Positions 1 to 64,000 of a DNA stretch of 64,000 nucleotides are shown piece after piece. The DNA is from Occultella kanbiaonis (GTDB lineage Bacteria; Actinomycetota; Actinomycetes; Actinomycetales; Beutenbergiaceae). The translations under genes and the position numbers were made by a program. Where the stretch lies: contig NZ_CP046175.1 of assembly GCF_009708215.1 (NCBI RefSeq), forward strand, positions 1,674,001 to 1,738,000, given 5' to 3'. How positions within the stretch are numbered: the stretch's first letter is position 1; every line of letters begins with the position of its first letter. Under the pieces are notes generated by a model. That model saw only the letters and a program-made list of their open reading frames with translations, had not been told where the DNA came from and made no database searches.

Positions 1-403
1 CTGCGCCGTCGGGCCGCGCCTCGGTGGTGGAACCGAACAGGACCAGATCGTTGCCACGTTCGGAGATCCCGAACGCGAAGATCTCCCCGGCGGCCGCCTC
101 GGTGAGGACGAAGTCGAGGGAGTCGTCACCGCGGTCGTGGACGGTCTTGGCGACACCGACCCACACGTGGTGCATGTTCACGGCAAGAGCGGTCGACGGC
201 GCCGCACCGGCCAGGCGCATCTGCTCGCGGGTCAGCTCCTCGAGGGTGAGCCCGGCGCCGCCGAACTCCGTCGGCACGAGGGCGGTGAGGTACCCCGCGG
301 CCGTGAGGTCCTCGAGGTCCTCTGTGAAGAACTCGTTCGCACGGTCGTAGTCGGCGGCACGGGAACGGATGCGCGCCAGCAGGTCATCGGTGAGCAGGCT
401 CAT
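1..403 (-). CDS. Acyl-CoA dehydrogenase-like flavoprotein, N-terminal part
   Basis: The ATG at 403 opens a leftward frame of 134 codons that runs off the window edge. The visible part begins MSLLTDDLLARIRSRA and contains ALVPTEFGGAGLTLEEL, the usual N-terminal helical signature of acyl-CoA dehydrogenases and related FAD monooxygenases. It then reaches FAFGISERGNDLVLFG, near the start of the beta domain. The FAD-binding and catalytic C-terminal half is outside the window, so substrate and exact family are open. It is transcribed away from HU with about 210 bp between them. Confidence 0.7.
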   Translation of the reverse strand, partial: MSLLTDDLLARIRSRAADYDRANEFFTEDLEDLTAAGYLTALVPTEFGGAGLTLEELTREQMRLAGAAPSTALAVNMHHVWVGVAKTVHDRGDDSLDFVLTEAAAGEIFAFGISERGNDLVLFGSTTEARPDGA

Positions 404-615
404 GGCCGTAACACTGCCACGACGGCACGGGACAGATGGGGCGGAAGTGATCAAAGTGACGAAAGTTTGCGCCGAGGAGGGTGAAATGGGGCCAAGTTGG
501 CGGAAACACGCCGAAATCACGGCTTGAAATACGCGGATCGGGGCCTCGGAGTCGTAGTGTCGATCCCGGCGCATCCCATTCGGGACGCGATTCCGCACGA
601 TGAGAGGGAACCTAC
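404..615. promoter_or_regulatory. Divergent intergenic region upstream of HU
   Basis: No gene is seen in these 212 bases between the leftward flavoprotein gene and HU. The part near 520-560 (TTGAAA at about 524, TAGTGT further downstream) may hold the HU promoter, but the spacing is not canonical. A purine-rich GAGAGGGAA just before the HU start serves as ribosome binding site. Confidence 0.4.
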
Positions 616-897
616 GTGTCCGTCAACCGCACTGACCTTGTTGCCGCGATCGCCGAGAAGGCTTCGCTGACCAAGACGCAGGCCGACGCCGCGCTGTCCG
701 CGCTGCAGGACGTTCTGATCGAGTCGCTGGGCAAGGGCGAGGCCGTCAAGGTGACCGGTCTGCTCAGCGTTGAGCGTGTCGAGCGCGCTGCGCGCACCGG
801 CCGCAACCCCCGCACCGGCGAGGAGATCCAGATCCCGGCCGGTTTCGGCGTCAAGGTGTCCGCCGGCTCGGCCCTGAAGAAGGCCGTCGCCAAGTGA
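616..897 (+). CDS. hup: HU family DNA-binding protein
   Basis: This is a 93-aa nucleoid-associated protein of the HU/IHF family, which binds and bends DNA as a dimer. It has the full family length. The frame starts at GTG 616 (MSVNRTDLVAAIAEKA). It keeps the N-terminal helical dimerisation segment, the RNPRTGEEIQIPA arm that inserts in the minor groove, and the C-terminal GSALKKAVAK. It lacks the long lysine/alanine-rich tail of mycobacterial HupB, so it is the short bacterial type. A strong hairpin follows 37 bases downstream. Confidence 0.96.
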   Translation: MSVNRTDLVAAIAEKASLTKTQADAALSALQDVLIESLGKGEAVKVTGLLSVERVERAARTGRNPRTGEEIQIPAGFGVKVSAGSALKKAVAK

Positions 898-934
898 TCC
901 CACGCGGCGCCTGACTCCGGTCGGCGCCGCACAC

Positions 935-966
935 GAGAGGGCGCGGGGTTCACCCCGCGCCCTCTC
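935..966. terminator. Hairpin terminator between HU and TetR gene
   Basis: A perfect 14-bp stem (GAGAGGGCGCGGGG against its complement) with a TTCA loop lies between the convergent HU and TetR genes. It probably terminates transcription from both sides. There is no T-tract, as is common in high-GC actinobacteria. Confidence 0.85.
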
Positions 967-972
967 GCATGC

Positions 973-1980
973 TCAGACCTTGCGCGCGGCTGCCTTCTCC
1001 TGACGCTCGCGTTCCCTGGCGGCCTGCGCCTGTGCCTTGTCCGCGGCCTTGGCGGCCCGATCCTCGGCCTTGGTGACCGCCTCGCGCTCCTTGCGGAGGG
1101 CCTCGCGCAGCTTCGCCTCCGCCTCTCTGCGAGCGGCTCGCGCCTGCCGGACCGCAGGGTCCTTGGGGTGCGCATCGGTGCGCTCGGCCTGCCAGTCCCG
1201 CGCCGGCGCGGGCGCGGGCGCGGCGCCGCCGGCGATGCGGTCGGCGATGTGGTGCTCCACGCCCTCGAGGATTCGATACACCCCGAACTCGAACGGGTCG
1301 GTGTCGTCGACGAGGGCGCCGGCCCGGATCGCGGCCGTCAGCGTCGGGAACATGTCCTCGGTGACCAGGCTCGCGATCAACTCGGTCTCGGCCCGCTCCA
1401 GCTCGGCCGTGCTCTGGCCATGCTCGGATGCGGACTGGACGTAGCCGCGGGTGACGCCGGCTGCCCAGCGGGCGTGGCCGGTGAACAGCAGCACGGCGGA
1501 GATCTGCTCCGACAGGTCCAGTGGCGTGTCCCGCATGAGCACCAGGCCGGCCTCGAGCCAGGCGAGGTTGTTCGGGGTGTTCGGGGTCCCCTGGATCGGG
1601 ATGTCGAGGATCCAGGGGTGCGCCTGGTAGATGTCGACGTTCGCGCGGTAGAAGGCCAGCAGGCCGTCCTGCCAGGTCTGCGCCTCCTGCACGCTCAGCG
1701 GGGGCAGGCCGAGTCCGTACTCCTGCATGAGCAGGATCAGGTCGTCCTTGGCGGAGACGTACCGGTACAGGGACATCGTGGTGAAGCCGAGCCGGGTCGC
1801 GACGGCCGACATGGAGACCGCGCCGAGCCCGTCGGCATCGGCGATCTCCATCGCTGCCTCGACGATCCGCTCGATGCTCATCTCGCGCTTCGGTCCGCGC
1901 TGCGGGTTCGCCGCGACACCCCAGGCCAACGCGATGGCCCGGGGGAGCTCCACCTCGATCTGTCCGTCCGCGTTCTCCAT
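973..1980 (-). CDS. TetR family transcriptional regulator
   Basis: This is a 335-aa TetR-type repressor, transcribed divergently from an ABC exporter. The helix-turn-helix is seen around residues 33-80 (IVEAAMEIADADGLGAVSM, LGFTTMSLYRYVSAKDDL). The rest is a ligand-binding helical domain of the TetR_C type. The last 85 residues are highly charged (RQARAARREAEAKLREALRK and onward), a predicted basic coiled-coil tail that is unusual for the family. The start is placed at ATG 1980; the open frame continues upstream but there it is only antisense to the ABC gene. It most likely represses the exporter and itself. Confidence 0.88.
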   Translation of the reverse strand: MENADGQIEVELPRAIALAWGVAANPQRGPKREMSIERIVEAAMEIADADGLGAVSMSAVATRLGFTTMSLYRYVSAKDDLILLMQEYGLGLPPLSVQEAQTWQDGLLAFYRANVDIYQAHPWILDIPIQGTPNTPNNLAWLEAGLVLMRDTPLDLSEQISAVLLFTGHARWAAGVTRGYVQSASEHGQSTAELERAETELIASLVTEDMFPTLTAAIRAGALVDDTDPFEFGVYRILEGVEHHIADRIAGGAAPAPAPARDWQAERTDAHPKDPAVRQARAARREAEAKLREALRKEREAVTKAEDRAAKAADKAQAQAARERERQEKAAARKV

Positions 1981-2106
1981 CGGGCCATCCTCGCCGAGAC
2001 TGCCGGTCCCGTCCACTTCTGTGTATGCCCTATACAACACTGCGTGCGGCATATACAGTGTGTGCCGCACACAGTGTGCGAGATAGACAGTTTCGGGAGG
2101 AATCGC
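1981..2106. promoter_or_regulatory. TetR/ABC exporter divergent promoter with palindromic operators
   Basis: The segment holds nested inverted repeats: GTAT-N5-ATAC at 2023-2035, ACACTG...CAGTGT at 2037-2061 and GTGTG-CCG-CACAC at 2060-2072. It is clearly AT-richer than its surroundings. TATACA within it could act as a -10 box for the exporter. The layout suits autoregulated TetR control. The ribosome binding site GGGAGGAA precedes ATG 2107. Confidence 0.65.
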
Positions 2107-3051
2107 ATGACCACAGCGATCGACGTCCAGGGGGTGACCAAGTCCTTCGGCCGGCAGGCAGTGCTTGCCGGCATCGACCTCCGGGTTCGACGGGGGACCG
2201 TGTTCGCCCTGCTCGGGCCGAACGGCGCCGGCAAGACCACCCTGGTGAACATCCTGTCCACGCTGGTCCAGGCCGACGGCGGCAGCGCCCGGATCGAGGG
2301 TGCGGACCTGCGCCGGGACCCGGTCGGCGTGCGGCGCCGGATCCGGCTCACCGGTCAGTCCGCGGCGGTGGACGAGCTCCTGACCGGCTCGGAGAACCTG
2401 CGCATGATGGGGTCGCTCGCAGGCCTGCGGGCGGGCGCGAACCGGCGCCGCACCACGGAGCTGCTCCAGCAGTTCGGCCTGACCGACGCGGCCGACAAGC
2501 CGGTCAAGGCCTACTCGGGCGGGATGCGCCGTCGTCTCGACATCGCGCTCAGCCTCCTGACCGTGCCCCAGGTGCTGTTCCTGGACGAGCCGACTACCGG
2601 CCTCGACCTGCGCAGCAGGCTCGAGCTCTGGGACGTGATCCGCTCCCTGCGTGCCGAGGGCACCACGATCCTGCTGACGACCCAGTACCTCGAGGAGGCC
2701 GATCAGCTCGCCGACCGGATCGGCGTGCTCCGGCAGGGACGAATCGTGGCCGAGGGCACCCCCACCGAGCTCAAGCAGAGCGTGGGCGGCGAGGTCGTGG
2801 AGGTGCGCGGCCCGGACGGACGGGTGCTCCACGAGGTGCCCACGGACGGCTCGGTGCACGCGCTGCGCTCGGCCCTCGACGCGATCGACGCGCGCGGGCT
2901 GACCGGGACGGTCGGCCTGCGTCGCCCGAGCCTGGACGACGTCTTCCTCGCCCTCACCGAACCCGACGCCCCACCGCGCGACCCGGCGGCGGACCCGAGT
3001 ACCGACACCGGCGTCGACGCGTTGGTGACCACCGGAAGGAAGCACCGATGA
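2107..3051 (+). CDS. ABC transporter ATP-binding protein, DrrA type
   Basis: This 314-aa ATPase subunit of an ABC-2 exporter powers drug or lipid efflux with the adjoining permease. The Walker A is GPNGAGKTT, the signature is YSGGMRRRLDIALSL, and Walker B is LFLDEPTTGLD. A Q-loop (LTGQSAAVDELLTG) and H-loop region (TTQYLEEADQLADRI) are also present. The C-terminal 80 residues are the DrrA extension. The start is ATG 2107 with a strong GGGAGG site. The stop overlaps the permease ATG (ATGA). It is controlled by the divergent TetR gene. Confidence 0.93.
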   Translation: MTTAIDVQGVTKSFGRQAVLAGIDLRVRRGTVFALLGPNGAGKTTLVNILSTLVQADGGSARIEGADLRRDPVGVRRRIRLTGQSAAVDELLTGSENLRMMGSLAGLRAGANRRRTTELLQQFGLTDAADKPVKAYSGGMRRRLDIALSLLTVPQVLFLDEPTTGLDLRSRLELWDVIRSLRAEGTTILLTTQYLEEADQLADRIGVLRQGRIVAEGTPTELKQSVGGEVVEVRGPDGRVLHEVPTDGSVHALRSALDAIDARGLTGTVGLRRPSLDDVFLALTEPDAPPRDPAADPSTDTGVDALVTTGRKHR

Positions 3052-3848
3052 CCGCCCTGACCGCCGCGCCGCCGTCGGCCCCCGCCCGGCTGCCGCTGGG
3101 CACCGAGGAACGGACCTTCGTCGCCCGCAGCATGCGGCACACCATCCGCAATGTCGAGTCGCTTCTGATGGCGATCGTGCTCCCGGTGATGCTGATGCTG
3201 CTCTTCGTGTACGTGTTCGGCACCGCGATCTCGCCCGACGGCCAGTACGTGAACTACGTGGTTCCGGGGATCATCCTGCTGTGTGCCGGGTTCGGTGCCT
3301 CCTCCACGGGTGTGGACGTCGCGAACGACTCCGCGACCGGGTTCATGGACCGGCTGCGCACGATGCCGGTCCGCAGCTCCGCGGTCATCACCGGCCATGT
3401 GGTGGCCAGTCTGGCACGCAACCTCGCGGCCACGGCCATCGTCATCGGCGTGGCGCTCGCGATCGGGTTCCGACCAACGGCGTCCGCGGGGGAGTGGGTG
3501 GCCGCCATCGCCCTGGTGGCGCTGTACATCCTCACCATCACGTACCTGTTCGCGGCGATCGGCCTTGCCAGTGGCAACCCCGAGGCGGCCAACGGCTACG
3601 GCTTCATCCTGCTGTTCCTGCCGTACCTGTCCAGCGCGTTCGTGCCGACGGAGACGCTGCCGACCTGGCTGCGTGGCGTGGCCGAACATCAGCCGATCAC
3701 ACCGGTCATCGAGTCGATCCGAGGATTGCTGACGGGCGTCGAGTCCGGGAACGCTCCGCTCGTGGCGGTGGCGTGGTGTGTCGGGATCCTCGTGGTCGCG
3801 GTGACCTGGTCGACCATCATGTTCCGGCGCAAGGCCGGGCGCCGCTGA
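3048..3848 (+). CDS. ABC-2 type transporter permease, DrrB type
   Basis: This 266-aa integral membrane protein pairs with the ATPase immediately upstream through a 4-bp ATGA overlap. It shows about six hydrophobic segments (for example LLMAIVLPVMLMLLFVYVFG and AAIALVALYILTITYLFAAI). It also has the ABC2_membrane pattern around FMDRLRTMPVRSSAVI and the conserved SSAFVPTETLPTWLRGVAEHQP stretch before the last helix. The substrate is unknown; drug or antibiotic export is the family's usual role. Confidence 0.92.
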   Translation: MTALTAAPPSAPARLPLGTEERTFVARSMRHTIRNVESLLMAIVLPVMLMLLFVYVFGTAISPDGQYVNYVVPGIILLCAGFGASSTGVDVANDSATGFMDRLRTMPVRSSAVITGHVVASLARNLAATAIVIGVALAIGFRPTASAGEWVAAIALVALYILTITYLFAAIGLASGNPEAANGYGFILLFLPYLSSAFVPTETLPTWLRGVAEHQPITPVIESIRGLLTGVESGNAPLVAVAWCVGILVVAVTWSTIMFRRKAGRR

Positions 3849-3894
3849 GGCCAGGGGCCGCCCATCGCGGCGTTGTGCCCCACCTCACCGCACC

Positions 3895-3932
3895 GAAGTC
3901 CACGCCCAGGACGCAACCTGGGCGTGGACTTC
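3895..3932. terminator. 16-bp perfect hairpin after the exporter
   Basis: The perfect stem GAAGTCCACGCCCAGG, a 6-nt loop, and the complementary arm ends two bases before the -10 box of the next gene. It may terminate the exporter operon and also sits where a -35 element would be. Confidence 0.7.
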
Positions 3933-3933
3933 G

Positions 3934-3939
3934 TACACT
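3934..3939 (+). promoter_or_regulatory. Leaderless -10 box (TACACT)
   Basis: TACACT is followed by exactly six bases and then ATG 3946. This is the spacing expected when transcription starts at the start codon itself. Confidence 0.6.
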
Positions 3940-3945
3940 GGTCCC

Positions 3946-4305
3946 ATGAGTGAGCCCCTTCCTCCCACGCAGCCCCAGGAGACCGAGCGCCTTTCATCGG
4001 GCACCGGCACCGACGTCCTGGAGCGGGCGGAGGTGCGGGAGGAGGCCTCGCCCGGTGACGCCGAGCGCTACGCGCACTACGTCAAGAAGGAGAAGATCAC
4101 CGCCTCCGCCGTGTCCGGCGCCCCGGTGATCGCTCTGTGCGGCAAGGTCTGGACACCGAACCGCGACCCCAGCAAGTTCCCGATCTGCCCCGCCTGCAAG
4201 GAGATCTTCGAGGGTCTCACCGGCGGCGGTGGCGGCAAGGACGGCGCTGGCTCGGAGTCCGGCGGCAAGGGCCGCGGGTTCTTCGGCTTCGGCTCCAAGA
4301 AGTGA
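3946..4305 (+). CDS. DUF3039 domain-containing protein
   Basis: This 119-aa actinobacterial protein matches the DUF3039 pattern: HYVKKEKITASAVSGAPVIA, then ALCGKVWTPNRDPSKFPICP and CPACKEIF. The cysteines suggest one zinc site (C..., CPAC). The C-terminus is a glycine-rich low-complexity tail (GGGGGKDGAG...GFFGFGSKK). Function is unknown. It is coupled to the helicase gene by a GTGA overlap, which suggests joint expression. Confidence 0.85.
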   Translation: MSEPLPPTQPQETERLSSGTGTDVLERAEVREEASPGDAERYAHYVKKEKITASAVSGAPVIALCGKVWTPNRDPSKFPICPACKEIFEGLTGGGGGKDGAGSESGGKGRGFFGFGSKK

Positions 4306-6155
4306 CCTCGGGTACCTCCACCGGCTCCCCGTCCCACCCCGAAGCATCCGGTTCGCGCGCCCATCCGGCGCGCCCGGACCACGCCGTCGGGTCGACGGCC
4401 GCCGCGTCGCACCTGCCCCCGGCCTACCCGGCGCGCGCGCCCTGGGGCACCGCGTCCCGGCTGCGCGCCTGGCAGGCGGCGGCCCTGGAGTCCTACCTGG
4501 AGCGTCAGCCCCGGGACTTCCTCGCGGTGGCGACGCCCGGCGCCGGGAAGACCACGTTCGCCCTGCGGGTGGCCACCGAACTGCTCGAGCAGCGCGTGGT
4601 GCGGCGGATCACTGTGGTCGCGCCGACGGAGCACCTGAAGACCCAGTGGGCCGACGCCGCCGGGCGTGTCGGCATCAGGATCGACCCGAACTTCAAGAAC
4701 GCGCAGGGCCGGCATGGGGCGGCCTACGACGGCGTCGCGCTCACCTACGCGCAGGTCGCCGCGAACCCCAACCTGCACCGTGCCCGCACCGAGGCCGCGC
4801 CCACGCTGGTGATTCTCGACGAGGTGCACCACGGCGGCGACGCCCTCTCCTGGGGAGATGCGATCAGGGAGGCGTTCGAGCCGGCCACCCGCCGGCTGTC
4901 CCTGACCGGGACCCCGTTCCGGTCCGACACGGCGAAGATCCCGTTCATCACCTACGCCCCGGACGCGCACGGCATCCGGCGCTCCCAGGCGGACCACTCC
5001 TACGGCTACGGGGATGCCCTGCGTGACGGGGTGGTGCGGCCGGTCATCTTCCTGTCCTACTCGGGGCAGATGCGCTGGCGCACGAAGGCCGGCGATGAGG
5101 TCAGCGCCCGCCTCGGTGAGCCACTCACGAAGGACATGATCAACCAGGCCTGGCGGACCGCGCTGGACGAGAAGGGCGAGTGGATCCCGTCCGTGCTCGC
5201 GGCCGCGGACAAGCGCCTGTCCGAGGTGCGGCGCGGGGTTCCGGACGCGGGCGGTCTGGTGATCGCCACCGACCAGACCAAGGCCCGCGCGTACGCCGGT
5301 CACCTGCGCCGGATCACCGGCGAGTCGCCCGTGGTGGTGCTCTCCGACGACGAGGGCGCCTCCAAGCGGATCGAGGAGTACGGCGCCGGCGAGCAACGCT
5401 GGATGGTCGCGGTGCGAATGGTCTCCGAGGGCGTGGACGTGCCGCGCCTGGCCGTCGGGGTCTACGCGACCTCCACCGCCACCCCGCTGTTCTTCGCCCA
5501 GGCGGTCGGCAGGTTCGTCCGGGCCCGCAAGCGCGGCGAGACCGCCTCGATCTTCCTGCCGTCCGTACCGAACCTGCTCGGCCTGGCGAACGAGCTCGAG
5601 ACCGAACGCGACCATGCCCTCGACCGCCCCAAGACGGCCGAGGAGGAGGGCGACTTCTACAACCCCGAGGACGCGCTGGTCGCGGCTGCGAACCGGTCCG
5701 AGTCGGCGTCCGACGAGATGATGCTGCCTGGCTTCGAGGCGCTCGAGGCGCAGGCCTCCTTCGACAAGGTGCTCTTCGACGGCGGCGAGTTCGGCACCGG
5801 CGGCGAGCTCGGCTCGGACGAGGAGCAGGACTTCCTCGGCATCCCCGGACTGCTCGACGCCGATCAGGTCGCCACGCTGCTGCGCACCCGGCAGGCCGAG
5901 CACGTCGCGGCCCGCAAGAGGCGCACCCCGGCCGCCGAGGCACCTCAGGTGGACGACCACCGGGCCGTGGCCGAGCTGCGCAAGGAGCTGAACTCGCTCG
6001 TCAAGGCCTGGGCCCGGCGCAGCGGCACCCCGCACGGCGTGGTGCACACCCGGCTGCGTGAGCACAGCGGCGGGGGAGAGGTCGCCACCGCCTCCGCCGA
6101 CCACCTGCGGTCGCGGATCTCCCAGGTGCGGCGCTGGTTCGTCGGGCAGAAGTAG
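4302..6155 (+). CDS. DEAD/DEAH box helicase (superfamily 2)
   Basis: This 617-aa SF2 helicase-like ATPase has Walker A TPGAGKTTFALRV, motif Ia VVAPTEHLKTQW, DEVHH as the DExH box, motif III SLTGTPFRSD, and in the second RecA domain VAVRMVSEGVDVPRLAVG and QAVGRFVRARKRGE. It belongs to the actinobacterial DEAD/DEAH helicases linked to DUF3039. The GTG at 4302 overlaps the previous stop. The C-terminal 150 residues are an acidic linker and a helical region with no recognised domain. The substrate is unknown. Confidence 0.92.
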   Translation: MTSGTSTGSPSHPEASGSRAHPARPDHAVGSTAAASHLPPAYPARAPWGTASRLRAWQAAALESYLERQPRDFLAVATPGAGKTTFALRVATELLEQRVVRRITVVAPTEHLKTQWADAAGRVGIRIDPNFKNAQGRHGAAYDGVALTYAQVAANPNLHRARTEAAPTLVILDEVHHGGDALSWGDAIREAFEPATRRLSLTGTPFRSDTAKIPFITYAPDAHGIRRSQADHSYGYGDALRDGVVRPVIFLSYSGQMRWRTKAGDEVSARLGEPLTKDMINQAWRTALDEKGEWIPSVLAAADKRLSEVRRGVPDAGGLVIATDQTKARAYAGHLRRITGESPVVVLSDDEGASKRIEEYGAGEQRWMVAVRMVSEGVDVPRLAVGVYATSTATPLFFAQAVGRFVRARKRGETASIFLPSVPNLLGLANELETERDHALDRPKTAEEEGDFYNPEDALVAAANRSESASDEMMLPGFEALEAQASFDKVLFDGGEFGTGGELGSDEEQDFLGIPGLLDADQVATLLRTRQAEHVAARKRRTPAAEAPQVDDHRAVAELRKELNSLVKAWARRSGTPHGVVHTRLREHSGGGEVATASADHLRSRISQVRRWFVGQK

Positions 6156-6343
6156 CCCGCACGGCAGGCCCCACCCGGCGCTGACTCACCCGGCGGGTCA
6201 GGTCGGACGTCGTGAGGCAGTGCGTCGCGCCTGAGTAAGTGCGGTGCATGGGTCTGGCTCGGGCGGAAGGGTCTGGGTCACGGCGAGAGGTTCTGGCTCG
6301 GGCGAGCGGGCCTGGGTCACGGCGCGCCTCGGCGCCGGTGGCG
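6156..6343. repeat. Intergenic spacer with a two-unit imperfect direct repeat
   Basis: This lies between the convergent helicase and pncB genes. Two imperfect 38-39-bp units (TCTGGCTCGGGCG... then CTGGGTCACGGCG) sit at about 6251-6326. No gene is seen. It may act as a transcription barrier, but no clean terminator hairpin was found. Confidence 0.5.
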
Positions 6344-7672
6344 TCAGATCGTGACGTGCGTCGTGGGCACCGCCGGGTCGCCCTTGGACAGGCGGCGGGC
6401 CGACGGCGCCAGTTCCGCCCGGGAGGCGGCGTGCCGGGCCGCGGCGCGTCGGACGCCCTCGGCGCCGGTGTAGGAGGCCTCGACCACGCCGTCGCGAACC
6501 AGCGGCACGTGCAGGGGCCGCAGGTCATCGTCCTCGGGGACCCAATCGCCCTGCGCTCCGGCCACCACGAGTTCCTCGCTGGCCCGGCCCGCGGCGTCGA
6601 GGCGCCGGGCGGCGCTCTTGCGCCCGCCGACGCTGGTCTTGGAGCTGGAGGCCTTCTCGACCGGCTCCATCCGACCGGTACCGCCCTCCCGGAGCACCAG
6701 CTTGTAGACCATGCCGCACGTGGGCGCACCGGAGCCGGTCACCACGGAGGTGCCGACGCCGTAGGAGTCCACCGGCGCCACCGCGAGTGAGGCGATGGCG
6801 TACTCGTCCAGGTCGGAGGACACCACGATCTTCGTGCCGGCCGCGCCGAGGGAGTCCAGCTGCTCGCGCACCTCCCGGGCCACGACGCCAAGGTCGCCGG
6901 AGTCCAGGCGCACCGAGTCCAGTCCGGTCCCGGCGGCCTCGATGGCGCGGCGCACGCCCTCGGCGATGTCATAGGTGTCCACCAGCAGGGTCGTGTCCGG
7001 GCCGTAGGAGGCCACCTGCGCGGCGAACGCGCCCGCCTCGTCGTCGTGCAGGAGGGTGAACGAGTGGGCCGCGGTGCCGATGGTGGGCAGGTCGTACCGG
7101 CGCCCGGCCTCGAGGTTGGAGGTGCCGGTGAACCCGGCGACGATCGCGGCACGGGCAGCGGCCACGGCCGCCCACTCGTGCGCCCGCCGGCCGCCCATCT
7201 CCAGGCACGGCCGGCTGCCCGCCGCACTGGTCATCCTCGACGCCGCCGAGGCGACCGCCGAGTCGTAGTTCAGGATCGACAGCGCGACCGTCTCGAGGAT
7301 GACGCCCTCCGCGAACGAGGACTCCACCACCAGCAACGGGGAGCCCGGGAAGAACACCTCGCCCTCGGCATAGCCGTAGATGTCCCCGGTGAACCGGTAG
7401 TTCGCGAGGAAGTCCAGGGTCTCGGCGTTCACGACGTCGCCGCTGCGCAGGTAGTCGAGCTCGTCGTCGCCGAACCGGAACGCCGTGATCGCCTCGAGCA
7501 GGCGTCCGGTGCCGGAGACCACGCCGTACCGGCGACCGTTGGGCAGGCGTCGGGTGAACAGTTCGAAGACGGACCGCCGGGACGCGGTGCCGTCGGCCAG
7601 CGCGGCCTGCACCATCGTCAGCTCGTACCGGTCGGTCAGCAGCGCGGTGCTCGCCGCGGAGGCTCCAGACAT
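6344..7672 (-). CDS. pncB: Nicotinate phosphoribosyltransferase
   Basis: This 442-aa enzyme converts nicotinate and PRPP to nicotinate mononucleotide in NAD salvage. The family blocks are clear: LLTDRYELTMVQAAL at the N-terminus, VFELFTRRLPNGRRYGV, GFTGTSNLEAGRRYDLPTIG, the phosphate-binding VRLDSGDLGVVAREVR, and VGTSVVTGSGAPTCGMVYKL. The ATG at 7672 has a leaderless -10 box at 7680-7685. It is divergent from clpS. Confidence 0.95.
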   Translation of the reverse strand: MSGASAASTALLTDRYELTMVQAALADGTASRRSVFELFTRRLPNGRRYGVVSGTGRLLEAITAFRFGDDELDYLRSGDVVNAETLDFLANYRFTGDIYGYAEGEVFFPGSPLLVVESSFAEGVILETVALSILNYDSAVASAASRMTSAAGSRPCLEMGGRRAHEWAAVAAARAAIVAGFTGTSNLEAGRRYDLPTIGTAAHSFTLLHDDEAGAFAAQVASYGPDTTLLVDTYDIAEGVRRAIEAAGTGLDSVRLDSGDLGVVAREVREQLDSLGAAGTKIVVSSDLDEYAIASLAVAPVDSYGVGTSVVTGSGAPTCGMVYKLVLREGGTGRMEPVEKASSSKTSVGGRKSAARRLDAAGRASEELVVAGAQGDWVPEDDDLRPLHVPLVRDGVVEASYTGAEGVRRAAARHAASRAELAPSARRLSKGDPAVPTTHVTI

Positions 7673-7679
7673 GCGTCAT

Positions 7680-7685
7680 ACCGTA
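7680..7685 (-). promoter_or_regulatory. Leaderless -10 box of pncB (TACGGT)
   Basis: On the reverse strand TACGGT is followed by seven bases and then ATG 7672. Confidence 0.5.
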
Positions 7686-7734
7686 ACGGTGCGCAGGGGC
7701 GTGCGCGCGTGGCATCGCGGCGCGGCGATGCGCC

Positions 7735-7740
7735 TACGCT
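7735..7740 (+). promoter_or_regulatory. Leaderless -10 box of clpS (TACGCT)
   Basis: TACGCT, six bases, then ATG 7747. The same hexamer and spacing recur before ppc. Confidence 0.55.
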
Positions 7741-7746
7741 GGGGGC

Positions 7747-8055
7747 ATGGTCCTCGCCACCCAACTCCCGGTCGCCACCCCGGAGGCGGACATCGAGGAG
7801 GGCATCCGCCCGGCCCACGACCGACCGTGGCGCACCGTCGTCTGGAACGACCCGGTGAACCTGATGAGCTACGTCGCGTACGTGTTCCGCTCCTACTTCG
7901 GGTTCTCCGCCGAGAAGGCCAACCGGCTCATGCTCCAGGTCCACAACGAGGGTCGCAGCGCCGTCTCCTCGGGCACCCGCGAGCAGATGGAGGTGGACGT
8001 GCAGGCGATGCACTCCTACGGCCTCTGGGCCACCCTCTCCCAGGACGGTGACTGA
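7747..8055 (+). CDS. clpS: ATP-dependent Clp protease adaptor ClpS
   Basis: This 102-aa adaptor delivers N-degron substrates to ClpC/ClpP. It carries the core [20 protein letters not shown], whose DPVN part lines the N-degron pocket, and the helix [18 protein letters not shown]. Its length is normal for the family. It is followed at once by the DUF2017 gene, the standard actinobacterial arrangement. Confidence 0.95.
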
Positions 8056-8059
8056 GCCG

Positions 8060-8662
8060 ATGCGAGCCTTCTCCTTCCGCCGCGGCGAATACGTGGCCGA
8101 GCTCGACGCGCACGAGCGGACGATCATCTCCAGGGTGATCGCGGACACCTCCCAGCTGCTCGGGGTCCCGCTCGGCCACCCCGACGAGGCGAGCGACCCC
8201 GAGGAGGCGAGCTCCGCCGTCGGGCCCTCGATGACGTGGTCCGCGGACGACGTGAGCGCACCCGCCGACCCGGCGCTGGCGCGCCTGCTGCCGTCGGCGA
8301 GCAAGGAGGACGACGGCGTCGCTGACGAGTTCCGTCGGCTCACCGAGGCGGACCTCAGGTCGGCGAAGGCCGACCGCCTGCGGATGGTCTTCGACGAGCT
8401 GCGCCGGCCGGGCACGAAGATCCACGTGCCGACCGAGCGCGCGATGGACTGGGCGGCGGCGCTGACGGACGTGCGGCTCGTGCTGGCCGAACGGCTCGAG
8501 ATCCGCTCCGACTCCGACGCCGAGGAGGTGTACCGGCTGAGCACGATGGGCGCCGAGCCGGGCGAGGACGAGATCCGTGAGGCACTCGCTCTGCTCTACT
8601 CGGCGCTGACCTGGCTGCAGGAGTCGCTGCTGCAGGTGATGCTGCCCACACTCCCCGATTGA
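8060..8662 (+). CDS. DUF2017 family protein
   Basis: This 200-aa protein, mostly helical, is found next to clpS in actinobacteria. Recognisable stretches are MRAFSFRRGEYVAELDAHER at the N-terminus and ALALLYSALTWLQESLLQVM at the C-terminus. An alternative GTG start at 8048 would overlap clpS and add four residues; ATG 8060 is preferred because MRAF is the usual beginning. Molecular function is unknown. Confidence 0.85.
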   Translation: MRAFSFRRGEYVAELDAHERTIISRVIADTSQLLGVPLGHPDEASDPEEASSAVGPSMTWSADDVSAPADPALARLLPSASKEDDGVADEFRRLTEADLRSAKADRLRMVFDELRRPGTKIHVPTERAMDWAAALTDVRLVLAERLEIRSDSDAEEVYRLSTMGAEPGEDEIREALALLYSALTWLQESLLQVMLPTLPD

Positions 8663-8688
8663 ATCGGTTCGCCGTCGCCGCACCGGGC

Positions 8689-8694
8689 TACCCT
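8689..8694 (+). promoter_or_regulatory. Leaderless -10 box of murI (TACCCT)
   Basis: TACCCT is followed by seven bases and then GTG 8702. Confidence 0.5.
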
Positions 8695-8701
8695 CAATCG
8701 C

Positions 8702-9555
8702 GTGAATGACGCGTCCATCGGGATCTTCGACTCTGGCGTCGGCGGCCTCACAGTGGCACGAGCCGTCATCGACCAGTTGCCGAACGAGTCGACCCTCTAC
8801 ATCGGTGACACGGCGAACGGCCCGTACGGTCCGCTGCCGATCGCCCAGGTGCGTGCGCACGCCCTGACGATCATGGACGATCTGGTCCGATCCGGGGTCA
8901 AGATGCTCGTCATCGCGTGCAACTCCGCCTCCGCCGCGGTGCTGCGTGACGCCCGGGAACGGTACACGATCGGCATGGGCGTCCCGGTCGTCGAGGTCAT
9001 CGCACCGGCCGTGCGTCGCGCCGTGGCGACCAGCCGCACCGGCCGGGTCGGCGTCATCGGCACCCGCGCCACCGTCGACTCGCGCGCCTACGAGGACGCG
9101 TTCGCGGCCGCACCCCACCTGAACCTGGTCACCGCCGCGGCGCCGCGGTTCGTGGAGTTCGTCGAACGAGGCATCACCTCGGGACCGGAACTGCTCGAGG
9201 CGGCCCGCGACTACCTCGCCCCGGTCACCGCCGCGGACGTGGACACGCTCGTGCTCGGCTGCACCCACTACCCGCTGCTCACCGGCGTGATCCAATACGT
9301 CGTCGGCGACGGCGTGACGCTCGTCTCGAGCGCCGAGGAGACCGCGAAGGACGTCTACCGCGAGCTCGTCGCGCACGACCTCGAACGCACCGCCGCCAGC
9401 CCGCCGGAGCACCGGTTCCTGGCGACCGGTGACCCGCGCGGCTTCACCCGCCTGGCCCGCCGGTTCCTCGGCCCCGAGGTGGGCGCCGAGAGCGCCGCCG
9501 AGGTCACCGGGGAGATCCCCGGATCGTGGTGGCCGACGAGGAGGCCACCTCATGA
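8702..9555 (+). CDS. murI: Glutamate racemase, with a probable frameshift near its end
   Basis: The enzyme makes D-glutamate for peptidoglycan. The two catalytic cysteines are in [11 protein letters not shown] and [13 protein letters not shown], and the N-terminus [16 protein letters not shown] is typical. As written, the frame fails to stop and stays open to 10024, over 470 bp into the next gene (440 aa instead of about 285). At 9516-9526 (GATCCCCGGATC) one extra G would restore a frame reading [10 protein letters not shown] and a stop in an ATGA overlap with the next start. I therefore annotate the end at 9555 and suspect a one-base deletion or a sequencing error. Confidence 0.88.
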
Positions 9556-10325
9556 GGCTCACCGTCATCGGCTCGTCCGGGTCCGTCTCGGGGCCGGACT
9601 CGGCGTCCTCCTGCTACCTGGTCGAGGCCGATCACGACGGACGCACCTGGCGGGTGCTCCTGGACCTCGGCTCCGGCGCGTTCGGGCAGCTCCTGCGCCA
9701 CGGGGACCCGGCGACCCTCGACGGTGTGCTGCTGTCCCACCTGCACGCCGACCACGTCGTCGACACCGCCGCCCTGCACGTGTACCTGAAGTACGGACCC
9801 GGCGCCCCGCACCCCCGCGTGGACATCCACGGGCCGGAGGGCACCCAGGCCCGGCTGGCCCAGATCTGCGGGGACTCCGACACTCCCGACGACCAGTTCC
9901 GGGTGTTCACCTGGGACCCGGCCGCCCCCGTGCGGATCGGCCCGCTCAGCATCGCCGCGTTCGTGGTGCGGCACCCCACCCCCGCCTACGCGATGCGGAT
10001 CTCCGGTCCCGCCGAGAACGGTGACGGCACCAGGGTGATCACCTACACCGGGGACACCGACGCGTGCGCCGGGGTGGCCGAGGCCGCCGAGGGCGCCGAC
10101 CTCCTGCTCAGCGAGGCCGCGTTCGAGGAGGGCCGGGACACGGTCCGCGGCATCCACCTGACCGGTCGGCGGGCCGGGGAGCTCGCCCGTGGGGCGGGCG
10201 CGCGCCGGCTCGTGCTGACCCATCTCCCGCCGTGGACCTCCCCGGCCACCGTGCACGCGGAGGCGCTCACGGCGTACTCCGGGCCGGTGGACCTGGCCGA
10301 GCCGGGCGCCGTCTGGAAGCTCTGA
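9552..10325 (+). CDS. MBL-fold metallo-hydrolase
   Basis: This 257-aa metallo-beta-lactamase-fold hydrolase lies directly after murI, where actinobacteria often carry a cyclic-nucleotide-phosphodiesterase or RNase Z-like member. Metal ligands visible: [12 protein letters not shown] (HxHxDH), [20 protein letters not shown], and [10 protein letters not shown]. The start ATG 9552 overlaps the expected murI stop. Substrate is not determined by sequence; annotations such as cyclic nucleotide-degrading phosphodiesterase are guesses. Confidence 0.88.
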
Positions 10326-10380
10326 GGCGGGCCCGGGCTCGCTCGGTGAGACGCCCGACGGCGAAGGGCCGCCCCGTAGG

Positions 10381-10386
10381 TACGCT
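10381..10386 (+). promoter_or_regulatory. Leaderless -10 box of ppc (TACGCT)
   Basis: TACGCT is followed by six bases and then ATG 10393. Confidence 0.55.
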
Positions 10387-10392
10387 CGAGCC

Positions 10393-13101
10393 ATGAATTC
10401 CTCGAGTGAGGCATCCTCGACCACTCCGCAGACCCCCGCCACCGGCATCGCGTCCGGTTCGCGCACGGGTGCTCGGCAGGACATGCCGGACGCCCTGCGT
10501 CACGACGTGCGGCTGCTCGGCGAACTGCTCGGCATCATCCTCACCGAGAGCGGCGGGCCGGACCTGCTCGCCGACGTCGAGCGGCTGCGCGAGCTCACCA
10601 TCGCCGCCTACTCCGGCTCGGACACCGGTGCGTTCGACGACGCAGAGGCTCTCGTGGAGACGTTCACCCTGGAGCGTGCGGAGGAGGTCGCCCGGGCCTT
10701 CACGTGCTACTTCCACCTCGTGAACCTCTCCGAGGAGTACCACCGGGTGCGCACGCTGCGCTCGCGGGACACCGCCGCGAAGGCGCCCGCACGCGCACCG
10801 GAGGAGACCCTCGAGTCCGCACTGGCGTTCCTGGTGGACCAGGTCGGCGCGGACGAAGCCCGCCGCCGGGTCTCGGAACTGGAGTTCCGCCCCGTCCTGA
10901 CCGCGCACCCGACCGAGGCCCGGCGCCGCGCGGTCGCCGCGTCGATCCGCCGCATCACCGACCTGATCGGTGAGCGGGACGACCCCCGCCGGGGACCGCA
11001 CGCACTCGAGGAGAACCGTCGCAACCTGCTCTCCGAGATCGACACGCTCTGGCGGACCTCCCCGCTGCGCACCGAGAAGCCGACCCCCCTGGACGAGGTC
11101 CGCACCGCCATGGGCGTGTTCGACGAGACCTTGTTCACGACGCTCCCGAAGGTCTACCGGGAGTTGGACGTGCTGCTCGACTCCGATCCGGACGGCCGCA
11201 AGATCCCGGTCGCGCCCGCGTTCGTGCGGCTCGGCAGCTGGATCGGGGCGGACCGGGACGGCAACCCGAACGTCACCGCGTCGGTCACCCGGGCCGCCGC
11301 GGCCATCGCCGCCGAGCACGTACTTGTCGGGCTCGAGCGGGTGGCCCAGCGCGTCGGGCGCAGCCTCACCCTGGACGGCGGCACCACGCCCGCCTCGGCG
11401 GACCTCGAGGCGCTCTGGAGCCGGCAGCGCCGGCTCGCCGGCGAACTGACGGCGGACATCGCCGTCCGGTCCCCGAACGAGCCGCACCGGCAGGTGATGC
11501 TGGTGATCGCCGAGCGCATCGACGCGACCCGCCGTCGGGACGCGGACCTGGCCTACACCGGACCCGAGGAACTGCTCACGGACCTGCGGGTGGTGCAGGC
11601 CTCCCTCGCCGGCGGGGGAGACGAGCGCAAGGCCTACGGCGAGGTGCAGCACCTGATCTGGCAGGTGGAGACGTTCGGGTTCCACCTCGCCGAGCTCGAG
11701 GTCCGGCAGCACTCGAAGGTGCACGCAGCCACGCTCGCCGAGATCGACGCCGGGACTCCGCTGGGGGAGATGAGCGAGGAGGTGCTGGAGACGCTGCGCT
11801 CGGTCGCATCCATCCAGCGCCGCTACGGGCAGCTCGCCGCCCGCCGCTACATCGTCTCCTTCACCACCAGCGCACAGGACCTCGCGAACGTGTACCGGCT
11901 CGCCGAGGAGGCCCTCGGGTCACCCGAGGAGGCGCCGGTCCTCGACGTCATCCCGCTGTTCGAGACGTTCGCGGACCTGCAGGCCGCGCCCGGTGTGCTC
12001 GACGAGATGCTGAGCCTGCCGCAGGTGCAGACCCGCCTGGCCGCCACCGGGCGCCGCGTCGAGGTCATGCTCGGCTACTCCGACTCCTCCAAGGACGTCG
12101 GCCCGGTCGCGGCCACGCTTGCCCTCTACGAGGCGCAGAGCCGCATCGCCGCGTGGGCCGAGGCCAACGACATCCGGCTCACCCTCTTCCACGGCCGCGG
12201 CGGTGCGCTCGGCCGCGGCGGCGGCCCCGCGAACCGGGCCGTGCTGGCCCAGCCGCCGGGGTCGGTGGACGGCCGGTTCAAGTTGACCGAGCAGGGTGAG
12301 GTCATCTTCGCCCGCTACGGCAACCCGGTGATCGCGGCCCGGCACATCGAGCAGGTCGTCGCCGCGACGCTGCTCCAGGGCACTCCGGCGATCGCGGACC
12401 GCAACGCCGGCGCCGCCCGGGACTTCGCGGACGTCGCGGCCCGCATGGACTCGGCCTCCCGCGAGCGCTTCTTCGAGCTGATCAAGGCGGACGGGTTCCC
12501 CGCCTGGTTCGCGCAGGTGACCCCGCAGGAGGAGGTCGGCTGGCTGCCCCTGGGTTCGCGGCCGGCCCGCCGCGGGCTCAGCGTGGAGTCGCTCGAGGAC
12601 CTGCGGGCCATCCCGTGGGTGTTCGCATGGACGCAGGCCCGGATCAACCTGACCGGCTGGTTCGGTCTCGGCACCGCGCTCGCGGCCGTCGGGGACACGG
12701 GCGTGCTCCGGGACGCCTACGCCCGGTGGCCCCTCTTCGCCACCATGATCGACAACGTCGAGATGTCCCTGGCCAAGACCGACGAGCGGATCGCCCGTCG
12801 CTACCTCGCCCTGGGCGACCGCGACGACCTCGCCGAGCTGGTGCTCGACGAGATGGCCCTGACCCGCCAGTGGATCGTGGACATCACCGGTCAGGACCGG
12901 CTGCTCGCCGGGCACCGGGTGCTCGGCCGGGCCGTGCAGCTGCGCAGCCCCTACGTGGACGCCCTGTCCCTGATCCAACTGCGTGCCCTGCGGGCGCTGC
13001 GCTCCACGGACGGCTCCGACCAGGCCACCGACGCCCAGCTCCGGCGCGTCATGATGCTGTCCGTGAACGGAGTGGCCGCCGGCCTGCAGAACACCGGCTG
13101 A
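10393..13101 (+). CDS. ppc: Phosphoenolpyruvate carboxylase
   Basis: This 902-aa anaplerotic enzyme carboxylates PEP to oxaloacetate. Catalytic segments are present: VLTAHPTEARRRAV with the active-site histidine, MLGYSDSSKDVGPVAA, and LFHGRGGALGRGGGPANRA. The C-terminal FAWTQARINLTGWFGLGTAL and the terminal QNTG are characteristic. Length agrees with the family. It converges with the next gene with no intergenic base at all (stop at 13101, opposing stop at 13102). Confidence 0.97.
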   Translation: MNSSSEASSTTPQTPATGIASGSRTGARQDMPDALRHDVRLLGELLGIILTESGGPDLLADVERLRELTIAAYSGSDTGAFDDAEALVETFTLERAEEVARAFTCYFHLVNLSEEYHRVRTLRSRDTAAKAPARAPEETLESALAFLVDQVGADEARRRVSELEFRPVLTAHPTEARRRAVAASIRRITDLIGERDDPRRGPHALEENRRNLLSEIDTLWRTSPLRTEKPTPLDEVRTAMGVFDETLFTTLPKVYRELDVLLDSDPDGRKIPVAPAFVRLGSWIGADRDGNPNVTASVTRAAAAIAAEHVLVGLERVAQRVGRSLTLDGGTTPASADLEALWSRQRRLAGELTADIAVRSPNEPHRQVMLVIAERIDATRRRDADLAYTGPEELLTDLRVVQASLAGGGDERKAYGEVQHLIWQVETFGFHLAELEVRQHSKVHAATLAEIDAGTPLGEMSEEVLETLRSVASIQRRYGQLAARRYIVSFTTSAQDLANVYRLAEEALGSPEEAPVLDVIPLFETFADLQAAPGVLDEMLSLPQVQTRLAATGRRVEVMLGYSDSSKDVGPVAATLALYEAQSRIAAWAEANDIRLTLFHGRGGALGRGGGPANRAVLAQPPGSVDGRFKLTEQGEVIFARYGNPVIAARHIEQVVAATLLQGTPAIADRNAGAARDFADVAARMDSASRERFFELIKADGFPAWFAQVTPQEEVGWLPLGSRPARRGLSVESLEDLRAIPWVFAWTQARINLTGWFGLGTALAAVGDTGVLRDAYARWPLFATMIDNVEMSLAKTDERIARRYLALGDRDDLAELVLDEMALTRQWIVDITGQDRLLAGHRVLGRAVQLRSPYVDALSLIQLRALRALRSTDGSDQATDAQLRRVMMLSVNGVAAGLQNTG

Positions 13102-14082
13102 TCAGGCCGCGAGTTCCGCCAGGGCGGCGTCCGCCGCGGCCAGCGCGTCGTGGTCGAACGTGGAGGTCGACGCCAGCACCTCGGCGGCGCCGGTGCGCCG
13201 GACCAACTCGCCGAGTTCGGCGCGCACCTGCGCCGGGGTGCCGTGCACCGCCTGGGCGAGCTGACGCCCGACGGCGGAGCGCACCCTCTCGGGGAGGGCG
13301 TCCGCCTCCGCGGTGCGCACCGCGCGCAACGGGCCGAACGAGCCGGTGGTCCGCGACTCGGCGAGCGCCACCGCCTCGGGCAACAGCAACTCTCGGGCCC
13401 GCTCGGCGGTCCCGGCGATCATCACCTCGAGGCTGATCGTCACCCGCGGCTGCGGCCAGGCGGGACTCGGTCGGTAGGTGCTGCGGTACTCGGCGAGCGC
13501 ACGCAGGTCGCCGAACAGGACCGGACCACCCACCACCACCGGCAGGCCGAGCCCGGCGGCGACGCCGAGGCCGGCTCCGGTCGCCAGCACGTGGATGCCC
13601 GGTGGCGCCGGGAGCGGAGGCATGGCGGTGACCGGGCCGGTGCCGTGCAGGAAGGCATGCACCGCGGTCAGGTCCCGGGCGAAGTCCTCCGGGGAGTAGC
13701 CCTCGACGCCGAGCGCGGTCCGGACCGGCTTCGTGAATCCGAGCGAGCGGCCCAGCCCGACGTCGATCCGGCCCGGGAACAGAGCCTCGAGCATGAGCGC
13801 CTGTTCGGCCACCTGCAGCGGCCGGTGGTTCGGCAGCATCACGCCGCCCGAGCCCACCCGGATGGACCGGGTCGCCGCGGCGACCGCGGCCATCAGCGTC
13901 GGCGGATGCCCGCTCGCGATGCCGGGCACGCTGTGGTGCTCGGCGACCCAGATCCGGTGGAAGCCGAGGGCTTCGGCCCGCTGCGCCCGGCGCACCGTTG
14001 CGGCGAGCGCGTACCCGGGCTCCTCGCCGACCCGGGTTCGGGAGCGGTCGAGCATGGAGATCGGGAGCAGTTCGGACGTCAT
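13102..14082 (-). CDS. LLM class flavin-dependent oxidoreductase
   Basis: This 326-aa luciferase-like monooxygenase has an alpha/beta barrel that uses FMN or F420. It opens [20 protein letters not shown] and has [39 protein letters not shown] and [16 protein letters not shown]. It matches the MsnO8-type subgroup in these blocks. ATG 14082 is chosen; the upstream open frame is antisense to rph. Physiological substrate unknown. Confidence 0.87.
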
Positions 14083-14148
14083 CACCCATGCCAACCCGGC
14101 GCGGCGCGACACCATTCCGGGCGGTGCGGACCGAGTGCCCCGCTGGCT

Positions 14149-14154
14149 TAGGCT
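14149..14154 (+). promoter_or_regulatory. Leaderless -10 box of rph (TAGGCT)
   Basis: TAGGCT is followed by seven bases and then ATG 14162. Confidence 0.5.
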
Positions 14155-14161
14155 CGTGTCC

Positions 14162-14944
14162 ATGACTGATGTGACCCGCGCGGATGGCCGACGACCCGAC
14201 GAACTGCGCCCGGTGCGCTTCCACCGCGGCTGGTCCGACCAGGCCGAGGGGTCGGTGCTCGTGGAGTTCGGTGGCACCCGGGTGCTGTGCACGGCGTCCT
14301 TCACCGAGGGTGTGCCGCGCTGGCGCAAGGGTTCCGGGCAGGGCTGGGTCACCGCCGAGTACTCGATGCTGCCCCGGTCCACGAACTCCCGCTCGGACCG
14401 GGAGTCGGTCAAGGGCCGCATCGGCGGCCGCACCCATGAGATCTCCCGGCTGATCGGCCGCTCCCTGCGCGCGGTCATCGACGTGTCCGCGCTCGGTGAG
14501 AACACCATCGTGCTCGACTGCGACGTGCTCCAGGCCGACGGTGGTACCCGCACGGCGGCGATCACCGGCGCGTACGTCGCGCTCGCCGACGCGATCGCCT
14601 GGGGCCGGGAGAACGGGGCCGTCGCCAAGAAGGCGACGGTCCTGACCGATTCCATCGCCGCCGTCAGCGTCGGTATCATCGAGGGCACCCCGATGCTCGA
14701 CCTGCCCTACAGCGAGGACGTGCGCGCCGAGACCGACATGAACGTCGTCGTGACCGGGTCGGGCTCGTTCGTCGAGGTGCAGGGCACCGCCGAGGGCGTC
14801 CCGTTCGACCGGGCCGAGCTGAACGCGCTCCTCGACCTCGCCGTCGCCGGCACCGCGCGACTGACCGAACTGCAGGCCGAGGCGCTCAAGGTGCCGCTCG
14901 CCCGGCGCCCGGCGCCGGGTCCCCTCGGCGCGCTGGCACAGTGA
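14162..14944 (+). CDS. rph: Ribonuclease PH
   Basis: This 260-aa phosphorolytic 3'-5' exoribonuclease trims tRNA 3' ends. Family signatures include [60 protein letters not shown] and [20 protein letters not shown]. It forms an operon with the RdgB-type gene through a 4-bp GTGA overlap, the common actinobacterial order. Confidence 0.97.
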
Positions 14945-15597
14945 ACAGCACGCCCGACGGCGGCCCTTCCGTCCCGCAGGCCGGTGCGCCCCGGCTCGTG
15001 CTCGCCACCCACAACGCCCACAAGGTGGGCGAGCTCCGGGCGATCCTCGCCGGGCTGACGCCGCTCGCGCCCGAGCAGGTCGTCGGAGCCGCGCAGACCG
15101 GCGCGTCCGAGCCGGTCGAGGACGGCGTGACCTTCGCCGAGAACGCGCTGATCAAGGCACGTGCCCTGGCCGCACACACCGGCCTGGTGGCCGTCGCCGA
15201 CGACTCCGGCCTCGCCGTCGACGTGCTCGGCGGCGCGCCCGGGATCTTCTCGGCGCGCTGGGCCGGCCGACACGGCGATGATCGGGCGAACCTGGACCTG
15301 CTCCTGGCCCAGCTCGGGGACGTGCCCGCCCAGCACCGGGCCGCGGGCTTCGTCTGCGCGGCCGCACTGGTCACCCCGGACGGGCATGAGCACGTCGAGC
15401 TGGGGGAGTTGCGGGGCACGCTGCTCACCGCCCCACGCGGGGAGGGCGGCTTCGGCTACGACCCGATCCTGCAGCCCGACGGCGAGACCCGCTCGTGCGC
15501 GGAGCTCACCGCCGCGGAGAAGAACGCGATCTCGCACCGGGGCCGTGCGTTCCGTGCGTTGGCTCCGCACATCGCGCAGGCGCTCGCCAGAACCTGA
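14941..15597 (+). CDS. rdgB: Non-canonical purine NTP pyrophosphatase (RdgB/HAM1)
   Basis: This 218-aa enzyme hydrolyses dITP and XTP to the monophosphates, keeping deaminated purines out of nucleic acids. Motifs seen: [51 protein letters not shown] and [13 protein letters not shown]. The GTG start overlaps the rph stop. Normal length. Confidence 0.96.
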
Positions 15598-15749
15598 GGC
15601 ACCGGCCCGGCCCCGCTCGATCTGCGACGAGTGGTCGCCGCGCGAGGTCGGTCGTGCGAGTCCTGAACGAGCCCCACGACCTGGGCGTGGCGAATACGCT
15701 GCGGCGGGAACGGCGCAGACAGCGTGCCGGTCACAACCAGGGAGGGTTG

Positions 15750-16152
15750 ATGCCGGTAGGCGCATGGGAGCGAGTGGACCAGCTGGCCAGAGTTGGCCAT
15801 ACCGCTCTTCTGATCATGCTCGCAGTAGGGGGAGTCCTGATCCTCGCGGAGGCTCTGCACAACCTTCCTGCTGCCCTCACGGTCGCCCGAGGCGAGGGCG
15901 TCGCGGGTGTCTTCACGACCAAAGCCGTGGACTGCACGCCGAGTGGTCGCGGCGGAGAACTCTGCGCCATCTCTCGGTGTGGGGGACCAGGTGCATCTGG
16001 TCGACGGTGGCGAGCTCCTCGGTGCGATCCTGCTGTTCGTGATCGGTCCATTGCTATCGGCGGCGGCGGTCGGGTACCTCGTTTACGAGCATCGCCACCG
16101 AGGTGGAGGCGGTCGGCACAGTCGGCGTCGCGGTGACCCCCGGGAGTCGTGA
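15750..16152 (+). pseudogene. Two-helix membrane protein, frameshifted
   Basis: GGAGGG precedes ATG 15750, which opens MPVGAWERVDQLARVGHTAL, then a hydrophobic helix (LIMLAVGGVLILAEAL) and VFTTKAVDCTPSGRGGELCA. From about 15975 the sensible coding moves to another frame, giving LGVGDQVHLVDGGELLGAIL, a second helix (LFVIGPLLSAAAVGYLVYEH) and a basic tail ending at 16152. One extra base near 15975-15985 would explain this. Function unknown. The downstream gene starts in a GTGA overlap with the second frame, which supports the reconstruction. Confidence 0.55.
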
Positions 16153-16637
16153 TGGTGGCCGCGGAGGAGATCATCGGCTGGCGTGTTGAGGCAGCGACGT
16201 GGCCCTGGCGGGTCGCGATGTCAGTGGACGCCCTTGTCCAGATCGTCACCGGAAGTCTGCCGTCGGGTGGTCTCGCCGGTGCGTGGGCAGCTGAGGCGGA
16301 GGACTCGAACGACTACATCGACGGAGTCGAGGTGGCAGTGCGAGGACAGGCGCCATGGCTCTCGCCGTTGGCCGGGTGGAGTCCAGTCGAGTGTTCCGTC
16401 GAGCAAGCATGGATCAACTACATGGACGGGTCGGAACACAGGCGGATGCTTCCCCTGAACGAGCTCACCTTGACGGACGCACGGCCCCGCATCCGCTCCT
16501 CTCGGCCGAAGTTCGCCACGGCGCCCTGGGAGTTGCACGTCACCGGCACGTCGTCGAACCTGGTGTTCCGGGGTCGTTGGCTCGGCCTGGCTGTCATCGG
16601 AACGCTTGCGGGTTGGCCCGAACCGCCGACGCGGTGA
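16149..16637 (+). CDS. Hypothetical protein, 162 aa
   Basis: The frame starts GTG 16149 inside a GTGA overlap with the preceding membrane gene. It is soluble, with no signal peptide and no recognised domain (WAAEAEDSNDYIDGVEVAV, WINYMDGSEHRRMLPLNEL). It lies in a patch of small unknown genes between rdgB and the dehydrogenase, an accessory-looking position. I do not recognise it. Confidence 0.6.
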   Translation: MMVAAEEIIGWRVEAATWPWRVAMSVDALVQIVTGSLPSGGLAGAWAAEAEDSNDYIDGVEVAVRGQAPWLSPLAGWSPVECSVEQAWINYMDGSEHRRMLPLNELTLTDARPRIRSSRPKFATAPWELHVTGTSSNLVFRGRWLGLAVIGTLAGWPEPPTR

Positions 16638-16681
16638 CGCCGGATCCGCCCGCCGCCACCGACGCGCACAAGAGGTGAGGC

Positions 16682-16885
16682 ATGACGCATCGACCGCTGA
16701 TCGTGGCTGGAGTGCTGGTGGCCACGCTGGTGCTGTCATCCTGCAGCGGTCCTGCCATTCCGGATCGCGAGCCGAACGCGACCGGCGTGGTGTCCGTGGC
16801 GGGCGCAAGCCCGAAGGTGGTGGATGCACAGCCCGAGGGCTTCGAGGACGCGCGCTCATTTGTGATGGCGTCGTCGCTCACCTGA
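16682..16885 (+). CDS. Small putative lipoprotein
   Basis: This 67-aa frame starts with MTHRPLIVAGVLVATLVLSS and then C, a signal peptide with lipobox LSSC at residues 18-21. The remaining 45 residues have no recognised domain and the protein is short for a lipoprotein. It could be a truncated gene. It precedes the dehydrogenase by 40 bases. Confidence 0.55.
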   Translation: MTHRPLIVAGVLVATLVLSSCSGPAIPDREPNATGVVSVAGASPKVVDAQPEGFEDARSFVMASSLT

Positions 16886-16925
16886 TATCGTCGGCTCAAC
16901 GTACGTCGGACGAAGGAAGCCAACG

Positions 16926-18410
16926 ATGACTCTGCTCAAGGATGAGACCGTTCAGAGTCTCGGTGGATCCGTTGCGGTGCCAGGCTACGACCGGTCCGCG
17001 CTGACCGCTGGGATCGTGCACATCGGTGTCGGCGGCTTCCACCGGGCGCATCAGGCGATGTATCTCGACCGGCTGATGCGCGAGGGGAAGGCGTTCGACT
17101 GGGCGATCTGTGGGCTCGGTCTGCTGCCCGGGGACGTGCGGATGCGGGACGCGCTGAAGGCCCAGGACGGCCTGTACACCCTCGTCCTCAAGCACGCCGA
17201 CGGCACGATCGAGCCGACCGTGATCGGCTCCATCGTCGACTACCTGTACGGACCCGACGACCCTGAGGCTGCCATCGAGAAGATGGCGGACCCGCAGGTG
17301 CGGATCGTCTCCCTCACGGTCACCGAGGGCGGCTACAACGTCAACCCGGTGACGGGCGAGTTCGACCTGGGCAATGCCCAGGTCCAGGCGGACCTGGTCG
17401 ACGGCGCCGTGCCCAGCACGTCCTTCGCGTACGTGACCGAGGCGCTGCGCCGGCGTCGGGACCGCGGCACGCCTGCGTTCACCGTGATGAGCTGTGACAA
17501 CATCCAGGGCAACGGCGAGGTGGCGCACAAGATGTTCGTCGCGTTCGCCCGGGTAAAGGACGCCGAGCTGGCCGACTGGATCGAGGCAGAAGTGCCGTTC
17601 CCGAACTCCATGGTCGACCGCATCACCCCGGTCACCACCGACGACGACCGCGCCTTGGTCGCCGAGAGGTTCGGCATCTCCGACGGCTGGCCGGTGGTGT
17701 GTGAGCCGTTCGCCCAATGGGTGCTGGAGGAGAAGTTCGCCGGCGGCCGCCCGCCGTACGAGGACGTCGGCGTGCAGGTGGTCGAGGACGTGATGCCGTA
17801 CGAGCTGATGAAGTTGCGCCTGCTGAACGCCAGCCACCAGGCGGTCGCCTACTTCGGATACCTGGCCGGTTACCGGCTCGTCCACGACGCGTGCCAGGAC
17901 CCGCTGTTCTCAGCGTTCCTGCTCGCCTACATGGACCGGGAGGGGACTCCGACGCTGCGGCCGGTGCCGGGCGTGGACCTCACCGACTACAAGCACACTC
18001 TGATCGAGCGGTTCTCCAACCCCAACGTCCGCGACACGCTCGCCCGGCTGTGCGCCGAGTCCTCCGACCGGATCCCGAAGTGGCTCGTCCCGGTGATCCG
18101 GGAGAACCTCGCCGCCGGTGGCGAGGTGCGGCTCTCGGCCGCGATCGTGGCCAGCTGGGCCCGCTACGCCGAAGGCGTCGACGAAGCAGGGGAGCCGATC
18201 GAGGTCGTGGACCGGCTCGCCGAGCGGCTCACCGCCGTCGCGCGGACACAGGCCGAGGATGATCTGGCGTTCATCCGCGACCGGGACCTGTTCGGTGACA
18301 TCGTCGACGACGAACGGTTCGTCGGACCGTACCGCTCGGCCCTGGCCTCGCTGCACCGCGACGGGGCCCGGGTGACCCTCGAGAACCTGGACGACACTGA
18401 ACTCGACTGA
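16926..18410 (+). CDS. Mannitol dehydrogenase / fructuronate reductase family protein
   Basis: This 494-aa NAD(P)-dependent long-chain polyol dehydrogenase has GIVHIGVGGFHRAHQAMYLD in the N-terminal Rossmann fold and VMSCDNIQGNGEVA. It also has the catalytic KLRLLNASHQAVAYFGYLAG (K-x4-N-x2-H). It could oxidise mannitol, arabinitol or altronate-type sugar acids; sequence alone does not settle which. It is next to a SorC regulator and a remnant sugar permease, which suggests it is the survivor of a polyol uptake locus. Confidence 0.9.
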   Translation: MTLLKDETVQSLGGSVAVPGYDRSALTAGIVHIGVGGFHRAHQAMYLDRLMREGKAFDWAICGLGLLPGDVRMRDALKAQDGLYTLVLKHADGTIEPTVIGSIVDYLYGPDDPEAAIEKMADPQVRIVSLTVTEGGYNVNPVTGEFDLGNAQVQADLVDGAVPSTSFAYVTEALRRRRDRGTPAFTVMSCDNIQGNGEVAHKMFVAFARVKDAELADWIEAEVPFPNSMVDRITPVTTDDDRALVAERFGISDGWPVVCEPFAQWVLEEKFAGGRPPYEDVGVQVVEDVMPYELMKLRLLNASHQAVAYFGYLAGYRLVHDACQDPLFSAFLLAYMDREGTPTLRPVPGVDLTDYKHTLIERFSNPNVRDTLARLCAESSDRIPKWLVPVIRENLAAGGEVRLSAAIVASWARYAEGVDEAGEPIEVVDRLAERLTAVARTQAEDDLAFIRDRDLFGDIVDDERFVGPYRSALASLHRDGARVTLENLDDTELD

Positions 18411-18442
18411 GCGGCACCGCGAGAGTTCCGGCGTTGGCCCGG

Positions 18443-19402
18443 TCAGTCGACCGATGCCGCCGCGGACTCGTCGCGCAGGATCTCGGTCAGGGCAGCGGCC
18501 GCGGCCGGATCGAGCACGAGCGTGGAGCCGATCCCGCCGCGGATGGCTGCGCGCACGGCCCGGGCGGCGGCTGCGCCGTGGGCGCTGATGATGACCTCGG
18601 GGGCGCGGCGCAGCTGGTCCAGGCCGACGCCCACGATCCGCCTGTTCAGCGGCGTCGGCACGAGTTGGCCGTTGACGTCGATCAGGTGACCCGAGCACTC
18701 GCCGACCGCGCCCGCGGCGGCGGCGTCGGCGATATCGGACTTGCTCACGTTCGAGTACACGGTCGATGACTCCGACGACCAGCCCCCGACGGCGACGACG
18801 GCTATGTCGAGCTGGTCCGCACGCTCCAGGGCACGGGCGATCTGGGGTTGTGCGCGCAGGCCGGTGGCCGTGGCCTCGTCCTGGACGACGAGCGGGGCCC
18901 AGATCGGCCAGGTGCGCACGCCCGGAAGGCTCTTGAAGCGCTGGATCATCTCGAGCGAGTTGCCGCTGCCCTCCACCGGCTGGGCGCCGACGAGTTGCAC
19001 CACGTCGCACGGCGGTAGCTGGTCGATGTGCGCGGCGGCGAGCTCGATGGTCCGGGACCAGGAGACGCCGATCGTCATCTGCGGTTCGGCCCGATCCACG
19101 AGCGTGCGGGCAACCGCACGGGCCAGGGCGTCCCGTGGCGATGTGCCGGAGCCGCCGGATGAGACGATCACCTCACGCACGCCGAGGGCCCGCGCCAGGG
19201 CGCTTCCGGTGGAGTTGTCCAGATGGGCCGGGGTGGAGATCTCGATCCGCACGATGCCCAGATCGCGTGCCAGGTTCAGCATCCGCGCCACCTGGAAGCG
19301 GGACAGCCCGCGCTCCTTGGCGATCTCCACCTTGGAGCGGCCGTCCAGGTAGAAGTCCACGCTGACCTCGCGCAGCAGCTCAGGATCGTCGACGTCGGGC
19401 AC
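18443..19402 (-). CDS. SorC family sugar-binding transcriptional regulator
   Basis: This 319-aa regulator has an N-terminal HTH (YLDGRSKVEIAKERGLSRFQ, VARMLNLARDLGIVRIEI) and a phosphosugar-binding SorC domain with IGVSWSRTIELAAAHI, VQLVGAQPVEGSG and GVGLDQLRRAPEVIISAHG. It reads toward the dehydrogenase stop, and its own promoter faces the truncated permease. A palindrome at 19424-19451 upstream of its start is the likely operator. Confidence 0.92.
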   Translation of the reverse strand: MPDVDDPELLREVSVDFYLDGRSKVEIAKERGLSRFQVARMLNLARDLGIVRIEISTPAHLDNSTGSALARALGVREVIVSSGGSGTSPRDALARAVARTLVDRAEPQMTIGVSWSRTIELAAAHIDQLPPCDVVQLVGAQPVEGSGNSLEMIQRFKSLPGVRTWPIWAPLVVQDEATATGLRAQPQIARALERADQLDIAVVAVGGWSSESSTVYSNVSKSDIADAAAAGAVGECSGHLIDVNGQLVPTPLNRRIVGVGLDQLRRAPEVIISAHGAAAARAVRAAIRGGIGSTLVLDPAAAAALTEILRDESAAASVD

Positions 19403-19423
19403 GAGAGCCTCCTCGGTGGCTTT

Positions 19424-19451
19424 CAGATGAGCGAGCGCGCTTGCTCATCTG
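19424..19451. promoter_or_regulatory. Probable SorC operator (inverted repeat)
   Basis: CAGATGAGC at 19424 and GCTCATCTG at 19443 form a perfect 9-bp inverted repeat with a 10-base spacer, just upstream of the SorC start. The right arm abuts the permease remnant. Confidence 0.7.
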
Positions 19452-19452
19452 A

Positions 19453-19734
19453 GTGTATCGGACGGTGCTGATGCCGATGGTGGCGCCAGGCCTGGCGGCG
19501 ACGGCGCTGATCTGCGTCATCTTCGCCTGGAACGAGTTCTTCTTCGCGCTGAACCTGACGGCATCTCGGGCGGCCACCGTGCCGATCTTCATCACCTCGA
19601 CGATGACCAGTGAGGGTCCGTTCCTGGCGCAGCTCTCCGCGGCGTCGCTGCCGGCCTCGTTGCCGGTGGTCATCGCCGGCTGGGTGGCGCAGAAGCAGCT
19701 GGTCCGAGGCCGGTCAATGGGCGCGATCAGGTGA
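19453..19734 (+). pseudogene. 3' remnant of a sugar ABC transporter permease (MalG type)
   Basis: About 93 codons survive. They read YRTVLMPMVAPGLAATALIC, then FAWNEFFFALNLTASRAATV and WVAQKQLVRGRSMGAIR, which is the C-terminal third of a carbohydrate ABC permease including the region after the EAA loop. The N-terminal helices are absent, and the first base lies two bases from the SorC operator. A deletion seems to have joined the operator to the end of a lost transporter operon. A GTG at 19453 opens the frame, but a functional protein is unlikely. Confidence 0.8.
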
Positions 19735-19794
19735 CGCTAACGCTGGTGCCCGGCCGCGTGGACGCTGACCGCGGCGACTGCCTGCCCCCAGGCA

Positions 19795-21477
19795 CTAGGG
19801 CCCCATCAGTCCCTCGCCCCCGATCCGGTACCACCGGTAGTCGTAGCCGCCCAGCGCGACCTCGAGCGTGCCGACACCCCGTGAGACCCCGTCGCGCGCC
19901 AGCAGGTCGACGATCTGGTCCGGCTCGTCGAGGTGGGGCAGCGGCACCTCGACCGTGACCGGATCGGGCCCGAGGTTGTGGATCGCCACCACGGCCGAGC
20001 CCTGCAGGGCGCAGCGGTGGGCCAACACCTGAGGAGCATCGGTGGTGAGCACCGAGAACTCACCCCAGCCCAGCTCGAGGCAGGTACGTCGCACGGCGAT
20101 CAGCTCCCGCATGAAGGTCCACATGGATTCGGGGTCGTGGCGCTGGTCGCGGACGTTGACGTGGTCCGGCCCGTACCCGTCGCGCACCACGGCCTGGATC
20201 AGCCGGCCGGGCGACGCGGCCGAGAACCCGCCGTTTCGCCCGTCGGTCCACTGCATGGGAGAACGTACGGCCATGCGTCCCTCGGCGGCGAGGTCCTCAC
20301 CCATCCCGATCTCCTCGCCGTAGTAGATCGTGGGTGTGCCCGGGAGGGAGAACATCAGGCTGTAGGCCATCCTGAGCCGGCGTGGGTCACCGGCCAGCAT
20401 CGTCGGCAGCCGGCGCTTGAGACCGCGTCCGTAGAGCTGCATCTGCGGTTCGGGGCCAAAGGCTGCGAACACCTCCTGGCGCTCCTTGTCGGTCAGCTTG
20501 TCCAGGGTGAGCTCGTCGTGGTTGCGCAGGAAGTTGGCCCACTGGCAGGTGGGATGGATGAGTGGCCGATCCTCGAGGGCCGTGGCCAGTGGCGTCGCAT
20601 CCCCCCGGGCGAGGGAAAGGTACAGGGCCTGCATGGCGATGAAGTCGAACATCATGGTCACCTCGTCGCCGGCGTCGCCGCCGAAGTACTCCACCTGCTC
20701 CGCACGGGGGACATTGACCTCCCCGAGCATCATCGACGAGCCCTTACGACGGGTCAGGAACGCACGGATCTCCCTCAGGATCTGGTGTGGGTCGTCCGGG
20801 ACCGCTGGCTCCTTGGCGTTGGCGCTGAGCGTCTCGGCGTCCTTGATGAAGAACGGGACCGCATCGACCCGGAAGCCATCGATGCCGAGCTCCAGCCAGA
20901 ACCCGATGACTCGCAGGATCTCCTCGCGCACCAGCGGGTTGGCCACGTTCAGATCCGGTTGGTGCCGGTAGAAGTGGTGGAGGTACCACGACTCGGTCTT
21001 CTCCTCGCGTTCCCAGATGGACTCCTCCTGGTCGGGGAAGACGACCTCGCCGCTCGTGTCCGGTGGCTCCGTGTCCCGCCAGACGTAGTAGTCCCGATAC
21101 TGGCTGTTCCTGCTCCGCCGGGCCGACCGGAACCAGGGGTGCTGGTCCGAGGTGTGGTTGATGATGAGATCGGCGATGACTCGCATCCCGCGATCGTGCG
21201 CAGTCCGCACCACCTCCACGAGTTGGCCATGGTTGCCGAGCCGTGGGTCCACGCCGTAGAAGTCCGTGATGTCATAGCCGTCATCGCGGTCCGGGCTGGG
21301 GTAGAAGGGCATGAGCCACAGGCAGTTGATCCCGAGCTGTGCCAAGTAGTCGATCCGTTGCGCGAGGCCAGTCAGGTCCCCCGTCCCGTCACCGTTGGAG
21401 TCCAGGAAGGTCTCCACGTCGAGGCAGTAGATCACCGAGCTCTTCCACCACAGGTCGCTCGTCCGGGTGGTTCTCAT
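19795..21477 (-). CDS. Trehalose synthase-like alpha-amylase family enzyme (GH13)
   Basis: This 560-aa GH13 enzyme has WWKSSVIYCLDVETFLDSNG at the N-terminus, DLIINHTSDQHPWF (region I), GIDGFRVDAVPFFI (nucleophile Asp), MMLGEVNVP (acid/base Glu) and FLRNHDELT (third acid). The layout resembles trehalose synthase and related glucosyltransferases. Maltose-trehalose interconversion is likely but not proven. Its start overlaps the stop of the flavin oxidoreductase gene by 4 bp, so the two form an operon. Confidence 0.88.
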   Translation of the reverse strand: MRTTRTSDLWWKSSVIYCLDVETFLDSNGDGTGDLTGLAQRIDYLAQLGINCLWLMPFYPSPDRDDGYDITDFYGVDPRLGNHGQLVEVVRTAHDRGMRVIADLIINHTSDQHPWFRSARRSRNSQYRDYYVWRDTEPPDTSGEVVFPDQEESIWEREEKTESWYLHHFYRHQPDLNVANPLVREEILRVIGFWLELGIDGFRVDAVPFFIKDAETLSANAKEPAVPDDPHQILREIRAFLTRRKGSSMMLGEVNVPRAEQVEYFGGDAGDEVTMMFDFIAMQALYLSLARGDATPLATALEDRPLIHPTCQWANFLRNHDELTLDKLTDKERQEVFAAFGPEPQMQLYGRGLKRRLPTMLAGDPRRLRMAYSLMFSLPGTPTIYYGEEIGMGEDLAAEGRMAVRSPMQWTDGRNGGFSAASPGRLIQAVVRDGYGPDHVNVRDQRHDPESMWTFMRELIAVRRTCLELGWGEFSVLTTDAPQVLAHRCALQGSAVVAIHNLGPDPVTVEVPLPHLDEPDQIVDLLARDGVSRGVGTLEVALGGYDYRWYRIGGEGLMGP

Positions 21478-22445
21478 CGCTGTCCTCCGTCGCTCACCGC
21501 GGGCAGGACCTGGTCGCCGAATGCGTCCAGGAACGCATCCTGGGCCTGGCCCACGTGGTGCAGGTAGATGTCGTCGAACCCGAGGTCGGCATACTCACCG
21601 ATCCAGGCGCGGTGCCGTCCCAGATCCGCCGACGCCCGCACCGTCTCCGTGACCGAGTCCGGTGGGACCCGCTCGGAGAACGCGTCGAAAGCCTCGGTGG
21701 TCGCGGTGTCAGCCGGCGCGGGAGGGGCGAACACGTTGCTTCGCCACTGGTCGTGTGCCAGCGCCAAGGCCTCCTGTTCGGTGGGTGCCCAGGACAGATG
21801 CAACTGGAGTGCCAGCCGTCCGGGCCCGCCGGCGCCGCGGTATGCCGCGACCACCTCACGCAGGGTGTCGACCGGCTGGACCACGGTCACCAGGCCGTCG
21901 GCCCAGGCGGCGACCCGCGCGGCAGAGACTGCCGAGATCGCCGGAGCGAGCAGATCTGGTGGCTCCTCGGGCAGGTCCCAGAGTCGGGCTCGATCGACCC
22001 GGACCGGCCCGTCCCTGCTGACCTCCTCGCCGGCCAACAGGGAGCGGATGATCGCCACGCTCTCCTCGAGCCGCTGCACCCGAACCTCCTTACGCGGCCA
22101 GTGCTCGCCGGTGATGTGTTCGTTCAAAGCCTCGCCGGTACCCAGTGCGACCCAGAACCGGTGGGGGAACATCTGGGCGAGGGTCGCCACTTGGTGGGCC
22201 AGCACGGCCGGGTGATAACGCGACCCGGGAATGGCGAGACTGCCGATCGGGAACCTGGTCAGCGCGAGCGCGGCTCCCAGCCAGGTCCACGTGTTGCCAG
22301 AGTGGCCCTGGCGGGAGCTCCAGGGCGCGATGTGGTCGGAACACATGGCCATCTCGAATCCGACGCGTTCGGCGTGCTGCACATCTCGGAGCAACTGCCG
22401 CGGCGAGGCCTGCTCGTGGCTTGCATGGAACCCGATGCGTGTCAT
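21474..22445 (-). CDS. LLM class flavin/F420-dependent oxidoreductase
   Basis: This 323-aa luciferase-like protein starts MTRIGFHASHEQASPRQLLR and contains MAMCSDHIAPWSSRQGHSG and RFWVALGTGEALNEHITGE. It resembles the subgroup called probable non-F420 flavinoid oxidoreductase (TIGR03885-like). It is translationally coupled to the GH13 gene; whether the two act together is unknown. ATG 22445 is chosen because MTRIGFH begins the fold. Confidence 0.87.
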   Translation of the reverse strand: MTRIGFHASHEQASPRQLLRDVQHAERVGFEMAMCSDHIAPWSSRQGHSGNTWTWLGAALALTRFPIGSLAIPGSRYHPAVLAHQVATLAQMFPHRFWVALGTGEALNEHITGEHWPRKEVRVQRLEESVAIIRSLLAGEEVSRDGPVRVDRARLWDLPEEPPDLLAPAISAVSAARVAAWADGLVTVVQPVDTLREVVAAYRGAGGPGRLALQLHLSWAPTEQEALALAHDQWRSNVFAPPAPADTATTEAFDAFSERVPPDSVTETVRASADLGRHRAWIGEYADLGFDDIYLHHVGQAQDAFLDAFGDQVLPAVSDGGQR

Positions 22446-22535
22446 GAGGCAACCGAAACCCCGATCGGGGCCCTCCGCAACAGCAGGTCGACGGTGCCGA
22501 TGACGGCGCGCCACCCGGCCCGGCGGTCCTGGGGG

Positions 22536-23015
22536 TCAGTTCAGCCGGCGCAGCCCGAGATCGAACCGCATCCGGGGCAGTCGGCGGCCGGGGATCGAAC
22601 CGCTCGCGGTGTGGCCGACTCTTGTCGCGCCTGCGTGCGCGTAGAAGGCTTCCGCGCCCGGGTCGGCCTCCAGCCCGAGTGAGTCGAAGCCGACCTCCGC
22701 GGCCGCGGCCAGGGCATGTCGGAGCAGTGCTCCACCGACCCCGGTGCCGATCCGCACCGGGTCCACGAAGAGCGCCGCGAGCTCGCCGTCGGGTGGTTCA
22801 CCGTGGATGCGATAGAAGCCCACGAGGCGGTCATCCGGCCCGGCAGCGACCACGAGGCCGCCGGCTCGGATCTGCGCCTCGGTGTAGGTGCGTTCGGCCC
22901 GGCAGGTCTCCAGGAACGCTTCGTCGTAGCCCCAGTGTGCCTTGGACCGCAGAGCCAGCTCGGACAGGAGGTCGGTCTCGCCGGCTCGCGCAGGACGGAT
23001 CCGTATCTCGCTCAC
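22536..23015 (-). CDS. GNAT family N-acetyltransferase (copy A)
   Basis: This 159-aa GNAT enzyme has ELALRSKAHWGYDEAFLETC near the N-terminus, ALFVDPVRIGTGVGGALLRH as the acetyl-CoA loop, and DPGAEAFYAHAGATRVGHTA. It has the same length as, and is very similar to, the acetyltransferase at 26037-26516 on the far side of the GH78 gene. Its GTG start overlaps the GH78 stop (GTGA). Substrate unknown. Confidence 0.88.
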   Translation of the reverse strand: MSEIRIRPARAGETDLLSELALRSKAHWGYDEAFLETCRAERTYTEAQIRAGGLVVAAGPDDRLVGFYRIHGEPPDGELAALFVDPVRIGTGVGGALLRHALAAAAEVGFDSLGLEADPGAEAFYAHAGATRVGHTASGSIPGRRLPRMRFDLGLRRLN

Positions 23016-25954
23016 GGCAACGGCTCCCCGAGCCGCACACTCGTCGTGAACCCGTACGGCTCGCGGACGGTGACCTCGACCCCGGTCGGGGCGGCAACCT
23101 GCAGGTCCAGGGCTGCGCCGTCGCGGGCCCAGGCGACCTCCACCCGGCCACCACCCGCCAGCGGGACCGCACCGCGGGCCCAGTCGAGATCGCCCGGGTG
23201 CGGCGCGATCTCGACCCGGGTTCCGCCGTCGAGCAGGCGTATCCCGAGCACCACGGCAGGAAGGAACGACGCGGGCGCGGCCGACCACGCGTGGCAGTGG
23301 CTGCGCGTGGGCCACTGGCGGTCCGGGGCGGGGAACATCTCCCAGCAGGTCACCGCCCCGGCGCGGATCATCGCGCCGTAGTCGCGGCGCAGATCGGCCA
23401 GCGCCACGTCCGCACGGCCCGCGGCCTCGAGCACGTCATAGCGGAAGATCGACATCCACGGGCTGCCGATCTGCACCAGGCCCGACGGCGGGTCGACCAC
23501 GAGCGCGCGGGTGCGCTCGCGCTGTGGCTCGCTGCCGACGCCAGCCAGGTGGGCGAACATCTGGGTCTGCACGCTGATGACCTCCGACCTGGCGCCGTCG
23601 GCGTGGATGGCGTCGATGAACGCCTCCCGCTCCGGCGACCACAGGTGGGTGGCGATCGCAGTACGCAGCGTCTCGGCCCGCGCCCGCAGGGCCCCGGCCA
23701 GTTCGGCGCGCTCGCCCGCCCCGGCCAGATCGGCCAGGTCGGCCGCGGCGTCCAGGGCCATCACGAACAGCGCGTTCTGGTGGGTCACGATCCCGGCGTT
23801 CGGCTGGTCCATCGGCGCCCAATCGAGCAGGTTCCAGGCCTCGATGGACAGCAGGCCGTTCGCGTCGAGGTGCTCGGCGAACGCGTCCAGGGCCTCCACC
23901 GCCTCCGGCAGCAGGTCCGCGGCGAAGGCCGTGTCACCCGTGCGCCGAGCGTGCTCCTCGCAGGCGAGCACCCAGAAGAACGTCCACGCCGGGATCACGT
24001 TCGTCCAGCCGGACGGCACCTGGGAGCCCAGCAGCGGGGTCTGCCCCTTGGACCCGGGCACCAGCCGCAACGAGCGCTCGATCAGCGGTGCCACGTCGAA
24101 AAGCGAGGACGCGAACCGGGCGCTGGAGTAGGTGTCGCCGACCCAGAACGCCTGCTCGTAGACGGGGCAGTCGACGAACGTGTCCTCCATGCAGGCGATC
24201 ACGGTGCGCCGGGACATCTCCCAGATCTCGGTGAGCAGGCCGTCGCTCGAGGCGAACTCGCCGGCCTGGTCCGCTTGGCCGATGGGGTAGTGGGAGTTGC
24301 GTACGGCGACCTCGTGCAGCACCACCGGGCCCCGCAGGGCCGGGTCGCGCCGGACCACGAGCTGCAGGTAGCGCAGCCCACGGCGCACCGGGGACTCGTA
24401 GCGTTGCCGCCCGGCCCGGGTGCGGTAGCGCAGCGTGTTGTCCATCGCCGTGGTCTCCTGGCGGCGCTCGCCATCGATGTACTCGAAGCCGTAGACGTCC
24501 ACGACCGTCCCGGCCGGGGCGTCCAGGTCCACGATCACGAACCCGGACGCCTCGATGCCGAGGTCGAGCACGATCGAGAGGTCGCCGCCGTCGGGCAGGA
24601 CCACCGGCTCGCCACGGGTCAGCCCGGTGACGTTCGCGGTGAGCGGGTGCTGTTCGCGTGGGTGCACGACCTGCCCGTAGACGCTGGAGTTCGCCACGAG
24701 CGCCGCCGGGACGGTGGCCGCTGGCAGGGGAGCGGCGCCGGCGTCCCTTGACGCGGTGAGCGCGACGACGGCGGAGCGCACCTGCGGCGTCGGCGTCACC
24801 TCCGGACGGGTCGGGTGGGCCAGCGGCCGGTCGAAGGCGGGGTTCGGGTCGCCGATCGGGCCGAGCGCGACGAACGGGGTGGGCGCGTTCGCCTCCCACG
24901 GGTGGGTCAGGTCCGCACCGTCGAGGAGCAGCGGCAGCGGGTAGCCATGGTCGTACATGCTGACGTCGAGGGCGAGCCAGTGTGTGCCGGGGTCCAGCTC
25001 GAGGTCGAGGGTGCGCAGGTCGGCGGGCCCGGGCGCCAGCTCGTTGATGTCCCAGTGGCGCCCGTCGACGGCGATGCCGCGGACCCGGGGGAGCGTGGTG
25101 GTCAGCGGCAGGCCGAGGCTGACCCGGCGGGCGGGACCCTGCTCGGCGACCCTGAGCGCGGTGAGCAGGTAGCCGCCGTACGTGCTCGGGTTCGCGTGGC
25201 CGGGCGAGGTGGGGTCGAACGTCGCCCGGGCGTCCACCGTCCAGCTCGCCGGCCACGGGCGGACCCGCTCGACGGAGCGCACCGATACGGGGGCGACGAC
25301 CTCCTCCTGCAGCGGCGGGACGGGCCGGGGCACCAGAGTGGTCCACGGCCCCTCGCCGGGTGCCGCGACCTCCGTGGCGGGCGCCCACCCGGCCTCGGGG
25401 CCCTTCGGGTAGGTGCCCTCGAAGGCGTCGCCGCCGTCGGTCCAGTCCGGCTGCCAGGCGCCGTCGACGTCCTCGGTGAACGCCAGCTGCGGGCTGATCC
25501 GGGGCGCTCGCGGATCGTGGCCCCCGTGCGTGGCGACCTCCCACTTCGAGTCCGTGCCGACGATCCCCCAGCCGAGATCGAGCTCGGCGAGCAGGCCGCC
25601 GCGCCCGGGCAGCGACTGGAACGTGGCGACCCCGTGGTGGGCGACCAGCACGGCGACCGTGTTCCACTTGTACTCGCGCAGGTGCCACCAGATGTCCCAG
25701 GTGTCCACCGGCCACCGGTCGCCGAACGCCCGCACCGGCCCGCGCCCGATCCGCTTGCCGTTGACGAACACGACGTACCGGGTGTCCGCGGTGATCCGCA
25801 GCAGCGCGGTACCACCCTTGTCGGCGGCGAACCGGCGCCGGAAGCAGCGCCACGCGTTCCGGGGCGCAGGCTCGCCGTCGTCCCAGATCCAGCGGGTGGC
25901 GCCCTGCCACGTCGCGCTCGTGTCGGACTCGGACGGTGCCGGTATCGAAGTCAC
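23012..25954 (-). CDS. Alpha-L-rhamnosidase-like glycoside hydrolase (GH78 type)
   Basis: This 980-aa protein lacks a signal peptide and begins with beta-sandwich modules (WIWDDGEPAPRNAWRCFRRR, TRYVVFVNGKRIGRGPVRAF, typical of the Bac_rhamnosid_N fold). An alpha/alpha-barrel with CPVYEQAFWVGDTYSSARF and GWTNVIPAWTFFWVLACEEH follows. It ends in a C-terminal beta domain (RVEIAPHPGDLDWARGAVPL). It is probably an intracellular rhamnosidase or related glycosidase. It sits between two paralogous GNAT genes and overlaps the downstream one. Confidence 0.85.
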   Translation of the reverse strand: MTSIPAPSESDTSATWQGATRWIWDDGEPAPRNAWRCFRRRFAADKGGTALLRITADTRYVVFVNGKRIGRGPVRAFGDRWPVDTWDIWWHLREYKWNTVAVLVAHHGVATFQSLPGRGGLLAELDLGWGIVGTDSKWEVATHGGHDPRAPRISPQLAFTEDVDGAWQPDWTDGGDAFEGTYPKGPEAGWAPATEVAAPGEGPWTTLVPRPVPPLQEEVVAPVSVRSVERVRPWPASWTVDARATFDPTSPGHANPSTYGGYLLTALRVAEQGPARRVSLGLPLTTTLPRVRGIAVDGRHWDINELAPGPADLRTLDLELDPGTHWLALDVSMYDHGYPLPLLLDGADLTHPWEANAPTPFVALGPIGDPNPAFDRPLAHPTRPEVTPTPQVRSAVVALTASRDAGAAPLPAATVPAALVANSSVYGQVVHPREQHPLTANVTGLTRGEPVVLPDGGDLSIVLDLGIEASGFVIVDLDAPAGTVVDVYGFEYIDGERRQETTAMDNTLRYRTRAGRQRYESPVRRGLRYLQLVVRRDPALRGPVVLHEVAVRNSHYPIGQADQAGEFASSDGLLTEIWEMSRRTVIACMEDTFVDCPVYEQAFWVGDTYSSARFASSLFDVAPLIERSLRLVPGSKGQTPLLGSQVPSGWTNVIPAWTFFWVLACEEHARRTGDTAFAADLLPEAVEALDAFAEHLDANGLLSIEAWNLLDWAPMDQPNAGIVTHQNALFVMALDAAADLADLAGAGERAELAGALRARAETLRTAIATHLWSPEREAFIDAIHADGARSEVISVQTQMFAHLAGVGSEPQRERTRALVVDPPSGLVQIGSPWMSIFRYDVLEAAGRADVALADLRRDYGAMIRAGAVTCWEMFPAPDRQWPTRSHCHAWSAAPASFLPAVVLGIRLLDGGTRVEIAPHPGDLDWARGAVPLAGGGRVEVAWARDGAALDLQVAAPTGVEVTVREPYGFTTSVRLGEPLP

Positions 25955-26036
25955 GGCAGGATCCTCGCACAGCCCCCACGTCGCCCCGTGCGAGGATCCA
26001 CGGCAGGTTCAGCCACGGTCGAACACGGCGCCGGCG

Positions 26037-26516
26037 CTACCTTCCGGGCGGCTCCGCGGCCAACTCGAACCGCATGCGGGGCAGCCGGCGGCCCGGGATG
26101 GAACCGCTCGCGGTGCTGCCGACCGTCGTCGCACCGGCGTGGGCGTAGAAGGCCTCGGCCCCCGGATCGGCGTCCAGACCAAGGGTCCGGAACCCCGCCT
26201 CCCGGGCGGTGTCCAGCGCGTGCCGCAGCAGAGTGCCGCCGAGCCCGGTGCCGATCCGGTCCGGTTCCACGAACAGGGCGTCGAGTTCTCCGGCGGGCGG
26301 GTCGCCGTGGATCCGGTAGAGACCGAGCGGCACGTCGTCGTCGTCGACGGCGACCATCAGTCCCCAGGCGGCGGTCTGTGCCTCGGTGTAGGTGAGCTCG
26401 GCGCGGCACATCTCGAGGAAGTCCTCGTCGTAGCCCCAGTGCGCCTTGGAGCGCAGCGCGAGCGCGGACAGGGCCGCCGCCTCGCCCGGGATCGCCCGCC
26501 GGATCCGCACGGTCAC
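26037..26516 (-). CDS. GNAT family N-acetyltransferase (copy B)
   Basis: This 159-aa paralogue of the 22536-23015 gene shares LALRSKAHWGYDE, FLE.CRAE, YTEAQ, YRIHG, DPGAEAFYAHAGAT and TASGSIPGRRLPRMRF. The GTG start overlaps the DUF3054 stop by four bases. A tandem duplication that now brackets the GH78 gene is the simplest origin. Substrate unknown. Confidence 0.88.
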   Translation of the reverse strand: MTVRIRRAIPGEAAALSALALRSKAHWGYDEDFLEMCRAELTYTEAQTAAWGLMVAVDDDDVPLGLYRIHGDPPAGELDALFVEPDRIGTGLGGTLLRHALDTAREAGFRTLGLDADPGAEAFYAHAGATTVGSTASGSIPGRRLPRMRFELAAEPPGR

Positions 26517-26902
26517 CTCGCGGCGCGCCTTCCGAACAGCCCTGCGACGGCGCGCCAGCCGATCAGGAAGACGGCCAGGACCCCCGCGGCCACGAGCGGG
26601 AAGCCCCCGGACCGGCCGCCGCCGGTCAGGGCGCGCAGGCCGAGGCCGACGGCCACCGTCACCGCCCAGACGATCACCCCGGTCGGCCACGGCCGCAGCG
26701 GTGAACGCCACGCCCGGGCGATCGCCCAGCCCAGGATCAGGGCGACGCCGAACGGCCACGCGGTGCCGAGCAGGCCGGCGAACACGCCGTCGTCGTGGTG
26801 GGTGCGGCGCCCGGCGAGGGTGAACACGAGCACGGCGACCACGTCGACGACGGCAGCGACGACGACCGTGCGAGGCGACGCCGTCGCCCGGCTTGGGCGC
26901 AC
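26513..26902 (-). CDS. DUF3054 family membrane protein
   Basis: This 129-aa protein has four predicted transmembrane helices, for example VVVAAVVDVVAVLVFTLAG, WPFGVALILGWAIARAW and FPLVAAGVLAVFLIGWRAV. AGRRTHHDD between helices and LRPWPTGVIVWAVTVAVGLG are the family marks. Function is unknown. It is coupled to the following GNAT gene. Confidence 0.85.
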   Translation of the reverse strand: MRPSRATASPRTVVVAAVVDVVAVLVFTLAGRRTHHDDGVFAGLLGTAWPFGVALILGWAIARAWRSPLRPWPTGVIVWAVTVAVGLGLRALTGGGRSGGFPLVAAGVLAVFLIGWRAVAGLFGRRAAR

Positions 26903-26903
26903 G

Positions 26904-27443
26904 TCAGATCAGGCGACCGGTCGTGGCCAGCGCGGTGCGCACCAGCGCGCCGTGCCCGGAGACCATCTCCGCCTGCACCATCGGCGAGACGACCTCCTCG
27001 GGAGAGAACCAGCCGATGTCGAGCGCGTCCTGCTGGGGCTGGCAGTCGCCGTCGATCGGGACGATGTAGGCGAGCGAGACCGCGTGCTGGCGGGGGTCGT
27101 GGTAGGCGGTGATGCCCGGCGTGGGGAAGTACTCGGCGACCGTGAACGGCACCAGCGAGACCGGCAGCCGCGGCAGCGCCATCGGGCCGAGATCCTTGTC
27201 CAGGTGCCGGGCCAGGGCGTCCCGGACCAGCTCGTGGTACATCACCCGGCCCGATACCAGGGCCCGGGAGATGCCGCCCTCGCGCGGGGTGCGCAGCAGC
27301 AGCGCCACCTGCTGGATCACGCCGTCGGCGTCCACGCGGACCGGGATCGCGTCCACGTACAGGATCGGCATCCGCCGACGCACGGTGGCGAGGTCCTCGG
27401 GGGAGAACCAACCGCCGAAGTCTTCTGTCGAGATATCACTCAC
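26904..27443 (-). CDS. NUDIX-like DUF4916 family protein
   Basis: This 179-aa protein contains MPILYVDAIPVRVDADGVIQ, RALVSGRVMYHELVRDALAR and PGITAYHDPRQHAVSLAYIV. These match the actinobacterial NUDIX-hydrolase-family DUF4916. The usual NUDIX box (GX5EX7REUXEEXGU) is not recognisable, so hydrolase activity is doubtful. It precedes DUF3054 with one base between. Confidence 0.8.
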   Translation of the reverse strand: MSDISTEDFGGWFSPEDLATVRRRMPILYVDAIPVRVDADGVIQQVALLLRTPREGGISRALVSGRVMYHELVRDALARHLDKDLGPMALPRLPVSLVPFTVAEYFPTPGITAYHDPRQHAVSLAYIVPIDGDCQPQQDALDIGWFSPEEVVSPMVQAEMVSGHGALVRTALATTGRLI

Positions 27444-27539
27444 CCTTGAGTTCTACCCGCTGAGCGCCGTGAGTGCTAACCCGGCACGCACCCGCGCCGC
27501 GGCGAAACAGGCCGCGAGCGGATTGTCGGCGCTGCCGGA

Positions 27540-27545
27540 TAGCGT
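27540..27545 (+). promoter_or_regulatory. Leaderless -10 box of nth (TAGCGT)
   Basis: TAGCGT, six bases, then ATG 27552. The spacing favours ATG 27552 over the in-frame GTG at 27546. Confidence 0.55.
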
Positions 27546-27551
27546 GTGCCC

Positions 27552-28238
27552 ATGCGACGCGACGAGAAGGTGGCCCGGATCGGCGAGATCCTCGACGGGC
27601 TCTACCCGGAGCCCCCGATCCCGCTGGATCACGTCAATCCGTACACGCTGCTGGTCGCCGTCGCCCTCTCGGCGCAGACCACGGACAAGAAGGTCAACGA
27701 GATCACGCCCGCCCTGTTCGCCGAGGCGTCCACGCCCGCACAGATGTACGCGCTGGGGGCGGAACGGATCCTCGAACTGATCCGGGAGGTCGGACTCGCG
27801 CCGACGAAGGCCCGCAACCTCTGGACGGCGGCCGGTCAGATTGTCGATGCCGGCGGCGAGCTGGTGCCCGAGTGGGACTTCCTCGAGGGCCTCGCCGGGG
27901 TCGGGCACAAGACCGCGAGCGTGGTGATGGCGCAGGCTTTCGGCGTGCCGGCGTTCCCGATCGACACTCACATCTTCCGGCTCGCCCGGCGGTGGGGGCT
28001 GTCCCGGGGCACCACGGTCGAGCGCGTCGAGACCGATCTCAAGAAGGCGTTCCCGCGTGAGACCTGGAACCGGCGCCATCTGCAGATCATCTATTTCGGC
28101 CGCGAGTACTGCCCCGCGCAGCGGCACGTGTTCGCGACCTGCCCGATCTGCTCCTTCGCGGCCACGAAGGCGCAGCAGGCGGCCGAGATCAAGGCCCGCG
28201 CCAAGCCCAAGCGGGCGGCCGTCGCACCGCCCGCCTAA
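27552..28238 (+). CDS. nth: Endonuclease III
   Basis: This 228-aa base-excision DNA glycosylase/AP lyase has the helix-hairpin-helix LEGLAGVGHKTASVVM with the catalytic lysine, followed by PIDTHIFRLARRWG with the catalytic aspartate. LSAQTTDKKVNEITPALF is also typical. The C-terminal cysteines are spaced C-X9-C-X2-C (EYCPAQRHVFATCPICSF) without the fourth cysteine of the C-X6-C-X2-C-X5-C [4Fe-4S] motif. The cluster may therefore be absent or altered. The start is set by the leaderless promoter. Confidence 0.93.
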   Translation: MRRDEKVARIGEILDGLYPEPPIPLDHVNPYTLLVAVALSAQTTDKKVNEITPALFAEASTPAQMYALGAERILELIREVGLAPTKARNLWTAAGQIVDAGGELVPEWDFLEGLAGVGHKTASVVMAQAFGVPAFPIDTHIFRLARRWGLSRGTTVERVETDLKKAFPRETWNRRHLQIIYFGREYCPAQRHVFATCPICSFAATKAQQAAEIKARAKPKRAAVAPPA

Positions 28239-28243
28239 GCACC

Positions 28244-28368
28244 GGCTCGGCAGCACCTCGCCTGCGAGCCTGGAGCGTGCCCCGCCGTCCGCGCGCTGGC
28301 GCTGCCCGCCGTCGACCGTGATGGTGATGCCGGTGATGCAGGTGTCGCCCTCATCGACGGTTATGTAA
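28244..28368 (-). pseudogene. C-terminal remnant of a short-chain dehydrogenase
   Basis: Read on the reverse strand, about 28303-28360 gives YITVDEGDTCITGITITVDG followed by GQR. This is the C-terminal signature of SDR oxidoreductases (ITG....VDGG). No start codon or Rossmann segment remains. It abuts the MarR promoter in divergent orientation, so it is probably the residue of a gene that MarR once controlled. Confidence 0.6.
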
Positions 28369-28400
28369 CCTACATTGATGTTGTATGTTGCATATCAACC
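28364..28400. promoter_or_regulatory. AT-rich MarR promoter/operator
   Basis: An AT-rich island in a GC-rich context. TGAT...ATCA arms around TGTTGTATGTTGCATA form an imperfect inverted repeat, about 30 bases upstream of the MarR start. It may be an autoregulatory operator. Confidence 0.5.
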
Positions 28401-28424
28401 GAACGTGGACACGGAGGGGCGACG

Positions 28425-28895
28425 ATGGACACGACTCTGACGAAGCTCGAGTTCGAGTCGATGCTGTTCGTGCGACACCTGACGTTGACCGCGGCACGGC
28501 GCACCGGGCGGGATCTGGATCGCAGCGCGTACACGATCCTGAGTTGCCTGGACGACGACCGCGCGATGAGCATGGGCGAACTCAGCGAGGTGCTGAGCCT
28601 GGACGCCTCGACGCTGAGCCGGCAGACCACGGCGATGCTGCGGAGCAAACTGTTGGAGCGCATCCCGGACCCGGACGGCGGGATGGCTCGCAAATACCGT
28701 TCCACCTCACTCGGGCAGGCGCGCCTGCGCGAGGCATGTGCCGCGAACATCAGCGTCCTGGATGAGGTCACGGCGTCCTGGAGCCCTGAGCAGCGCGACA
28801 CGCTCGCGCAACTCCTCGGCCGGTTCAATCGAGGGATCGAAGACCTCGACCACCGGCCGTGGCCGCGCCCGGCAGCTCTCGAGATTCAGATCTGA
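28425..28895 (+). CDS. MarR family transcriptional regulator
   Basis: This 156-aa winged-helix regulator has YTILSCLDDDRAMSMGELSE, VLSLDASTLSRQTTAMLRSK (recognition helix) and LERIPDPDGGMARKYRST (wing). GGAGGGG precedes ATG 28425. It lies just ahead of two thiol-redox genes, which suggests control by oxidants or electrophiles; this is inference. Confidence 0.9.
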   Translation: MDTTLTKLEFESMLFVRHLTLTAARRTGRDLDRSAYTILSCLDDDRAMSMGELSEVLSLDASTLSRQTTAMLRSKLLERIPDPDGGMARKYRSTSLGQARLREACAANISVLDEVTASWSPEQRDTLAQLLGRFNRGIEDLDHRPWPRPAALEIQI

Positions 28896-28912
28896 AACGA
28901 TAGAAGGAGCAC

Positions 28913-29566
28913 ATGAGCGACACCATCAAGGTCGATATCTGGTCCGATATCGCCTGCCCGTTCTGCTATATCGGCAAGCGCAAGTTCGAAGCCGGCGTCG
29001 CCGCATCCGGTGTTCCCGTCGAGGTCGTCTACCACTCGTACGAGCTCGCGCCGGACACTCCCGAGGACGTCACCGAGAGCCACGCGCAGCTGCTCGCGAA
29101 GAAGATGAGGGTCAGCGTCCCGCAGGCGCGGTTGATGGAGCAGCAGCTCACTGACACCGCCCGCAGTGCCGGGCTCGAGTTCGACTACGAACAGCTGAAG
29201 CCGGCGAGGACGCTCAAGGCACACCAGGTGCTGCACTACGCGAAGATGCATGGCAAGCAGGTGGAGATGAAGGAGCGCTTGATGCGCGCGTACTTCACCG
29301 ACGGGCGCGATATCGGCAAGCTCGACGAGCTCGCCGAACTTGCCGCCGAGATCGGCCTCGACCGCGACGACCTGGTGCGCGTGCTCGAGACCGGGCGGTA
29401 CCTCGAAGAGGTCCAAGCCGACATCAGGCAGGCGCAGGCCTATGGGATCCGCGGGGTTCCGTTCTTCGTCATCGACGGCAAGTACGGCGTCTCCGGCGCC
29501 CAGGAACCTGCCGCGTTCGCCCAAGCACTCACCCAGGCCCGCGACGAGAAGGCTGTGGCATCATGA
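28913..29566 (+). CDS. DsbA family oxidoreductase, FrnE-like
   Basis: This 217-aa cytoplasmic thioredoxin-fold protein has VDIWSDIACPFCYIGKRKFE with a CPFC active site, a helical insertion, and the cis-proline loop YGIRGVPFFVIDGKYGVSGA. It probably acts as a disulfide isomerase/oxidoreductase of the FrnE family. ATG 28913 has GAAGGAG upstream. It overlaps the peroxidase gene by 4 bp. Confidence 0.93.
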   Translation: MSDTIKVDIWSDIACPFCYIGKRKFEAGVAASGVPVEVVYHSYELAPDTPEDVTESHAQLLAKKMRVSVPQARLMEQQLTDTARSAGLEFDYEQLKPARTLKAHQVLHYAKMHGKQVEMKERLMRAYFTDGRDIGKLDELAELAAEIGLDRDDLVRVLETGRYLEEVQADIRQAQAYGIRGVPFFVIDGKYGVSGAQEPAAFAQALTQARDEKAVAS

Positions 29567-30222
29567 CCGACTCCAACCGCCTCGTCGCTCTCGGTGACCC
29601 GAGCGCGGGACGCTGCGAGGACGGGGTCTGCGTGATCGACCCCGCGGCCCCAGCGCCGAGCGCGCTGGCGAGCATTCCGTTCGCCACGACGGGCGGAGAC
29701 GAAGTGACCCTCGCCGAGTACGCAGGCAGAGTGACCCTGGTCGTCAACGTCGCCTCCAGATGCGGGCTCACCCCACAGTACGAGGGACTGCAACGGCTGT
29801 ACGCGCAGAACGCCGACCGGGGATTCACCGTGCTCGGGTTTCCCGCCAACGACTTCATGGGTCAGGAGCCGGGCACGGACGCGGAGATCGCCGAGTTCTG
29901 CTCGTTCAACTACAACGTCACCTTTCCGATCATGTCGAAGATCACCGTCGTCGGAACGGATCGCCACCCGCTCTACACCGAGCTGATCCGGCAGGCGCCG
30001 ACCGCCGCAGGGAAGCCGGAGGTCGCTGAGGCGGTCGCCGGAGACGGACCCACTCCGATGGAGGATCCGGAAGTCCTCTGGAACTTCGAGAAGTTCCTCA
30101 TCGGCCGCGAAGGCACCGTTGTCGGACGCTTCGCGCCCGGCGTCACCCCGGACGACCCGGGGCTGATCGCCGCGATCGATGCCGCGCTGACGTCCCCCGG
30201 GGCTCTGAAGCCGCTGCCCTGA
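29563..30222 (+). CDS. Glutathione peroxidase family protein
   Basis: This 219-aa thiol peroxidase has LVVNVASRCGLTPQYEGLQR with the peroxidatic cysteine and VLWNFEKFLIGREGTVVGRF with the tetrad Trp-Asn. The usual GFPCNQF motif reads GFPANDF, so the resolving cysteine is Ala and the Gln is Asp. A 45-residue N-terminal extension carries RCEDGVCVID, whose two cysteines could supply the resolving thiol or bind a partner. It is coupled to the DsbA-like gene. Confidence 0.9.
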   Translation: MTDSNRLVALGDPSAGRCEDGVCVIDPAAPAPSALASIPFATTGGDEVTLAEYAGRVTLVVNVASRCGLTPQYEGLQRLYAQNADRGFTVLGFPANDFMGQEPGTDAEIAEFCSFNYNVTFPIMSKITVVGTDRHPLYTELIRQAPTAAGKPEVAEAVAGDGPTPMEDPEVLWNFEKFLIGREGTVVGRFAPGVTPDDPGLIAAIDAALTSPGALKPLP

Positions 30223-30298
30223 CTCGTCGGACCTGGATGGGAGCGGCGTCGAGTCCCGAATGCCCGGCGCCCCCTCGGGCTCGACACCGCTCCTGTCG

Positions 30299-30380
30299 TG
30301 CGCGAGATGGGACTCGAACCCACACGCCCGAAGGCACAGGAACCTAAATCCTGCGCGGCTGCCAATTACGCCACTCGCGC
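30299..30380 (-). tRNA. tRNA-Leu (anticodon TAG)
   Basis: On the reverse strand a 7-bp acceptor stem GCGCGAG/CTCGCGC is present. The anticodon arm is CAGGA-TTTAGGT-TCCTG, a long variable arm follows, and the T-arm GTGGG-TTCGAGT-CCCAT is seen. The anticodon TAG decodes CTA and CTG leucine codons. The 82 nt exclude CCA. Confidence 0.95.
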
Positions 30381-30425
30381 TCACCCCCTAGCCTATGTGC
30401 CGACCGACCTGACGGAGGAACCGAC

Positions 30426-31112
30426 GTGCCCACCCCGACCCTCGTGCTGGACTTCGACGGCACCGTCTGCCTCGGCGACGATCCGGTGCGGTTGTACGCG
30501 CAGGAGGTGGCTCGGCGGCTTTCGGCTCCGTGGGGGGAGCGGGTCGTCGCCGGCGCGGAGGACTTCCTCGCCGGGCGCGCCCGGCCGGGTGACGCCCAAG
30601 ACGGCTACCAGGCGGTACACGCGCTGGGGTTCGCCGCCGGCCTCGACCGGGCCTCGATGTCGCCCGCGTACCAGGCGTCCAGAGAGCGGCTCGACGCCGG
30701 CGAGGGCGAGGTGGGCCCGCCGTCCGGCCTCGGTGAACTCCTGGACGACGTTCGAGCCGCCGGGGTACGGACGGTCCTGCTCACCAATGCCCCAGGCACC
30801 GGCGTGTTCGGGTGGCTCGACGCGGTGGAGCTCTCCGACCGGCTGGACGCGGTGATCACCGACGCCGGCAAGCCGGCGTCGATGCCGGACCTGCTCGGCG
30901 GGCTCCTGACCGAGGCGGACCTCGAAGGCCGGCCCGACCGGCTCCTCAGCATCGGCGACGTCTGGGCGAACGATGTCGGACCGGCGCTGACCCTCGGGTG
31001 CACGGCCTTCCACATCGACCGGTTCGACCTGCACCCGGGACGCAGTTCGCGGACGGCGACCACGTTCGTCGAGCTCTACGGTGACGTTCGGGACTGGGCC
31101 GCGCGCTCCTGA
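30426..31112 (+). CDS. HAD superfamily hydrolase
   Basis: This 228-aa phosphatase-like protein has motif I LVLDFDGTVCLGDDPV, motif II VRTVLLTNAPG, and motif IV SIGDVWANDVGPALTLG. GGAGGA precedes the GTG start. The substrate is unknown. It has its own transcription unit between tRNA-Leu and a convergent DinB-like gene. Confidence 0.9.
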   Translation: MPTPTLVLDFDGTVCLGDDPVRLYAQEVARRLSAPWGERVVAGAEDFLAGRARPGDAQDGYQAVHALGFAAGLDRASMSPAYQASRERLDAGEGEVGPPSGLGELLDDVRAAGVRTVLLTNAPGTGVFGWLDAVELSDRLDAVITDAGKPASMPDLLGGLLTEADLEGRPDRLLSIGDVWANDVGPALTLGCTAFHIDRFDLHPGRSSRTATTFVELYGDVRDWAARS

Positions 31113-31137
31113 CGGCCGTACGACGCGCCGTGCGTGA

Positions 31138-31785
31138 CTACCGCATCCCGTCCGGGGTGGCCCGGCCCGAGAGCAGCTCGGTGATCGCGTCGAGCTCGCC
31201 ACGCTCGTGCCAGGCGAGGCGGCGCAGGAGCTTGGTGGTCGTCCAGAGCTCGCCCCCGGACCGGTGCACCGCGTCCCGGGGCATCGACAGCAGGACCGTG
31301 CGAACGTGGCGCTGCGAAGCCGTCAGTTCCTCGGCGAGATCACCCGCCCGGTCCCGGCTCGGCTGGCCGGTCCGCGGCAGGTAGTAGCGGGACTCCGTGT
31401 CGCAGATGTGCCACATGGTCGCGCGGATCGTGCGCCACCGTGCCCACGAGGGCATCTCCCGGGTCGGATCGTCGTGGTCGAGTTGCTCCGCGGGCAGTGA
31501 GTGAAGCAGTCGCCTCGTTCGTTGCCGCTGCGCCGCCAGGGTGGCGAGGGTTCGCTCGAGCTCGTCGTCCGAGGCGGGCGCGAGGTCACGTCGGAAGGCC
31601 TGCTCGTCACCCCGGATCGTCTCGACGATCTCGGCTGCCCCGTGCTCGGCGGTCCACCGGGCGACGGCCTCCGGTGCCGTGCGGCCCTGCGCGCAGGTCC
31701 CCCAGAGGGCGGGATCGAAACTCCACACGGCGGCGCCGACCGAGTAGGCCATGCCGACCAGGTCCTCGACGTAGATCGTGCGCAT
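31138..31785 (-). CDS. DinB-like domain protein
   Basis: This 215-aa four-helix-bundle protein has RWRTIRATMWHICDTESRYY and RRLAWHERGELDAITELL, whose histidines match the metal-binding triad of DinB/YfiT-type proteins. These act in thiol-dependent detoxification or have no known substrate. AAGGGA precedes ATG 31785. Confidence 0.8.
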   Translation of the reverse strand: MRTIYVEDLVGMAYSVGAAVWSFDPALWGTCAQGRTAPEAVARWTAEHGAAEIVETIRGDEQAFRRDLAPASDDELERTLATLAAQRQRTRRLLHSLPAEQLDHDDPTREMPSWARWRTIRATMWHICDTESRYYLPRTGQPSRDRAGDLAEELTASQRHVRTVLLSMPRDAVHRSGGELWTTTKLLRRLAWHERGELDAITELLSGRATPDGMR

Positions 31786-31833
31786 GTCTGCGTCCCTTCG
31801 CCCGCCGTCGGCCCGCGCGACCGGGCGACCGGC

Positions 31834-32310
31834 TCAGTCGATCTTCAGGTCGCGGCGCAGCTTCGCCACGTGCCCGGTCGCCTTCACGTTGTGCTGGGCG
31901 AGCGCCACGGTCCCGTCCGGGGCGACCACCACCGTCGAGCGGATCACGCCGGTGTAGGTGCGTCCGTAGTTCTTCTTCTCGCCCCATGCGCCGTAGGCCT
32001 CGAGCGTGGTGTGTTCAACGTCACTGACCAGCGGAAACGTCAGGGACTCGGCCTCGACGAAGCTCGCGAGCTTGGCCACGGGGTCGGGGGAGACGCCGAC
32101 GACGGCGTATCCGGCGCCCTGCAGAGAGGCCAGCGAGTCGCGGAAGTCGCACGCTTCCTTGGTGCACCCGGGAGTGCCGGCCGCGGGGTAGAAGTAAACG
32201 ATCACGCCGTTCTCGGCGGTCGGGAGGAGCTCGGCGAGGCTGAGCGAGCCGCCGTCCGAGGTGGGCAGGTTGAAGCCGGGTGCAGTCTCGCCGGGGGTGA
32301 GTCGAGCCAT
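31834..32310 (-). CDS. bcp: Thiol peroxidase Bcp (AhpC/TSA family)
   Basis: This 158-aa thioredoxin-dependent peroxiredoxin has YFYPAAGTPGCTKEACDFRD, which contains both the peroxidatic and the resolving cysteine five residues on. GVSPDPVAKLASFVEAESLT and TGVIRSTVVVAPDG follow. GGAGG precedes ATG 32310. It reads away from tRNA-Lys. Confidence 0.95.
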   Translation of the reverse strand: MARLTPGETAPGFNLPTSDGGSLSLAELLPTAENGVIVYFYPAAGTPGCTKEACDFRDSLASLQGAGYAVVGVSPDPVAKLASFVEAESLTFPLVSDVEHTTLEAYGAWGEKKNYGRTYTGVIRSTVVVAPDGTVALAQHNVKATGHVAKLRRDLKID

Positions 32311-32409
32311 GGTGTGAACCTCCGTGTCGGGTGCCGTCCCGGACAGGTTAGGCGTCCTCGGGCCGGTTGGCCCCGGACGCTCACAGGCTGGTAATATCGT
32401 CCACCGCAA

Positions 32410-32482
32410 GCACCTCTAGCTCAATTGGCAGAGCAAGTGACTCTTAATCACTGGGTTCTGGGTTCGAGTCCCAGGGGGTGTA
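32410..32482 (+). tRNA. tRNA-Lys (anticodon CTT), reconstituted at the provirus left end
   Basis: The 73-nt cloverleaf has anticodon stem AGTGA/TCACT with CTT at 32443-32445, T-arm CTGGG-TTCGAGT-CCCAG, and acceptor GCACCTC/GGGGTGT with a G-U first pair. The 3' half from 32446 is supplied by the provirus att core. CTCC follows instead of CCA. The original CCA remains at the far right junction (61494-61496). Confidence 0.95.
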
Positions 32483-32770
32483 CTCCACATGATCCCCGTC
32501 CGGTCCAACCGGGCGGGGATCATCTGTCTCTCCGAGCAGGAAGCCTCCGCCCACATTGAGGTGGCGCGCGGCGGCGACGACATCGCCGGCTGACCACGCA
32601 ACCTGACCACGGAGCTTGCGCCCGACTACGGACGCGGACACTCCGAGCACCGGGGCCATCTCTCGCGCCGTGATGCGCTTCAGGAACATGACCTGGTGAG
32701 CGCGTTGACCGATCGCCTCGTCGAGCGATCGCGGTTCCGTAATTCCCGTCAATAGCGTCATACGCGTCAC
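32444..32770 (-). CDS. XRE-type repressor, truncated prophage form (copy 1)
   Basis: This 108-aa Cro/CI-like protein has an HTH in RAHQVMFLKRITAREMAPVL and GVSASVVGRKLRGQVAWSAG. It reads leftward through the att core, and its stop codon TAA lies in the host tRNA half (tta at 32444-32446), giving the end WDSNPEPSD. In the junction copy (46853-47272) the same gene continues for 31 more residues. GTG 32770 or ATG 32761 could start it; the latter keeps the operator half-site outside the gene. Likely the lysogeny repressor. Confidence 0.82.
   Translation of the reverse strand: MTRMTLLTGITEPRSLDEAIGQRAHQVMFLKRITAREMAPVLGVSASVVGRKLRGQVAWSAGDVVAAARHLNVGGGFLLGETDDPRPVGPDGDHVEYTPWDSNPEPSD
32446..32483 (+). 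repeat. attL core (38 bp) inside tRNA-Lys
   Basis: The core starts AATCACTGGG just after the anticodon and ends GGGGTGTAC. It is identical at 46948-46985 and 61457-61494. Sequence left of it is host tRNA, right of it provirus. Confidence 0.95.
32491..32521. terminator. Provirus-supplied hairpin behind tRNA-Lys (copy 1)
   Basis: A 13-bp stem GATCCCCGTCCGG / CCGGGCGGGGATC (one G-T pair) with a 5-base loop starts 8 bases after the tRNA. It probably replaces the tRNA terminator displaced to 61502. On the other strand it encodes repressor residues DDPRPVGPDGDH. Confidence 0.65.
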
Positions 32771-32845
32771 GGTAGCACCGTACGCGACACGCCACTAGTA
32801 GTTCGTATGTTGACGTGAGTGACGCGAGGCGTCACCCTGTGACGC
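32762..32845. promoter_or_regulatory. Divergent repressor/excisionase control region (copy 1)
   Basis: A 17-bp palindrome GTGACGC-GAG-GCGTCAC lies at 32819-32835. Extra half-sites are GCGTCAC at 32764-32770 and GTGACGC at 32839-32845, touching both gene starts. TTGACG at 32810 resembles a -35 box. This is the probable genetic switch of the provirus. Confidence 0.7.
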
Positions 32846-33034
32846 ATGGCGAACGATGATGACTCGACATGGCTAACAACGACGCAAGCCGTCACTTTGC
32901 TGCCGGCTGTCACCCCTCGCACTTTGCAGCGATGGGCACAGAAGGGCTCGGTCCAGGTCCAGGTACTGGCAAGCGGTCGCTACCGCTTCCGCCGCTCGGA
33001 CGTTGAGAAGCTCGCTCGGGAGCGTCAGTCGTGA
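32846..33034 (+). CDS. MerR/excisionase-like HTH protein (copy 1)
   Basis: This 62-aa winged-HTH protein has WLTTTQAVTLLPAVTPRTLQ, RWAQKGSVQVQVLASGRYRF and RRSDVEKLARERQS, as in the MerR-like excisionase family. It is the first gene of the rightward early cluster and divergent from the repressor. It may be the recombination directionality factor or an antirepressor. The end overlaps the next gene by GTGA. Confidence 0.75.
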   Translation: MANDDDSTWLTTTQAVTLLPAVTPRTLQRWAQKGSVQVQVLASGRYRFRRSDVEKLARERQS

Positions 33035-33207
33035 GCGGGCCGACGCTCGTGCACCTGCTGCGCCTGGAGGCGGAGCGGCGCCGGGTGATCGACCGCATGG
33101 TGGCGGACCTGGCGCGGCTGACTGGCACGCCTGAGGCGGTCGTCCGGCTCAAGTACGCGCTGACGCCGGCGGAGCTGGCGGAGCTCGACGCGGAGCTCGT
33201 CGCGTGA
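33031..33207 (+). CDS. Hypothetical 58-aa helical protein (copy 1)
   Basis: GTG in a GTGA overlap opens SGPTLVHLLRLEAERRRVID and onward, charged and helical, ending ELAELDAELVA. The pattern RLTGTPEAVVRLKYALTPAE might be a small HTH. Unrecognised; coupled to both neighbours. Confidence 0.6.
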   Translation: MSGPTLVHLLRLEAERRRVIDRMVADLARLTGTPEAVVRLKYALTPAELAELDAELVA

Positions 33208-33305
33208 GCCGGGCGCTGCGGGCGATGGCCCGCGCCGCCGTGCTCTGCGTGCTCGCGTCGGTGCCGCTGGCGGCCACGCTGCTCGCCGGGTGGTGGGCCG
33301 CGTGA
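33204..33305 (+). CDS. 33-aa single-helix membrane peptide (copy 1)
   Basis: SRALRAMARAAVLCVLASVP followed by LAATLLAGWWAA: a positive N-terminus and one transmembrane helix. It is coupled through GTGA on both sides. Probably real because the chain of overlaps is unbroken. Confidence 0.5.
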   Translation: MSRALRAMARAAVLCVLASVPLAATLLAGWWAA

Positions 33306-33601
33306 GGGTCACCGAACCGATGCTCCCCGGGATGGCAGCGGTGCCCGGCTACAAGCGGCCGGCCGCGCGGACCCCGAAGCCGAAGCCGGCCCCGCGGGCA
33401 CCATGGGCAAAGAAACTCCAGGCGAAGAACCCAACCGTCTGCGACGTGTGCGCGGCGTCGGTCCTGGCGAAGCTCGGCGCCGGCGAGCGGACCTACGCAC
33501 CGCGCCGGGCCGCGTTCGTCGTCTCGGACGGCAAGGGTCCCGGCCAGCCGCTGTGTGCTGAGCACGCCGCGGACCGCAAGCGCCGGTTGGGGCTCAAGTG
33601 A
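33302..33601 (+). CDS. Small zinc-finger-like protein (copy 1)
   Basis: A 99-aa basic protein with a proline/lysine-rich N-terminus (KRPAARTPKPKPAPRAPWAK) and a cysteine pair CDVC, then CAEH near the C-terminus. Together these could bind zinc. Possible nucleic-acid binding. GTG start in overlap. Confidence 0.6.
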   Translation: MRVTEPMLPGMAAVPGYKRPAARTPKPKPAPRAPWAKKLQAKNPTVCDVCAASVLAKLGAGERTYAPRRAAFVVSDGKGPGQPLCAEHAADRKRRLGLK

Positions 33602-33729
33602 GCGGGCGCTGGGGCCGGCTCGCGGTCGTCGTCGTCGGCTCGGCCGTGCTCGGCGCGGCGCTCGGCGTGTGGCAGGCGTGGGCGGGCACTCCGGTGCCGT
33701 TCGTGCCTGAGCCGGAGCAGACCCGGTGA
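33598..33729 (+). CDS. 43-aa membrane peptide (copy 1)
   Basis: SGRWGRLAVVVVGSAVLGAA and LGVWQAWAG form one transmembrane helix, followed by a short acidic/proline tail. GTGA overlaps on both ends. Confidence 0.5.
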   Translation: MSGRWGRLAVVVVGSAVLGAALGVWQAWAGTPVPFVPEPEQTR

Positions 33730-33914
33730 GCGGGTACGTGCCGTCACCGGGTGACCTGGTGACGCGGGGGAGCGGCCTGGCGTTCTACGTCGTGGTCAAG
33801 GTGCACCGGTCCACGGTCACGCTGCGCTCGACCAAGCGGAACTCCCGCTCTGGTGCTTTCGCGACGTACACGGCGACGCTCGGGGAGCTCTCCCTGGTGG
33901 AGCGTGGCTCGTGA
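33726..33914 (+). CDS. Hypothetical 62-aa protein, SH3-like (copy 1)
   Basis: SGYVPSPGDLVTRGSGLAFY and VVVKVHRSTVTLRSTKRNSR suggest a small all-beta, SH3/KOW-like fold. Function unknown. Coupled at both ends. Confidence 0.6.
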   Translation: MSGYVPSPGDLVTRGSGLAFYVVVKVHRSTVTLRSTKRNSRSGAFATYTATLGELSLVERGS

Positions 33915-34117
33915 GCGCGGCGGCGGACGGCGCGGCCGTGATCGTCGCGGAGCTGCTAGGCGACGGCGACGGGCACACCCGGGACCTGGCCCCGACGAGG
34001 CGCGGGAAGTTCGTGCCGTTCCGGCTGTTCTACGACGTGACGCCGGCGGGCGAGCTCGTGCCCGTCACGGTGCAGCCGGCCACGCTCAGGCGCCGCGCCT
34101 GGCCTGAGTTCGGGTGA
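33911..34117 (+). CDS. Hypothetical 68-aa protein (copy 1)
   Basis: SAAADGAAVIVAELLGDGDG and RRGKFVPFRLFYDVTPAGEL; no recognised domain. It immediately precedes the putative replication gene with a GTGA overlap. Confidence 0.55.
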   Translation: MSAAADGAAVIVAELLGDGDGHTRDLAPTRRGKFVPFRLFYDVTPAGELVPVTVQPATLRRRAWPEFG

Positions 34118-35255
34118 GCGCTGCGGCCCTGGCGGCGCCGGCTACTAGGCCGGCGCCGCCCCGTGTGCGTCGGGCGAACCGTCGCACGGAGCGAACCTCG
34201 ACGTTCCACCTGATGCGGGCGTTGCCGGGCGGCTCGACCCGCGCCCGGCGGATGACCGACTGGCTGGAAGCGGTGGAGGACGCCGCTACGACGCACTGCC
34301 GTGCCGATGGGCGCCGGACGGTGCTCGCGATCGCTGACGGGCTGCGTGAGCGCGCTCTGGGCGCGTCTGCGTGCATCACGTCCCGGCCGACGTGGGCGTT
34401 CCTGGCGGAGCGCGCCGGCGTCTCCCGCGCCCGGGTGGCGTACTGGCTCGGCCGGCTGCGCGCGTGGGGCTTGCTCGGGATCGTCGCCACGGGCCGCTCA
34501 CGCGCCTACGCGGCGGCCGCGAAGGACGGCCGGGACGGCATCAACGAGGCCGCGGTGTACCTGCTCGCGGTGCCCCGCCGGCTCGCGCCTGTGGACGTAA
34601 ACGAGACCCTCCCCTGGTAAGGGTTGGGATGACCCCCGCACGCACGCGCGAGGCCGGGCTGGGAGGCTCCATCGGAGCCGCTGCGCGGCAGGAAAGCCCT
34701 ATTGAAGCGCCGCGCGCCGCAAGGCTCGCCCCGGTAGGCGACCTCGCCAGCGCGGCGACCGGTCACCCGGGCGAGCAGCGGCGCCAGGGCGCGTGGCCGG
34801 GTGGGATGACGGCAAGACGCCGGGACGAGGCCATGGTGGCCGCGGAGCACCTGCGGCGCCGCTACCCGGTGTTGCGACGCGTGACGGCCAAGCACGTCCG
34901 ATCGGTGATCCGGGAGTTCCTGCTGGCCGGGTGGACGCTCTCGGACCTGGCGCACGCGATCGACCAACGCCCGACCGGCCGGCAGCCGCACTCCGGCGCC
35001 AACGGTGTCGGCAACGTGGGCGCCTGGCTGACCAGCCGGCTCGCGTGGTGGCGAGACGACAACGGCACCGTGGTGGTGTCCCCGTCGCAACGGGTGGCCG
35101 CCGAACGGGTGGAGCTGCGGGCCCGAGCTCGGGCACGAGCTGAGGCGGAGGCGGCGGCGGCCGCGGCCCGGGTGCCGGCGACGTCGAACGCCGAGTACCT
35201 CGCGGCCCGGGCCGCGCTGCGAGCCAAGGCCTCGCTGTCGAATACACCCCTGTGA
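34114..35255 (+). pseudogene. Putative replication/wHTH protein, split by a 1-bp deletion (copy 1)
   Basis: The first frame (34114-34620, 168 aa) holds a winged HTH: FLAERAGVSRARVAYWLGRL and RAWGLLGIVATGRSRAYAAA. It stops right after VDVNETLPW. The second frame (ATG 34629-35255, 208 aa) holds VLRRVTAKHVRSVIREFLLA and the GWTLSDLAHAIDQRPTGRQ block, resembling C-terminal parts of HTH replication proteins of actinobacterial plasmids. Copy 2 has one more C at this point (CCCC for CCC near 34607) and reads through, so a single protein of about 380 aa is likely. Two coupled genes remain possible. Confidence 0.55.
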
Positions 35256-35319
35256 AACCTCGGCGTGTCGTGGACTTCCGAACCTAGGTCCCGCGACAGT
35301 GCGCCTGTTAGCCGCTTCC

Positions 35320-35358
35320 GGTGGGGCCGGGTGTGGCGAGGATCGGCCCGGCCCCACC
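35320..35358. terminator. GC-rich hairpin between early and structural genes (copy 1)
   Basis: A perfect 12-bp stem GGTGGGGCCGGG with a 15-base loop lies in the 177-base gap before the capsid operon. It may end the early transcript or act as an attenuator. Confidence 0.6.
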
Positions 35359-35432
35359 GACGCCCGATCCTCACCGCACCCGGCCGCACCGGCCGCGCTG
35401 GCTCGCCACCGTGCACCTACCTAGGAGACACC

Positions 35433-35543
35433 ATGAAGAAGCTTCTCTACACGGCCGGGATCGCCCTCGTCGTGGTCCTGGCCGTCGACGCCGCGAAGGG
35501 TGGCGGGATCAAGCTCCCGTCCATCCCGGGGCTCAAGGGCTGA
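35433..35543 (+). CDS. 36-aa membrane peptide (copy 1)
   Basis: TAGGAG precedes ATG; MKKLLYTAGIALVVVLAVDA, then AKGGGIKLPSIPGLKG. One transmembrane helix. First gene of the structural operon, probably a virion membrane protein. Confidence 0.65.
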   Translation: MKKLLYTAGIALVVVLAVDAAKGGGIKLPSIPGLKG

Positions 35544-35550
35544 CCCACCG

Positions 35551-35694
35551 ATGAAGCCGCTCAGTTTCTGGCTCGCCGTGGGCGGCGTGTCCATCCTCGC
35601 CCCGGTGGTGTTCAACATCGCCGCGGACCGGCTCGGGGACCACGTTCCCGGGCTTCGCACCCTGAACGACTACCTCACCCGCCGCAACGGCTGA
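35551..35694 (+). CDS. 47-aa membrane peptide (copy 1)
   Basis: MKPLSFWLAVGGVSILAPVV is hydrophobic, followed by a polar tail NIAADRLGDHVPGLRTLNDY. It lies 7 bases after the previous stop and 15 bases before the capsid gene. Confidence 0.65.
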   Translation: MKPLSFWLAVGGVSILAPVVFNIAADRLGDHVPGLRTLNDYLTRRNG

Positions 35695-35709
35695 AAGGCA
35701 TCAACCAAC

Positions 35710-36900
35710 ATGGCAACCATCGCCACCCCGACCGCCGCCGCGCCGCAGCGGTACATGCAGGGCATCGCCGTCCCGGCGTCGTCCGTGCGACCCCCGGAGT
35801 TCTTCGCCCGCACCCGCCGGCACATCAGCCTGGAGCGGTCGTTCACCTACGACGGCTCCGAGACGCAGACCGTCGTTGAGCTGCGCAAGTCCGACATCCT
35901 CGCCGGGATCGATGTCCGGTTCACCGGCTCGGTCACCGTGGCCCCGGGCACCGGCACCGTGGCGTCCACCGCCCGCTGGCCCTACGACCTGCTGCGCGCG
36001 CTGCGGTTCACCGCCAACGGCGCGTCCAACATCATCAACGTGTCCGGCCTGAAGCTGAAGGTCCGCGACATCATGAAGCGCTCGGACCTCACCGACCGCG
36101 GCGTGTCCCAGACCTTCGGCGGCTCCGCCAAGTCCAACGGCACGCTCGCGATCGCGTCCGAGGCGTGGGGCGTCGGCGCGAACAGCTCCGGCCTGGCCGC
36201 CGGGACCTACGACGTGGAGCTCGTGTGGCACGTCCCGGTCGCGGAGGACGAGCAGGACCTGGCCGGCGCGATCTTCCTCGCCACCTCGAGCTCGGACCTG
36301 ACCCTCACCCTGGACTACGCCCAGAAGGCGGACCTGTTCGCCATCACCGGTGACGCCGCGGTGGACATCGACGGCACCTTCCAGGTGTCGTCCACCAAGT
36401 ACTCCATCCCGATCGGGCAGGACGGGCAGATCGTCGTTCCCGACCTGTCGGTGTTCCACTCGCTGATCCAGTCCCGCTACGCCAACGGCGTGCAGGCCGG
36501 CGAGAACGAGCTCCGCCTCATCGGGCAGGGCGCGGGCAAGTCGCTGCTGCGGATCTTCTTCCAGGTCTACAACGGCACCCCGGCCGCGCCGCTGGCGATG
36601 AACGCCGCGAACTTCGGCCGGCAGGCCTGGCGCTACGCCAACAACGAGACGCCCGACGCGTTCCACGACGGGACGCACATGCGGGTGGACTCCGAGCGTC
36701 GGTACAACTCCGACATCGGCGCGCTGTGGGGCTTCGGCTGCCACGACTTCGCCCACGAGAACGCGTTCCGTGACGTCGTGGACATGGGCACCACCTCCGA
36801 GCTGCGCCTGGTCACCACGATCAACTCCGACGTGGCCCTGACCTCCCCGGCGGTGGAGATCGTCCAGGAGACCGTGTTCCTGGCCGGGCAGGCGGTCTGA
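35710..36900 (+). CDS. Putative double-jelly-roll major capsid protein (copy 1)
   Basis: This 396-aa protein is rich in beta-strand patterns and has no enzymatic motif. It opens with RYMQGIAVPASSVRPPEFFA. WPYDLLRALRFTANGASNII and NVSGLKLKVRDIM match the strand pattern of PRD1/Bam35-type capsid proteins (pY.ll..l....NG...i..vsG). A second comparable beta-rich half follows from about residue 215 and ends RLVTTINSDVALTSP. GAAAGG precedes ATG. Its size, its place among tiny membrane proteins and the linked ATPase support the call; structure prediction was not possible here. Confidence 0.8.
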   Translation: MATIATPTAAAPQRYMQGIAVPASSVRPPEFFARTRRHISLERSFTYDGSETQTVVELRKSDILAGIDVRFTGSVTVAPGTGTVASTARWPYDLLRALRFTANGASNIINVSGLKLKVRDIMKRSDLTDRGVSQTFGGSAKSNGTLAIASEAWGVGANSSGLAAGTYDVELVWHVPVAEDEQDLAGAIFLATSSSDLTLTLDYAQKADLFAITGDAAVDIDGTFQVSSTKYSIPIGQDGQIVVPDLSVFHSLIQSRYANGVQAGENELRLIGQGAGKSLLRIFFQVYNGTPAAPLAMNAANFGRQAWRYANNETPDAFHDGTHMRVDSERRYNSDIGALWGFGCHDFAHENAFRDVVDMGTTSELRLVTTINSDVALTSPAVEIVQETVFLAGQAV

Positions 36901-36903
36901 CCC

Positions 36904-37182
36904 ATGACCACCAGCCCTCTGGCTACCACGTGGGCCCCGGCCGGCGTGGACGCCAAGTACGCGCTCCACGGCGGCGGACCCGTCAGCTCGGCACCCACCG
37001 AGCTGAACACGGTCGCGTCGCCGGCGGAGGGTGCCAACGCCGAGGGGACCTGGACGGCGCGTAACCCGCTCGTCTGGTTCGGCGCCATCGCGGCCGTCAC
37101 GTTCGGCCTGATGGCGTTCTCGACGTCGGTACGGGTGGGCGGCACCACGGCAACCCTCGCGCTCGGAAACGCGAAGGGCTGA
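36904..37182 (+). CDS. 92-aa membrane protein (copy 1)
   Basis: The polar N-terminal 50 residues (AGVDAKYALHGGGPVSSAPT) are followed by one helix NPLVWFGAIAAVTFGLMAFS and a short tail. Just after the capsid gene; probably a virion membrane or vertex protein. Confidence 0.65.
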   Translation: MTTSPLATTWAPAGVDAKYALHGGGPVSSAPTELNTVASPAEGANAEGTWTARNPLVWFGAIAAVTFGLMAFSTSVRVGGTTATLALGNAKG

Positions 37183-37185
37183 CCC

Positions 37186-37632
37186 GTGGCCATCCCAGCC
37201 GCCGCGGCCGCGGGCGGCACTGTCGCCCGCGGCGCGGGTGCCGCTGCTACCCGTCAGGCAGCCGGCACCCGCACCGCGGCGGCCGGCCGCGCGTCCTCGG
37301 GCCGGGCACCAGCCACCACGGCTGGCACGCGGGCCGGCGGCGCGCCGCCGGCGTCCGCGCCCGCGCCCGAGCCGCCGGCCAAGCCGTCCCGCCTACCCGG
37401 GCCCGCCGGCAAGTCCGCCACGAAGGCGAAGGCCACGCGGCGGCGGGTCACCCGCCCGCTGCGCGGCGCCGCCCGAGCCGGCGGAAACGTCCTGCTCGGC
37501 ACGCTGGCCTACGTCCTCGCACTCACCTACATGCGCGGCGGGGCGCCGGCCGTCAAGCAGCTCCTGGCCGCAAAGTTCCTCAACAGAACACCGCTCGATA
37601 TTCAGGGCACCGGATCAGAAAGGATCGGCTGA
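37186..37632 (+). CDS. 148-aa Ala/Pro/Arg-rich membrane protein (copy 1)
   Basis: The N-terminal 90 residues are low-complexity and basic. A helix GGNVLLGTLAYVLALTYMRG lies near residue 110, then PAVKQLLAAKFLNRTPLDIQ. GTG start. It may link membrane and genome or capsid; inference only. Confidence 0.6.
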   Translation: MAIPAAAAAGGTVARGAGAAATRQAAGTRTAAAGRASSGRAPATTAGTRAGGAPPASAPAPEPPAKPSRLPGPAGKSATKAKATRRRVTRPLRGAARAGGNVLLGTLAYVLALTYMRGGAPAVKQLLAAKFLNRTPLDIQGTGSERIG

Positions 37633-37633
37633 A

Positions 37634-37741
37634 ATGAATAGCGGCGGAATCGTCCTGGTCGTCTTTGGCATTTGGGTGCTCACCCAGGTCCTGGCCGGCG
37701 ACATGCTCGGCCGGCTCAACGTCGTCGGCGGTGACGAATAG
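37634..37741 (+). CDS. 35-aa membrane peptide (copy 1)
   Basis: MNSGGIVLVVFGIWVLTQVL then AGDMLGRLNVVGGDE. AAAGGA precedes ATG. Single helix; locally less GC-rich than neighbours. Confidence 0.6.
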   Translation: MNSGGIVLVVFGIWVLTQVLAGDMLGRLNVVGGDE

Positions 37742-37914
37742 TGCGCGGGCTCCTGTCAACACTGTTCGTCACCTGGCTCGGCCTCATCGCATTGCAAACC
37801 CTGTCCGGCTCGGGCGCATCCGGTCGCGTTGCAGAAGCATTCCGCGACGCGAACACCATCATCGAAAAAGCGCTCGACCCGACCGTTCCCGCAATTCCAG
37901 ACCTGCGCAAGTAG
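37741..37914 (+). CDS. 57-aa membrane peptide (copy 1)
   Basis: GTG overlaps the previous stop by one base. RGLLSTLFVTWLGLIALQTL is the helix; the tail AEAFRDANTIIEKALDPTVP is amphipathic. Confidence 0.55.
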   Translation: MRGLLSTLFVTWLGLIALQTLSGSGASGRVAEAFRDANTIIEKALDPTVPAIPDLRK

Positions 37915-37928
37915 AAAGAGGAAACATC

Positions 37929-38069
37929 ATGCTTCGGCAACTCACCAAGTACGGCGCGGGCCTGATCGCGCTGTACGTCATCGTCGCCAACGGCTCCCGG
38001 TTCGGATCCGTCATCAGCGCCGGCGCCCGCGGCGTCTCGGACGTCACCCGCACGCTCCAGGGGCGCTGA
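37929..38069 (+). CDS. 46-aa membrane peptide (copy 1)
   Basis: AGAGG precedes ATG; MLRQLTKYGAGLIALYVIVA is the helix, then NGSRFGSVISAGARGVSDVT. Likely virion membrane component. Confidence 0.6.
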   Translation: MLRQLTKYGAGLIALYVIVANGSRFGSVISAGARGVSDVTRTLQGR

Positions 38070-38072
38070 CCC

Positions 38073-38414
38073 GTGGCCCGTACCGACGTCGCCGCGGCGG
38101 TGAACGCCCGCGTCTCGGCCATCGTGTCCTATGGGCTCGACCGGCGCGGCGCGGGCCTGTTCGCGGCCCTGACCGGCCGCACCAACGGCGAGCTCAACGG
38201 GTCCCGGCCCGTCGTGGACACCGCCCGCGACGGCGGCCGCACCTTCCACGGCACCACCGCGACCCCGCAGCGGTTCACCGGGATCGCCCCGCTCGGGATC
38301 GCCCGCCCGGTCGCCCCGACCAACGGCACCATGGCGGACGAGCTGTCGGCGTCCCCGCTCAACGATGGCGCGTTGCGCATCTTCGCCCAGCGGCTCGCGC
38401 GGGGCCGGCGATGA
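38073..38414 (+). CDS. Hypothetical 113-aa structural-cluster protein (copy 1)
   Basis: GTG start; ARTDVAAAVNARVSAIVSYG and FAALTGRTNGELNGSRPVVD, no helix long enough to cross a membrane. The end overlaps the next ATG (ATGA). Unrecognised. Confidence 0.55.
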   Translation: MARTDVAAAVNARVSAIVSYGLDRRGAGLFAALTGRTNGELNGSRPVVDTARDGGRTFHGTTATPQRFTGIAPLGIARPVAPTNGTMADELSASPLNDGALRIFAQRLARGRR

Positions 38415-38929
38415 ACGTCAAGGCGCTGTGGGCGAAGGTCCAGGACAACAAGTGGGTGCTCGGCGGGCTCGGCGCGGCCGCCGTCGTCGCGCTGGCGTGG
38501 TTCTCGCGTCGCTCTGCCACCACGCCCGCCGCCGACGACACCGGCGGCGCTGGCTACGGGCTGGCGGCGCCGGGTGCGACGTCCACCACGGGCGGCTACA
38601 CCGCCTCGGCGGGCGGCGCCTACGACTCCAGCGCCAGCGACGTCTACAACGCGCTGCAGCCGGCCTTGGAGAACGTGGGCAAGCAGTATGACGAGCTGCG
38701 CGACCTGCTCAACAAGACGCCCGTGCCCGAGGCCGAACAGCCGCGCGAATCGCTCGGGTTCTTCCAGGTCCGCGGCACGCCCGGGATCTACGAAGTGTTC
38801 ACCGACAACACCCGCCGCCACCTCGGCAAGACCGAAGCGCAAGAGCGCGGCATCTTGCACAACCCGGCCGCGGTGAACGCCTCGGACGCGAACGCCGATT
38901 GGTCCAAGTACCGGATCGTCCCGGACTGA
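38411..38929 (+). CDS. 172-aa membrane-anchored protein (copy 1)
   Basis: The N-terminal anchor is KWVLGGLGAAAVVALAWFSR. A Gly/Ser/Thr linker follows, then a small C-terminal domain GTPGIYEVFTDNTRRHLGKT that may bind DNA or cell wall. Overlaps both neighbours. Confidence 0.6.
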   Translation: MNVKALWAKVQDNKWVLGGLGAAAVVALAWFSRRSATTPAADDTGGAGYGLAAPGATSTTGGYTASAGGAYDSSASDVYNALQPALENVGKQYDELRDLLNKTPVPEAEQPRESLGFFQVRGTPGIYEVFTDNTRRHLGKTEAQERGILHNPAAVNASDANADWSKYRIVPD

Positions 38930-39531
38930 TGCCCGCCCTCGCCACACCCACCGAGCTCCAGGAGCCGCCCGCGCTCCCGGGGCTCGGTGCCGTGCGCCCG
39001 CACGTGCGCGAAGCCGCCACCCTGCTCGCCGGCCGGTTCGGGATCTCCACCGTGGGCGGGTGGCGCGCGCTCGCCCGCGACATGGGCGGGCACCCCGCCG
39101 GCCTGGCCGTGGACTTCATGTGCACGAAGGCACAGGGAGACGCGCTCTCGGCCTACGTGGCCGCCAACCACCAGGCGCTCGGCGTTGACTACCAGATCTG
39201 GTGGCAGCAGCTCTGGACGCCGCGGCGCGGCTGGTCCGCGATGGCCGATCGCGGATCCCCGACACAGAACCACCTCGACCACGTACACGTGCAGTGGAAG
39301 TCCGGCGCCGTGCTCGCCCTCGACGGGCTCACGGACGGCACCGGCAGCGGGAAGATCGGCACCGGCTCCGGCACGTCCGGCGGCGGCCTCGGTGGCGTCG
39401 GGGAGGCGCTCTCCGGGCTGAACCCGTTCTCCGGGTGGCAGGACGACGCCCAGGAGCTCGGGATCAAGGTCGTGGTAGTCGTGGCCGGCCTCGCCCTGGT
39501 CGTGCTCGGCCTCGTGCGGGGCGTGCGCTGA
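38929..39531 (+). CDS. M15-like peptidase with C-terminal membrane anchor (copy 1, intact)
   Basis: This 200-aa protein has GISTVGGWRALARDMGGHPA, GLAVDFMC and SPTQNHLDHVHVQW, the His-Asp-His layout of M15/VanY-like D-Ala-D-Ala peptidases. After a Gly/Ser linker comes GLNPFSGWQDDAQELGIK and a helix VVVVVAGLALVVLGLV. The same anchor ends the next gene. It probably cuts peptidoglycan during entry or release. Copy 2 is frameshifted here. Confidence 0.75.
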   Translation: MPALATPTELQEPPALPGLGAVRPHVREAATLLAGRFGISTVGGWRALARDMGGHPAGLAVDFMCTKAQGDALSAYVAANHQALGVDYQIWWQQLWTPRRGWSAMADRGSPTQNHLDHVHVQWKSGAVLALDGLTDGTGSGKIGTGSGTSGGGLGGVGEALSGLNPFSGWQDDAQELGIKVVVVVAGLALVVLGLVRGVR

Positions 39532-40154
39532 TGGCCACGCTCACCACCGCCCAGGTATACGGGCTCGCCCGCCGGGCCGGCCTGGATGCTGCGGACGCCA
39601 CCATCGCCACCGCGATCGCCGCGGGAGAGTCCGGCCTACGCACCGACGCCCGCGGCGACGTCGGGCTACAGACGTCGAAGTGGGGCCCGTCCATCGGGCT
39701 ATGGCAGGTCCGCTCCCTCAACGCCGAACGCGGCACCGGTGGAGTGCGGGACGAGCTCGCACTCACCGACCCCGAGCACAACGCCCGATCCATGGTCTCC
39801 ATCAGCGCCGGCGGGAGCACCTGGCGCCCATGGACCGTCTACACCTCCGGAGCCTGGCGCCAGCACCTGGCCGCCGCCGAAGCGGCCGCGGACGGCTCCG
39901 AGAGCGGCGAGACCGACTGGCGCAAGGGCGGCGGCGCCGGCACCCAAGGGCTCGGCGGCAGCGCCGGCAGCGGCGGCAGCTCGGGCGGCAGCTCGGGCAG
40001 CGGCGGCGGCCTGCTCGACGGGCTGAACCCGTTCTCCGGGTGGCAGGACGACGCCCAGGCGCTCGGTATCAAGTTGGCCGTCGTCGGCGCCGGCGCGGTC
40101 CTCATCATCGTCGGCGCCTGGCGCGCCGTCTCCACCAGAAAGGCAAGCGAATGA
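39531..40154 (+). CDS. Lytic transglycosylase-like protein with membrane anchor (copy 1)
   Basis: In this 207-aa protein, IATAIAAGESGLRTDARGDV contains the catalytic-type ESGL of SLT domains. GPSIGLWQVRSLNAERGTGG matches the conserved GLWQ block, and NARSMVSISAGGSTWRPWTV follows. A long Gly/Ser linker leads to GLNPFSGWQDDAQALGIK and one helix. Analogous in role to PRD1 P7, the virion transglycosylase. ATG overlaps the previous stop by one base. Confidence 0.8.
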   Translation: MATLTTAQVYGLARRAGLDAADATIATAIAAGESGLRTDARGDVGLQTSKWGPSIGLWQVRSLNAERGTGGVRDELALTDPEHNARSMVSISAGGSTWRPWTVYTSGAWRQHLAAAEAAADGSESGETDWRKGGGAGTQGLGGSAGSGGSSGGSSGSGGGLLDGLNPFSGWQDDAQALGIKLAVVGAGAVLIIVGAWRAVSTRKASE

Positions 40155-40561
40155 AGGACACCATCAGCGACCGGATCGCCGCGACCCTGGCCGCCATCCC
40201 GCTCGAGCTCGAACGCGTCAAGTCCGAGCTCGCCACCGGGCTACAGGCCTTCGCCGGCAACACCGCACTCCAGGGCGCCCGGGTACTGCCCGTGGGCCCG
40301 ACCGGGCGGCCGCTCGCGTGGGCCGGCCCCGGGCGCCTGGTCGGCTGGTCCGTGCGCGCCGGCGAGGCCGCCGCGGCGCTCACCCTGCGCGACTCCCGGC
40401 AGGCCGGCGAGGGTGACGTCGTGGCCGTCCTGGACGTGCCCGCCGGCGAGTCCGCCACGGTGTGGCTCGGCCCCGGTGGCGTCTCGATCACCGAGGGCCT
40501 GTACGTGGAGACCGCCGGCGACGTCACCGCCGGCGCCGTGTGGCTCGGAGCGGTCGACTGA
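40151..40561 (+). CDS. 136-aa structural protein candidate (copy 1)
   Basis: The helical N-terminus (RIAATLAAIPLELERVKSEL) precedes a beta-rich C-terminus (GRLVGWSVRAGEAAAALTLR, ATVWLGPGGVSITEGLYVET). The fold could be a single jelly roll such as a penton or minor capsid protein. Unproven. Confidence 0.55.
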   Translation: MKDTISDRIAATLAAIPLELERVKSELATGLQAFAGNTALQGARVLPVGPTGRPLAWAGPGRLVGWSVRAGEAAAALTLRDSRQAGEGDVVAVLDVPAGESATVWLGPGGVSITEGLYVETAGDVTAGAVWLGAVD

Positions 40562-40806
40562 TGCTCGACTCGCTCCCCGGCCTGATCGCCAACGCCGGCG
40601 CGCTCGTCGTTCTCGCCCTGGCCCTGCTGCGCATCGCTGTGACTCTTCGCCGCGACACCGCGGAAGAGCTCACGAGGCGGGTCGGCGCACTGGAGACCGA
40701 GTACCGCTACGCCGTCGCCCGGATCTACCAGCTCGAAACCACCATGCGCGAGGCCGGCATGACCGTCCCGCCGTGGCCCGCCCGCACACAGGAGGCAACC
40801 CCATGA
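40561..40806 (+). CDS. 81-aa membrane/coiled-coil protein (copy 1)
   Basis: LIANAGALVVLALALLRIAV is the helix, followed by a coiled-coil RVGALETEYRYAVARIYQLE. Holin- or spanin-like in form. One-base stop/start overlap upstream, ATGA downstream. Confidence 0.6.
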   Translation: MLDSLPGLIANAGALVVLALALLRIAVTLRRDTAEELTRRVGALETEYRYAVARIYQLETTMREAGMTVPPWPARTQEATP

Positions 40807-41093
40807 AGAACGTCACCCCCTACGCCTACGCTCTCGCCGCGCTCTGCGTCGTCACCATCGGCGTGCTCGGCGGACTCAGCCAGCCGATCCCCGACGTGCT
40901 CGGCCTGGTCGCCACGGGCGCCATCGGCGTCGGCGCCGGCTCCAGCCTGCCCAACGCGGCCGCCCGCGCGATCGCCCCAGCCCCGGAGCCGGCGTCGGTG
41001 GTCCCGCACGTGCGCGAGCTCGTGCCCGACCCGACGCCGGCGACGGGGGAGACCACGCCGCAGTCCCCGCGCCTGCCCGGCGGTTCCGAGTGA
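40803..41093 (+). CDS. Holin-like 96-aa protein (copy 1)
   Basis: Two hydrophobic segments (YAYALAALCVVTIGVLGGLS and VLGLVATGAIGVGAGS) precede a proline-rich polar tail. GGAGG precedes ATG. A holin is plausible given the hydrolases around it. Confidence 0.6.
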   Translation: MKNVTPYAYALAALCVVTIGVLGGLSQPIPDVLGLVATGAIGVGAGSSLPNAAARAIAPAPEPASVVPHVRELVPDPTPATGETTPQSPRLPGGSE

Positions 41094-41232
41094 GGCCGTT
41101 CATCGGTGACGGCGGGTGGCCCTGACCGCCGGCCTGGTCCTGGTCGTGGCCGGCGCGTGGCTGCTCAAGGACGCCTACGAGCGCCGCGGCCGCTCGCGTC
41201 CGTTCCTGATGCGGCTGGTGCCCGGGGCGTGA
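41090..41232 (+). pseudogene. 47-aa membrane peptide, frameshifted (copy 1)
   Basis: Copy 2 (55596-55739) reads a complete basic, single-helix peptide. Here one C is missing (GTGACGGC for GTGACCGGC near 41105), so translation stops at 41125 after VRPFIGDGGWP. Confidence 0.6.
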
Positions 41233-41615
41233 GCCTGATCCTGCCGGAGTCGCGGGCCGGCACCGCCCGCGGCTGGACACTGGCCGACTTCCGCACCGTG
41301 CAGGGCCGCACCACGCCCGCGGTCGGCGGCGCGTGCGAGCTGCGGCTGCCCGAGGTGGAGCAGGACGAGCTGTGGCTGATCGATCACATGGTGGCCGCCT
41401 GCGACTCCACCACGCCGACGTCGGTGCGCCTGTACGAGTCGTCCGTTGACCCGCTCGCGCTGCTCGACGGCAGCTCGGCCGGGAACTTCGACGTCGCGGA
41501 CTGGCCCGCCGGCTTGCAGGTGCGCTCCACTCAATTCCTGATCGCTCGGTGGGATAGCGCCAGCGACGGCGCCCGCGGCACCCTCACTGTGCAACTGCGC
41601 TCTCTGAGGCGGTGA
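41229..41615 (+). CDS. 128-aa beta-rich minor structural protein (copy 1)
   Basis: SLILPESRAGTARGWTLADF, LWLIDHMVAACDSTTPTSVR and GARGTLTVQLRSLRR suggest a small beta-sandwich placed just before the spike. It may be a vertex/penton protein. GTG in a GTGA overlap. Confidence 0.6.
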   Translation: MSLILPESRAGTARGWTLADFRTVQGRTTPAVGGACELRLPEVEQDELWLIDHMVAACDSTTPTSVRLYESSVDPLALLDGSSAGNFDVADWPAGLQVRSTQFLIARWDSASDGARGTLTVQLRSLRR

Positions 41616-41618
41616 ACA

Positions 41619-42896
41619 ATGGGATTCCGAAACCCCATCACCACGGTGACTGCGCAGAATGCAACCGGAACAATGACGTTCGGCGCTGATCAGTGGGACG
41701 AAACAACACCCGGGATTGTCTTTACTACCGTTGAAGGTGGCGAGGAAAGTCCGGCCGGCCTCGCCTACGGCATGGATAACCGCATTGCGGGCGGGCAGTG
41801 GGGGCCGGGCATTCTCGGCCTGGCCCTCGTCGGTCCGAGCGGCGACACGGCACAGGAGCGCACCTACGTGATGATCACGAAGAATGGCCGTCTCAGCGTC
41901 CGCGCGCTTTCCTACACCGATAACGATGACCCGGTGCCGGTCAATCACGGGATGCCGGCCACGTTGAGCGTCGGTGGCGGCAACGTGGGCATGGATCCCG
42001 GCGGACTCGGGGCGCCCACGTTGCGGGCAGACTCCACCGTGGCGGCAGACGGCACCCTCACCGCCGGCTCGGTCACGGCCGGTCGGGCCGACTGGCAACC
42101 AGCCGCGCTCACTCACCACGGCTTCTACCACACCACCGCCACCATCAACGGAGTGCCGCCCGCGTGGTACCTCGGAGACTCCGATGGGGCGCGCATCGTG
42201 GCCGCGGTCGGCGGGGCGCACCAGCTGACGATCACCGCGCCCGGCGGCGCCACCGTGGACGGCGACTTGGAGGTGACCGGCTCCACCACGCTCGCCGGCC
42301 TGGAGCTCGCCGGCGGGCTCGACGTCGCCGGGGCGCTAACACTGCCCGGGGTGACCCTGATGGGGGACGCCGGCACCGACGTCCTCGACATCGCCGCGCT
42401 CGGCGGGGTGACCGTCAACGGTGCCCCGATCGCCGGCGCGAGCACACCGCTGGTCTACTTCGAGGCGACGTCCGCAACCGGCGTCAAGGGCACATGGGTG
42501 CTGCCCCAGTCGTCCTTCGTCACGGTGCCCAAGGCGCTGGTCACCGTTGATCAGGGCGGCGGTGTCTGGGACCCGATCGCCAACACCTACGCTGTGCCGG
42601 TCGCCGGCATCTATCTGGTCACCGCCTCGGTGAGGCTCTGGGACGACACAACCGCCGGCGTCGCCCGCTCGACCGGGCACGGCGCCGATATCGCCAACGT
42701 CGATACCGCCGCCGGCTTCGCCTGGCGCAAGATGCAGGCCACCACGGGCGCCGATCGCCGCGACGTCTTCCAGTTCACCCGGGTGATGCACTGCAACGCC
42801 GGTGACCCGCTGCGCCAGTTCATCTACTCCGACGCCCGCACGTTCGACGTCCAGGCGTCCGCGCTGTCGGTGCTACTACTCCGGGAGGACTCGTGA
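41619..42896 (+). CDS. Spike / receptor-binding protein with C1q-like head (copy 1)
   Basis: This 425-aa protein has an N-terminal region MGFRNPITTVTAQNATGTMT, then a repetitive middle with VDGDLEVTGSTTLAGLELAG and VTLMGDAGTDVLDIAALGG. This resembles trimeric phage fibre shafts. The last 135 residues read like a C1q/TNF-like trimeric head: YAVPVAGIYLVTASVRLWDD, RRDVFQFTRVMHCNAGDPLR. GC is lower at its 5' end. Overlaps the M23 gene by 4 bp. Confidence 0.75.
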   Translation: MGFRNPITTVTAQNATGTMTFGADQWDETTPGIVFTTVEGGEESPAGLAYGMDNRIAGGQWGPGILGLALVGPSGDTAQERTYVMITKNGRLSVRALSYTDNDDPVPVNHGMPATLSVGGGNVGMDPGGLGAPTLRADSTVAADGTLTAGSVTAGRADWQPAALTHHGFYHTTATINGVPPAWYLGDSDGARIVAAVGGAHQLTITAPGGATVDGDLEVTGSTTLAGLELAGGLDVAGALTLPGVTLMGDAGTDVLDIAALGGVTVNGAPIAGASTPLVYFEATSATGVKGTWVLPQSSFVTVPKALVTVDQGGGVWDPIANTYAVPVAGIYLVTASVRLWDDTTAGVARSTGHGADIANVDTAAGFAWRKMQATTGADRRDVFQFTRVMHCNAGDPLRQFIYSDARTFDVQASALSVLLLREDS

Positions 42897-43648
42897 TCGT
42901 TTCACCTGCGGCGGGCTCGACATCGCCGCTCAGCAAGGCCGGCCTGGCCGTCAAGGGCTACGGGCAGCGGGCCCCGATCAAGACCAGCAACGGGAAGTGG
43001 ACCGGCCAGTTCCACGCCGGCGTGGACATCACCGCGCCCGAGGGTGACCTGCTCGTGGCGGCCGTTTCCGGGACCGTCGTGGCCACCGGGTGGGCCGGCT
43101 CCGGGCTCGCCGTGGGCCGCTCCGGCATGTTCGTGCTGATCCGCTCCGGCGCCTACGACATCTACACCGGGCACATGTCCTACATCGGCGTCCGAGCAGG
43201 CCAGCACGTGGTAGCCGGCCAACCGTCCGGCGCAGTTGGCTCCACCGGCAACGTCACGGGCCCGCACGTGCACGTTGAGGTCCGCTACGCCGGCACCACC
43301 ACCACCCTCGACCCGATCGTGTGGTTCGCCGCACGGGGCGTCACCCTCGGCGCCGACAGTCCCAACCCATCACCAACAGCAGAGGATCCCGACATGGCAT
43401 TCACCGACGCCCAGGCCAAGCAGCTCGCCACCCTCGACGCCAACGTCAAGTTGCTCATGGAGTGGATGCAGACCAGCGCCGGCCCGACCTACCTGTGGCA
43501 GATCCGGCAGGACACCGCGAGGCTGCTCGGCCGCGACCCGGGCGCCGCCACCGATCCGGCGGCCCTCGCGGCCGACATCGTGGCGGCGATGGGCAAGGAC
43601 ATGGCCAAGCAGGTCGTGCAGGAGCTCGGGCGCGAGCTCACGACGTAG
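42893..43648 (+). CDS. M23 family metallopeptidase (copy 1)
   Basis: This 251-aa lysostaphin-like endopeptidase has zinc ligands in WTGQFHAGVDITAPEGDLLV (H-x3-D) and NVTGPHVHVEVRY (HxH). The core is residues 20-150. A C-terminal helical region (FTDAQAKQLATLDANVKLLM) may anchor it to the virion. GTG start inside the spike stop. It is the third wall-degrading enzyme of the element. Confidence 0.88.
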   Translation: MIVSPAAGSTSPLSKAGLAVKGYGQRAPIKTSNGKWTGQFHAGVDITAPEGDLLVAAVSGTVVATGWAGSGLAVGRSGMFVLIRSGAYDIYTGHMSYIGVRAGQHVVAGQPSGAVGSTGNVTGPHVHVEVRYAGTTTTLDPIVWFAARGVTLGADSPNPSPTAEDPDMAFTDAQAKQLATLDANVKLLMEWMQTSAGPTYLWQIRQDTARLLGRDPGAATDPAALAADIVAAMGKDMAKQVVQELGRELTT

Positions 43649-43660
43649 AACGGGCACAGA

Positions 43661-43707
43661 GCGGCCCCGGCGCCATGGTGGGACTCACCAGGTGCCGGGG
43701 CCGCTTT
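43661..43707. terminator. Terminator between convergent operons (copy 1)
   Basis: An 11-bp stem GCGGCCCCGGC / GCCGGGGCCGC with a 22-base loop is followed by TTTCGT. It separates the rightward structural operon from the leftward ATPase operon. Confidence 0.75.
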
Positions 43708-43714
43708 CGTGCGC

Positions 43715-44422
43715 TCAGACGGGCAGCGGGGCCATCCGATAGAGCTGATTCTCGGCGGTGACCCACAACAGGAACCAGTGCGGGCCGCGGCCCCACGTCT
43801 CATGACACTCAGCGTGGAACCGATCGGCCGGGTAACCGATCGTCTTGGCGATCCGTCCCGGTCGTCGGGGTTCGGCAACTGGAACACCGCCACCAGGTCA
43901 CTCTGCGCGAGCACGAGCGGGGAGACGTTCACCGCGGGGGGCCCGTCGAAGAACGCCGTCGTGCGGTAGTGCCGGTTCTGCATCAGCAACCGGCGCATGT
44001 GCGGGCCGATCTTCGCCGCGGTGGGCCATGAACTCGCCCACCTCGCCCGCCCACACCCGCCGCCGGCCGGTCCTGCGGGTACAGACCCAGCCTACCGCCC
44101 GGTCCAGGTCGTCCACGTAGGTGTCTGACCCGGGATCGGCCCGGTAGTGCAGGTTCCGGGTGACGCGGCGCCCGTTGCGCGCCGGCGCGGCCGGGAACGC
44201 GTCCGGCACCGGGCCCGTGAGCTGCTCGGCGTCGTCGCCCGGCTCGGCGTTGCCGTTGACATCGATCGCGACCTTGTCGAACGGGTAGGACTGGTAGAGC
44301 CGGCGGTTGAACACCGACTTCCCCGACCCCTTGCGACCCCACGCGCTCACGATCATCGGCCGGGACGGGTCCAGGTCGCCCAGCGGCATGCCCTGGTCCT
44401 GCTCGTGCGCGCTGGACGTCAC
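43715..44422 (-). pseudogene. Packaging ATPase, multiply frameshifted (copy 1)
   Basis: The N-terminal part with Walker A GRKGSGKSVFN is intact, but small indels at about 43853, 44022, 44056 and 44091 and a change near 43934 break the frame compared with copy 2 (58222-58929). If real, copy 1 could not package DNA unaided. Sequencing error is an equal possibility. Confidence 0.75.
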
Positions 44423-44934
44423 CACGCCGTGGGGCTCGTGCTCGAGGTAACGCCGGCGTCCAGGTCGTCGAGCTGCTCGCCGTCGTCGGTGGGCACGGTC
44501 GCCGCGGCGGCCGCCCGCTCAGCCTTCGCCTGGCGGTTGCTGCGCCACTTCACGAGCTGCTTGCCGAGGTACATGACCAGGCCGACGCCGGCCGCGATCG
44601 CGTCCACGACATCGGGGTTCGCCGCTGAGGTGATCATCGACCGGCGGGCGGCGATGTTGCCCAGCGGGTCACCGATCGCCTTCGCGTCGTCGTCGTCGGT
44701 GAGCCAGATCCCGGAGTCCCGGTCCACGTCGTCACGGGCGGCCACCTCGTGCACCACGACGCCGGCCCCGAGTACGCCGTCACGGGCGGCCTTCTTGATG
44801 ATCGCCTTGGGTGCGACCGGCTTACCGGATGATCCCGCCGAGGAAGTCGGGGATGGGCCGGGGTCCGCGACGTCGCCGCTGGCGCTCCACGGGTCGCCGG
44901 CGTCGGAAGGTGACGGGGCCGCCGTCTCTGCCAT
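44419..44934 (-). CDS. 171-aa membrane protein upstream of ATPase (copy 1)
   Basis: Begins MAETAAPSPSDAGDPWSASG; the acidic, proline-rich N-terminal 45 residues are followed by VLGAGVVVHEVAARDDVDRD and a helix VVDAIAAGVGLVMYLGKQLV. The stop overlaps the ATPase start (GTGA). Possibly a DNA-packaging vertex membrane protein, by analogy with PRD1 P20/P22; inference. Confidence 0.6.
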   Translation of the reverse strand: MAETAAPSPSDAGDPWSASGDVADPGPSPTSSAGSSGKPVAPKAIIKKAARDGVLGAGVVVHEVAARDDVDRDSGIWLTDDDDAKAIGDPLGNIAARRSMITSAANPDVVDAIAAGVGLVMYLGKQLVKWRSNRQAKAERAAAAATVPTDDGEQLDDLDAGVTSSTSPTAW

Positions 44935-45314
44935 CGTCGCCGGGTCCGGCTCCCGGAACAGCAGGGCTCGGGCTCGGGATCGCCCGCGGGCTGCTCGGGC
45001 TCGGGTCCTGGAGCTGGCTGCTGCTGCTGTCGTCGCTGCTTGGGTTGCGTGCCATAGTCGGTCACCTCTCGGACGGTGTAGGGGTCGGCGTCGGCGGCCG
45101 CCGGCTTGGCGGTCACGACGTCACCGGGCGGGGGAGTGTCGGCCGGGATGCGCCGGCCCTTGACCGGCAGACCACACCCCTCGACGGCACACACCAGCTC
45201 GGCGGTGAGCCGGCCGGGGTCGGACTGACCCTCGGTCGTGTGCCCGTCGCGACACGTGCCACGGACTCTGACAGTTTTCTTCGATCGGGTGCTCACGGTT
45301 GTGTAATCTGCCAT
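44822..45314 (-). pseudogene. 164-aa zinc-binding-like protein, frameshifted (copy 1)
   Basis: It starts MADYTTVSTRSKKTVRVRGT and has cysteines in GTCRDGHTTEGQ and CAVEGCGLPV. Two bases are missing near 44962 relative to copy 2, changing the frame of the Pro/Arg-rich C-terminus. It overlaps the downstream 171-aa gene by about 113 bp. Confidence 0.55.
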
Positions 45315-45325
45315 CGGGGCTGGGT

Positions 45326-45363
45326 GTTCATGGAAGTGAACAGCGCCGTTCACGCGGGTGAAC
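45326..45363. promoter_or_regulatory. Paired operator at a divergent promoter (copy 1)
   Basis: GTTCA-N6-TGAAC at 45326-45341 and GTTCAC-GCGG-GTGAAC at 45348-45363 are two palindromes starting 22 bp apart, on one face of the helix. They lie just outside the leftward gene start (45314) and cover the upstream ATG of the rightward HTH gene. Confidence 0.7.
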
Positions 45364-45608
45364 GTGTCACCCGAGATTGGCTAGATTCCGTGGCTACCGC
45401 AGTGCTCACCGACATGAAAACCCGCCTCTCGACCGCCGGCGCGGCGGTCACCAGCGCCAAGGACTCCTACGACGCCAAACGGGAGCAACGGGACCGGCTC
45501 ATCTGCGAAGCCGTCGACGGCGGCATGTCCCAGCGGGGCGCCGCGGCCGCGGCCGGCGTCTCCATCGCCCGGGTGTCCGCGATCCTGCTCGCGAGCTACG
45601 GCGACTAG
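45330..45608 (+). CDS. Small HTH regulator (copy 1)
   Basis: The 92-aa frame from ATG 45330 ends in a Fis/homeodomain-like HTH (ICEAVDGGMSQRGAAAAAGV, SIARVSAILLASYGD). The ATG lies inside an operator palindrome, so GTG 45390 (VATAVLTDMKTRL) may be the true start. It probably represses the divergent ATPase operon. Its stop overlaps the integrase stop in the palindrome CTAG. Confidence 0.65.
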   Translation: MEVNSAVHAGERVTRDWLDSVATAVLTDMKTRLSTAGAAVTSAKDSYDAKREQRDRLICEAVDGGMSQRGAAAAAGVSIARVSAILLASYGD

Positions 45609-46423
45609 CTCGCGATCGCGAGCACGGTCCGGCGCAACGCGTCCGGTTGCACCAGCACGTAGCGCTGCGTCGTGGACGGTGAGGCGTGCCCTAGGAGCTG
45701 CTGGACGCTGAGTAGGTCCCGCTCAACGGCGTGGGCCCGGGTGGCGAACCGGTGCCGGAGCGTGTGCGTGCTGACGCCATCGGGCAGCAGGTCCGAGACC
45801 CGCTTGGCGAGGTAGTGCGCGGACAGGTGCCCATCGATCCGGCCCGGGAATGCGAACCCGCCGCCGGCCTCGCACGCTCGCCGGATCGCGCCGGCGGAGG
45901 GAGTCCGACAACGGGACGTCCCTCTCGCGGTCGCCCTTGCCGTGTACCACGAGCGTCCAACCGATCAGGTCGTCCACCAGGTCCCGGGCGTGCACGAGCA
46001 CCATCTCCCCGCGGCGGAGGCCGGCCTCGGCCCCGAGCCGCAGCGCCAGGTGCTCGCGGGGCTGTGCCCGGGCAAGGGCGGCGGTCAGGGCGCGCTCCGG
46101 CGTTGGCGCGGCCGCGGCTGCCCGGGCTTGACCGCCTGCAGGGCCCGGGTCGGGTCGGTGTCGGTGTGGCCGGCCTCGATCGCCCATCGGTAGAACTGGG
46201 TGAAGCTCGACCGGTGCGAGCGGCGCGTCTCGGCCGCCCACGTCTGACCGCCGGTCCACGCCACGAGCTGCGCTCCGGTGACCTGCCAGGGCCCGCGGGG
46301 CCGCATCACCGCGGCGAGCCGGTCCAGGTGGTAGCGGCGAAGCGCGATCGTCTGCTCAGACCGTCCAGCCGACCGGAGAGCCAACACGAAACCCGCTACC
46401 GCCACTGCCCACGTCATTGTCAC
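45605..46423 (-). pseudogene. Tyrosine integrase, frameshifted (copy 1)
   Basis: Same gene as the intact copy at 60114-60932, but an extra G near 45898 and a missing G near 46103 break the frame between the N-terminal domain and the catalytic core. It lies downstream of the long-form repressor operon, so this is the integrase copy that still has a promoter. Confidence 0.75.
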
Positions 46424-46431
46424 GCCAGTGC

Positions 46432-46653
46432 CTATCGGGCGATTCCGGGCACCTGAAAGCCGGCACCCGACGTGACGCCGGACACATGCAGGCCATCACG
46501 AGCTGCCGTCGCGTCGGCACCGAACGCCACCGACCCGCACGTGCACCGCGCCGCCCACTCGCCGGCGAGCTCGGCCACGGTCACCCGGTGCACACCGGTC
46601 CCCGGAGCGCCGGACCACGCCGCGAGGCCGGCCTGTGACGAGTGCCCGCTCAC
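46432..46653 (-). CDS. Hypothetical 73-aa protein (copy 1)
   Basis: SGHSSQAGLAAWSGAPGTGV, LAGEWAARCTCGSVAFGADA: a single CTC motif, no known domain. Overlaps the upstream 68-aa gene by 4 bp and precedes the integrase by 8 bases. Confidence 0.55.
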   Translation of the reverse strand: MSGHSSQAGLAAWSGAPGTGVHRVTVAELAGEWAARCTCGSVAFGADATAARDGLHVSGVTSGAGFQVPGIAR

Positions 46654-46856
46654 CGGATCGCCTTCGGCTCAGGGTTGGAGTCCAGTCCAGCCCCACGGTC
46701 CAGCCCCACGATCCGGGCGCGGCTGATGATGTCGGAGACGTTGAACAGAACGTCGGCGTCCCAGCCCTTCAACCACGCGACGATCCGCAGTTGATCCGCG
46801 GTCAACGGCACACCTTCGAGCGCGTGGTCAAGCGCGTCCTGGCCGGCGGCGCTCAT
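46650..46856 (-). CDS. Hypothetical 68-aa protein (copy 1)
   Basis: SAAGQDALDHALEGVPLTAD, QLRIVAWLKGWDADVLFNVS; helical and acidic. Its ATG overlaps the stop of the long repressor form (ATGA), so it is translated with it at this junction. Confidence 0.6.
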   Translation of the reverse strand: MSAAGQDALDHALEGVPLTADQLRIVAWLKGWDADVLFNVSDIISRARIVGLDRGAGLDSNPEPKAIR

Positions 46857-47272
46857 GCCGGCACCGCCGTGTCGGTAGCGCGGTTGCCGCGCCGGCGCTC
46901 CCGCTCGGCGTCCAGGTCTACGACGGCTCTGACCTGCGCATCCTCTGAATCACTGGGTTCTGGGTTCGAGTCCCAGGGGGTGTACTCCACATGATCCCCG
47001 TCCGGTCCAACCGGGCGGGGATCATCTGTCTCTCCGAGCAGGAAGCCTCCGCCCACATTGAGGTGGCGCGCGGCGGCGACGACATCGCCGGCTGACCACG
47101 CAACCTGACCACGGAGCTTGCGCCCGACTACGGACGCGGACACTCCGAGCACCGGGGCCATCTCTCGCGCCGTGATGCGCTTCAGGAACATGACCTGGTG
47201 AGCGCGTTGACCGATCGCCTCGTCGAGCGATCGCGGTTCCGTAATTCCCGTCAATAGCGTCATACGCGTCAC
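46853..47272 (-). CDS. XRE-type repressor, long form across the internal att junction
   Basis: This 139-aa version of the repressor is encoded by copy 2 up to the att core and by the right end of copy 1 beyond it. After ...NPEPSD the frame continues SEDAQVRAVVDLDAERERRR, GNRATDTAVPA. This must be the form made from a circular genome. Its stop overlaps the next gene, placing repressor, two small genes and integrase in one operon. Start GTG 47272 or ATG 47263. Confidence 0.82.
   Translation of the reverse strand: MTRMTLLTGITEPRSLDEAIGQRAHQVMFLKRITAREMAPVLGVSASVVGRKLRGQVAWSAGDVVAAARHLNVGGGFLLGETDDPRPVGPDGDHVEYTPWDSNPEPSDSEDAQVRAVVDLDAERERRRGNRATDTAVPA
46948..46985 (+). repeat. Internal att core (attP-like junction)
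   Basis: Identical to attL and attR cores, with provirus sequence on both sides; equals the attP of the excised circle. Confidence 0.95.
46993..47023. terminator. Hairpin inside the repressor gene (copy 2)
   Basis: Same sequence as 32491-32521; here no tRNA precedes it. Confidence 0.55.
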
Positions 47273-47347
47273 GGTAGCACCGTACGCGACACGCCACTAG
47301 TAGTTCGTATGTTGACGTGAGTGACGCGAGGCGTCACCCTGTGACGC
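47264..47347. promoter_or_regulatory. Repressor/excisionase control region (copy 2)
   Basis: Identical to copy 1; palindrome at 47321-47337, flanking half-sites GCGTCAC and GTGACGC. Confidence 0.7.
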
Positions 47348-47536
47348 ATGGCGAACGATGATGACTCGACATGGCTAACAACGACGCAAGCCGTCACTTT
47401 GCTGCCGGCTGTCACCCCTCGCACTTTGCAGCGATGGGCACAGAAGGGCTCGGTCCAGGTCCAGGTACTGGCAAGCGGTCGCTACCGCTTCCGCCGCTCG
47501 GACGTTGAGAAGCTCGCTCGGGAGCGTCAGTCGTGA
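47348..47536 (+). CDS. MerR/excisionase-like HTH protein (copy 2)
   Basis: Identical to 32846-33034; 62 aa, divergent from the long-form repressor. Confidence 0.75.
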   Translation: MANDDDSTWLTTTQAVTLLPAVTPRTLQRWAQKGSVQVQVLASGRYRFRRSDVEKLARERQS

Positions 47537-47709
47537 GCGGGCCGACGCTCGTGCACCTGCTGCGCCTGGAGGCGGAGCGGCGCCGGGTGATCGACCGCAT
47601 GGTGGCGGACCTGGCGCGGCTGACTGGCACGCCTGAGGCGGTCGTCCGGCTCAAGTACGCGCTGACGCCGGCGGAGCTGGCGGAGCTCGACGCGGAGCTC
47701 GTCGCGTGA
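47533..47709 (+). CDS. Hypothetical 58-aa helical protein (copy 2)
   Basis: Identical to 33031-33207; GTG start in GTGA overlap. Confidence 0.6.
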   Translation: MSGPTLVHLLRLEAERRRVIDRMVADLARLTGTPEAVVRLKYALTPAELAELDAELVA

Positions 47710-47807
47710 GCCGGGCGCTGCGGGCGATGGCCCGCGCCGCCGTGCTCTGCGTGCTCGCGTCGGTGCCGCTGGCGGCCACGCTGCTCGCCGGGTGGTGGGC
47801 CGCGTGA
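47706..47807 (+). CDS. 33-aa membrane peptide (copy 2)
   Basis: Identical to 33204-33305. Confidence 0.5.
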   Translation: MSRALRAMARAAVLCVLASVPLAATLLAGWWAA

Positions 47808-48103
47808 GGGTCACCGAACCGATGCTCCCCGGGATGGCAGCGGTGCCCGGCTACAAGCGGCCGGCCGCGCGGACCCCGAAGCCGAAGCCGGCCCCGCGGG
47901 CACCATGGGCAAAGAAACTCCAGGCGAAGAACCCAACCGTCTGCGACGTGTGCGCGGCGTCGGTCCTGGCGAAGCTCGGCGCCGGCGAGCGGACCTACGC
48001 ACCGCGCCGGGCCGCGTTCGTCGTCTCGGACGGCAAGGGTCCCGGCCAGCCGCTGTGTGCTGAGCACGCCGCGGACCGCAAGCGCCGGTTGGGGCTCAAG
48101 TGA
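47804..48103 (+). CDS. Small zinc-finger-like protein (copy 2)
   Basis: Identical to 33302-33601; CDVC and CAEH retained. Confidence 0.6.
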   Translation: MRVTEPMLPGMAAVPGYKRPAARTPKPKPAPRAPWAKKLQAKNPTVCDVCAASVLAKLGAGERTYAPRRAAFVVSDGKGPGQPLCAEHAADRKRRLGLK

Positions 48104-48231
48104 GCGGGCGCTGGGGCCGGCTCGCGGTCGTCGTCGTCGGCTCGGCCGTGCTCGGCGCGGCGCTCGGCGTGTGGCAGGCGTGGGCGGGCACTCCGGTGCC
48201 GTTCGTGCCTGAGCCGGAGCAGACCCGGTGA
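48100..48231 (+). CDS. 43-aa membrane peptide (copy 2)
   Basis: Identical to 33598-33729. Confidence 0.5.
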   Translation: MSGRWGRLAVVVVGSAVLGAALGVWQAWAGTPVPFVPEPEQTR

Positions 48232-48416
48232 GCGGGTACGTGCCGTCACCGGGTGACCTGGTGACGCGGGGGAGCGGCCTGGCGTTCTACGTCGTGGTCA
48301 AGGTGCACCGGTCCACGGTCACGCTGCGCTCGACCAAGCGGAACTCCCGCTCTGGTGCTTTCGCGACGTACACGGCGACGCTCGGGGAGCTCTCCCTGGT
48401 GGAGCGTGGCTCGTGA
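48228..48416 (+). CDS. Hypothetical 62-aa SH3-like protein (copy 2)
   Basis: Identical to 33726-33914. Confidence 0.6.
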   Translation: MSGYVPSPGDLVTRGSGLAFYVVVKVHRSTVTLRSTKRNSRSGAFATYTATLGELSLVERGS

Positions 48417-48619
48417 GCGCGGCGGCGGACGGCGCGGCCGTGATCGTCGCGGAGCTGCTAGGCGACGGCGACGGGCACACCCGGGACCTGGCCCCGACGA
48501 GGCGCGGGAAGTTCGTGCCGTTCCGGCTGTTCTACGACGTGACGCCGGCGGGCGAGCTCGTGCCCGTCACGGTGCAGCCGGCCACGCTCAGGCGCCGCGC
48601 CTGGCCTGAGTTCGGGTGA
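48413..48619 (+). CDS. Hypothetical 68-aa protein (copy 2)
   Basis: Identical to 33911-34117. Confidence 0.55.
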   Translation: MSAAADGAAVIVAELLGDGDGHTRDLAPTRRGKFVPFRLFYDVTPAGELVPVTVQPATLRRRAWPEFG

Positions 48620-49759
48620 GCGCTGCGGCCCTGGCGGCGCCGGCTACTAGGCCGGCGCCGCCCCGTGTGCGTCGGGCGAACCGTCGCACGGAGCGAACCT
48701 CGACGTTCCACCTGATGCGGGGCGTTGCCGGGCGGCTCGACCCGCGCCCGGCGGATGACCGACTGGCTGGAAGCGGTGGAGGACGCCGCTACGACGCACT
48801 GCCGTGCCGATGGGCGCCGGACGGTGCTCGCGATCGCTGACGGGCTGCGTGAGCGCGCTCTGGGCGCGTCTGCGTGCATCACGTCCCGGCCGACGTGGGC
48901 GTTCCTGGCGGAGCGCGCCGGCGTCTCCCGCGCCCGGGTGGCGTACTGGCTCGGCCGGCTGCGCGCGTGGGGCTTGCTCGGGATCGTCGCCACGGGCCGC
49001 TCACGCGCCTACGCGGCGGCCGCGAAGGACGGCCGGGACGGCATCAACGAGGCCGCGGTGTACCTGCTCGCGGTGCCCCGCCGGCTCGCGCCTGTGGACG
49101 TAAACGAGACCCCTCCCCTGGTAAGGGTTGGGATGACCCCCGCACGCACGCGCGAGGCCGGGCTGGGAGGCTCCATCGGAGCCGCTGCGCGGCAGGAAAG
49201 CCCTATTGAAGCGCCGCGCGCCGCAAGGCTCGCCCCGGTAGGCGACCTCGCCAGCGCGGCGACCGGTCACCCGGGCGAGCAGCGGCGCCAGGGCGCGTGG
49301 CCGGGTGGGATGACGGCAAGACGCCGGGACGAGGCCATGGTGGCCGCGGAGCACCTGCGGCGCCGCTACCCGGTGTTGCGACGCGTGACGGCCAAGCACG
49401 TCCGATCGGTGATCCGGGAGTTCCTGCTGGCCGGGTGGACGCTCTCGGACCTGGCGCACGCGATCGACCAACGCCCGACCGGCCGGCAGCCGCACTCCGG
49501 CGCCAACGGTGTCGGCAACGTGGGCGCCTGGCTGACCAGCCGGCTCGCGTGGTGGCGAGACGACAACGGCACCGTGGTGGTGTCCCCGTCGCAACGGGTG
49601 GCCGCCGAACGGGTGGAGCTGCGGGCCCGAGCTCGGGCACGAGCTGAGGCGGAGGCGGCGGCGGCCGCGGCCCGGGTGCCGGCGACGTCGAACGCCGAGT
49701 ACCTCGCGGCCCGGGCCGCGCTGCGAGCCAAGGCCTCGCTGTCGAATACACCCCTGTGA
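48616..49759 (+). pseudogene. Putative replication/wHTH protein, frameshifted near its start (copy 2)
   Basis: An extra G near 48720 (GGGG for GGG) sends the first frame to a stop at 48840. From 48725 a 344-aa frame runs unbroken through the wHTH domain and the C-terminal block, because this copy has the additional C that copy 1 lacks. Taking the 5' end from copy 1 and the middle from copy 2 gives one continuous protein of about 380 aa. Re-initiation at 48725 could still yield a nearly complete protein. Confidence 0.55.
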
Positions 49760-49823
49760 AACCTCGGCGTGTCGTGGACTTCCGAACCTAGGTCCCGCGA
49801 CAGTGCGCCTGTTAGCCGCTTCC

Positions 49824-49862
49824 GGTGGGGCCGGGTGTGGCGAGGATCGGCCCGGCCCCACC
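49824..49862. terminator. GC-rich hairpin before structural genes (copy 2)
   Basis: Identical to 35320-35358. Confidence 0.6.
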
Positions 49863-49936
49863 GACGCCCGATCCTCACCGCACCCGGCCGCACCGGCCGC
49901 GCTGGCTCGCCACCGTGCACCTACCTAGGAGACACC

Positions 49937-50047
49937 ATGAAGAAGCTTCTCTACACGGCCGGGATCGCCCTCGTCGTGGTCCTGGCCGTCGACGCCGCGA
50001 AGGGTGGCGGGATCAAGCTCCCGTCCATCCCGGGGCTCAAGGGCTGA
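49937..50047 (+). CDS. 36-aa membrane peptide (copy 2)
   Basis: Identical to 35433-35543. Confidence 0.65.
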   Translation: MKKLLYTAGIALVVVLAVDAAKGGGIKLPSIPGLKG

Positions 50048-50054
50048 CCCACCG

Positions 50055-50198
50055 ATGAAGCCGCTCAGTTTCTGGCTCGCCGTGGGCGGCGTGTCCATCC
50101 TCGCCCCGGTGGTGTTCAACATCGCCGCGGACCGGCTCGGGGACCACGTTCCCGGGCTTCGCACCCTGAACGACTACCTCACCCGCCGCAACGGCTGA
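50055..50198 (+). CDS. 47-aa membrane peptide (copy 2)
   Basis: Identical to 35551-35694. Confidence 0.65.
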   Translation: MKPLSFWLAVGGVSILAPVVFNIAADRLGDHVPGLRTLNDYLTRRNG

Positions 50199-50213
50199 AA
50201 GGCATCAACCAAC

Positions 50214-51404
50214 ATGGCAACCATCGCCACCCCGACCGCCGCCGCGCCGCAGCGGTACATGCAGGGCATCGCCGTCCCGGCGTCGTCCGTGCGACCCCCG
50301 GAGTTCTTCGCCCGCACCCGCCGGCACATCAGCCTGGAGCGGTCGTTCACCTACGACGGCTCCGAGACGCAGACCGTCGTTGAGCTGCGCAAGTCCGACA
50401 TCCTCGCCGGGATCGATGTCCGGTTCACCGGCTCGGTCACCGTGGCCCCGGGCACCGGCACCGTGGCGTCCACCGCCCGCTGGCCCTACGACCTGCTGCG
50501 CGCGCTGCGGTTCACCGCCAACGGCGCGTCCAACATCATCAACGTGTCCGGCCTGAAGCTGAAGGTCCGCGACATCATGAAGCGCTCGGACCTCACCGAC
50601 CGCGGCGTGTCCCAGACCTTCGGCGGCTCCGCCAAGTCCAACGGCACGCTCGCGATCGCGTCCGAGGCGTGGGGCGTCGGCGCGAACAGCTCCGGCCTGG
50701 CCGCCGGGACCTACGACGTGGAGCTCGTGTGGCACGTCCCGGTCGCGGAGGACGAGCAGGACCTGGCCGGCGCGATCTTCCTCGCCACCTCGAGCTCGGA
50801 CCTGACCCTCACCCTGGACTACGCCCAGAAGGCGGACCTGTTCGCCATCACCGGTGACGCCGCGGTGGACATCGACGGCACCTTCCAGGTGTCGTCCACC
50901 AAGTACTCCATCCCGATCGGGCAGGACGGGCAGATCGTCGTTCCCGACCTGTCGGTGTTCCACTCGCTGATCCAGTCCCGCTACGCCAACGGCGTGCAGG
51001 CCGGCGAGAACGAGCTCCGCCTCATCGGGCAGGGCGCGGGCAAGTCGCTGCTGCGGATCTTCTTCCAGGTCTACAACGGCACCCCGGCCGCGCCGCTGGC
51101 GATGAACGCCGCGAACTTCGGCCGGCAGGCCTGGCGCTACGCCAACAACGAGACGCCCGACGCGTTCCACGACGGGACGCACATGCGGGTGGACTCCGAG
51201 CGTCGGTACAACTCCGACATCGGCGCGCTGTGGGGCTTCGGCTGCCACGACTTCGCCCACGAGAACGCGTTCCGTGACGTCGTGGACATGGGCACCACCT
51301 CCGAGCTGCGCCTGGTCACCACGATCAACTCCGACGTGGCCCTGACCTCCCCGGCGGTGGAGATCGTCCAGGAGACCGTGTTCCTGGCCGGGCAGGCGGT
51401 CTGA
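50214..51404 (+). CDS. Putative double-jelly-roll major capsid protein (copy 2)
   Basis: Identical 396-aa sequence to copy 1 (35710-36900), so the capsid gene has no differences between the copies. Confidence 0.8.
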   Translation: MATIATPTAAAPQRYMQGIAVPASSVRPPEFFARTRRHISLERSFTYDGSETQTVVELRKSDILAGIDVRFTGSVTVAPGTGTVASTARWPYDLLRALRFTANGASNIINVSGLKLKVRDIMKRSDLTDRGVSQTFGGSAKSNGTLAIASEAWGVGANSSGLAAGTYDVELVWHVPVAEDEQDLAGAIFLATSSSDLTLTLDYAQKADLFAITGDAAVDIDGTFQVSSTKYSIPIGQDGQIVVPDLSVFHSLIQSRYANGVQAGENELRLIGQGAGKSLLRIFFQVYNGTPAAPLAMNAANFGRQAWRYANNETPDAFHDGTHMRVDSERRYNSDIGALWGFGCHDFAHENAFRDVVDMGTTSELRLVTTINSDVALTSPAVEIVQETVFLAGQAV

Positions 51405-51407
51405 CCC

Positions 51408-51686
51408 ATGACCACCAGCCCTCTGGCTACCACGTGGGCCCCGGCCGGCGTGGACGCCAAGTACGCGCTCCACGGCGGCGGACCCGTCAGCTCGGCACCC
51501 ACCGAGCTGAACACGGTCGCGTCGCCGGCGGAGGGTGCCAACGCCGAGGGGACCTGGACGGCGCGTAACCCGCTCGTCTGGTTCGGCGCCATCGCGGCCG
51601 TCACGTTCGGCCTGATGGCGTTCTCGACGTCGGTACGGGTGGGCGGCACCACGGCAACCCTCGCGCTCGGAAACGCGAAGGGCTGA
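51408..51686 (+). CDS. 92-aa membrane protein (copy 2)
   Basis: Identical to 36904-37182. Confidence 0.65.
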   Translation: MTTSPLATTWAPAGVDAKYALHGGGPVSSAPTELNTVASPAEGANAEGTWTARNPLVWFGAIAAVTFGLMAFSTSVRVGGTTATLALGNAKG

Positions 51687-51689
51687 CCC

Positions 51690-52136
51690 GTGGCCATCCC
51701 AGCCGCCGCGGCCGCGGGCGGCACTGTCGCCCGCGGCGCGGGTGCCGCTGCTACCCGTCAGGCAGCCGGCACCCGCACCGCGGCGGCCGGCCGCGCGTCC
51801 TCGGGCCGGGCACCAGCCACCACGGCTGGCACGCGGGCCGGCGGCGCGCCGCCGGCGTCCGCGCCCGCGCCCGAGCCGCCGGCCAAGCCGTCCCGCCTAC
51901 CCGGGCCCGCCGGCAAGTCCGCCACGAAGGCGAAGGCCACGCGGCGGCGGGTCACCCGCCCGCTGCGCGGCGCCGCCCGAGCCGGCGGAAACGTCCTGCT
52001 CGGCACGCTGGCCTACGTCCTCGCACTCACCTACATGCGCGGCGGGGCGCCGGCCGTCAAGCAGCTCCTGGCCGCAAAGTTCCTCAACAGAACACCGCTC
52101 GATATTCAGGGCACCGGATCAGAAAGGATCGGCTGA
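51690..52136 (+). CDS. 148-aa Ala/Pro/Arg-rich membrane protein (copy 2)
   Basis: Identical to 37186-37632. Confidence 0.6.
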   Translation: MAIPAAAAAGGTVARGAGAAATRQAAGTRTAAAGRASSGRAPATTAGTRAGGAPPASAPAPEPPAKPSRLPGPAGKSATKAKATRRRVTRPLRGAARAGGNVLLGTLAYVLALTYMRGGAPAVKQLLAAKFLNRTPLDIQGTGSERIG

Positions 52137-52137
52137 A

Positions 52138-52245
52138 ATGAATAGCGGCGGAATCGTCCTGGTCGTCTTTGGCATTTGGGTGCTCACCCAGGTCCTGGCC
52201 GGCGACATGCTCGGCCGGCTCAACGTCGTCGGCGGTGACGAATAG
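52138..52245 (+). CDS. 35-aa membrane peptide (copy 2)
   Basis: Identical to 37634-37741. Confidence 0.6.
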   Translation: MNSGGIVLVVFGIWVLTQVLAGDMLGRLNVVGGDE

Positions 52246-52418
52246 TGCGCGGGCTCCTGTCAACACTGTTCGTCACCTGGCTCGGCCTCATCGCATTGCA
52301 AACCCTGTCCGGCTCGGGCGCATCCGGTCGCGTTGCAGAAGCATTCCGCGACGCGAACACCATCATCGAAAAAGCGCTCGACCCGACCGTTCCCGCAATT
52401 CCAGACCTGCGCAAGTAG
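52245..52418 (+). CDS. 57-aa membrane peptide (copy 2)
   Basis: Identical to 37741-37914; GTG start sharing one base with the previous stop. Confidence 0.55.
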   Translation: MRGLLSTLFVTWLGLIALQTLSGSGASGRVAEAFRDANTIIEKALDPTVPAIPDLRK

Positions 52419-52432
52419 AAAGAGGAAACATC

Positions 52433-52573
52433 ATGCTTCGGCAACTCACCAAGTACGGCGCGGGCCTGATCGCGCTGTACGTCATCGTCGCCAACGGCTC
52501 CCGGTTCGGATCCGTCATCAGCGCCGGCGCCCGCGGCGTCTCGGACGTCACCCGCACGCTCCAGGGGCGCTGA
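52433..52573 (+). CDS. 46-aa membrane peptide (copy 2)
   Basis: Identical to 37929-38069. Confidence 0.6.
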   Translation: MLRQLTKYGAGLIALYVIVANGSRFGSVISAGARGVSDVTRTLQGR

Positions 52574-52576
52574 CCC

Positions 52577-52918
52577 GTGGCCCGTACCGACGTCGCCGCG
52601 GCGGTGAACGCCCGCGTCTCGGCCATCGTGTCCTATGGGCTCGACCGGCGCGGCGCGGGCCTGTTCGCGGCCCTGACCGGCCGCACCAACGGCGAGCTCA
52701 ACGGGTCCCGGCCCGTCGTGGACACCGCCCGCGACGGCGGCCGCACCTTCCACGGCACCACCGCGACCCCGCAGCGGTTCACCGGGATCGCCCCGCTCGG
52801 GATCGCCCGCCCGGTCGCCCCGACCAACGGCACCATGGCGGACGAGCTGTCGGCGTCCCCGCTCAACGATGGCGCGTTGCGCATCTTCGCCCAGCGGCTC
52901 GCGCGGGGCCGGCGATGA
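52577..52918 (+). CDS. Hypothetical 113-aa protein (copy 2)
   Basis: Identical to 38073-38414. Confidence 0.55.
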   Translation: MARTDVAAAVNARVSAIVSYGLDRRGAGLFAALTGRTNGELNGSRPVVDTARDGGRTFHGTTATPQRFTGIAPLGIARPVAPTNGTMADELSASPLNDGALRIFAQRLARGRR

Positions 52919-53433
52919 ACGTCAAGGCGCTGTGGGCGAAGGTCCAGGACAACAAGTGGGTGCTCGGCGGGCTCGGCGCGGCCGCCGTCGTCGCGCTGGC
53001 GTGGTTCTCGCGTCGCTCTGCCACCACGCCCGCCGCCGACGACACCGGCGGCGCTGGCTACGGGCTGGCGGCGCCGGGTGCGACGTCCACCACGGGCGGC
53101 TACACCGCCTCGGCGGGCGGCGCCTACGACTCCAGCGCCAGCGACGTCTACAACGCGCTGCAGCCGGCCTTGGAGAACGTGGGCAAGCAGTATGACGAGC
53201 TGCGCGACCTGCTCAACAAGACGCCCGTGCCCGAGGCCGAACAGCCGCGCGAATCGCTCGGGTTCTTCCAGGTCCGCGGCACGCCCGGGATCTACGAAGT
53301 GTTCACCGACAACACCCGCCGCCACCTCGGCAAGACCGAAGCGCAAGAGCGCGGCATCTTGCACAACCCGGCCGCGGTGAACGCCTCGGACGCGAACGCC
53401 GATTGGTCCAAGTACCGGATCGTCCCGGACTGA
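52915..53433 (+). CDS. 172-aa membrane-anchored protein (copy 2)
   Basis: Identical to 38411-38929. Confidence 0.6.
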   Translation: MNVKALWAKVQDNKWVLGGLGAAAVVALAWFSRRSATTPAADDTGGAGYGLAAPGATSTTGGYTASAGGAYDSSASDVYNALQPALENVGKQYDELRDLLNKTPVPEAEQPRESLGFFQVRGTPGIYEVFTDNTRRHLGKTEAQERGILHNPAAVNASDANADWSKYRIVPD

Positions 53434-54037
53434 TGCCCGCCCTCGCCACACCCACCGAGCTCCAGGAGCCGCCCGCGCTCCCGGGGCTCGGCCGTGCGTG
53501 CGCCCGCACGTGCGCGAAGCCGCCACCCTGCTCGCCGGCCGGTTCGGGATCTCCACCGTGGGCGGGTGGCGCGCGCTCGCCCGCGACATGGGCGGGCACC
53601 CCGCCGGCCTGGCCGTGGACTTCATGTGCACGAAGGCACAGGGAGACGCGCTCTCGGCCTACGTGGCCGCCAACCACCAGGCGCTCGGCGTTGACTACCA
53701 GATCTGGTGGCAGCAGCTCTGGACGCCGCGGCGCGGCTGGTCCGCGATGGCCGATCGCGGATCCCCGACACAGAACCACCTCGACCACGTACACGTGCAG
53801 TGGAAGTCCGGCGCCGTGCTCGCCCTCGACGGGCTCACGGACGGCACCGGCAGCGGGAAGATCGGCACCGGCTCCGGCACGTCCGGCGGCGGCCTCGGTG
53901 GCGTCGGGGAGGCGCTCTCCGGGCTGAACCCGTTCTCCGGGTGGCAGGACGACGCCCAGGAGCTCGGGATCAAGGTCGTGGTAGTCGTGGCCGGCCTCGC
54001 CCTGGTCGTGCTCGGCCTCGTGCGGGGCGTGCGCTGA
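53433..54037 (+). pseudogene. M15-like peptidase, frameshifted (copy 2)
   Basis: Near 53489-53500 this copy reads CTCGGCCGTGCGTGCGCCCG where copy 1 has CTCGGTGCCGTGCGCCCG (two bases longer). The frame is lost after PALPGLG. A frame from about 53498 (MRPHVREAATLLAGRFGIS) keeps the catalytic region and anchor, so re-initiation could give a protein lacking only about 22 residues. Confidence 0.7.
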
Positions 54038-54660
54038 TGGCCACGCTCACCACCGCCCAGGTATACGGGCTCGCCCGCCGGGCCGGCCTGGATGCTGCGG
54101 ACGCCACCATCGCCACCGCGATCGCCGCGGGAGAGTCCGGCCTACGCACCGACGCCCGCGGCGACGTCGGGCTACAGACGTCGAAGTGGGGCCCGTCCAT
54201 CGGGCTATGGCAGGTCCGCTCCCTCAACGCCGAACGCGGCACCGGTGGAGTGCGGGACGAGCTCGCACTCACCGACCCCGAGCACAACGCCCGATCCATG
54301 GTCTCCATCAGCGCCGGCGGGAGCACCTGGCGCCCATGGACCGTCTACACCTCCGGAGCCTGGCGCCAGCACCTGGCCGCCGCCGAAGCGGCCGCGGACG
54401 GCTCCGAGAGCGGCGAGACCGACTGGCGCAAGGGCGGCGGCGCCGGCACCCAAGGGCTCGGCGGCAGCGCCGGCAGCGGCGGCAGCTCGGGCGGCAGCTC
54501 GGGCAGCGGCGGCGGCCTGCTCGACGGGCTGAACCCGTTCTCCGGGTGGCAGGACGACGCCCAGGCGCTCGGTATCAAGTTGGCCGTCGTCGGCGCCGGC
54601 GCGGTCCTCATCATCGTCGGCGCCTGGCGCGCCGTCTCCACCAGAAAGGCAAGCGAATGA
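54037..54660 (+). CDS. Lytic transglycosylase-like protein (copy 2)
   Basis: Identical 207 aa to 39531-40154. Confidence 0.8.
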   Translation: MATLTTAQVYGLARRAGLDAADATIATAIAAGESGLRTDARGDVGLQTSKWGPSIGLWQVRSLNAERGTGGVRDELALTDPEHNARSMVSISAGGSTWRPWTVYTSGAWRQHLAAAEAAADGSESGETDWRKGGGAGTQGLGGSAGSGGSSGGSSGSGGGLLDGLNPFSGWQDDAQALGIKLAVVGAGAVLIIVGAWRAVSTRKASE

Positions 54661-55067
54661 AGGACACCATCAGCGACCGGATCGCCGCGACCCTGGCCGC
54701 CATCCCGCTCGAGCTCGAACGCGTCAAGTCCGAGCTCGCCACCGGGCTACAGGCCTTCGCCGGCAACACCGCACTCCAGGGCGCCCGGGTACTGCCCGTG
54801 GGCCCGACCGGGCGGCCGCTCGCGTGGGCCGGCCCCGGGCGCCTGGTCGGCTGGTCCGTGCGCGCCGGCGAGGCCGCCGCGGCGCTCACCCTGCGCGACT
54901 CCCGGCAGGCCGGCGAGGGTGACGTCGTGGCCGTCCTGGACGTGCCCGCCGGCGAGTCCGCCACGGTGTGGCTCGGCCCCGGTGGCGTCTCGATCACCGA
55001 GGGCCTGTACGTGGAGACCGCCGGCGACGTCACCGCCGGCGCCGTGTGGCTCGGAGCGGTCGACTGA
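54657..55067 (+). CDS. 136-aa structural protein candidate (copy 2)
   Basis: Identical to 40151-40561. Confidence 0.55.
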   Translation: MKDTISDRIAATLAAIPLELERVKSELATGLQAFAGNTALQGARVLPVGPTGRPLAWAGPGRLVGWSVRAGEAAAALTLRDSRQAGEGDVVAVLDVPAGESATVWLGPGGVSITEGLYVETAGDVTAGAVWLGAVD

Positions 55068-55312
55068 TGCTCGACTCGCTCCCCGGCCTGATCGCCAACG
55101 CCGGCGCGCTCGTCGTTCTCGCCCTGGCCCTGCTGCGCATCGCTGTGACTCTTCGCCGCGACACCGCGGAAGAGCTCACGAGGCGGGTCGGCGCACTGGA
55201 GACCGAGTACCGCTACGCCGTCGCCCGGATCTACCAGCTCGAAACCACCATGCGCGAGGCCGGCATGACCGTCCCGCCGTGGCCCGCCCGCACACAGGAG
55301 GCAACCCCATGA
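55067..55312 (+). CDS. 81-aa membrane/coiled-coil protein (copy 2)
   Basis: Identical to 40561-40806. Confidence 0.6.
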   Translation: MLDSLPGLIANAGALVVLALALLRIAVTLRRDTAEELTRRVGALETEYRYAVARIYQLETTMREAGMTVPPWPARTQEATP

Positions 55313-55599
55313 AGAACGTCACCCCCTACGCCTACGCTCTCGCCGCGCTCTGCGTCGTCACCATCGGCGTGCTCGGCGGACTCAGCCAGCCGATCCCCGA
55401 CGTGCTCGGCCTGGTCGCCACGGGCGCCATCGGCGTCGGCGCCGGCTCCAGCCTGCCCAACGCGGCCGCCCGCGCGATCGCCCCAGCCCCGGAGCCGGCG
55501 TCGGTGGTCCCGCACGTGCGCGAGCTCGTGCCCGACCCGACGCCGGCGACGGGGGAGACCACGCCGCAGTCCCCGCGCCTGCCCGGCGGTTCCGAGTGA
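55309..55599 (+). CDS. Holin-like 96-aa protein (copy 2)
   Basis: Identical to 40803-41093. Confidence 0.6.
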   Translation: MKNVTPYAYALAALCVVTIGVLGGLSQPIPDVLGLVATGAIGVGAGSSLPNAAARAIAPAPEPASVVPHVRELVPDPTPATGETTPQSPRLPGGSE

Positions 55600-55739
55600 G
55601 GCCGTTCATCGGTGACCGGCGGGTGGCCCTGACCGCCGGCCTGGTCCTGGTCGTGGCCGGCGCGTGGCTGCTCAAGGACGCCTACGAGCGCCGCGGCCGC
55701 TCGCGTCCGTTCCTGATGCGGCTGGTGCCCGGGGCGTGA
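55596..55739 (+). CDS. 47-aa membrane peptide, intact (copy 2)
   Basis: GTG in a GTGA overlap; VRPFIGDRRVALTAGLVLVV and AGAWLLKDAYERRGRSRPFL give one helix with basic flanks. It ends in a GTGA overlap with the next gene. Broken in copy 1 by a one-base deletion; the overlaps on both sides support this version as the true gene. Confidence 0.65.
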   Translation: MRPFIGDRRVALTAGLVLVVAGAWLLKDAYERRGRSRPFLMRLVPGA

Positions 55740-56122
55740 GCCTGATCCTGCCGGAGTCGCGGGCCGGCACCGCCCGCGGCTGGACACTGGCCGACTTCCG
55801 CACCGTGCAGGGCCGCACCACGCCCGCGGTCGGCGGCGCGTGCGAGCTGCGGCTGCCCGAGGTGGAGCAGGACGAGCTGTGGCTGATCGATCACATGGTG
55901 GCCGCCTGCGACTCCACCACGCCGACGTCGGTGCGCCTGTACGAGTCGTCCGTTGACCCGCTCGCGCTGCTCGACGGCAGCTCGGCCGGGAACTTCGACG
56001 TCGCGGACTGGCCCGCCGGCTTGCAGGTGCGCTCCACTCAATTCCTGATCGCTCGGTGGGATAGCGCCAGCGACGGCGCCCGCGGCACCCTCACTGTGCA
56101 ACTGCGCTCTCTGAGGCGGTGA
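55736..56122 (+). CDS. 128-aa beta-rich minor structural protein (copy 2)
   Basis: Identical to 41229-41615. Confidence 0.6.
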   Translation: MSLILPESRAGTARGWTLADFRTVQGRTTPAVGGACELRLPEVEQDELWLIDHMVAACDSTTPTSVRLYESSVDPLALLDGSSAGNFDVADWPAGLQVRSTQFLIARWDSASDGARGTLTVQLRSLRR

Positions 56123-56125
56123 ACA

Positions 56126-57403
56126 ATGGGATTCCGAAACCCCATCACCACGGTGACTGCGCAGAATGCAACCGGAACAATGACGTTCGGCGCTGATCAG
56201 TGGGACGAAACAACACCCGGGATTGTCTTTACTACCGTTGAAGGTGGCGAGGAAAGTCCGGCCGGCCTCGCCTACGGCATGGATAACCGCATTGCGGGCG
56301 GGCAGTGGGGGCCGGGCATTCTCGGCCTGGCCCTCGTCGGTCCGAGCGGCGACACGGCACAGGAGCGCACCTACGTGATGATCACGAAGAATGGCCGTCT
56401 CAGCGTCCGCGCGCTTTCCTACACCGATAACGATGACCCGGTGCCGGTCAATCACGGGATGCCGGCCACGTTGAGCGTCGGTGGCGGCAACGTGGGCATG
56501 GATCCCGGCGGACTCGGGGCGCCCACGTTGCGGGCAGACTCCACCGTGGCGGCAGACGGCACCCTCACCGCCGGCTCGGTCACGGCCGGTCGGGCCGACT
56601 GGCAACCAGCCGCGCTCACTCACCACGGCTTCTACCACACCACCGCCACCATCAACGGAGTGCCGCCCGCGTGGTACCTCGGAGACTCCGATGGGGCGCG
56701 CATCGTGGCCGCGGTCGGCGGGGCGCACCAGCTGACGATCACCGCGCCCGGCGGCGCCACCGTGGACGGCGACTTGGAGGTGACCGGCTCCACCACGCTC
56801 GCCGGCCTGGAGCTCGCCGGCGGGCTCGACGTCGCCGGGGCGCTAACACTGCCCGGGGTGACCCTGATGGGGGACGCCGGCACCGACGTCCTCGACATCG
56901 CCGCGCTCGGCGGGGTGACCGTCAACGGTGCCCCGATCGCCGGCGCGAGCACACCGCTGGTCTACTTCGAGGCGACGTCCGCAACCGGCGTCAAGGGCAC
57001 ATGGGTGCTGCCCCAGTCGTCCTTCGTCACGGTGCCCAAGGCGCTGGTCACCGTTGATCAGGGCGGCGGTGTCTGGGACCCGATCGCCAACACCTACGCT
57101 GTGCCGGTCGCCGGCATCTATCTGGTCACCGCCTCGGTGAGGCTCTGGGACGACACAACCGCCGGCGTCGCCCGCTCGACCGGGCACGGCGCCGATATCG
57201 CCAACGTCGATACCGCCGCCGGCTTCGCCTGGCGCAAGATGCAGGCCACCACGGGCGCCGATCGCCGCGACGTCTTCCAGTTCACCCGGGTGATGCACTG
57301 CAACGCCGGTGACCCGCTGCGCCAGTTCATCTACTCCGACGCCCGCACGTTCGACGTCCAGGCGTCCGCGCTGTCGGTGCTACTACTCCGGGAGGACTCG
57401 TGA
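56126..57403 (+). CDS. Spike / receptor-binding protein with C1q-like head (copy 2)
   Basis: Identical 425 aa to 41619-42896. Receptor-binding genes often vary fastest between related phages, so identity here argues for very recent duplication. Confidence 0.75.
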   Translation: MGFRNPITTVTAQNATGTMTFGADQWDETTPGIVFTTVEGGEESPAGLAYGMDNRIAGGQWGPGILGLALVGPSGDTAQERTYVMITKNGRLSVRALSYTDNDDPVPVNHGMPATLSVGGGNVGMDPGGLGAPTLRADSTVAADGTLTAGSVTAGRADWQPAALTHHGFYHTTATINGVPPAWYLGDSDGARIVAAVGGAHQLTITAPGGATVDGDLEVTGSTTLAGLELAGGLDVAGALTLPGVTLMGDAGTDVLDIAALGGVTVNGAPIAGASTPLVYFEATSATGVKGTWVLPQSSFVTVPKALVTVDQGGGVWDPIANTYAVPVAGIYLVTASVRLWDDTTAGVARSTGHGADIANVDTAAGFAWRKMQATTGADRRDVFQFTRVMHCNAGDPLRQFIYSDARTFDVQASALSVLLLREDS

Positions 57404-58155
57404 TCGTTTCACCTGCGGCGGGCTCGACATCGCCGCTCAGCAAGGCCGGCCTGGCCGTCAAGGGCTACGGGCAGCGGGCCCCGATCAAGACCAGCAACGG
57501 GAAGTGGACCGGCCAGTTCCACGCCGGCGTGGACATCACCGCGCCCGAGGGTGACCTGCTCGTGGCGGCCGTTTCCGGGACCGTCGTGGCCACCGGGTGG
57601 GCCGGCTCCGGGCTCGCCGTGGGCCGCTCCGGCATGTTCGTGCTGATCCGCTCCGGCGCCTACGACATCTACACCGGGCACATGTCCTACATCGGCGTCC
57701 GAGCAGGCCAGCACGTGGTAGCCGGCCAACCGTCCGGCGCAGTTGGCTCCACCGGCAACGTCACGGGCCCGCACGTGCACGTTGAGGTCCGCTACGCCGG
57801 CACCACCACCACCCTCGACCCGATCGTGTGGTTCGCCGCACGGGGCGTCACCCTCGGCGCCGACAGTCCCAACCCATCACCAACAGCAGAGGATCCCGAC
57901 ATGGCATTCACCGACGCCCAGGCCAAGCAGCTCGCCACCCTCGACGCCAACGTCAAGTTGCTCATGGAGTGGATGCAGACCAGCGCCGGCCCGACCTACC
58001 TGTGGCAGATCCGGCAGGACACCGCGAGGCTGCTCGGCCGCGACCCGGGCGCCGCCACCGATCCGGCGGCCCTCGCGGCCGACATCGTGGCGGCGATGGG
58101 CAAGGACATGGCCAAGCAGGTCGTGCAGGAGCTCGGGCGCGAGCTCACGACGTAG
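57400..58155 (+). CDS. M23 family metallopeptidase (copy 2)
   Basis: Identical 251 aa to 42893-43648. Confidence 0.88.
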   Translation: MIVSPAAGSTSPLSKAGLAVKGYGQRAPIKTSNGKWTGQFHAGVDITAPEGDLLVAAVSGTVVATGWAGSGLAVGRSGMFVLIRSGAYDIYTGHMSYIGVRAGQHVVAGQPSGAVGSTGNVTGPHVHVEVRYAGTTTTLDPIVWFAARGVTLGADSPNPSPTAEDPDMAFTDAQAKQLATLDANVKLLMEWMQTSAGPTYLWQIRQDTARLLGRDPGAATDPAALAADIVAAMGKDMAKQVVQELGRELTT

Positions 58156-58167
58156 AACGGGCACAGA

Positions 58168-58214
58168 GCGGCCCCGGCGCCATGGTGGGACTCACCAGGT
58201 GCCGGGGCCGCTTT
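58168..58214. terminator. Terminator between convergent operons (copy 2)
   Basis: Identical to 43661-43707. Confidence 0.75.
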
Positions 58215-58221
58215 CGTGCGC

Positions 58222-58929
58222 TCAGACGGGCAGCGGGGCCATCCGATAGAGCTGATTCTCGGCGGTGACCCACAACAGGAACCAGTGCGGGCCGCGGCCC
58301 CACGTCTCATGACACTCAGCGTGGAACCGATCGGCCGGGTAACCGATCGTCTTGGCGATCCGCTCCCGGTCGTCGGGGTTCGGCAACTGGAACACCGCCA
58401 CCAGGTCACTCTGCGCGAGCACGAGCGGGGAGACGTTCACCGGGCGGGGCCCGTCGAAGAACGCCGTCGTGCGGTAGTGCCGGTTCTGCATCAGCAACCG
58501 GCGCATGTGCGGGCCGATCTTCGCCGCGGTGGGCATGAACTCGCCCACCTCGCCCGCCCACACCGCCGCCGGCCGGTCCTGCGGGTACAGACCCAGCCCT
58601 ACCGCCCGGTCCAGGTCGTCCACGTAGGTGTCTGACCCGGGATCGGCCCGGTAGTGCAGGTTCCGGGTGACGCGGCGCCCGTTGCGCGCCGGCGCGGCCG
58701 GGAACGCGTCCGGCACCGGGCCCGTGAGCTGCTCGGCGTCGTCGCCCGGCTCGGCGTTGCCGTTGACATCGATCGCGACCTTGTCGAACGGGTAGGACTG
58801 GTAGAGCCGGCGGTTGAACACCGACTTCCCCGACCCCTTGCGACCCCACGCGCTCACGATCATCGGCCGGGACGGGTCCAGGTCGCCCAGCGGCATGCCC
58901 TGGTCCTGCTCGTGCGCGCTGGACGTCAC
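58222..58929 (-). CDS. FtsK/HerA-type genome packaging ATPase, intact (copy 2)
   Basis: This 235-aa ATPase has Walker A MIVSAWGRKGSGKSVFNRRL at about residue 23 and a Walker B-like AVWAGEVGEFMP. The sensor/arginine region MRRLLMQNRHYRTTAFFDGP is followed by VNVSPLVLAQSDLVAVFQLP. Size and motif order match the A32-like packaging ATPases of tailless double-jelly-roll viruses, which pump DNA into preformed capsids. GTG start in overlap with the upstream membrane-protein gene. Transcribed opposite to the structural genes. Confidence 0.82.
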   Translation of the reverse strand: MTSSAHEQDQGMPLGDLDPSRPMIVSAWGRKGSGKSVFNRRLYQSYPFDKVAIDVNGNAEPGDDAEQLTGPVPDAFPAAPARNGRRVTRNLHYRADPGSDTYVDDLDRAVGLGLYPQDRPAAVWAGEVGEFMPTAAKIGPHMRRLLMQNRHYRTTAFFDGPRPVNVSPLVLAQSDLVAVFQLPNPDDRERIAKTIGYPADRFHAECHETWGRGPHWFLLWVTAENQLYRMAPLPV

Positions 58930-59441
58930 CACGCCGTGGGGCTCGTGCTCGAGGTAACGCCGGCGTCCAGGTCGTCGAGCTGCTCGCCGTCGTCGGTGGG
59001 CACGGTCGCCGCGGCGGCCGCCCGCTCAGCCTTCGCCTGGCGGTTGCTGCGCCACTTCACGAGCTGCTTGCCGAGGTACATGACCAGGCCGACGCCGGCC
59101 GCGATCGCGTCCACGACATCGGGGTTCGCCGCTGAGGTGATCATCGACCGGCGGGCGGCGATGTTGCCCAGCGGGTCACCGATCGCCTTCGCGTCGTCGT
59201 CGTCGGTGAGCCAGATCCCGGAGTCCCGGTCCACGTCGTCACGGGCGGCCACCTCGTGCACCACGACGCCGGCCCCGAGTACGCCGTCACGGGCGGCCTT
59301 CTTGATGATCGCCTTGGGTGCGACCGGCTTACCGGATGATCCCGCCGAGGAAGTCGGGGATGGGCCGGGGTCCGCGACGTCGCCGCTGGCGCTCCACGGG
59401 TCGCCGGCGTCGGAAGGTGACGGGGCCGCCGTCTCTGCCAT
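58926..59441 (-). CDS. 171-aa membrane protein upstream of ATPase (copy 2)
   Basis: Identical protein to 44419-44934. Here the frame is open further upstream to 59564, but MAETAAPSP at 59441 is the shared start. Confidence 0.6.
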   Translation of the reverse strand: MAETAAPSPSDAGDPWSASGDVADPGPSPTSSAGSSGKPVAPKAIIKKAARDGVLGAGVVVHEVAARDDVDRDSGIWLTDDDDAKAIGDPLGNIAARRSMITSAANPDVVDAIAAGVGLVMYLGKQLVKWRSNRQAKAERAAAAATVPTDDGEQLDDLDAGVTSSTSPTAW

Positions 59442-59823
59442 CGTCGCCGGGTCCGGCTCCCGGAACAGCAGCGGGCTCGGGCTCGGGATCGCCCGCGGGC
59501 TGCTCGGGCTCGGGTCCTGGAGCTGGCTGCTGCTGCTGTCGTCGCTGCTTGGGTTGCGTGCCATAGTCGGTCACCTCTCGGACGGTGTAGGGGTCGGCGT
59601 CGGCGGCCGCCGGCTTGGCGGTCACGACGTCACCGGGCGGGGGAGTGTCGGCCGGGATGCGCCGGCCCTTGACCGGCAGACCACACCCCTCGACGGCACA
59701 CACCAGCTCGGCGGTGAGCCGGCCGGGGTCGGACTGACCCTCGGTCGTGTGCCCGTCGCGACACGTGCCACGGACTCTGACAGTTTTCTTCGATCGGGTG
59801 CTCACGGTTGTGTAATCTGCCAT
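59329..59823 (-). CDS. 164-aa zinc-binding-like protein, intact (copy 2)
   Basis: MADYTTVSTRSKKTVRVRGT, cysteines in TCRDGHTTEGQ and ELVCAVEGCGLPV, a Pro/Gln/Glu-rich middle, and a basic end ERQRRRRGPRPIPDFLGGII. The last 113 bases also encode the start of the 171-aa protein in another frame. First gene of the leftward ATPase operon. Confidence 0.6.
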   Translation of the reverse strand: MADYTTVSTRSKKTVRVRGTCRDGHTTEGQSDPGRLTAELVCAVEGCGLPVKGRRIPADTPPPGDVVTAKPAAADADPYTVREVTDYGTQPKQRRQQQQPAPGPEPEQPAGDPEPEPAAVPGAGPGDDGRDGGPVTFRRRRPVERQRRRRGPRPIPDFLGGIIR

Positions 59824-59834
59824 CGGGGCTGGGT

Positions 59835-59872
59835 GTTCATGGAAGTGAACAGCGCCGTTCACGCGGGTGAAC
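59835..59872. promoter_or_regulatory. Paired operator at a divergent promoter (copy 2)
   Basis: Identical to 45326-45363; palindromes at 59835-59850 and 59857-59872. Confidence 0.7.
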
Positions 59873-60117
59873 GTGTCACCCGAGATTGGCTAGATTCCGT
59901 GGCTACCGCAGTGCTCACCGACATGAAAACCCGCCTCTCGACCGCCGGCGCGGCGGTCACCAGCGCCAAGGACTCCTACGACGCCAAACGGGAGCAACGG
60001 GACCGGCTCATCTGCGAAGCCGTCGACGGCGGCATGTCCCAGCGGGGCGCCGCGGCCGCGGCCGGCGTCTCCATCGCCCGGGTGTCCGCGATCCTGCTCG
60101 CGAGCTACGGCGACTAG
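59839..60117 (+). CDS. Small HTH regulator (copy 2)
   Basis: Identical to 45330-45608. The stop TAG overlaps the integrase stop on the other strand within CTAG (60114-60117). Confidence 0.65.
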   Translation: MEVNSAVHAGERVTRDWLDSVATAVLTDMKTRLSTAGAAVTSAKDSYDAKREQRDRLICEAVDGGMSQRGAAAAAGVSIARVSAILLASYGD

Positions 60118-60932
60118 CTCGCGATCGCGAGCACGGTCCGGCGCAACGCGTCCGGTTGCACCAGCACGTAGCGCTGCGTCGTGGACGGTGAGGCGTGCCC
60201 TAGGAGCTGCTGGACGCTGAGTAGGTCCCGCTCAACGGCGTGGGCCCGGGTGGCGAACCGGTGCCGGAGCGTGTGCGTGCTGACGCCATCGGGCAGCAGG
60301 TCCGAGACCCGCTTGGCGAGGTAGTGCGCGGACAGGTGCCCATCGATCCGGCCCGGGAATGCGAACCCGCCGCCGGCCTCGCACGCTCGCCGGATCGCGC
60401 CGGCGAGGGAGTCCGACAACGGGACGTCCCTCTCGCGGTCGCCCTTGCCGTGTACCACGAGCGTCCAACCGATCAGGTCGTCCACCAGGTCCCGGGCGTG
60501 CACGAGCACCATCTCCCCGCGGCGGAGGCCGGCCTCGGCCCCGAGCCGCAGCGCCAGGTGCTCGCGGGGCTGTGCCCGGGCAAGGGCGGCGGTCAGGGCG
60601 CGCTCCGGCGTTGGGCGCGGCCGCGGCTGCCCGGGCTTGACCGCCTGCAGGGCCCGGGTCGGGTCGGTGTCGGTGTGGCCGGCCTCGATCGCCCATCGGT
60701 AGAACTGGGTGAAGCTCGACCGGTGCGAGCGGCGCGTCTCGGCCGCCCACGTCTGACCGCCGGTCCACGCCACGAGCTGCGCTCCGGTGACCTGCCAGGG
60801 CCCGCGGGGCCGCATCACCGCGGCGAGCCGGTCCAGGTGGTAGCGGCGAAGCGCGATCGTCTGCTCAGACCGTCCAGCCGACCGGAGAGCCAACACGAAA
60901 CCCGCTACCGCCACTGCCCACGTCATTGTCAC
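60114..60932 (-). CDS. int: Tyrosine recombinase / integrase, intact (copy 2)
   Basis: In this 272-aa phage-type integrase, a SAM-like N-terminal domain (RRYHLDRLAAVMRPRGPWQV) binds core DNA. The catalytic domain has GAEAGLRRGEMVLVHARDLV (Arg), VHGKGDRERDVPLS (Lys), STHTLRHRFATRAHAV (His-x-x-Arg), QQLLGHASPSTTQRYVLV (His and Tyr nucleophile). It would recombine attP with the tRNA-Lys anticodon/T-arm. At this chromosomal end the upstream repressor promoter is missing. Confidence 0.93.
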   Translation of the reverse strand: MTMTWAVAVAGFVLALRSAGRSEQTIALRRYHLDRLAAVMRPRGPWQVTGAQLVAWTGGQTWAAETRRSHRSSFTQFYRWAIEAGHTDTDPTRALQAVKPGQPRPRPTPERALTAALARAQPREHLALRLGAEAGLRRGEMVLVHARDLVDDLIGWTLVVHGKGDRERDVPLSDSLAGAIRRACEAGGGFAFPGRIDGHLSAHYLAKRVSDLLPDGVSTHTLRHRFATRAHAVERDLLSVQQLLGHASPSTTQRYVLVQPDALRRTVLAIAS

Positions 60933-60940
60933 GCCAGTGC

Positions 60941-61162
60941 CTATCGGGCGATTCCGGGCACCTGAAAGCCGGCACCCGACGTGACGCCGGACACATGCAG
61001 GCCATCACGAGCTGCCGTCGCGTCGGCACCGAACGCCACCGACCCGCACGTGCACCGCGCCGCCCACTCGCCGGCGAGCTCGGCCACGGTCACCCGGTGC
61101 ACACCGGTCCCCGGAGCGCCGGACCACGCCGCGAGGCCGGCCTGTGACGAGTGCCCGCTCAC
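60941..61162 (-). CDS. Hypothetical 73-aa protein (copy 2)
   Basis: Identical to 46432-46653. Confidence 0.55.
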   Translation of the reverse strand: MSGHSSQAGLAAWSGAPGTGVHRVTVAELAGEWAARCTCGSVAFGADATAARDGLHVSGVTSGAGFQVPGIAR

Positions 61163-61365
61163 CGGATCGCCTTCGGCTCAGGGTTGGAGTCCAGTCCAGC
61201 CCCACGGTCCAGCCCCACGATCCGGGCGCGGCTGATGATGTCGGAGACGTTGAACAGAACGTCGGCGTCCCAGCCCTTCAACCACGCGACGATCCGCAGT
61301 TGATCCGCGGTCAACGGCACACCTTCGAGCGCGTGGTCAAGCGCGTCCTGGCCGGCGGCGCTCAT
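61159..61365 (-). CDS. Hypothetical 68-aa protein (copy 2)
   Basis: Identical to 46650-46856, but here it is cut off from the repressor reading frame that precedes it at the internal junction. Confidence 0.55.
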   Translation of the reverse strand: MSAAGQDALDHALEGVPLTADQLRIVAWLKGWDADVLFNVSDIISRARIVGLDRGAGLDSNPEPKAIR

Positions 61366-61456
61366 GCCGGCACCGCCGTGTCGGTAGCGCGGTTGCCGCG
61401 CCGGCGCTCCCGCTCGGCGTCCAGGTCTACGACGGCTCTGACCTGCGCATCCTCTG
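61362..61456 (-). pseudogene. Orphan C-terminal tail of the repressor gene
   Basis: These bases encode the 31-residue tail (SEDAQVRAVVDLDAERERRR and onward) that follows the att core in the long repressor. Right of the core there is only host DNA, so no 5' part exists. This is the expected product of integration through a gene-internal attP. Confidence 0.85.
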
Positions 61457-61496
61457 AATCACTGGGTTCTGGGTTCGAGTCCCAGGGGGTGTACCA
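61457..61496 (+). repeat. attR core with the original CCA end of tRNA-Lys
   Basis: The 38-bp core (61457-61494) is followed by CA, completing an encoded CCA at 61494-61496. It is a 3' tRNA fragment without a 5' half; not a tRNA gene. Confidence 0.93.
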
Positions 61497-61501
61497 CGAG
61501 A

Positions 61502-61540
61502 GGGCCTCTGACCAGCGTAAACGCGGTCAGGGGCCCTTCC
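61502..61540 (+). terminator. Original tRNA-Lys terminator, displaced 29 kb
   Basis: A 12-bp stem GGGCCTCTGACC / GGTCAGGGGCCC (one wobble) is followed by TTCC. It lies 6 bases after the CCA end, where a tRNA terminator belongs. Confidence 0.75.
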
Positions 61541-61685
61541 TCATGCCCGGCTCCGGCCCGGGCCGGCGGCCTTCGGCGGCGTCGCCGCATCCGTTCTGGC
61601 GGCGGGCGTTCACGCAAAACCCCTTGATCGCACACCCGGCGTGGCGTAGGAACGTGATCGGGGACCGACGAGGAGAGTGGTGCTT

Positions 61686-62117
61686 ATGGCGATCGCCGTG
61701 CTGAACCCGCCCGACGACAAGGTCCTGCACATCGTGCCCCTGCGCAAGGCGATCGCACTGCTGCGCCGCAACGTCGTGGAGATCGTCGAGGTCGAGGACG
61801 GCTCCACCTTCGGCCCCTACGTGGTGCCTCGTGTGCTGCGCCTGACCCGCGCCGTCTCGATCGTGCACCAGCTCGAGGGCCGCCGTCCGGTCTTCTCCAA
61901 GGCCGGCGTGCTCCGCCGTGACCGGTTCACCTGCGCCTACTGCGGTCGGTCGGCCACGACCGTCGACCACGTCGTGCCCCGCGCCCGCGGCGGCCGGTCC
62001 TCCTGGCTGAACCTGGTCGCGGCCTGCCGCCCGTGCAACCAGGCGAAGGCGGACAAGTCGCTGCGTGACTGCGACATGCGGCTGCAGTTCCTGCCCTACG
62101 AGCCGGACTGGGTGTGA
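61686..62117 (+). CDS. HNH endonuclease
   Basis: This 143-aa protein has a C-terminal HNH domain, RFTCAYCGRSATTVDHVVPR and RSSWLNLVAACRPCNQAKAD. Two CxxC zinc pairs enclose the catalytic DH and N. The N-terminal KVLHIVPLRKAIALLRRNVV matches the common actinobacterial chromosomal HNH family, so it is probably a host gene and not part of the provirus. ATG 61686 is chosen with AGGAG 10 bases upstream; GTG 61680 is possible. Confidence 0.9.
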   Translation: MAIAVLNPPDDKVLHIVPLRKAIALLRRNVVEIVEVEDGSTFGPYVVPRVLRLTRAVSIVHQLEGRRPVFSKAGVLRRDRFTCAYCGRSATTVDHVVPRARGGRSSWLNLVAACRPCNQAKADKSLRDCDMRLQFLPYEPDWV

Positions 62118-62554
62118 CCGAGACCGTCACGGGTACCTGGTTCGTGGTGCGCACCAGCCTGCCGTTCTGGCGCCACCGGCGCGATCCTCGGATCAGTTAC
62201 CTGTCACTGCCGGACGGGCGGGTGCTGGATGCCGTGAGGTATACGCGCCGTGGCCGGGAACGGTGGGTCCTGGGCATCGATCTGCCGGTCCCGGGCGGCG
62301 GCTACCGTTGGCGGGGACTCGGCTCGTTGACTCGGCTGACCAGCAGCATGTGGCGCGTGGTGCACGCCGAGGAGGACTGGGCCGTCACGTACTTCGCCCG
62401 GACCCTCTTCACCCCCGCCGGGGTGGACGTGTACGCGCGGGGCCCGACCCTCGGGTCCCGCGCGGAGCGCTCCGCACTTGCACAGATCGCGGCGGACCCC
62501 AGCGCGGCGGAGCACCTGGACGAGTTGTTCGCACCGGCGCACGGCGGGGCCTGA
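62114..62554 (+). CDS. Hypothetical 146-aa protein
   Basis: GTG overlaps the HNH stop. TETVTGTWFVVRTSLPFWRH, SSMWRVVHAEEDWAVTYFAR; predicted beta-rich, no signal peptide, no recognised domain. Coupling to the HNH gene suggests co-expression only. Confidence 0.65.
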   Translation: MTETVTGTWFVVRTSLPFWRHRRDPRISYLSLPDGRVLDAVRYTRRGRERWVLGIDLPVPGGGYRWRGLGSLTRLTSSMWRVVHAEEDWAVTYFARTLFTPAGVDVYARGPTLGSRAERSALAQIAADPSAAEHLDELFAPAHGGA

Positions 62555-62626
62555 TCCCACCGAGCCCGAGCGGTGACCTCCGGGAGGCGGACCGGACAGC
62601 CGCTGCCGAGCCACCGCCGTCGGGCC

Positions 62627-63613
62627 TCACCGCACCTGCAGCGCCGCCATCTTGTCCGTGGCGGCGACCAGTGCGCGGGCGATGCCGGGCTCGGTCGAGG
62701 CGTGCCCGGCGTCCGGCACCATGACGAACTCGGCCTGCGGCCAGGCCCGGTGCAGGTCCCAGGCGGTCGTGGCCGGGGTGCAGGCGTCGTAGCGGCCCTG
62801 GACGATCACGCCGGGGATGTCCGCCAGGGCCGCGGCGCCCTCGATGAGCTGGCCCTCGGTGAACCAGCCCCTGTTCACGAAGTAGTGGTTCTCGATCCGC
62901 GCGAACGCGAGCGCGAACTCCGGCTGGGAGAACTTCGTGATCGAGTCGTCGTCGATGAGCAGGGACGTGGTCGCCGCCTCCCAAGTGGACCAGGCGACGG
63001 CGGCCGGGCCGTGCACGCTCGGGTCGGGGTCGTGCAACAGGCGGTGGAACGCGCCCATGCAGTCGCCCCGTTCCGGCGGCGGAACCGGCGCGACGTACCG
63101 CTCGAACCAGTCCGGGAACAGCGCGCTCGCGCCGCCCTCGTAGAACCAGTCCAGCTCGGCCTTGCGCAGCGTGAAGATGCCGCGCAGCACGAGTGAGCGG
63201 ACCCGCTCGGCGTGCTTCTGTGCGTAGGCGAGGGCGAGGGTGGAGCCCCAGGACCCGCCGAACACGTGCCAGGACTCGACGTCCAGGTGCGTGCGCAGCG
63301 CCTCGATGTCGGCGACCAGGTGCCAGGTGGTGTTCGCGCTCATGTCGGCACCGGGAGAGGCGGCGTGCGGCGTGGAGCGGCCACAGCCGCGCTGGTCGAA
63401 CAGGATGATCCAGTAGGCGACCGGGTCGAAGAACCGGCGCTGGTCGGGGTTGGTGGCCCCGCCCGGACCACCGTGCAGGAACACCACGGGCTGCCCGTCG
63501 GGATTGCCCGAGACCTCCCAGTAGATCTCGTGCCCGTCGCCGACGGCGAGCATGCCGCTCGCGTACGGGTCGATCGGTGGGTACAGGGGTGAGTCGTCCG
63601 AGGAGATGGCCAT
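62627..63613 (-). CDS. pip: Prolyl iminopeptidase
   Basis: This 328-aa alpha/beta-hydrolase of family S33 releases N-terminal proline. VVFLHGGPGGATNPDQRRFF is the oxyanion HGGPG, VFGGSWGSTLALAYAQKHAE holds the nucleophile Ser, and PDAGHASTEPGIA the catalytic His. Length is typical. The start has a leaderless -10 box. Confidence 0.95.
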   Translation of the reverse strand: MAISSDDSPLYPPIDPYASGMLAVGDGHEIYWEVSGNPDGQPVVFLHGGPGGATNPDQRRFFDPVAYWIILFDQRGCGRSTPHAASPGADMSANTTWHLVADIEALRTHLDVESWHVFGGSWGSTLALAYAQKHAERVRSLVLRGIFTLRKAELDWFYEGGASALFPDWFERYVAPVPPPERGDCMGAFHRLLHDPDPSVHGPAAVAWSTWEAATTSLLIDDDSITKFSQPEFALAFARIENHYFVNRGWFTEGQLIEGAAALADIPGVIVQGRYDACTPATTAWDLHRAWPQAEFVMVPDAGHASTEPGIARALVAATDKMAALQVR

Positions 63614-63619
63614 GGCGCC

Positions 63620-63625
63620 ACGGTA
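63620..63625 (-). promoter_or_regulatory. Leaderless -10 box of pip (TACCGT)
   Basis: On the reverse strand TACCGT is followed by six bases and then ATG 63613. Confidence 0.5.
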
Positions 63626-63671
63626 CGGCGCCGGTGCACCTGGCGTAGTCCCGCCGGCGTGAACTTCTTAG

Positions 63672-63677
63672 TACGGT
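63672..63677 (+). promoter_or_regulatory. Leaderless -10 box (TACGGT)
   Basis: TACGGT, six bases, then GTG 63684. Divergent partner of the pip promoter. Confidence 0.5.
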
Positions 63678-63683
63678 TCAGGT

Positions 63684-64000
63684 GTGCCCACCACTCCACG
63701 CCTCGCGCTCGTCACGTGCGCCGAACTGCCCGACCTCGACGACGAGGATGCCCCGCTCATCCCCGCACTGGCCGAGCGCGGCGTCGCGGCCGAGTCCGTG
63801 GTCTGGGACGACCCGGCGGTGGACTGGTCGCGCTACGACCTGACCGTGATCCGGTCCGCGTGGGACTACGCCGCCCGTCGTGAGGAGTTCGTGGCGTGGG
63901 CCGGGTCCGTGCCGCGGCTGGTCAACCCGCCGAACGTGGTGCGCTGGAACTCGGACAAGCATTATCTGCAGGCGCTCGAGGACCATGGGCTGCCCGTGGT
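63684..64000 (+). CDS. ATP-grasp domain protein, N-terminal part
   Basis: 105 codons are visible from GTG 63684: PRLALVTCAELPDLDDEDAP, YDLTVIRSAWDYAARREEFV, PNVVRWNSDKHYLQALEDHG. The SAWDY and RWNSDKHYL blocks are typical of the RimK/DcsG-like ATP-grasp group. The catalytic ATP-grasp core is outside the window. Substrate unknown. Confidence 0.75.
   Translation, partial: MPTTPRLALVTCAELPDLDDEDAPLIPALAERGVAAESVVWDDPAVDWSRYDLTVIRSAWDYAARREEFVAWAGSVPRLVNPPNVVRWNSDKHYLQALEDHGLPV

Follow-up and report, generated by a model that had tools for sequence, protein, structure and literature searches.

In the window, by which we mean the whole 64,000-nucleotide stretch of Occultella kanbiaonis DNA analysed here, a 14.5-kb element is present twice in direct tandem (32441-46942 and 46943-61451); its insertion target is a tRNA-Lys(CTT) gene. 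The host tRNA gene, predicted by ARAGORN on the plus strand at 32410-32483, forms the left bound (attL) and provides the att core with its 3′ half. The right bound is a repeat of that half at 61457-61494 (attR), which is identical to attL over 38 nt counted from the 3′ edge of the tRNA. A further core, also 38 nt long and without a mismatch to the 3′ half of the tRNA, lies at the internal junction between the two copies (46948-46985). In the sister genome G009 of the same genus, both flanks meet at a single tRNA-Lys without the element, and the left-flank and right-flank queries, run separately, cover the same 42 nt in the 3′ half of the tRNA; this empty-site comparison uses G009 alone, and the main match in G008 and G010 starts 126-143 bases into the query. 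Aligned with each other, the two copies show 19 differing columns, the core base among them. Small indels in copy 1 break the integrase gene, a 344-aa HTH ORF and the ATPase homologue, all of which are open in copy 2, and are due either to decay of one copy or to uneven polishing of the repeat. A lytic transglycosylase and an M23 peptidase are also encoded by the element.

At the internal junction, which is equivalent to the attP of a circular form, a repressor of 139 aa is encoded on the minus strand at 46853-47272 (Pfam BetR, 7.5e-7, exceeding the Pfam gathering score; PHROG 2328, transcriptional repressor, 3.7e-10). At attL the repressor frame (32444-32770, minus strand) enters the tRNA gene antisense, reads YTPWDSNPEPSD from the tRNA part and terminates after 108 aa as ...WDSNPEPSD followed by TAA; on the plus strand this stop reads TTA (32444-32446) and falls within the anticodon loop of the host tRNA-Lys(CTT). 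The frame at the internal junction has the same N-terminal part as at attL, followed by 31 extra codons (SEDAQVRAVVDLDAERERRRGNRATDTAVPA) that end in TDTAVPA. The first difference between attL and the internal junction is a single base, T at 32445 versus G at 46947, by which TAA becomes TCA (Ser). At attR the same 31 codons (61365-61457) and a stop are found as an orphan tail on the minus strand (61362-61457) without a repressor body, and an in-frame host-side stop is located upstream. The earlier note had claimed that the host tRNA supplies the stop of a 108-aa repressor, that the frame continues for 31 residues at the internal junction, that the tail is left behind at attR, and that integration therefore changes the repressor C-terminus; all of this can be read directly from the frames at the three junctions. 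An alternative start, ATG at codon 4, would give forms of 105 and 136 aa. Separately, transcription of the repressor in the integrated state would go antisense into the host tRNA-Lys(CTT) gene.

In the circular form the repressor, ORF68, ORF73 and a tyrosine integrase are co-directional with gaps of at most 8 nt. The ATG of ORF68 (46650-46856, minus strand; second copy at 61159-61365) overlaps the repressor stop (ATGA), the GTG of ORF73 (46432-46653, minus strand; second copy at 60941-61162) overlaps the ORF68 stop (GTGA), and the integrase of 272 aa, which is open in copy 2 (60114-60932, minus strand), starts 8 nt after ORF73; its counterpart in copy 1 (about 45605-46423) has a frame broken by two indels. 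The four genes would be co-transcribed in the circular form, and at attR integration has separated ORF68, ORF73 and the integrase gene from the repressor promoter region, a second effect of integration that the earlier note does not name. Neither ORF68 nor ORF73 has a Pfam match; for ORF68, no tblastn match was found in the phage collection at E 0.1, and its PHROG match, to a family of unknown function, is sub-significant (E 0.078). ORF68 ends in ...LDSNPEPKAIR (46650-46700); its DSNPEP peptide also occurs in the repressor, where it is read from the antisense tRNA T-arm, and the DNA of the ORF68 end is T-arm-like by eye.

Divergent from the repressor is a 62-aa HTH_17/MerR gene in the Cro/Xis position (47348-47536, plus strand). 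The intergenic region between the two genes (47266-47347) carries GTGACGC/GCGTCAC half-sites, with those at 47321, 47331 and 47341 at a 10-bp spacing. Between 47241 and 47420 there are five GTGACG/CGTCAC half-sites, compared with a mean of 0.5 in 5000 Markov sequences (P = 0.0004, for a motif picked post hoc), and one whole copy of the element has 31 such sites. The half-sites in the intergenic region are candidate operators. A scan of 46600-47700 for sigma-70 promoters and terminators found none.

The element encodes a major capsid protein of the P3 (double jelly-roll) family (50214-51404, plus strand; copy 1 at 35710-36900), which matches PF09018 at 8.5e-11 (42.1 bits, cut-off 25.3). This protein shares 26% identity with that of phiG2 (Tectiviridae) over 88% of its length and 57% with that of L010, a 16.4-kb metagenomic viral contig from IMG/VR and the sole match in capsid scans of the viral contigs. 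Used as a two-sequence profile, the protein matches PRD1-type P3 chains in PDB at E 7e-4. A probable packaging ATPase (approximately 58222-58932, minus strand) is 57% identical to a homologue in L010 that lies upstream of the L010 capsid gene and has a P-loop as read by eye; in the Pfam search the L010 protein fell below the cut-off and the window protein had no match. On sequence evidence the element is best read as a tailless double-jelly-roll virus, as the earlier note had taken it to be. Capsid homologues were found only in its own genome among 24 genomes of the family, 396 of the order and 394 of the class (one genome in each set). Two more PF09018 matches among the 394 class genomes, in G438 and G586, are below the cut-off, and ten proteins of the window had no tblastn counterpart (E 0.01) in their neighbourhoods. 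L010, the nearest relative by capsid, carries a serine recombinase of the resolvase/recombinase family at 3142-3903, so exchange of integration modules may occur in this group of viruses. No repressor or integrase homologue was detected in 12.6 of the 16.4 kb of L010, and the window element is the one example here of an apparent tailless virus with attP inside the repressor gene.

How much of this arrangement could arise by chance? When positions and frames in the GC-rich element are drawn at random, 65% run for 30 codons or more before a stop, and in 12% that stop also overlaps (ATGA/GTGA) the start of an ORF of 60 aa or longer. The open frame at the window locus alone is therefore weak evidence, and with a chance of 0.65 for an open frame, statistical proof from the window alone was rejected. 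Codon statistics favour the tail being coding: under the codon usage of the element it has the top score among six frames, 4.8% of the open non-coding stretches (n = 605) reach its score, and 30% of the real coding ones (n = 191) fall below it. That the arrangement is more than chance follows from the comparative evidence in relatives and not from the window locus.

Of 396 genomes of the order searched with the repressor, 10 matched, including its own, giving nine homologues. A tRNA gene (Lys, Thr or Met) is located at or just past the 3′ end of the repressor in eight of the nine, and for seven the 3′ half of the tRNA recurs 2.9 to 48.7 kb away. In all seven relatives that could be read, the repressor frame stops within the tRNA, and in six of them the frame at attR is open past the host stop, by 36 codons in L022, 106 in L023, 29 in L024, 82 in L025, 7 in L028 and 342 in L029; the attR frame of L027 has no extension and is one codon shorter. 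Two homologues were left out of the frame test, L026 with a single core copy in 14.7 kb and two tblastn pieces in different frames, and L030 with no tRNA in the 3.2 kb examined. Frame continuity across the attP-equivalent, which the earlier note proposed to look for in related elements, thus recurs in six of seven. Of the three frames at attR, the true one stays open longest in only five of eight elements (window included), which is no more than suggestive. Moreover, the long-frame stop overlaps the start of the next ORF in L022 (GTGA), L024 (ATGA) and L025 (with TTG). Among eight relatives searched, an integrase of the window type lies beside attR in five (48% identity in L022, 44% in L024, 41% in L025, 27% in L029 and 26% in L023), and L026, L027 and L028 gave no match. 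Because they encode tape-measure proteins, L022 and L024 are tailed prophages; L023 has one protein that matches a minor tail family and a second with a weak terminase match, and none of the five proteins tried from L025 and L029 had a match. One of the seven tails ends in AA (L022, AVAA). Repressor scans further found four loci in the genome contigs and five in the viral contigs, with matches confined to residues 17-91.

Three of these relatives have features of their own. In L029 (G324 contig 3) the repressor frame at attR has no stop for 362 codons and leads directly into a tyrosine integrase, which is 44% identical to the Brujita integrase over 233 aa; in the circular form, repressor and integrase would thus be encoded as one fusion protein, which is split by integration. 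In L028 (G041 contig 1) and L027 (G057 contig 5) the core copies are only 2.9 kb and 6.6 kb apart, and these two are either remnants or very small integrative elements.

The founding paper of integration-dependent immunity is said to be that of Broussard in 2013. With the repressor as tblastn query, matches were obtained in 48 phage records; Arthrobacter phages account for 41, and those of their matches that are listed cover the HTH part only. We examined four of these 48 records (Pipp, Dogfish, Bunker and WST1) and four of 182 integrase-matching records (Barebow, SallySpecial, GMA5 and JustASigh), and with Brujita added the set comprised nine phages. Eight of the nine (Pipp, Dogfish, Bunker, WST1, SallySpecial, GMA5, Barebow and Brujita) have an antisense tRNA T-arm motif inside the repressor coding sequence, and in the same eight the repressor is followed by int and preceded by a small divergent gene; the JustASigh repressor has no T-arm motif. 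Seven of the eight repressors with the motif end in AA (GMA5 in AAA), and that of Barebow ends in RAS. Among the listed integrase matches are GMA5, GRU3, Jeanie and McGonagall (44-47% identical), for which the accessible text of the source describes a common 37-bp attP matching a tRNA-Lys attB, integration-dependent immunity and, in GMA5, an additional ORF between repressor and int (PMC5559632). The BPs repressor has 136 aa in its viral and 103 aa in its prophage form, the viral form is degraded via an ssrA-like tag, and this switch was tested experimentally, according to the available sections of PMC4557955.

As outlined in the accessible part of PMC9934374, such systems have the attP core in the repressor gene, a host stop that shortens the prophage form, and an ssrA-like tag with two C-terminal alanines as a key feature. 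In the window element the common core of attP lies inside the repressor coding sequence and the prophage repressor is shortened to 108 aa at attL by a stop in bacterial DNA, the TAA in tRNA-Lys; the long form ends in VPA and not in a two-alanine ssrA-like C-terminus, and the host tmRNA tag ends in ALAA. We therefore do not file the element as a full member of integration-dependent immunity: the anatomy matches and the two-alanine tag is missing. The likeness to the logic of BPs and Brujita drawn in the earlier note accordingly holds for the layout, with attP in the repressor gene and a host-supplied stop, and is not supported by the sequence for a typical C-terminal degradation tag (AVPA, not AA). 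A degradation tag as an established feature was rejected, the long form having no AA end.

On anatomy and homology, the window element, read as an integrating tailless virus, is likely to carry a switch of the integration-dependent immunity type. While the genome is circular, the repressor gene would read through attP to give the 139-aa form, and one leftward transcript would cover the repressor, ORF68, ORF73 and the integrase. The integrase would recombine attP with the 3′ half of tRNA-Lys(CTT), after which the stop within the tRNA would yield the 108-aa form, presumably the stable and active repressor that binds the region between the repressor and HTH genes, with the tail lowering repressor activity or stability. 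After integration the small ORFs and the integrase would stay at attR without the repressor promoter. The virus itself is presumed to be viable. The switch cassette was probably taken from the gene pool of tailed phages. More tentatively, and with less confidence than we place in the switch itself, a complete repressor-attP-integrase cassette may have crossed from Duplodnaviria to Varidnaviria, where the switch would work without an ssrA-like tag and the long form would lead ribosomes on to ORF68, ORF73 and int; integration would thereby swap the repressor end and close the integrase operon at once.

The explanation that comes closest to competing with this one, plausible if still short of probable, is that the tail is a degradation signal without an AA end and the mechanism exactly that of BPs. 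The lengths are close, 31 versus 33 residues of tail and 139/108 versus 136/103 aa for the two forms (available sections of PMC4557955), and the C-terminal residue is Ala; against this, the tail ends in VPA where the host tmRNA tag ends in ALAA, and an AA end is seen in only one of the seven tails in genome relatives. From this last count the AA tag may be one of several modes of tail action. Tag-free layouts may be common, or the tails of the relatives may act otherwise, e.g., by carrying translation into the int operon.

It is somewhat unlikely, though worth weighing, that the arrangement is an operon switch only, in which attP lies between the repressor promoter region and int, integration silences the integrase, and the swap of tails is neutral. 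The ATGA and GTGA overlaps that link the repressor, ORF68 and ORF73 with int 8 nt further on in the circular form, the separation of int at attR, the tail without an AA tag, and the wide variation of the relatives' tails (7 to 342 codons past the host stop, and one with none) all agree with it. Under such a scheme, however, attP need not be in the repressor frame, yet the host stop lies inside the tRNA in seven of seven relatives, and the codon use of the tail is coding-like. Less probable again is that the tandem and its internal junction are an assembly artefact or come from a free circle in the culture. The two copies differ mainly by the small indels that hit the integrase, the 344-aa ORF and the ATPase homologue of copy 1, as uneven polishing would produce; however, the attR tail is in frame with the core whether or not the tandem is real, and a junction from a circle would still represent attP. 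Finally, a passive overlap, in which a tRNA-derived core came to lie at the repressor 3′ end by accident, open frames are common at this GC and no switch exists, is improbable, since against the chances of 0.65 for at least 30 open codons and 0.12 with the ATGA/GTGA overlap stand the repetition of the arrangement in eight of nine homologues with Lys, Thr and Met tRNAs and in tailed phages, and the experimental test of the BPs switch (PMC4557955, available sections).

P3-lineage capsids occur in actinobacterial tectiviruses, some of them temperate (accessible parts of PMC6950372, PMC11768872 and PMC5894146). Tectiviridae are characterised by a linear genome whose inverted terminal repeats measure about 100 bp (PMC11768872); of the window element, integrated copies were observed. 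For those of Streptomyces, the mechanism of leaving lysogeny is stated as open and the lysis-lysogeny switch as unknown in the available text of PMC6950372; the accessible text on Microbacterium tectiviruses reports no integrase (PMC11768872), and that on Toil-like prophages describes most as having no recombinases and two Streptomyces noursei proviruses as carrying Cas1 (PMC5894146). Tyrosine integrases are noted for the STIV group in the part of the literature available, so there is precedent for double-jelly-roll viruses that integrate. As for the combination, the earlier note knew of no such switch in a tailless double-jelly-roll virus, and in the literature searched, which covered few subscription journals, we likewise found none that joins integration-dependent immunity with tectiviruses or non-tailed viruses. 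The element thus offers a concrete and testable lysogeny switch in an apparent tailless virus. It also suggests that lysogeny modules are able to pass between virus realms, and, to judge by the relatives, layouts with attP inside the repressor seem to recur in the order as sampled, often without an AA tag.

Compared with known systems, the element shares actinobacterial hosts and P3-lineage capsids with WheeHeim, Forthebois, the Microbacterium phages and the Toil-like proviruses, some of which are temperate; in contrast to the window element with its tyrosine integrase, no integrase is named for these viruses in the source texts available. With BPs and Brujita it shares the position of attP within the repressor frame, a co-directional int further downstream and a small divergent gene, and with BPs also the approximate lengths of the two forms (136/103 aa in the accessible account of BPs versus 139/108 here), whereas the P3 capsid, the two extra ORFs between repressor and int and the lack of an AA end set it apart. 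The Gordonia cluster CW phages are similar in their integrase (44-47% identity), tRNA-Lys attB, the same kind of immunity and, in GMA5, the extra ORF (PMC5559632, accessible text), but they are tailed and the GMA5 repressor ends in AAA. The L022 prophage of G048 differs in its 48.7 kb, its tail tape-measure protein and the AVAA end of its repressor tail, and it resembles the window element in the tRNA-Lys(CTT) target, a repressor of 34% and an integrase of 48% identity, the GTGA overlap, and the replacement of the host TAA at attR.
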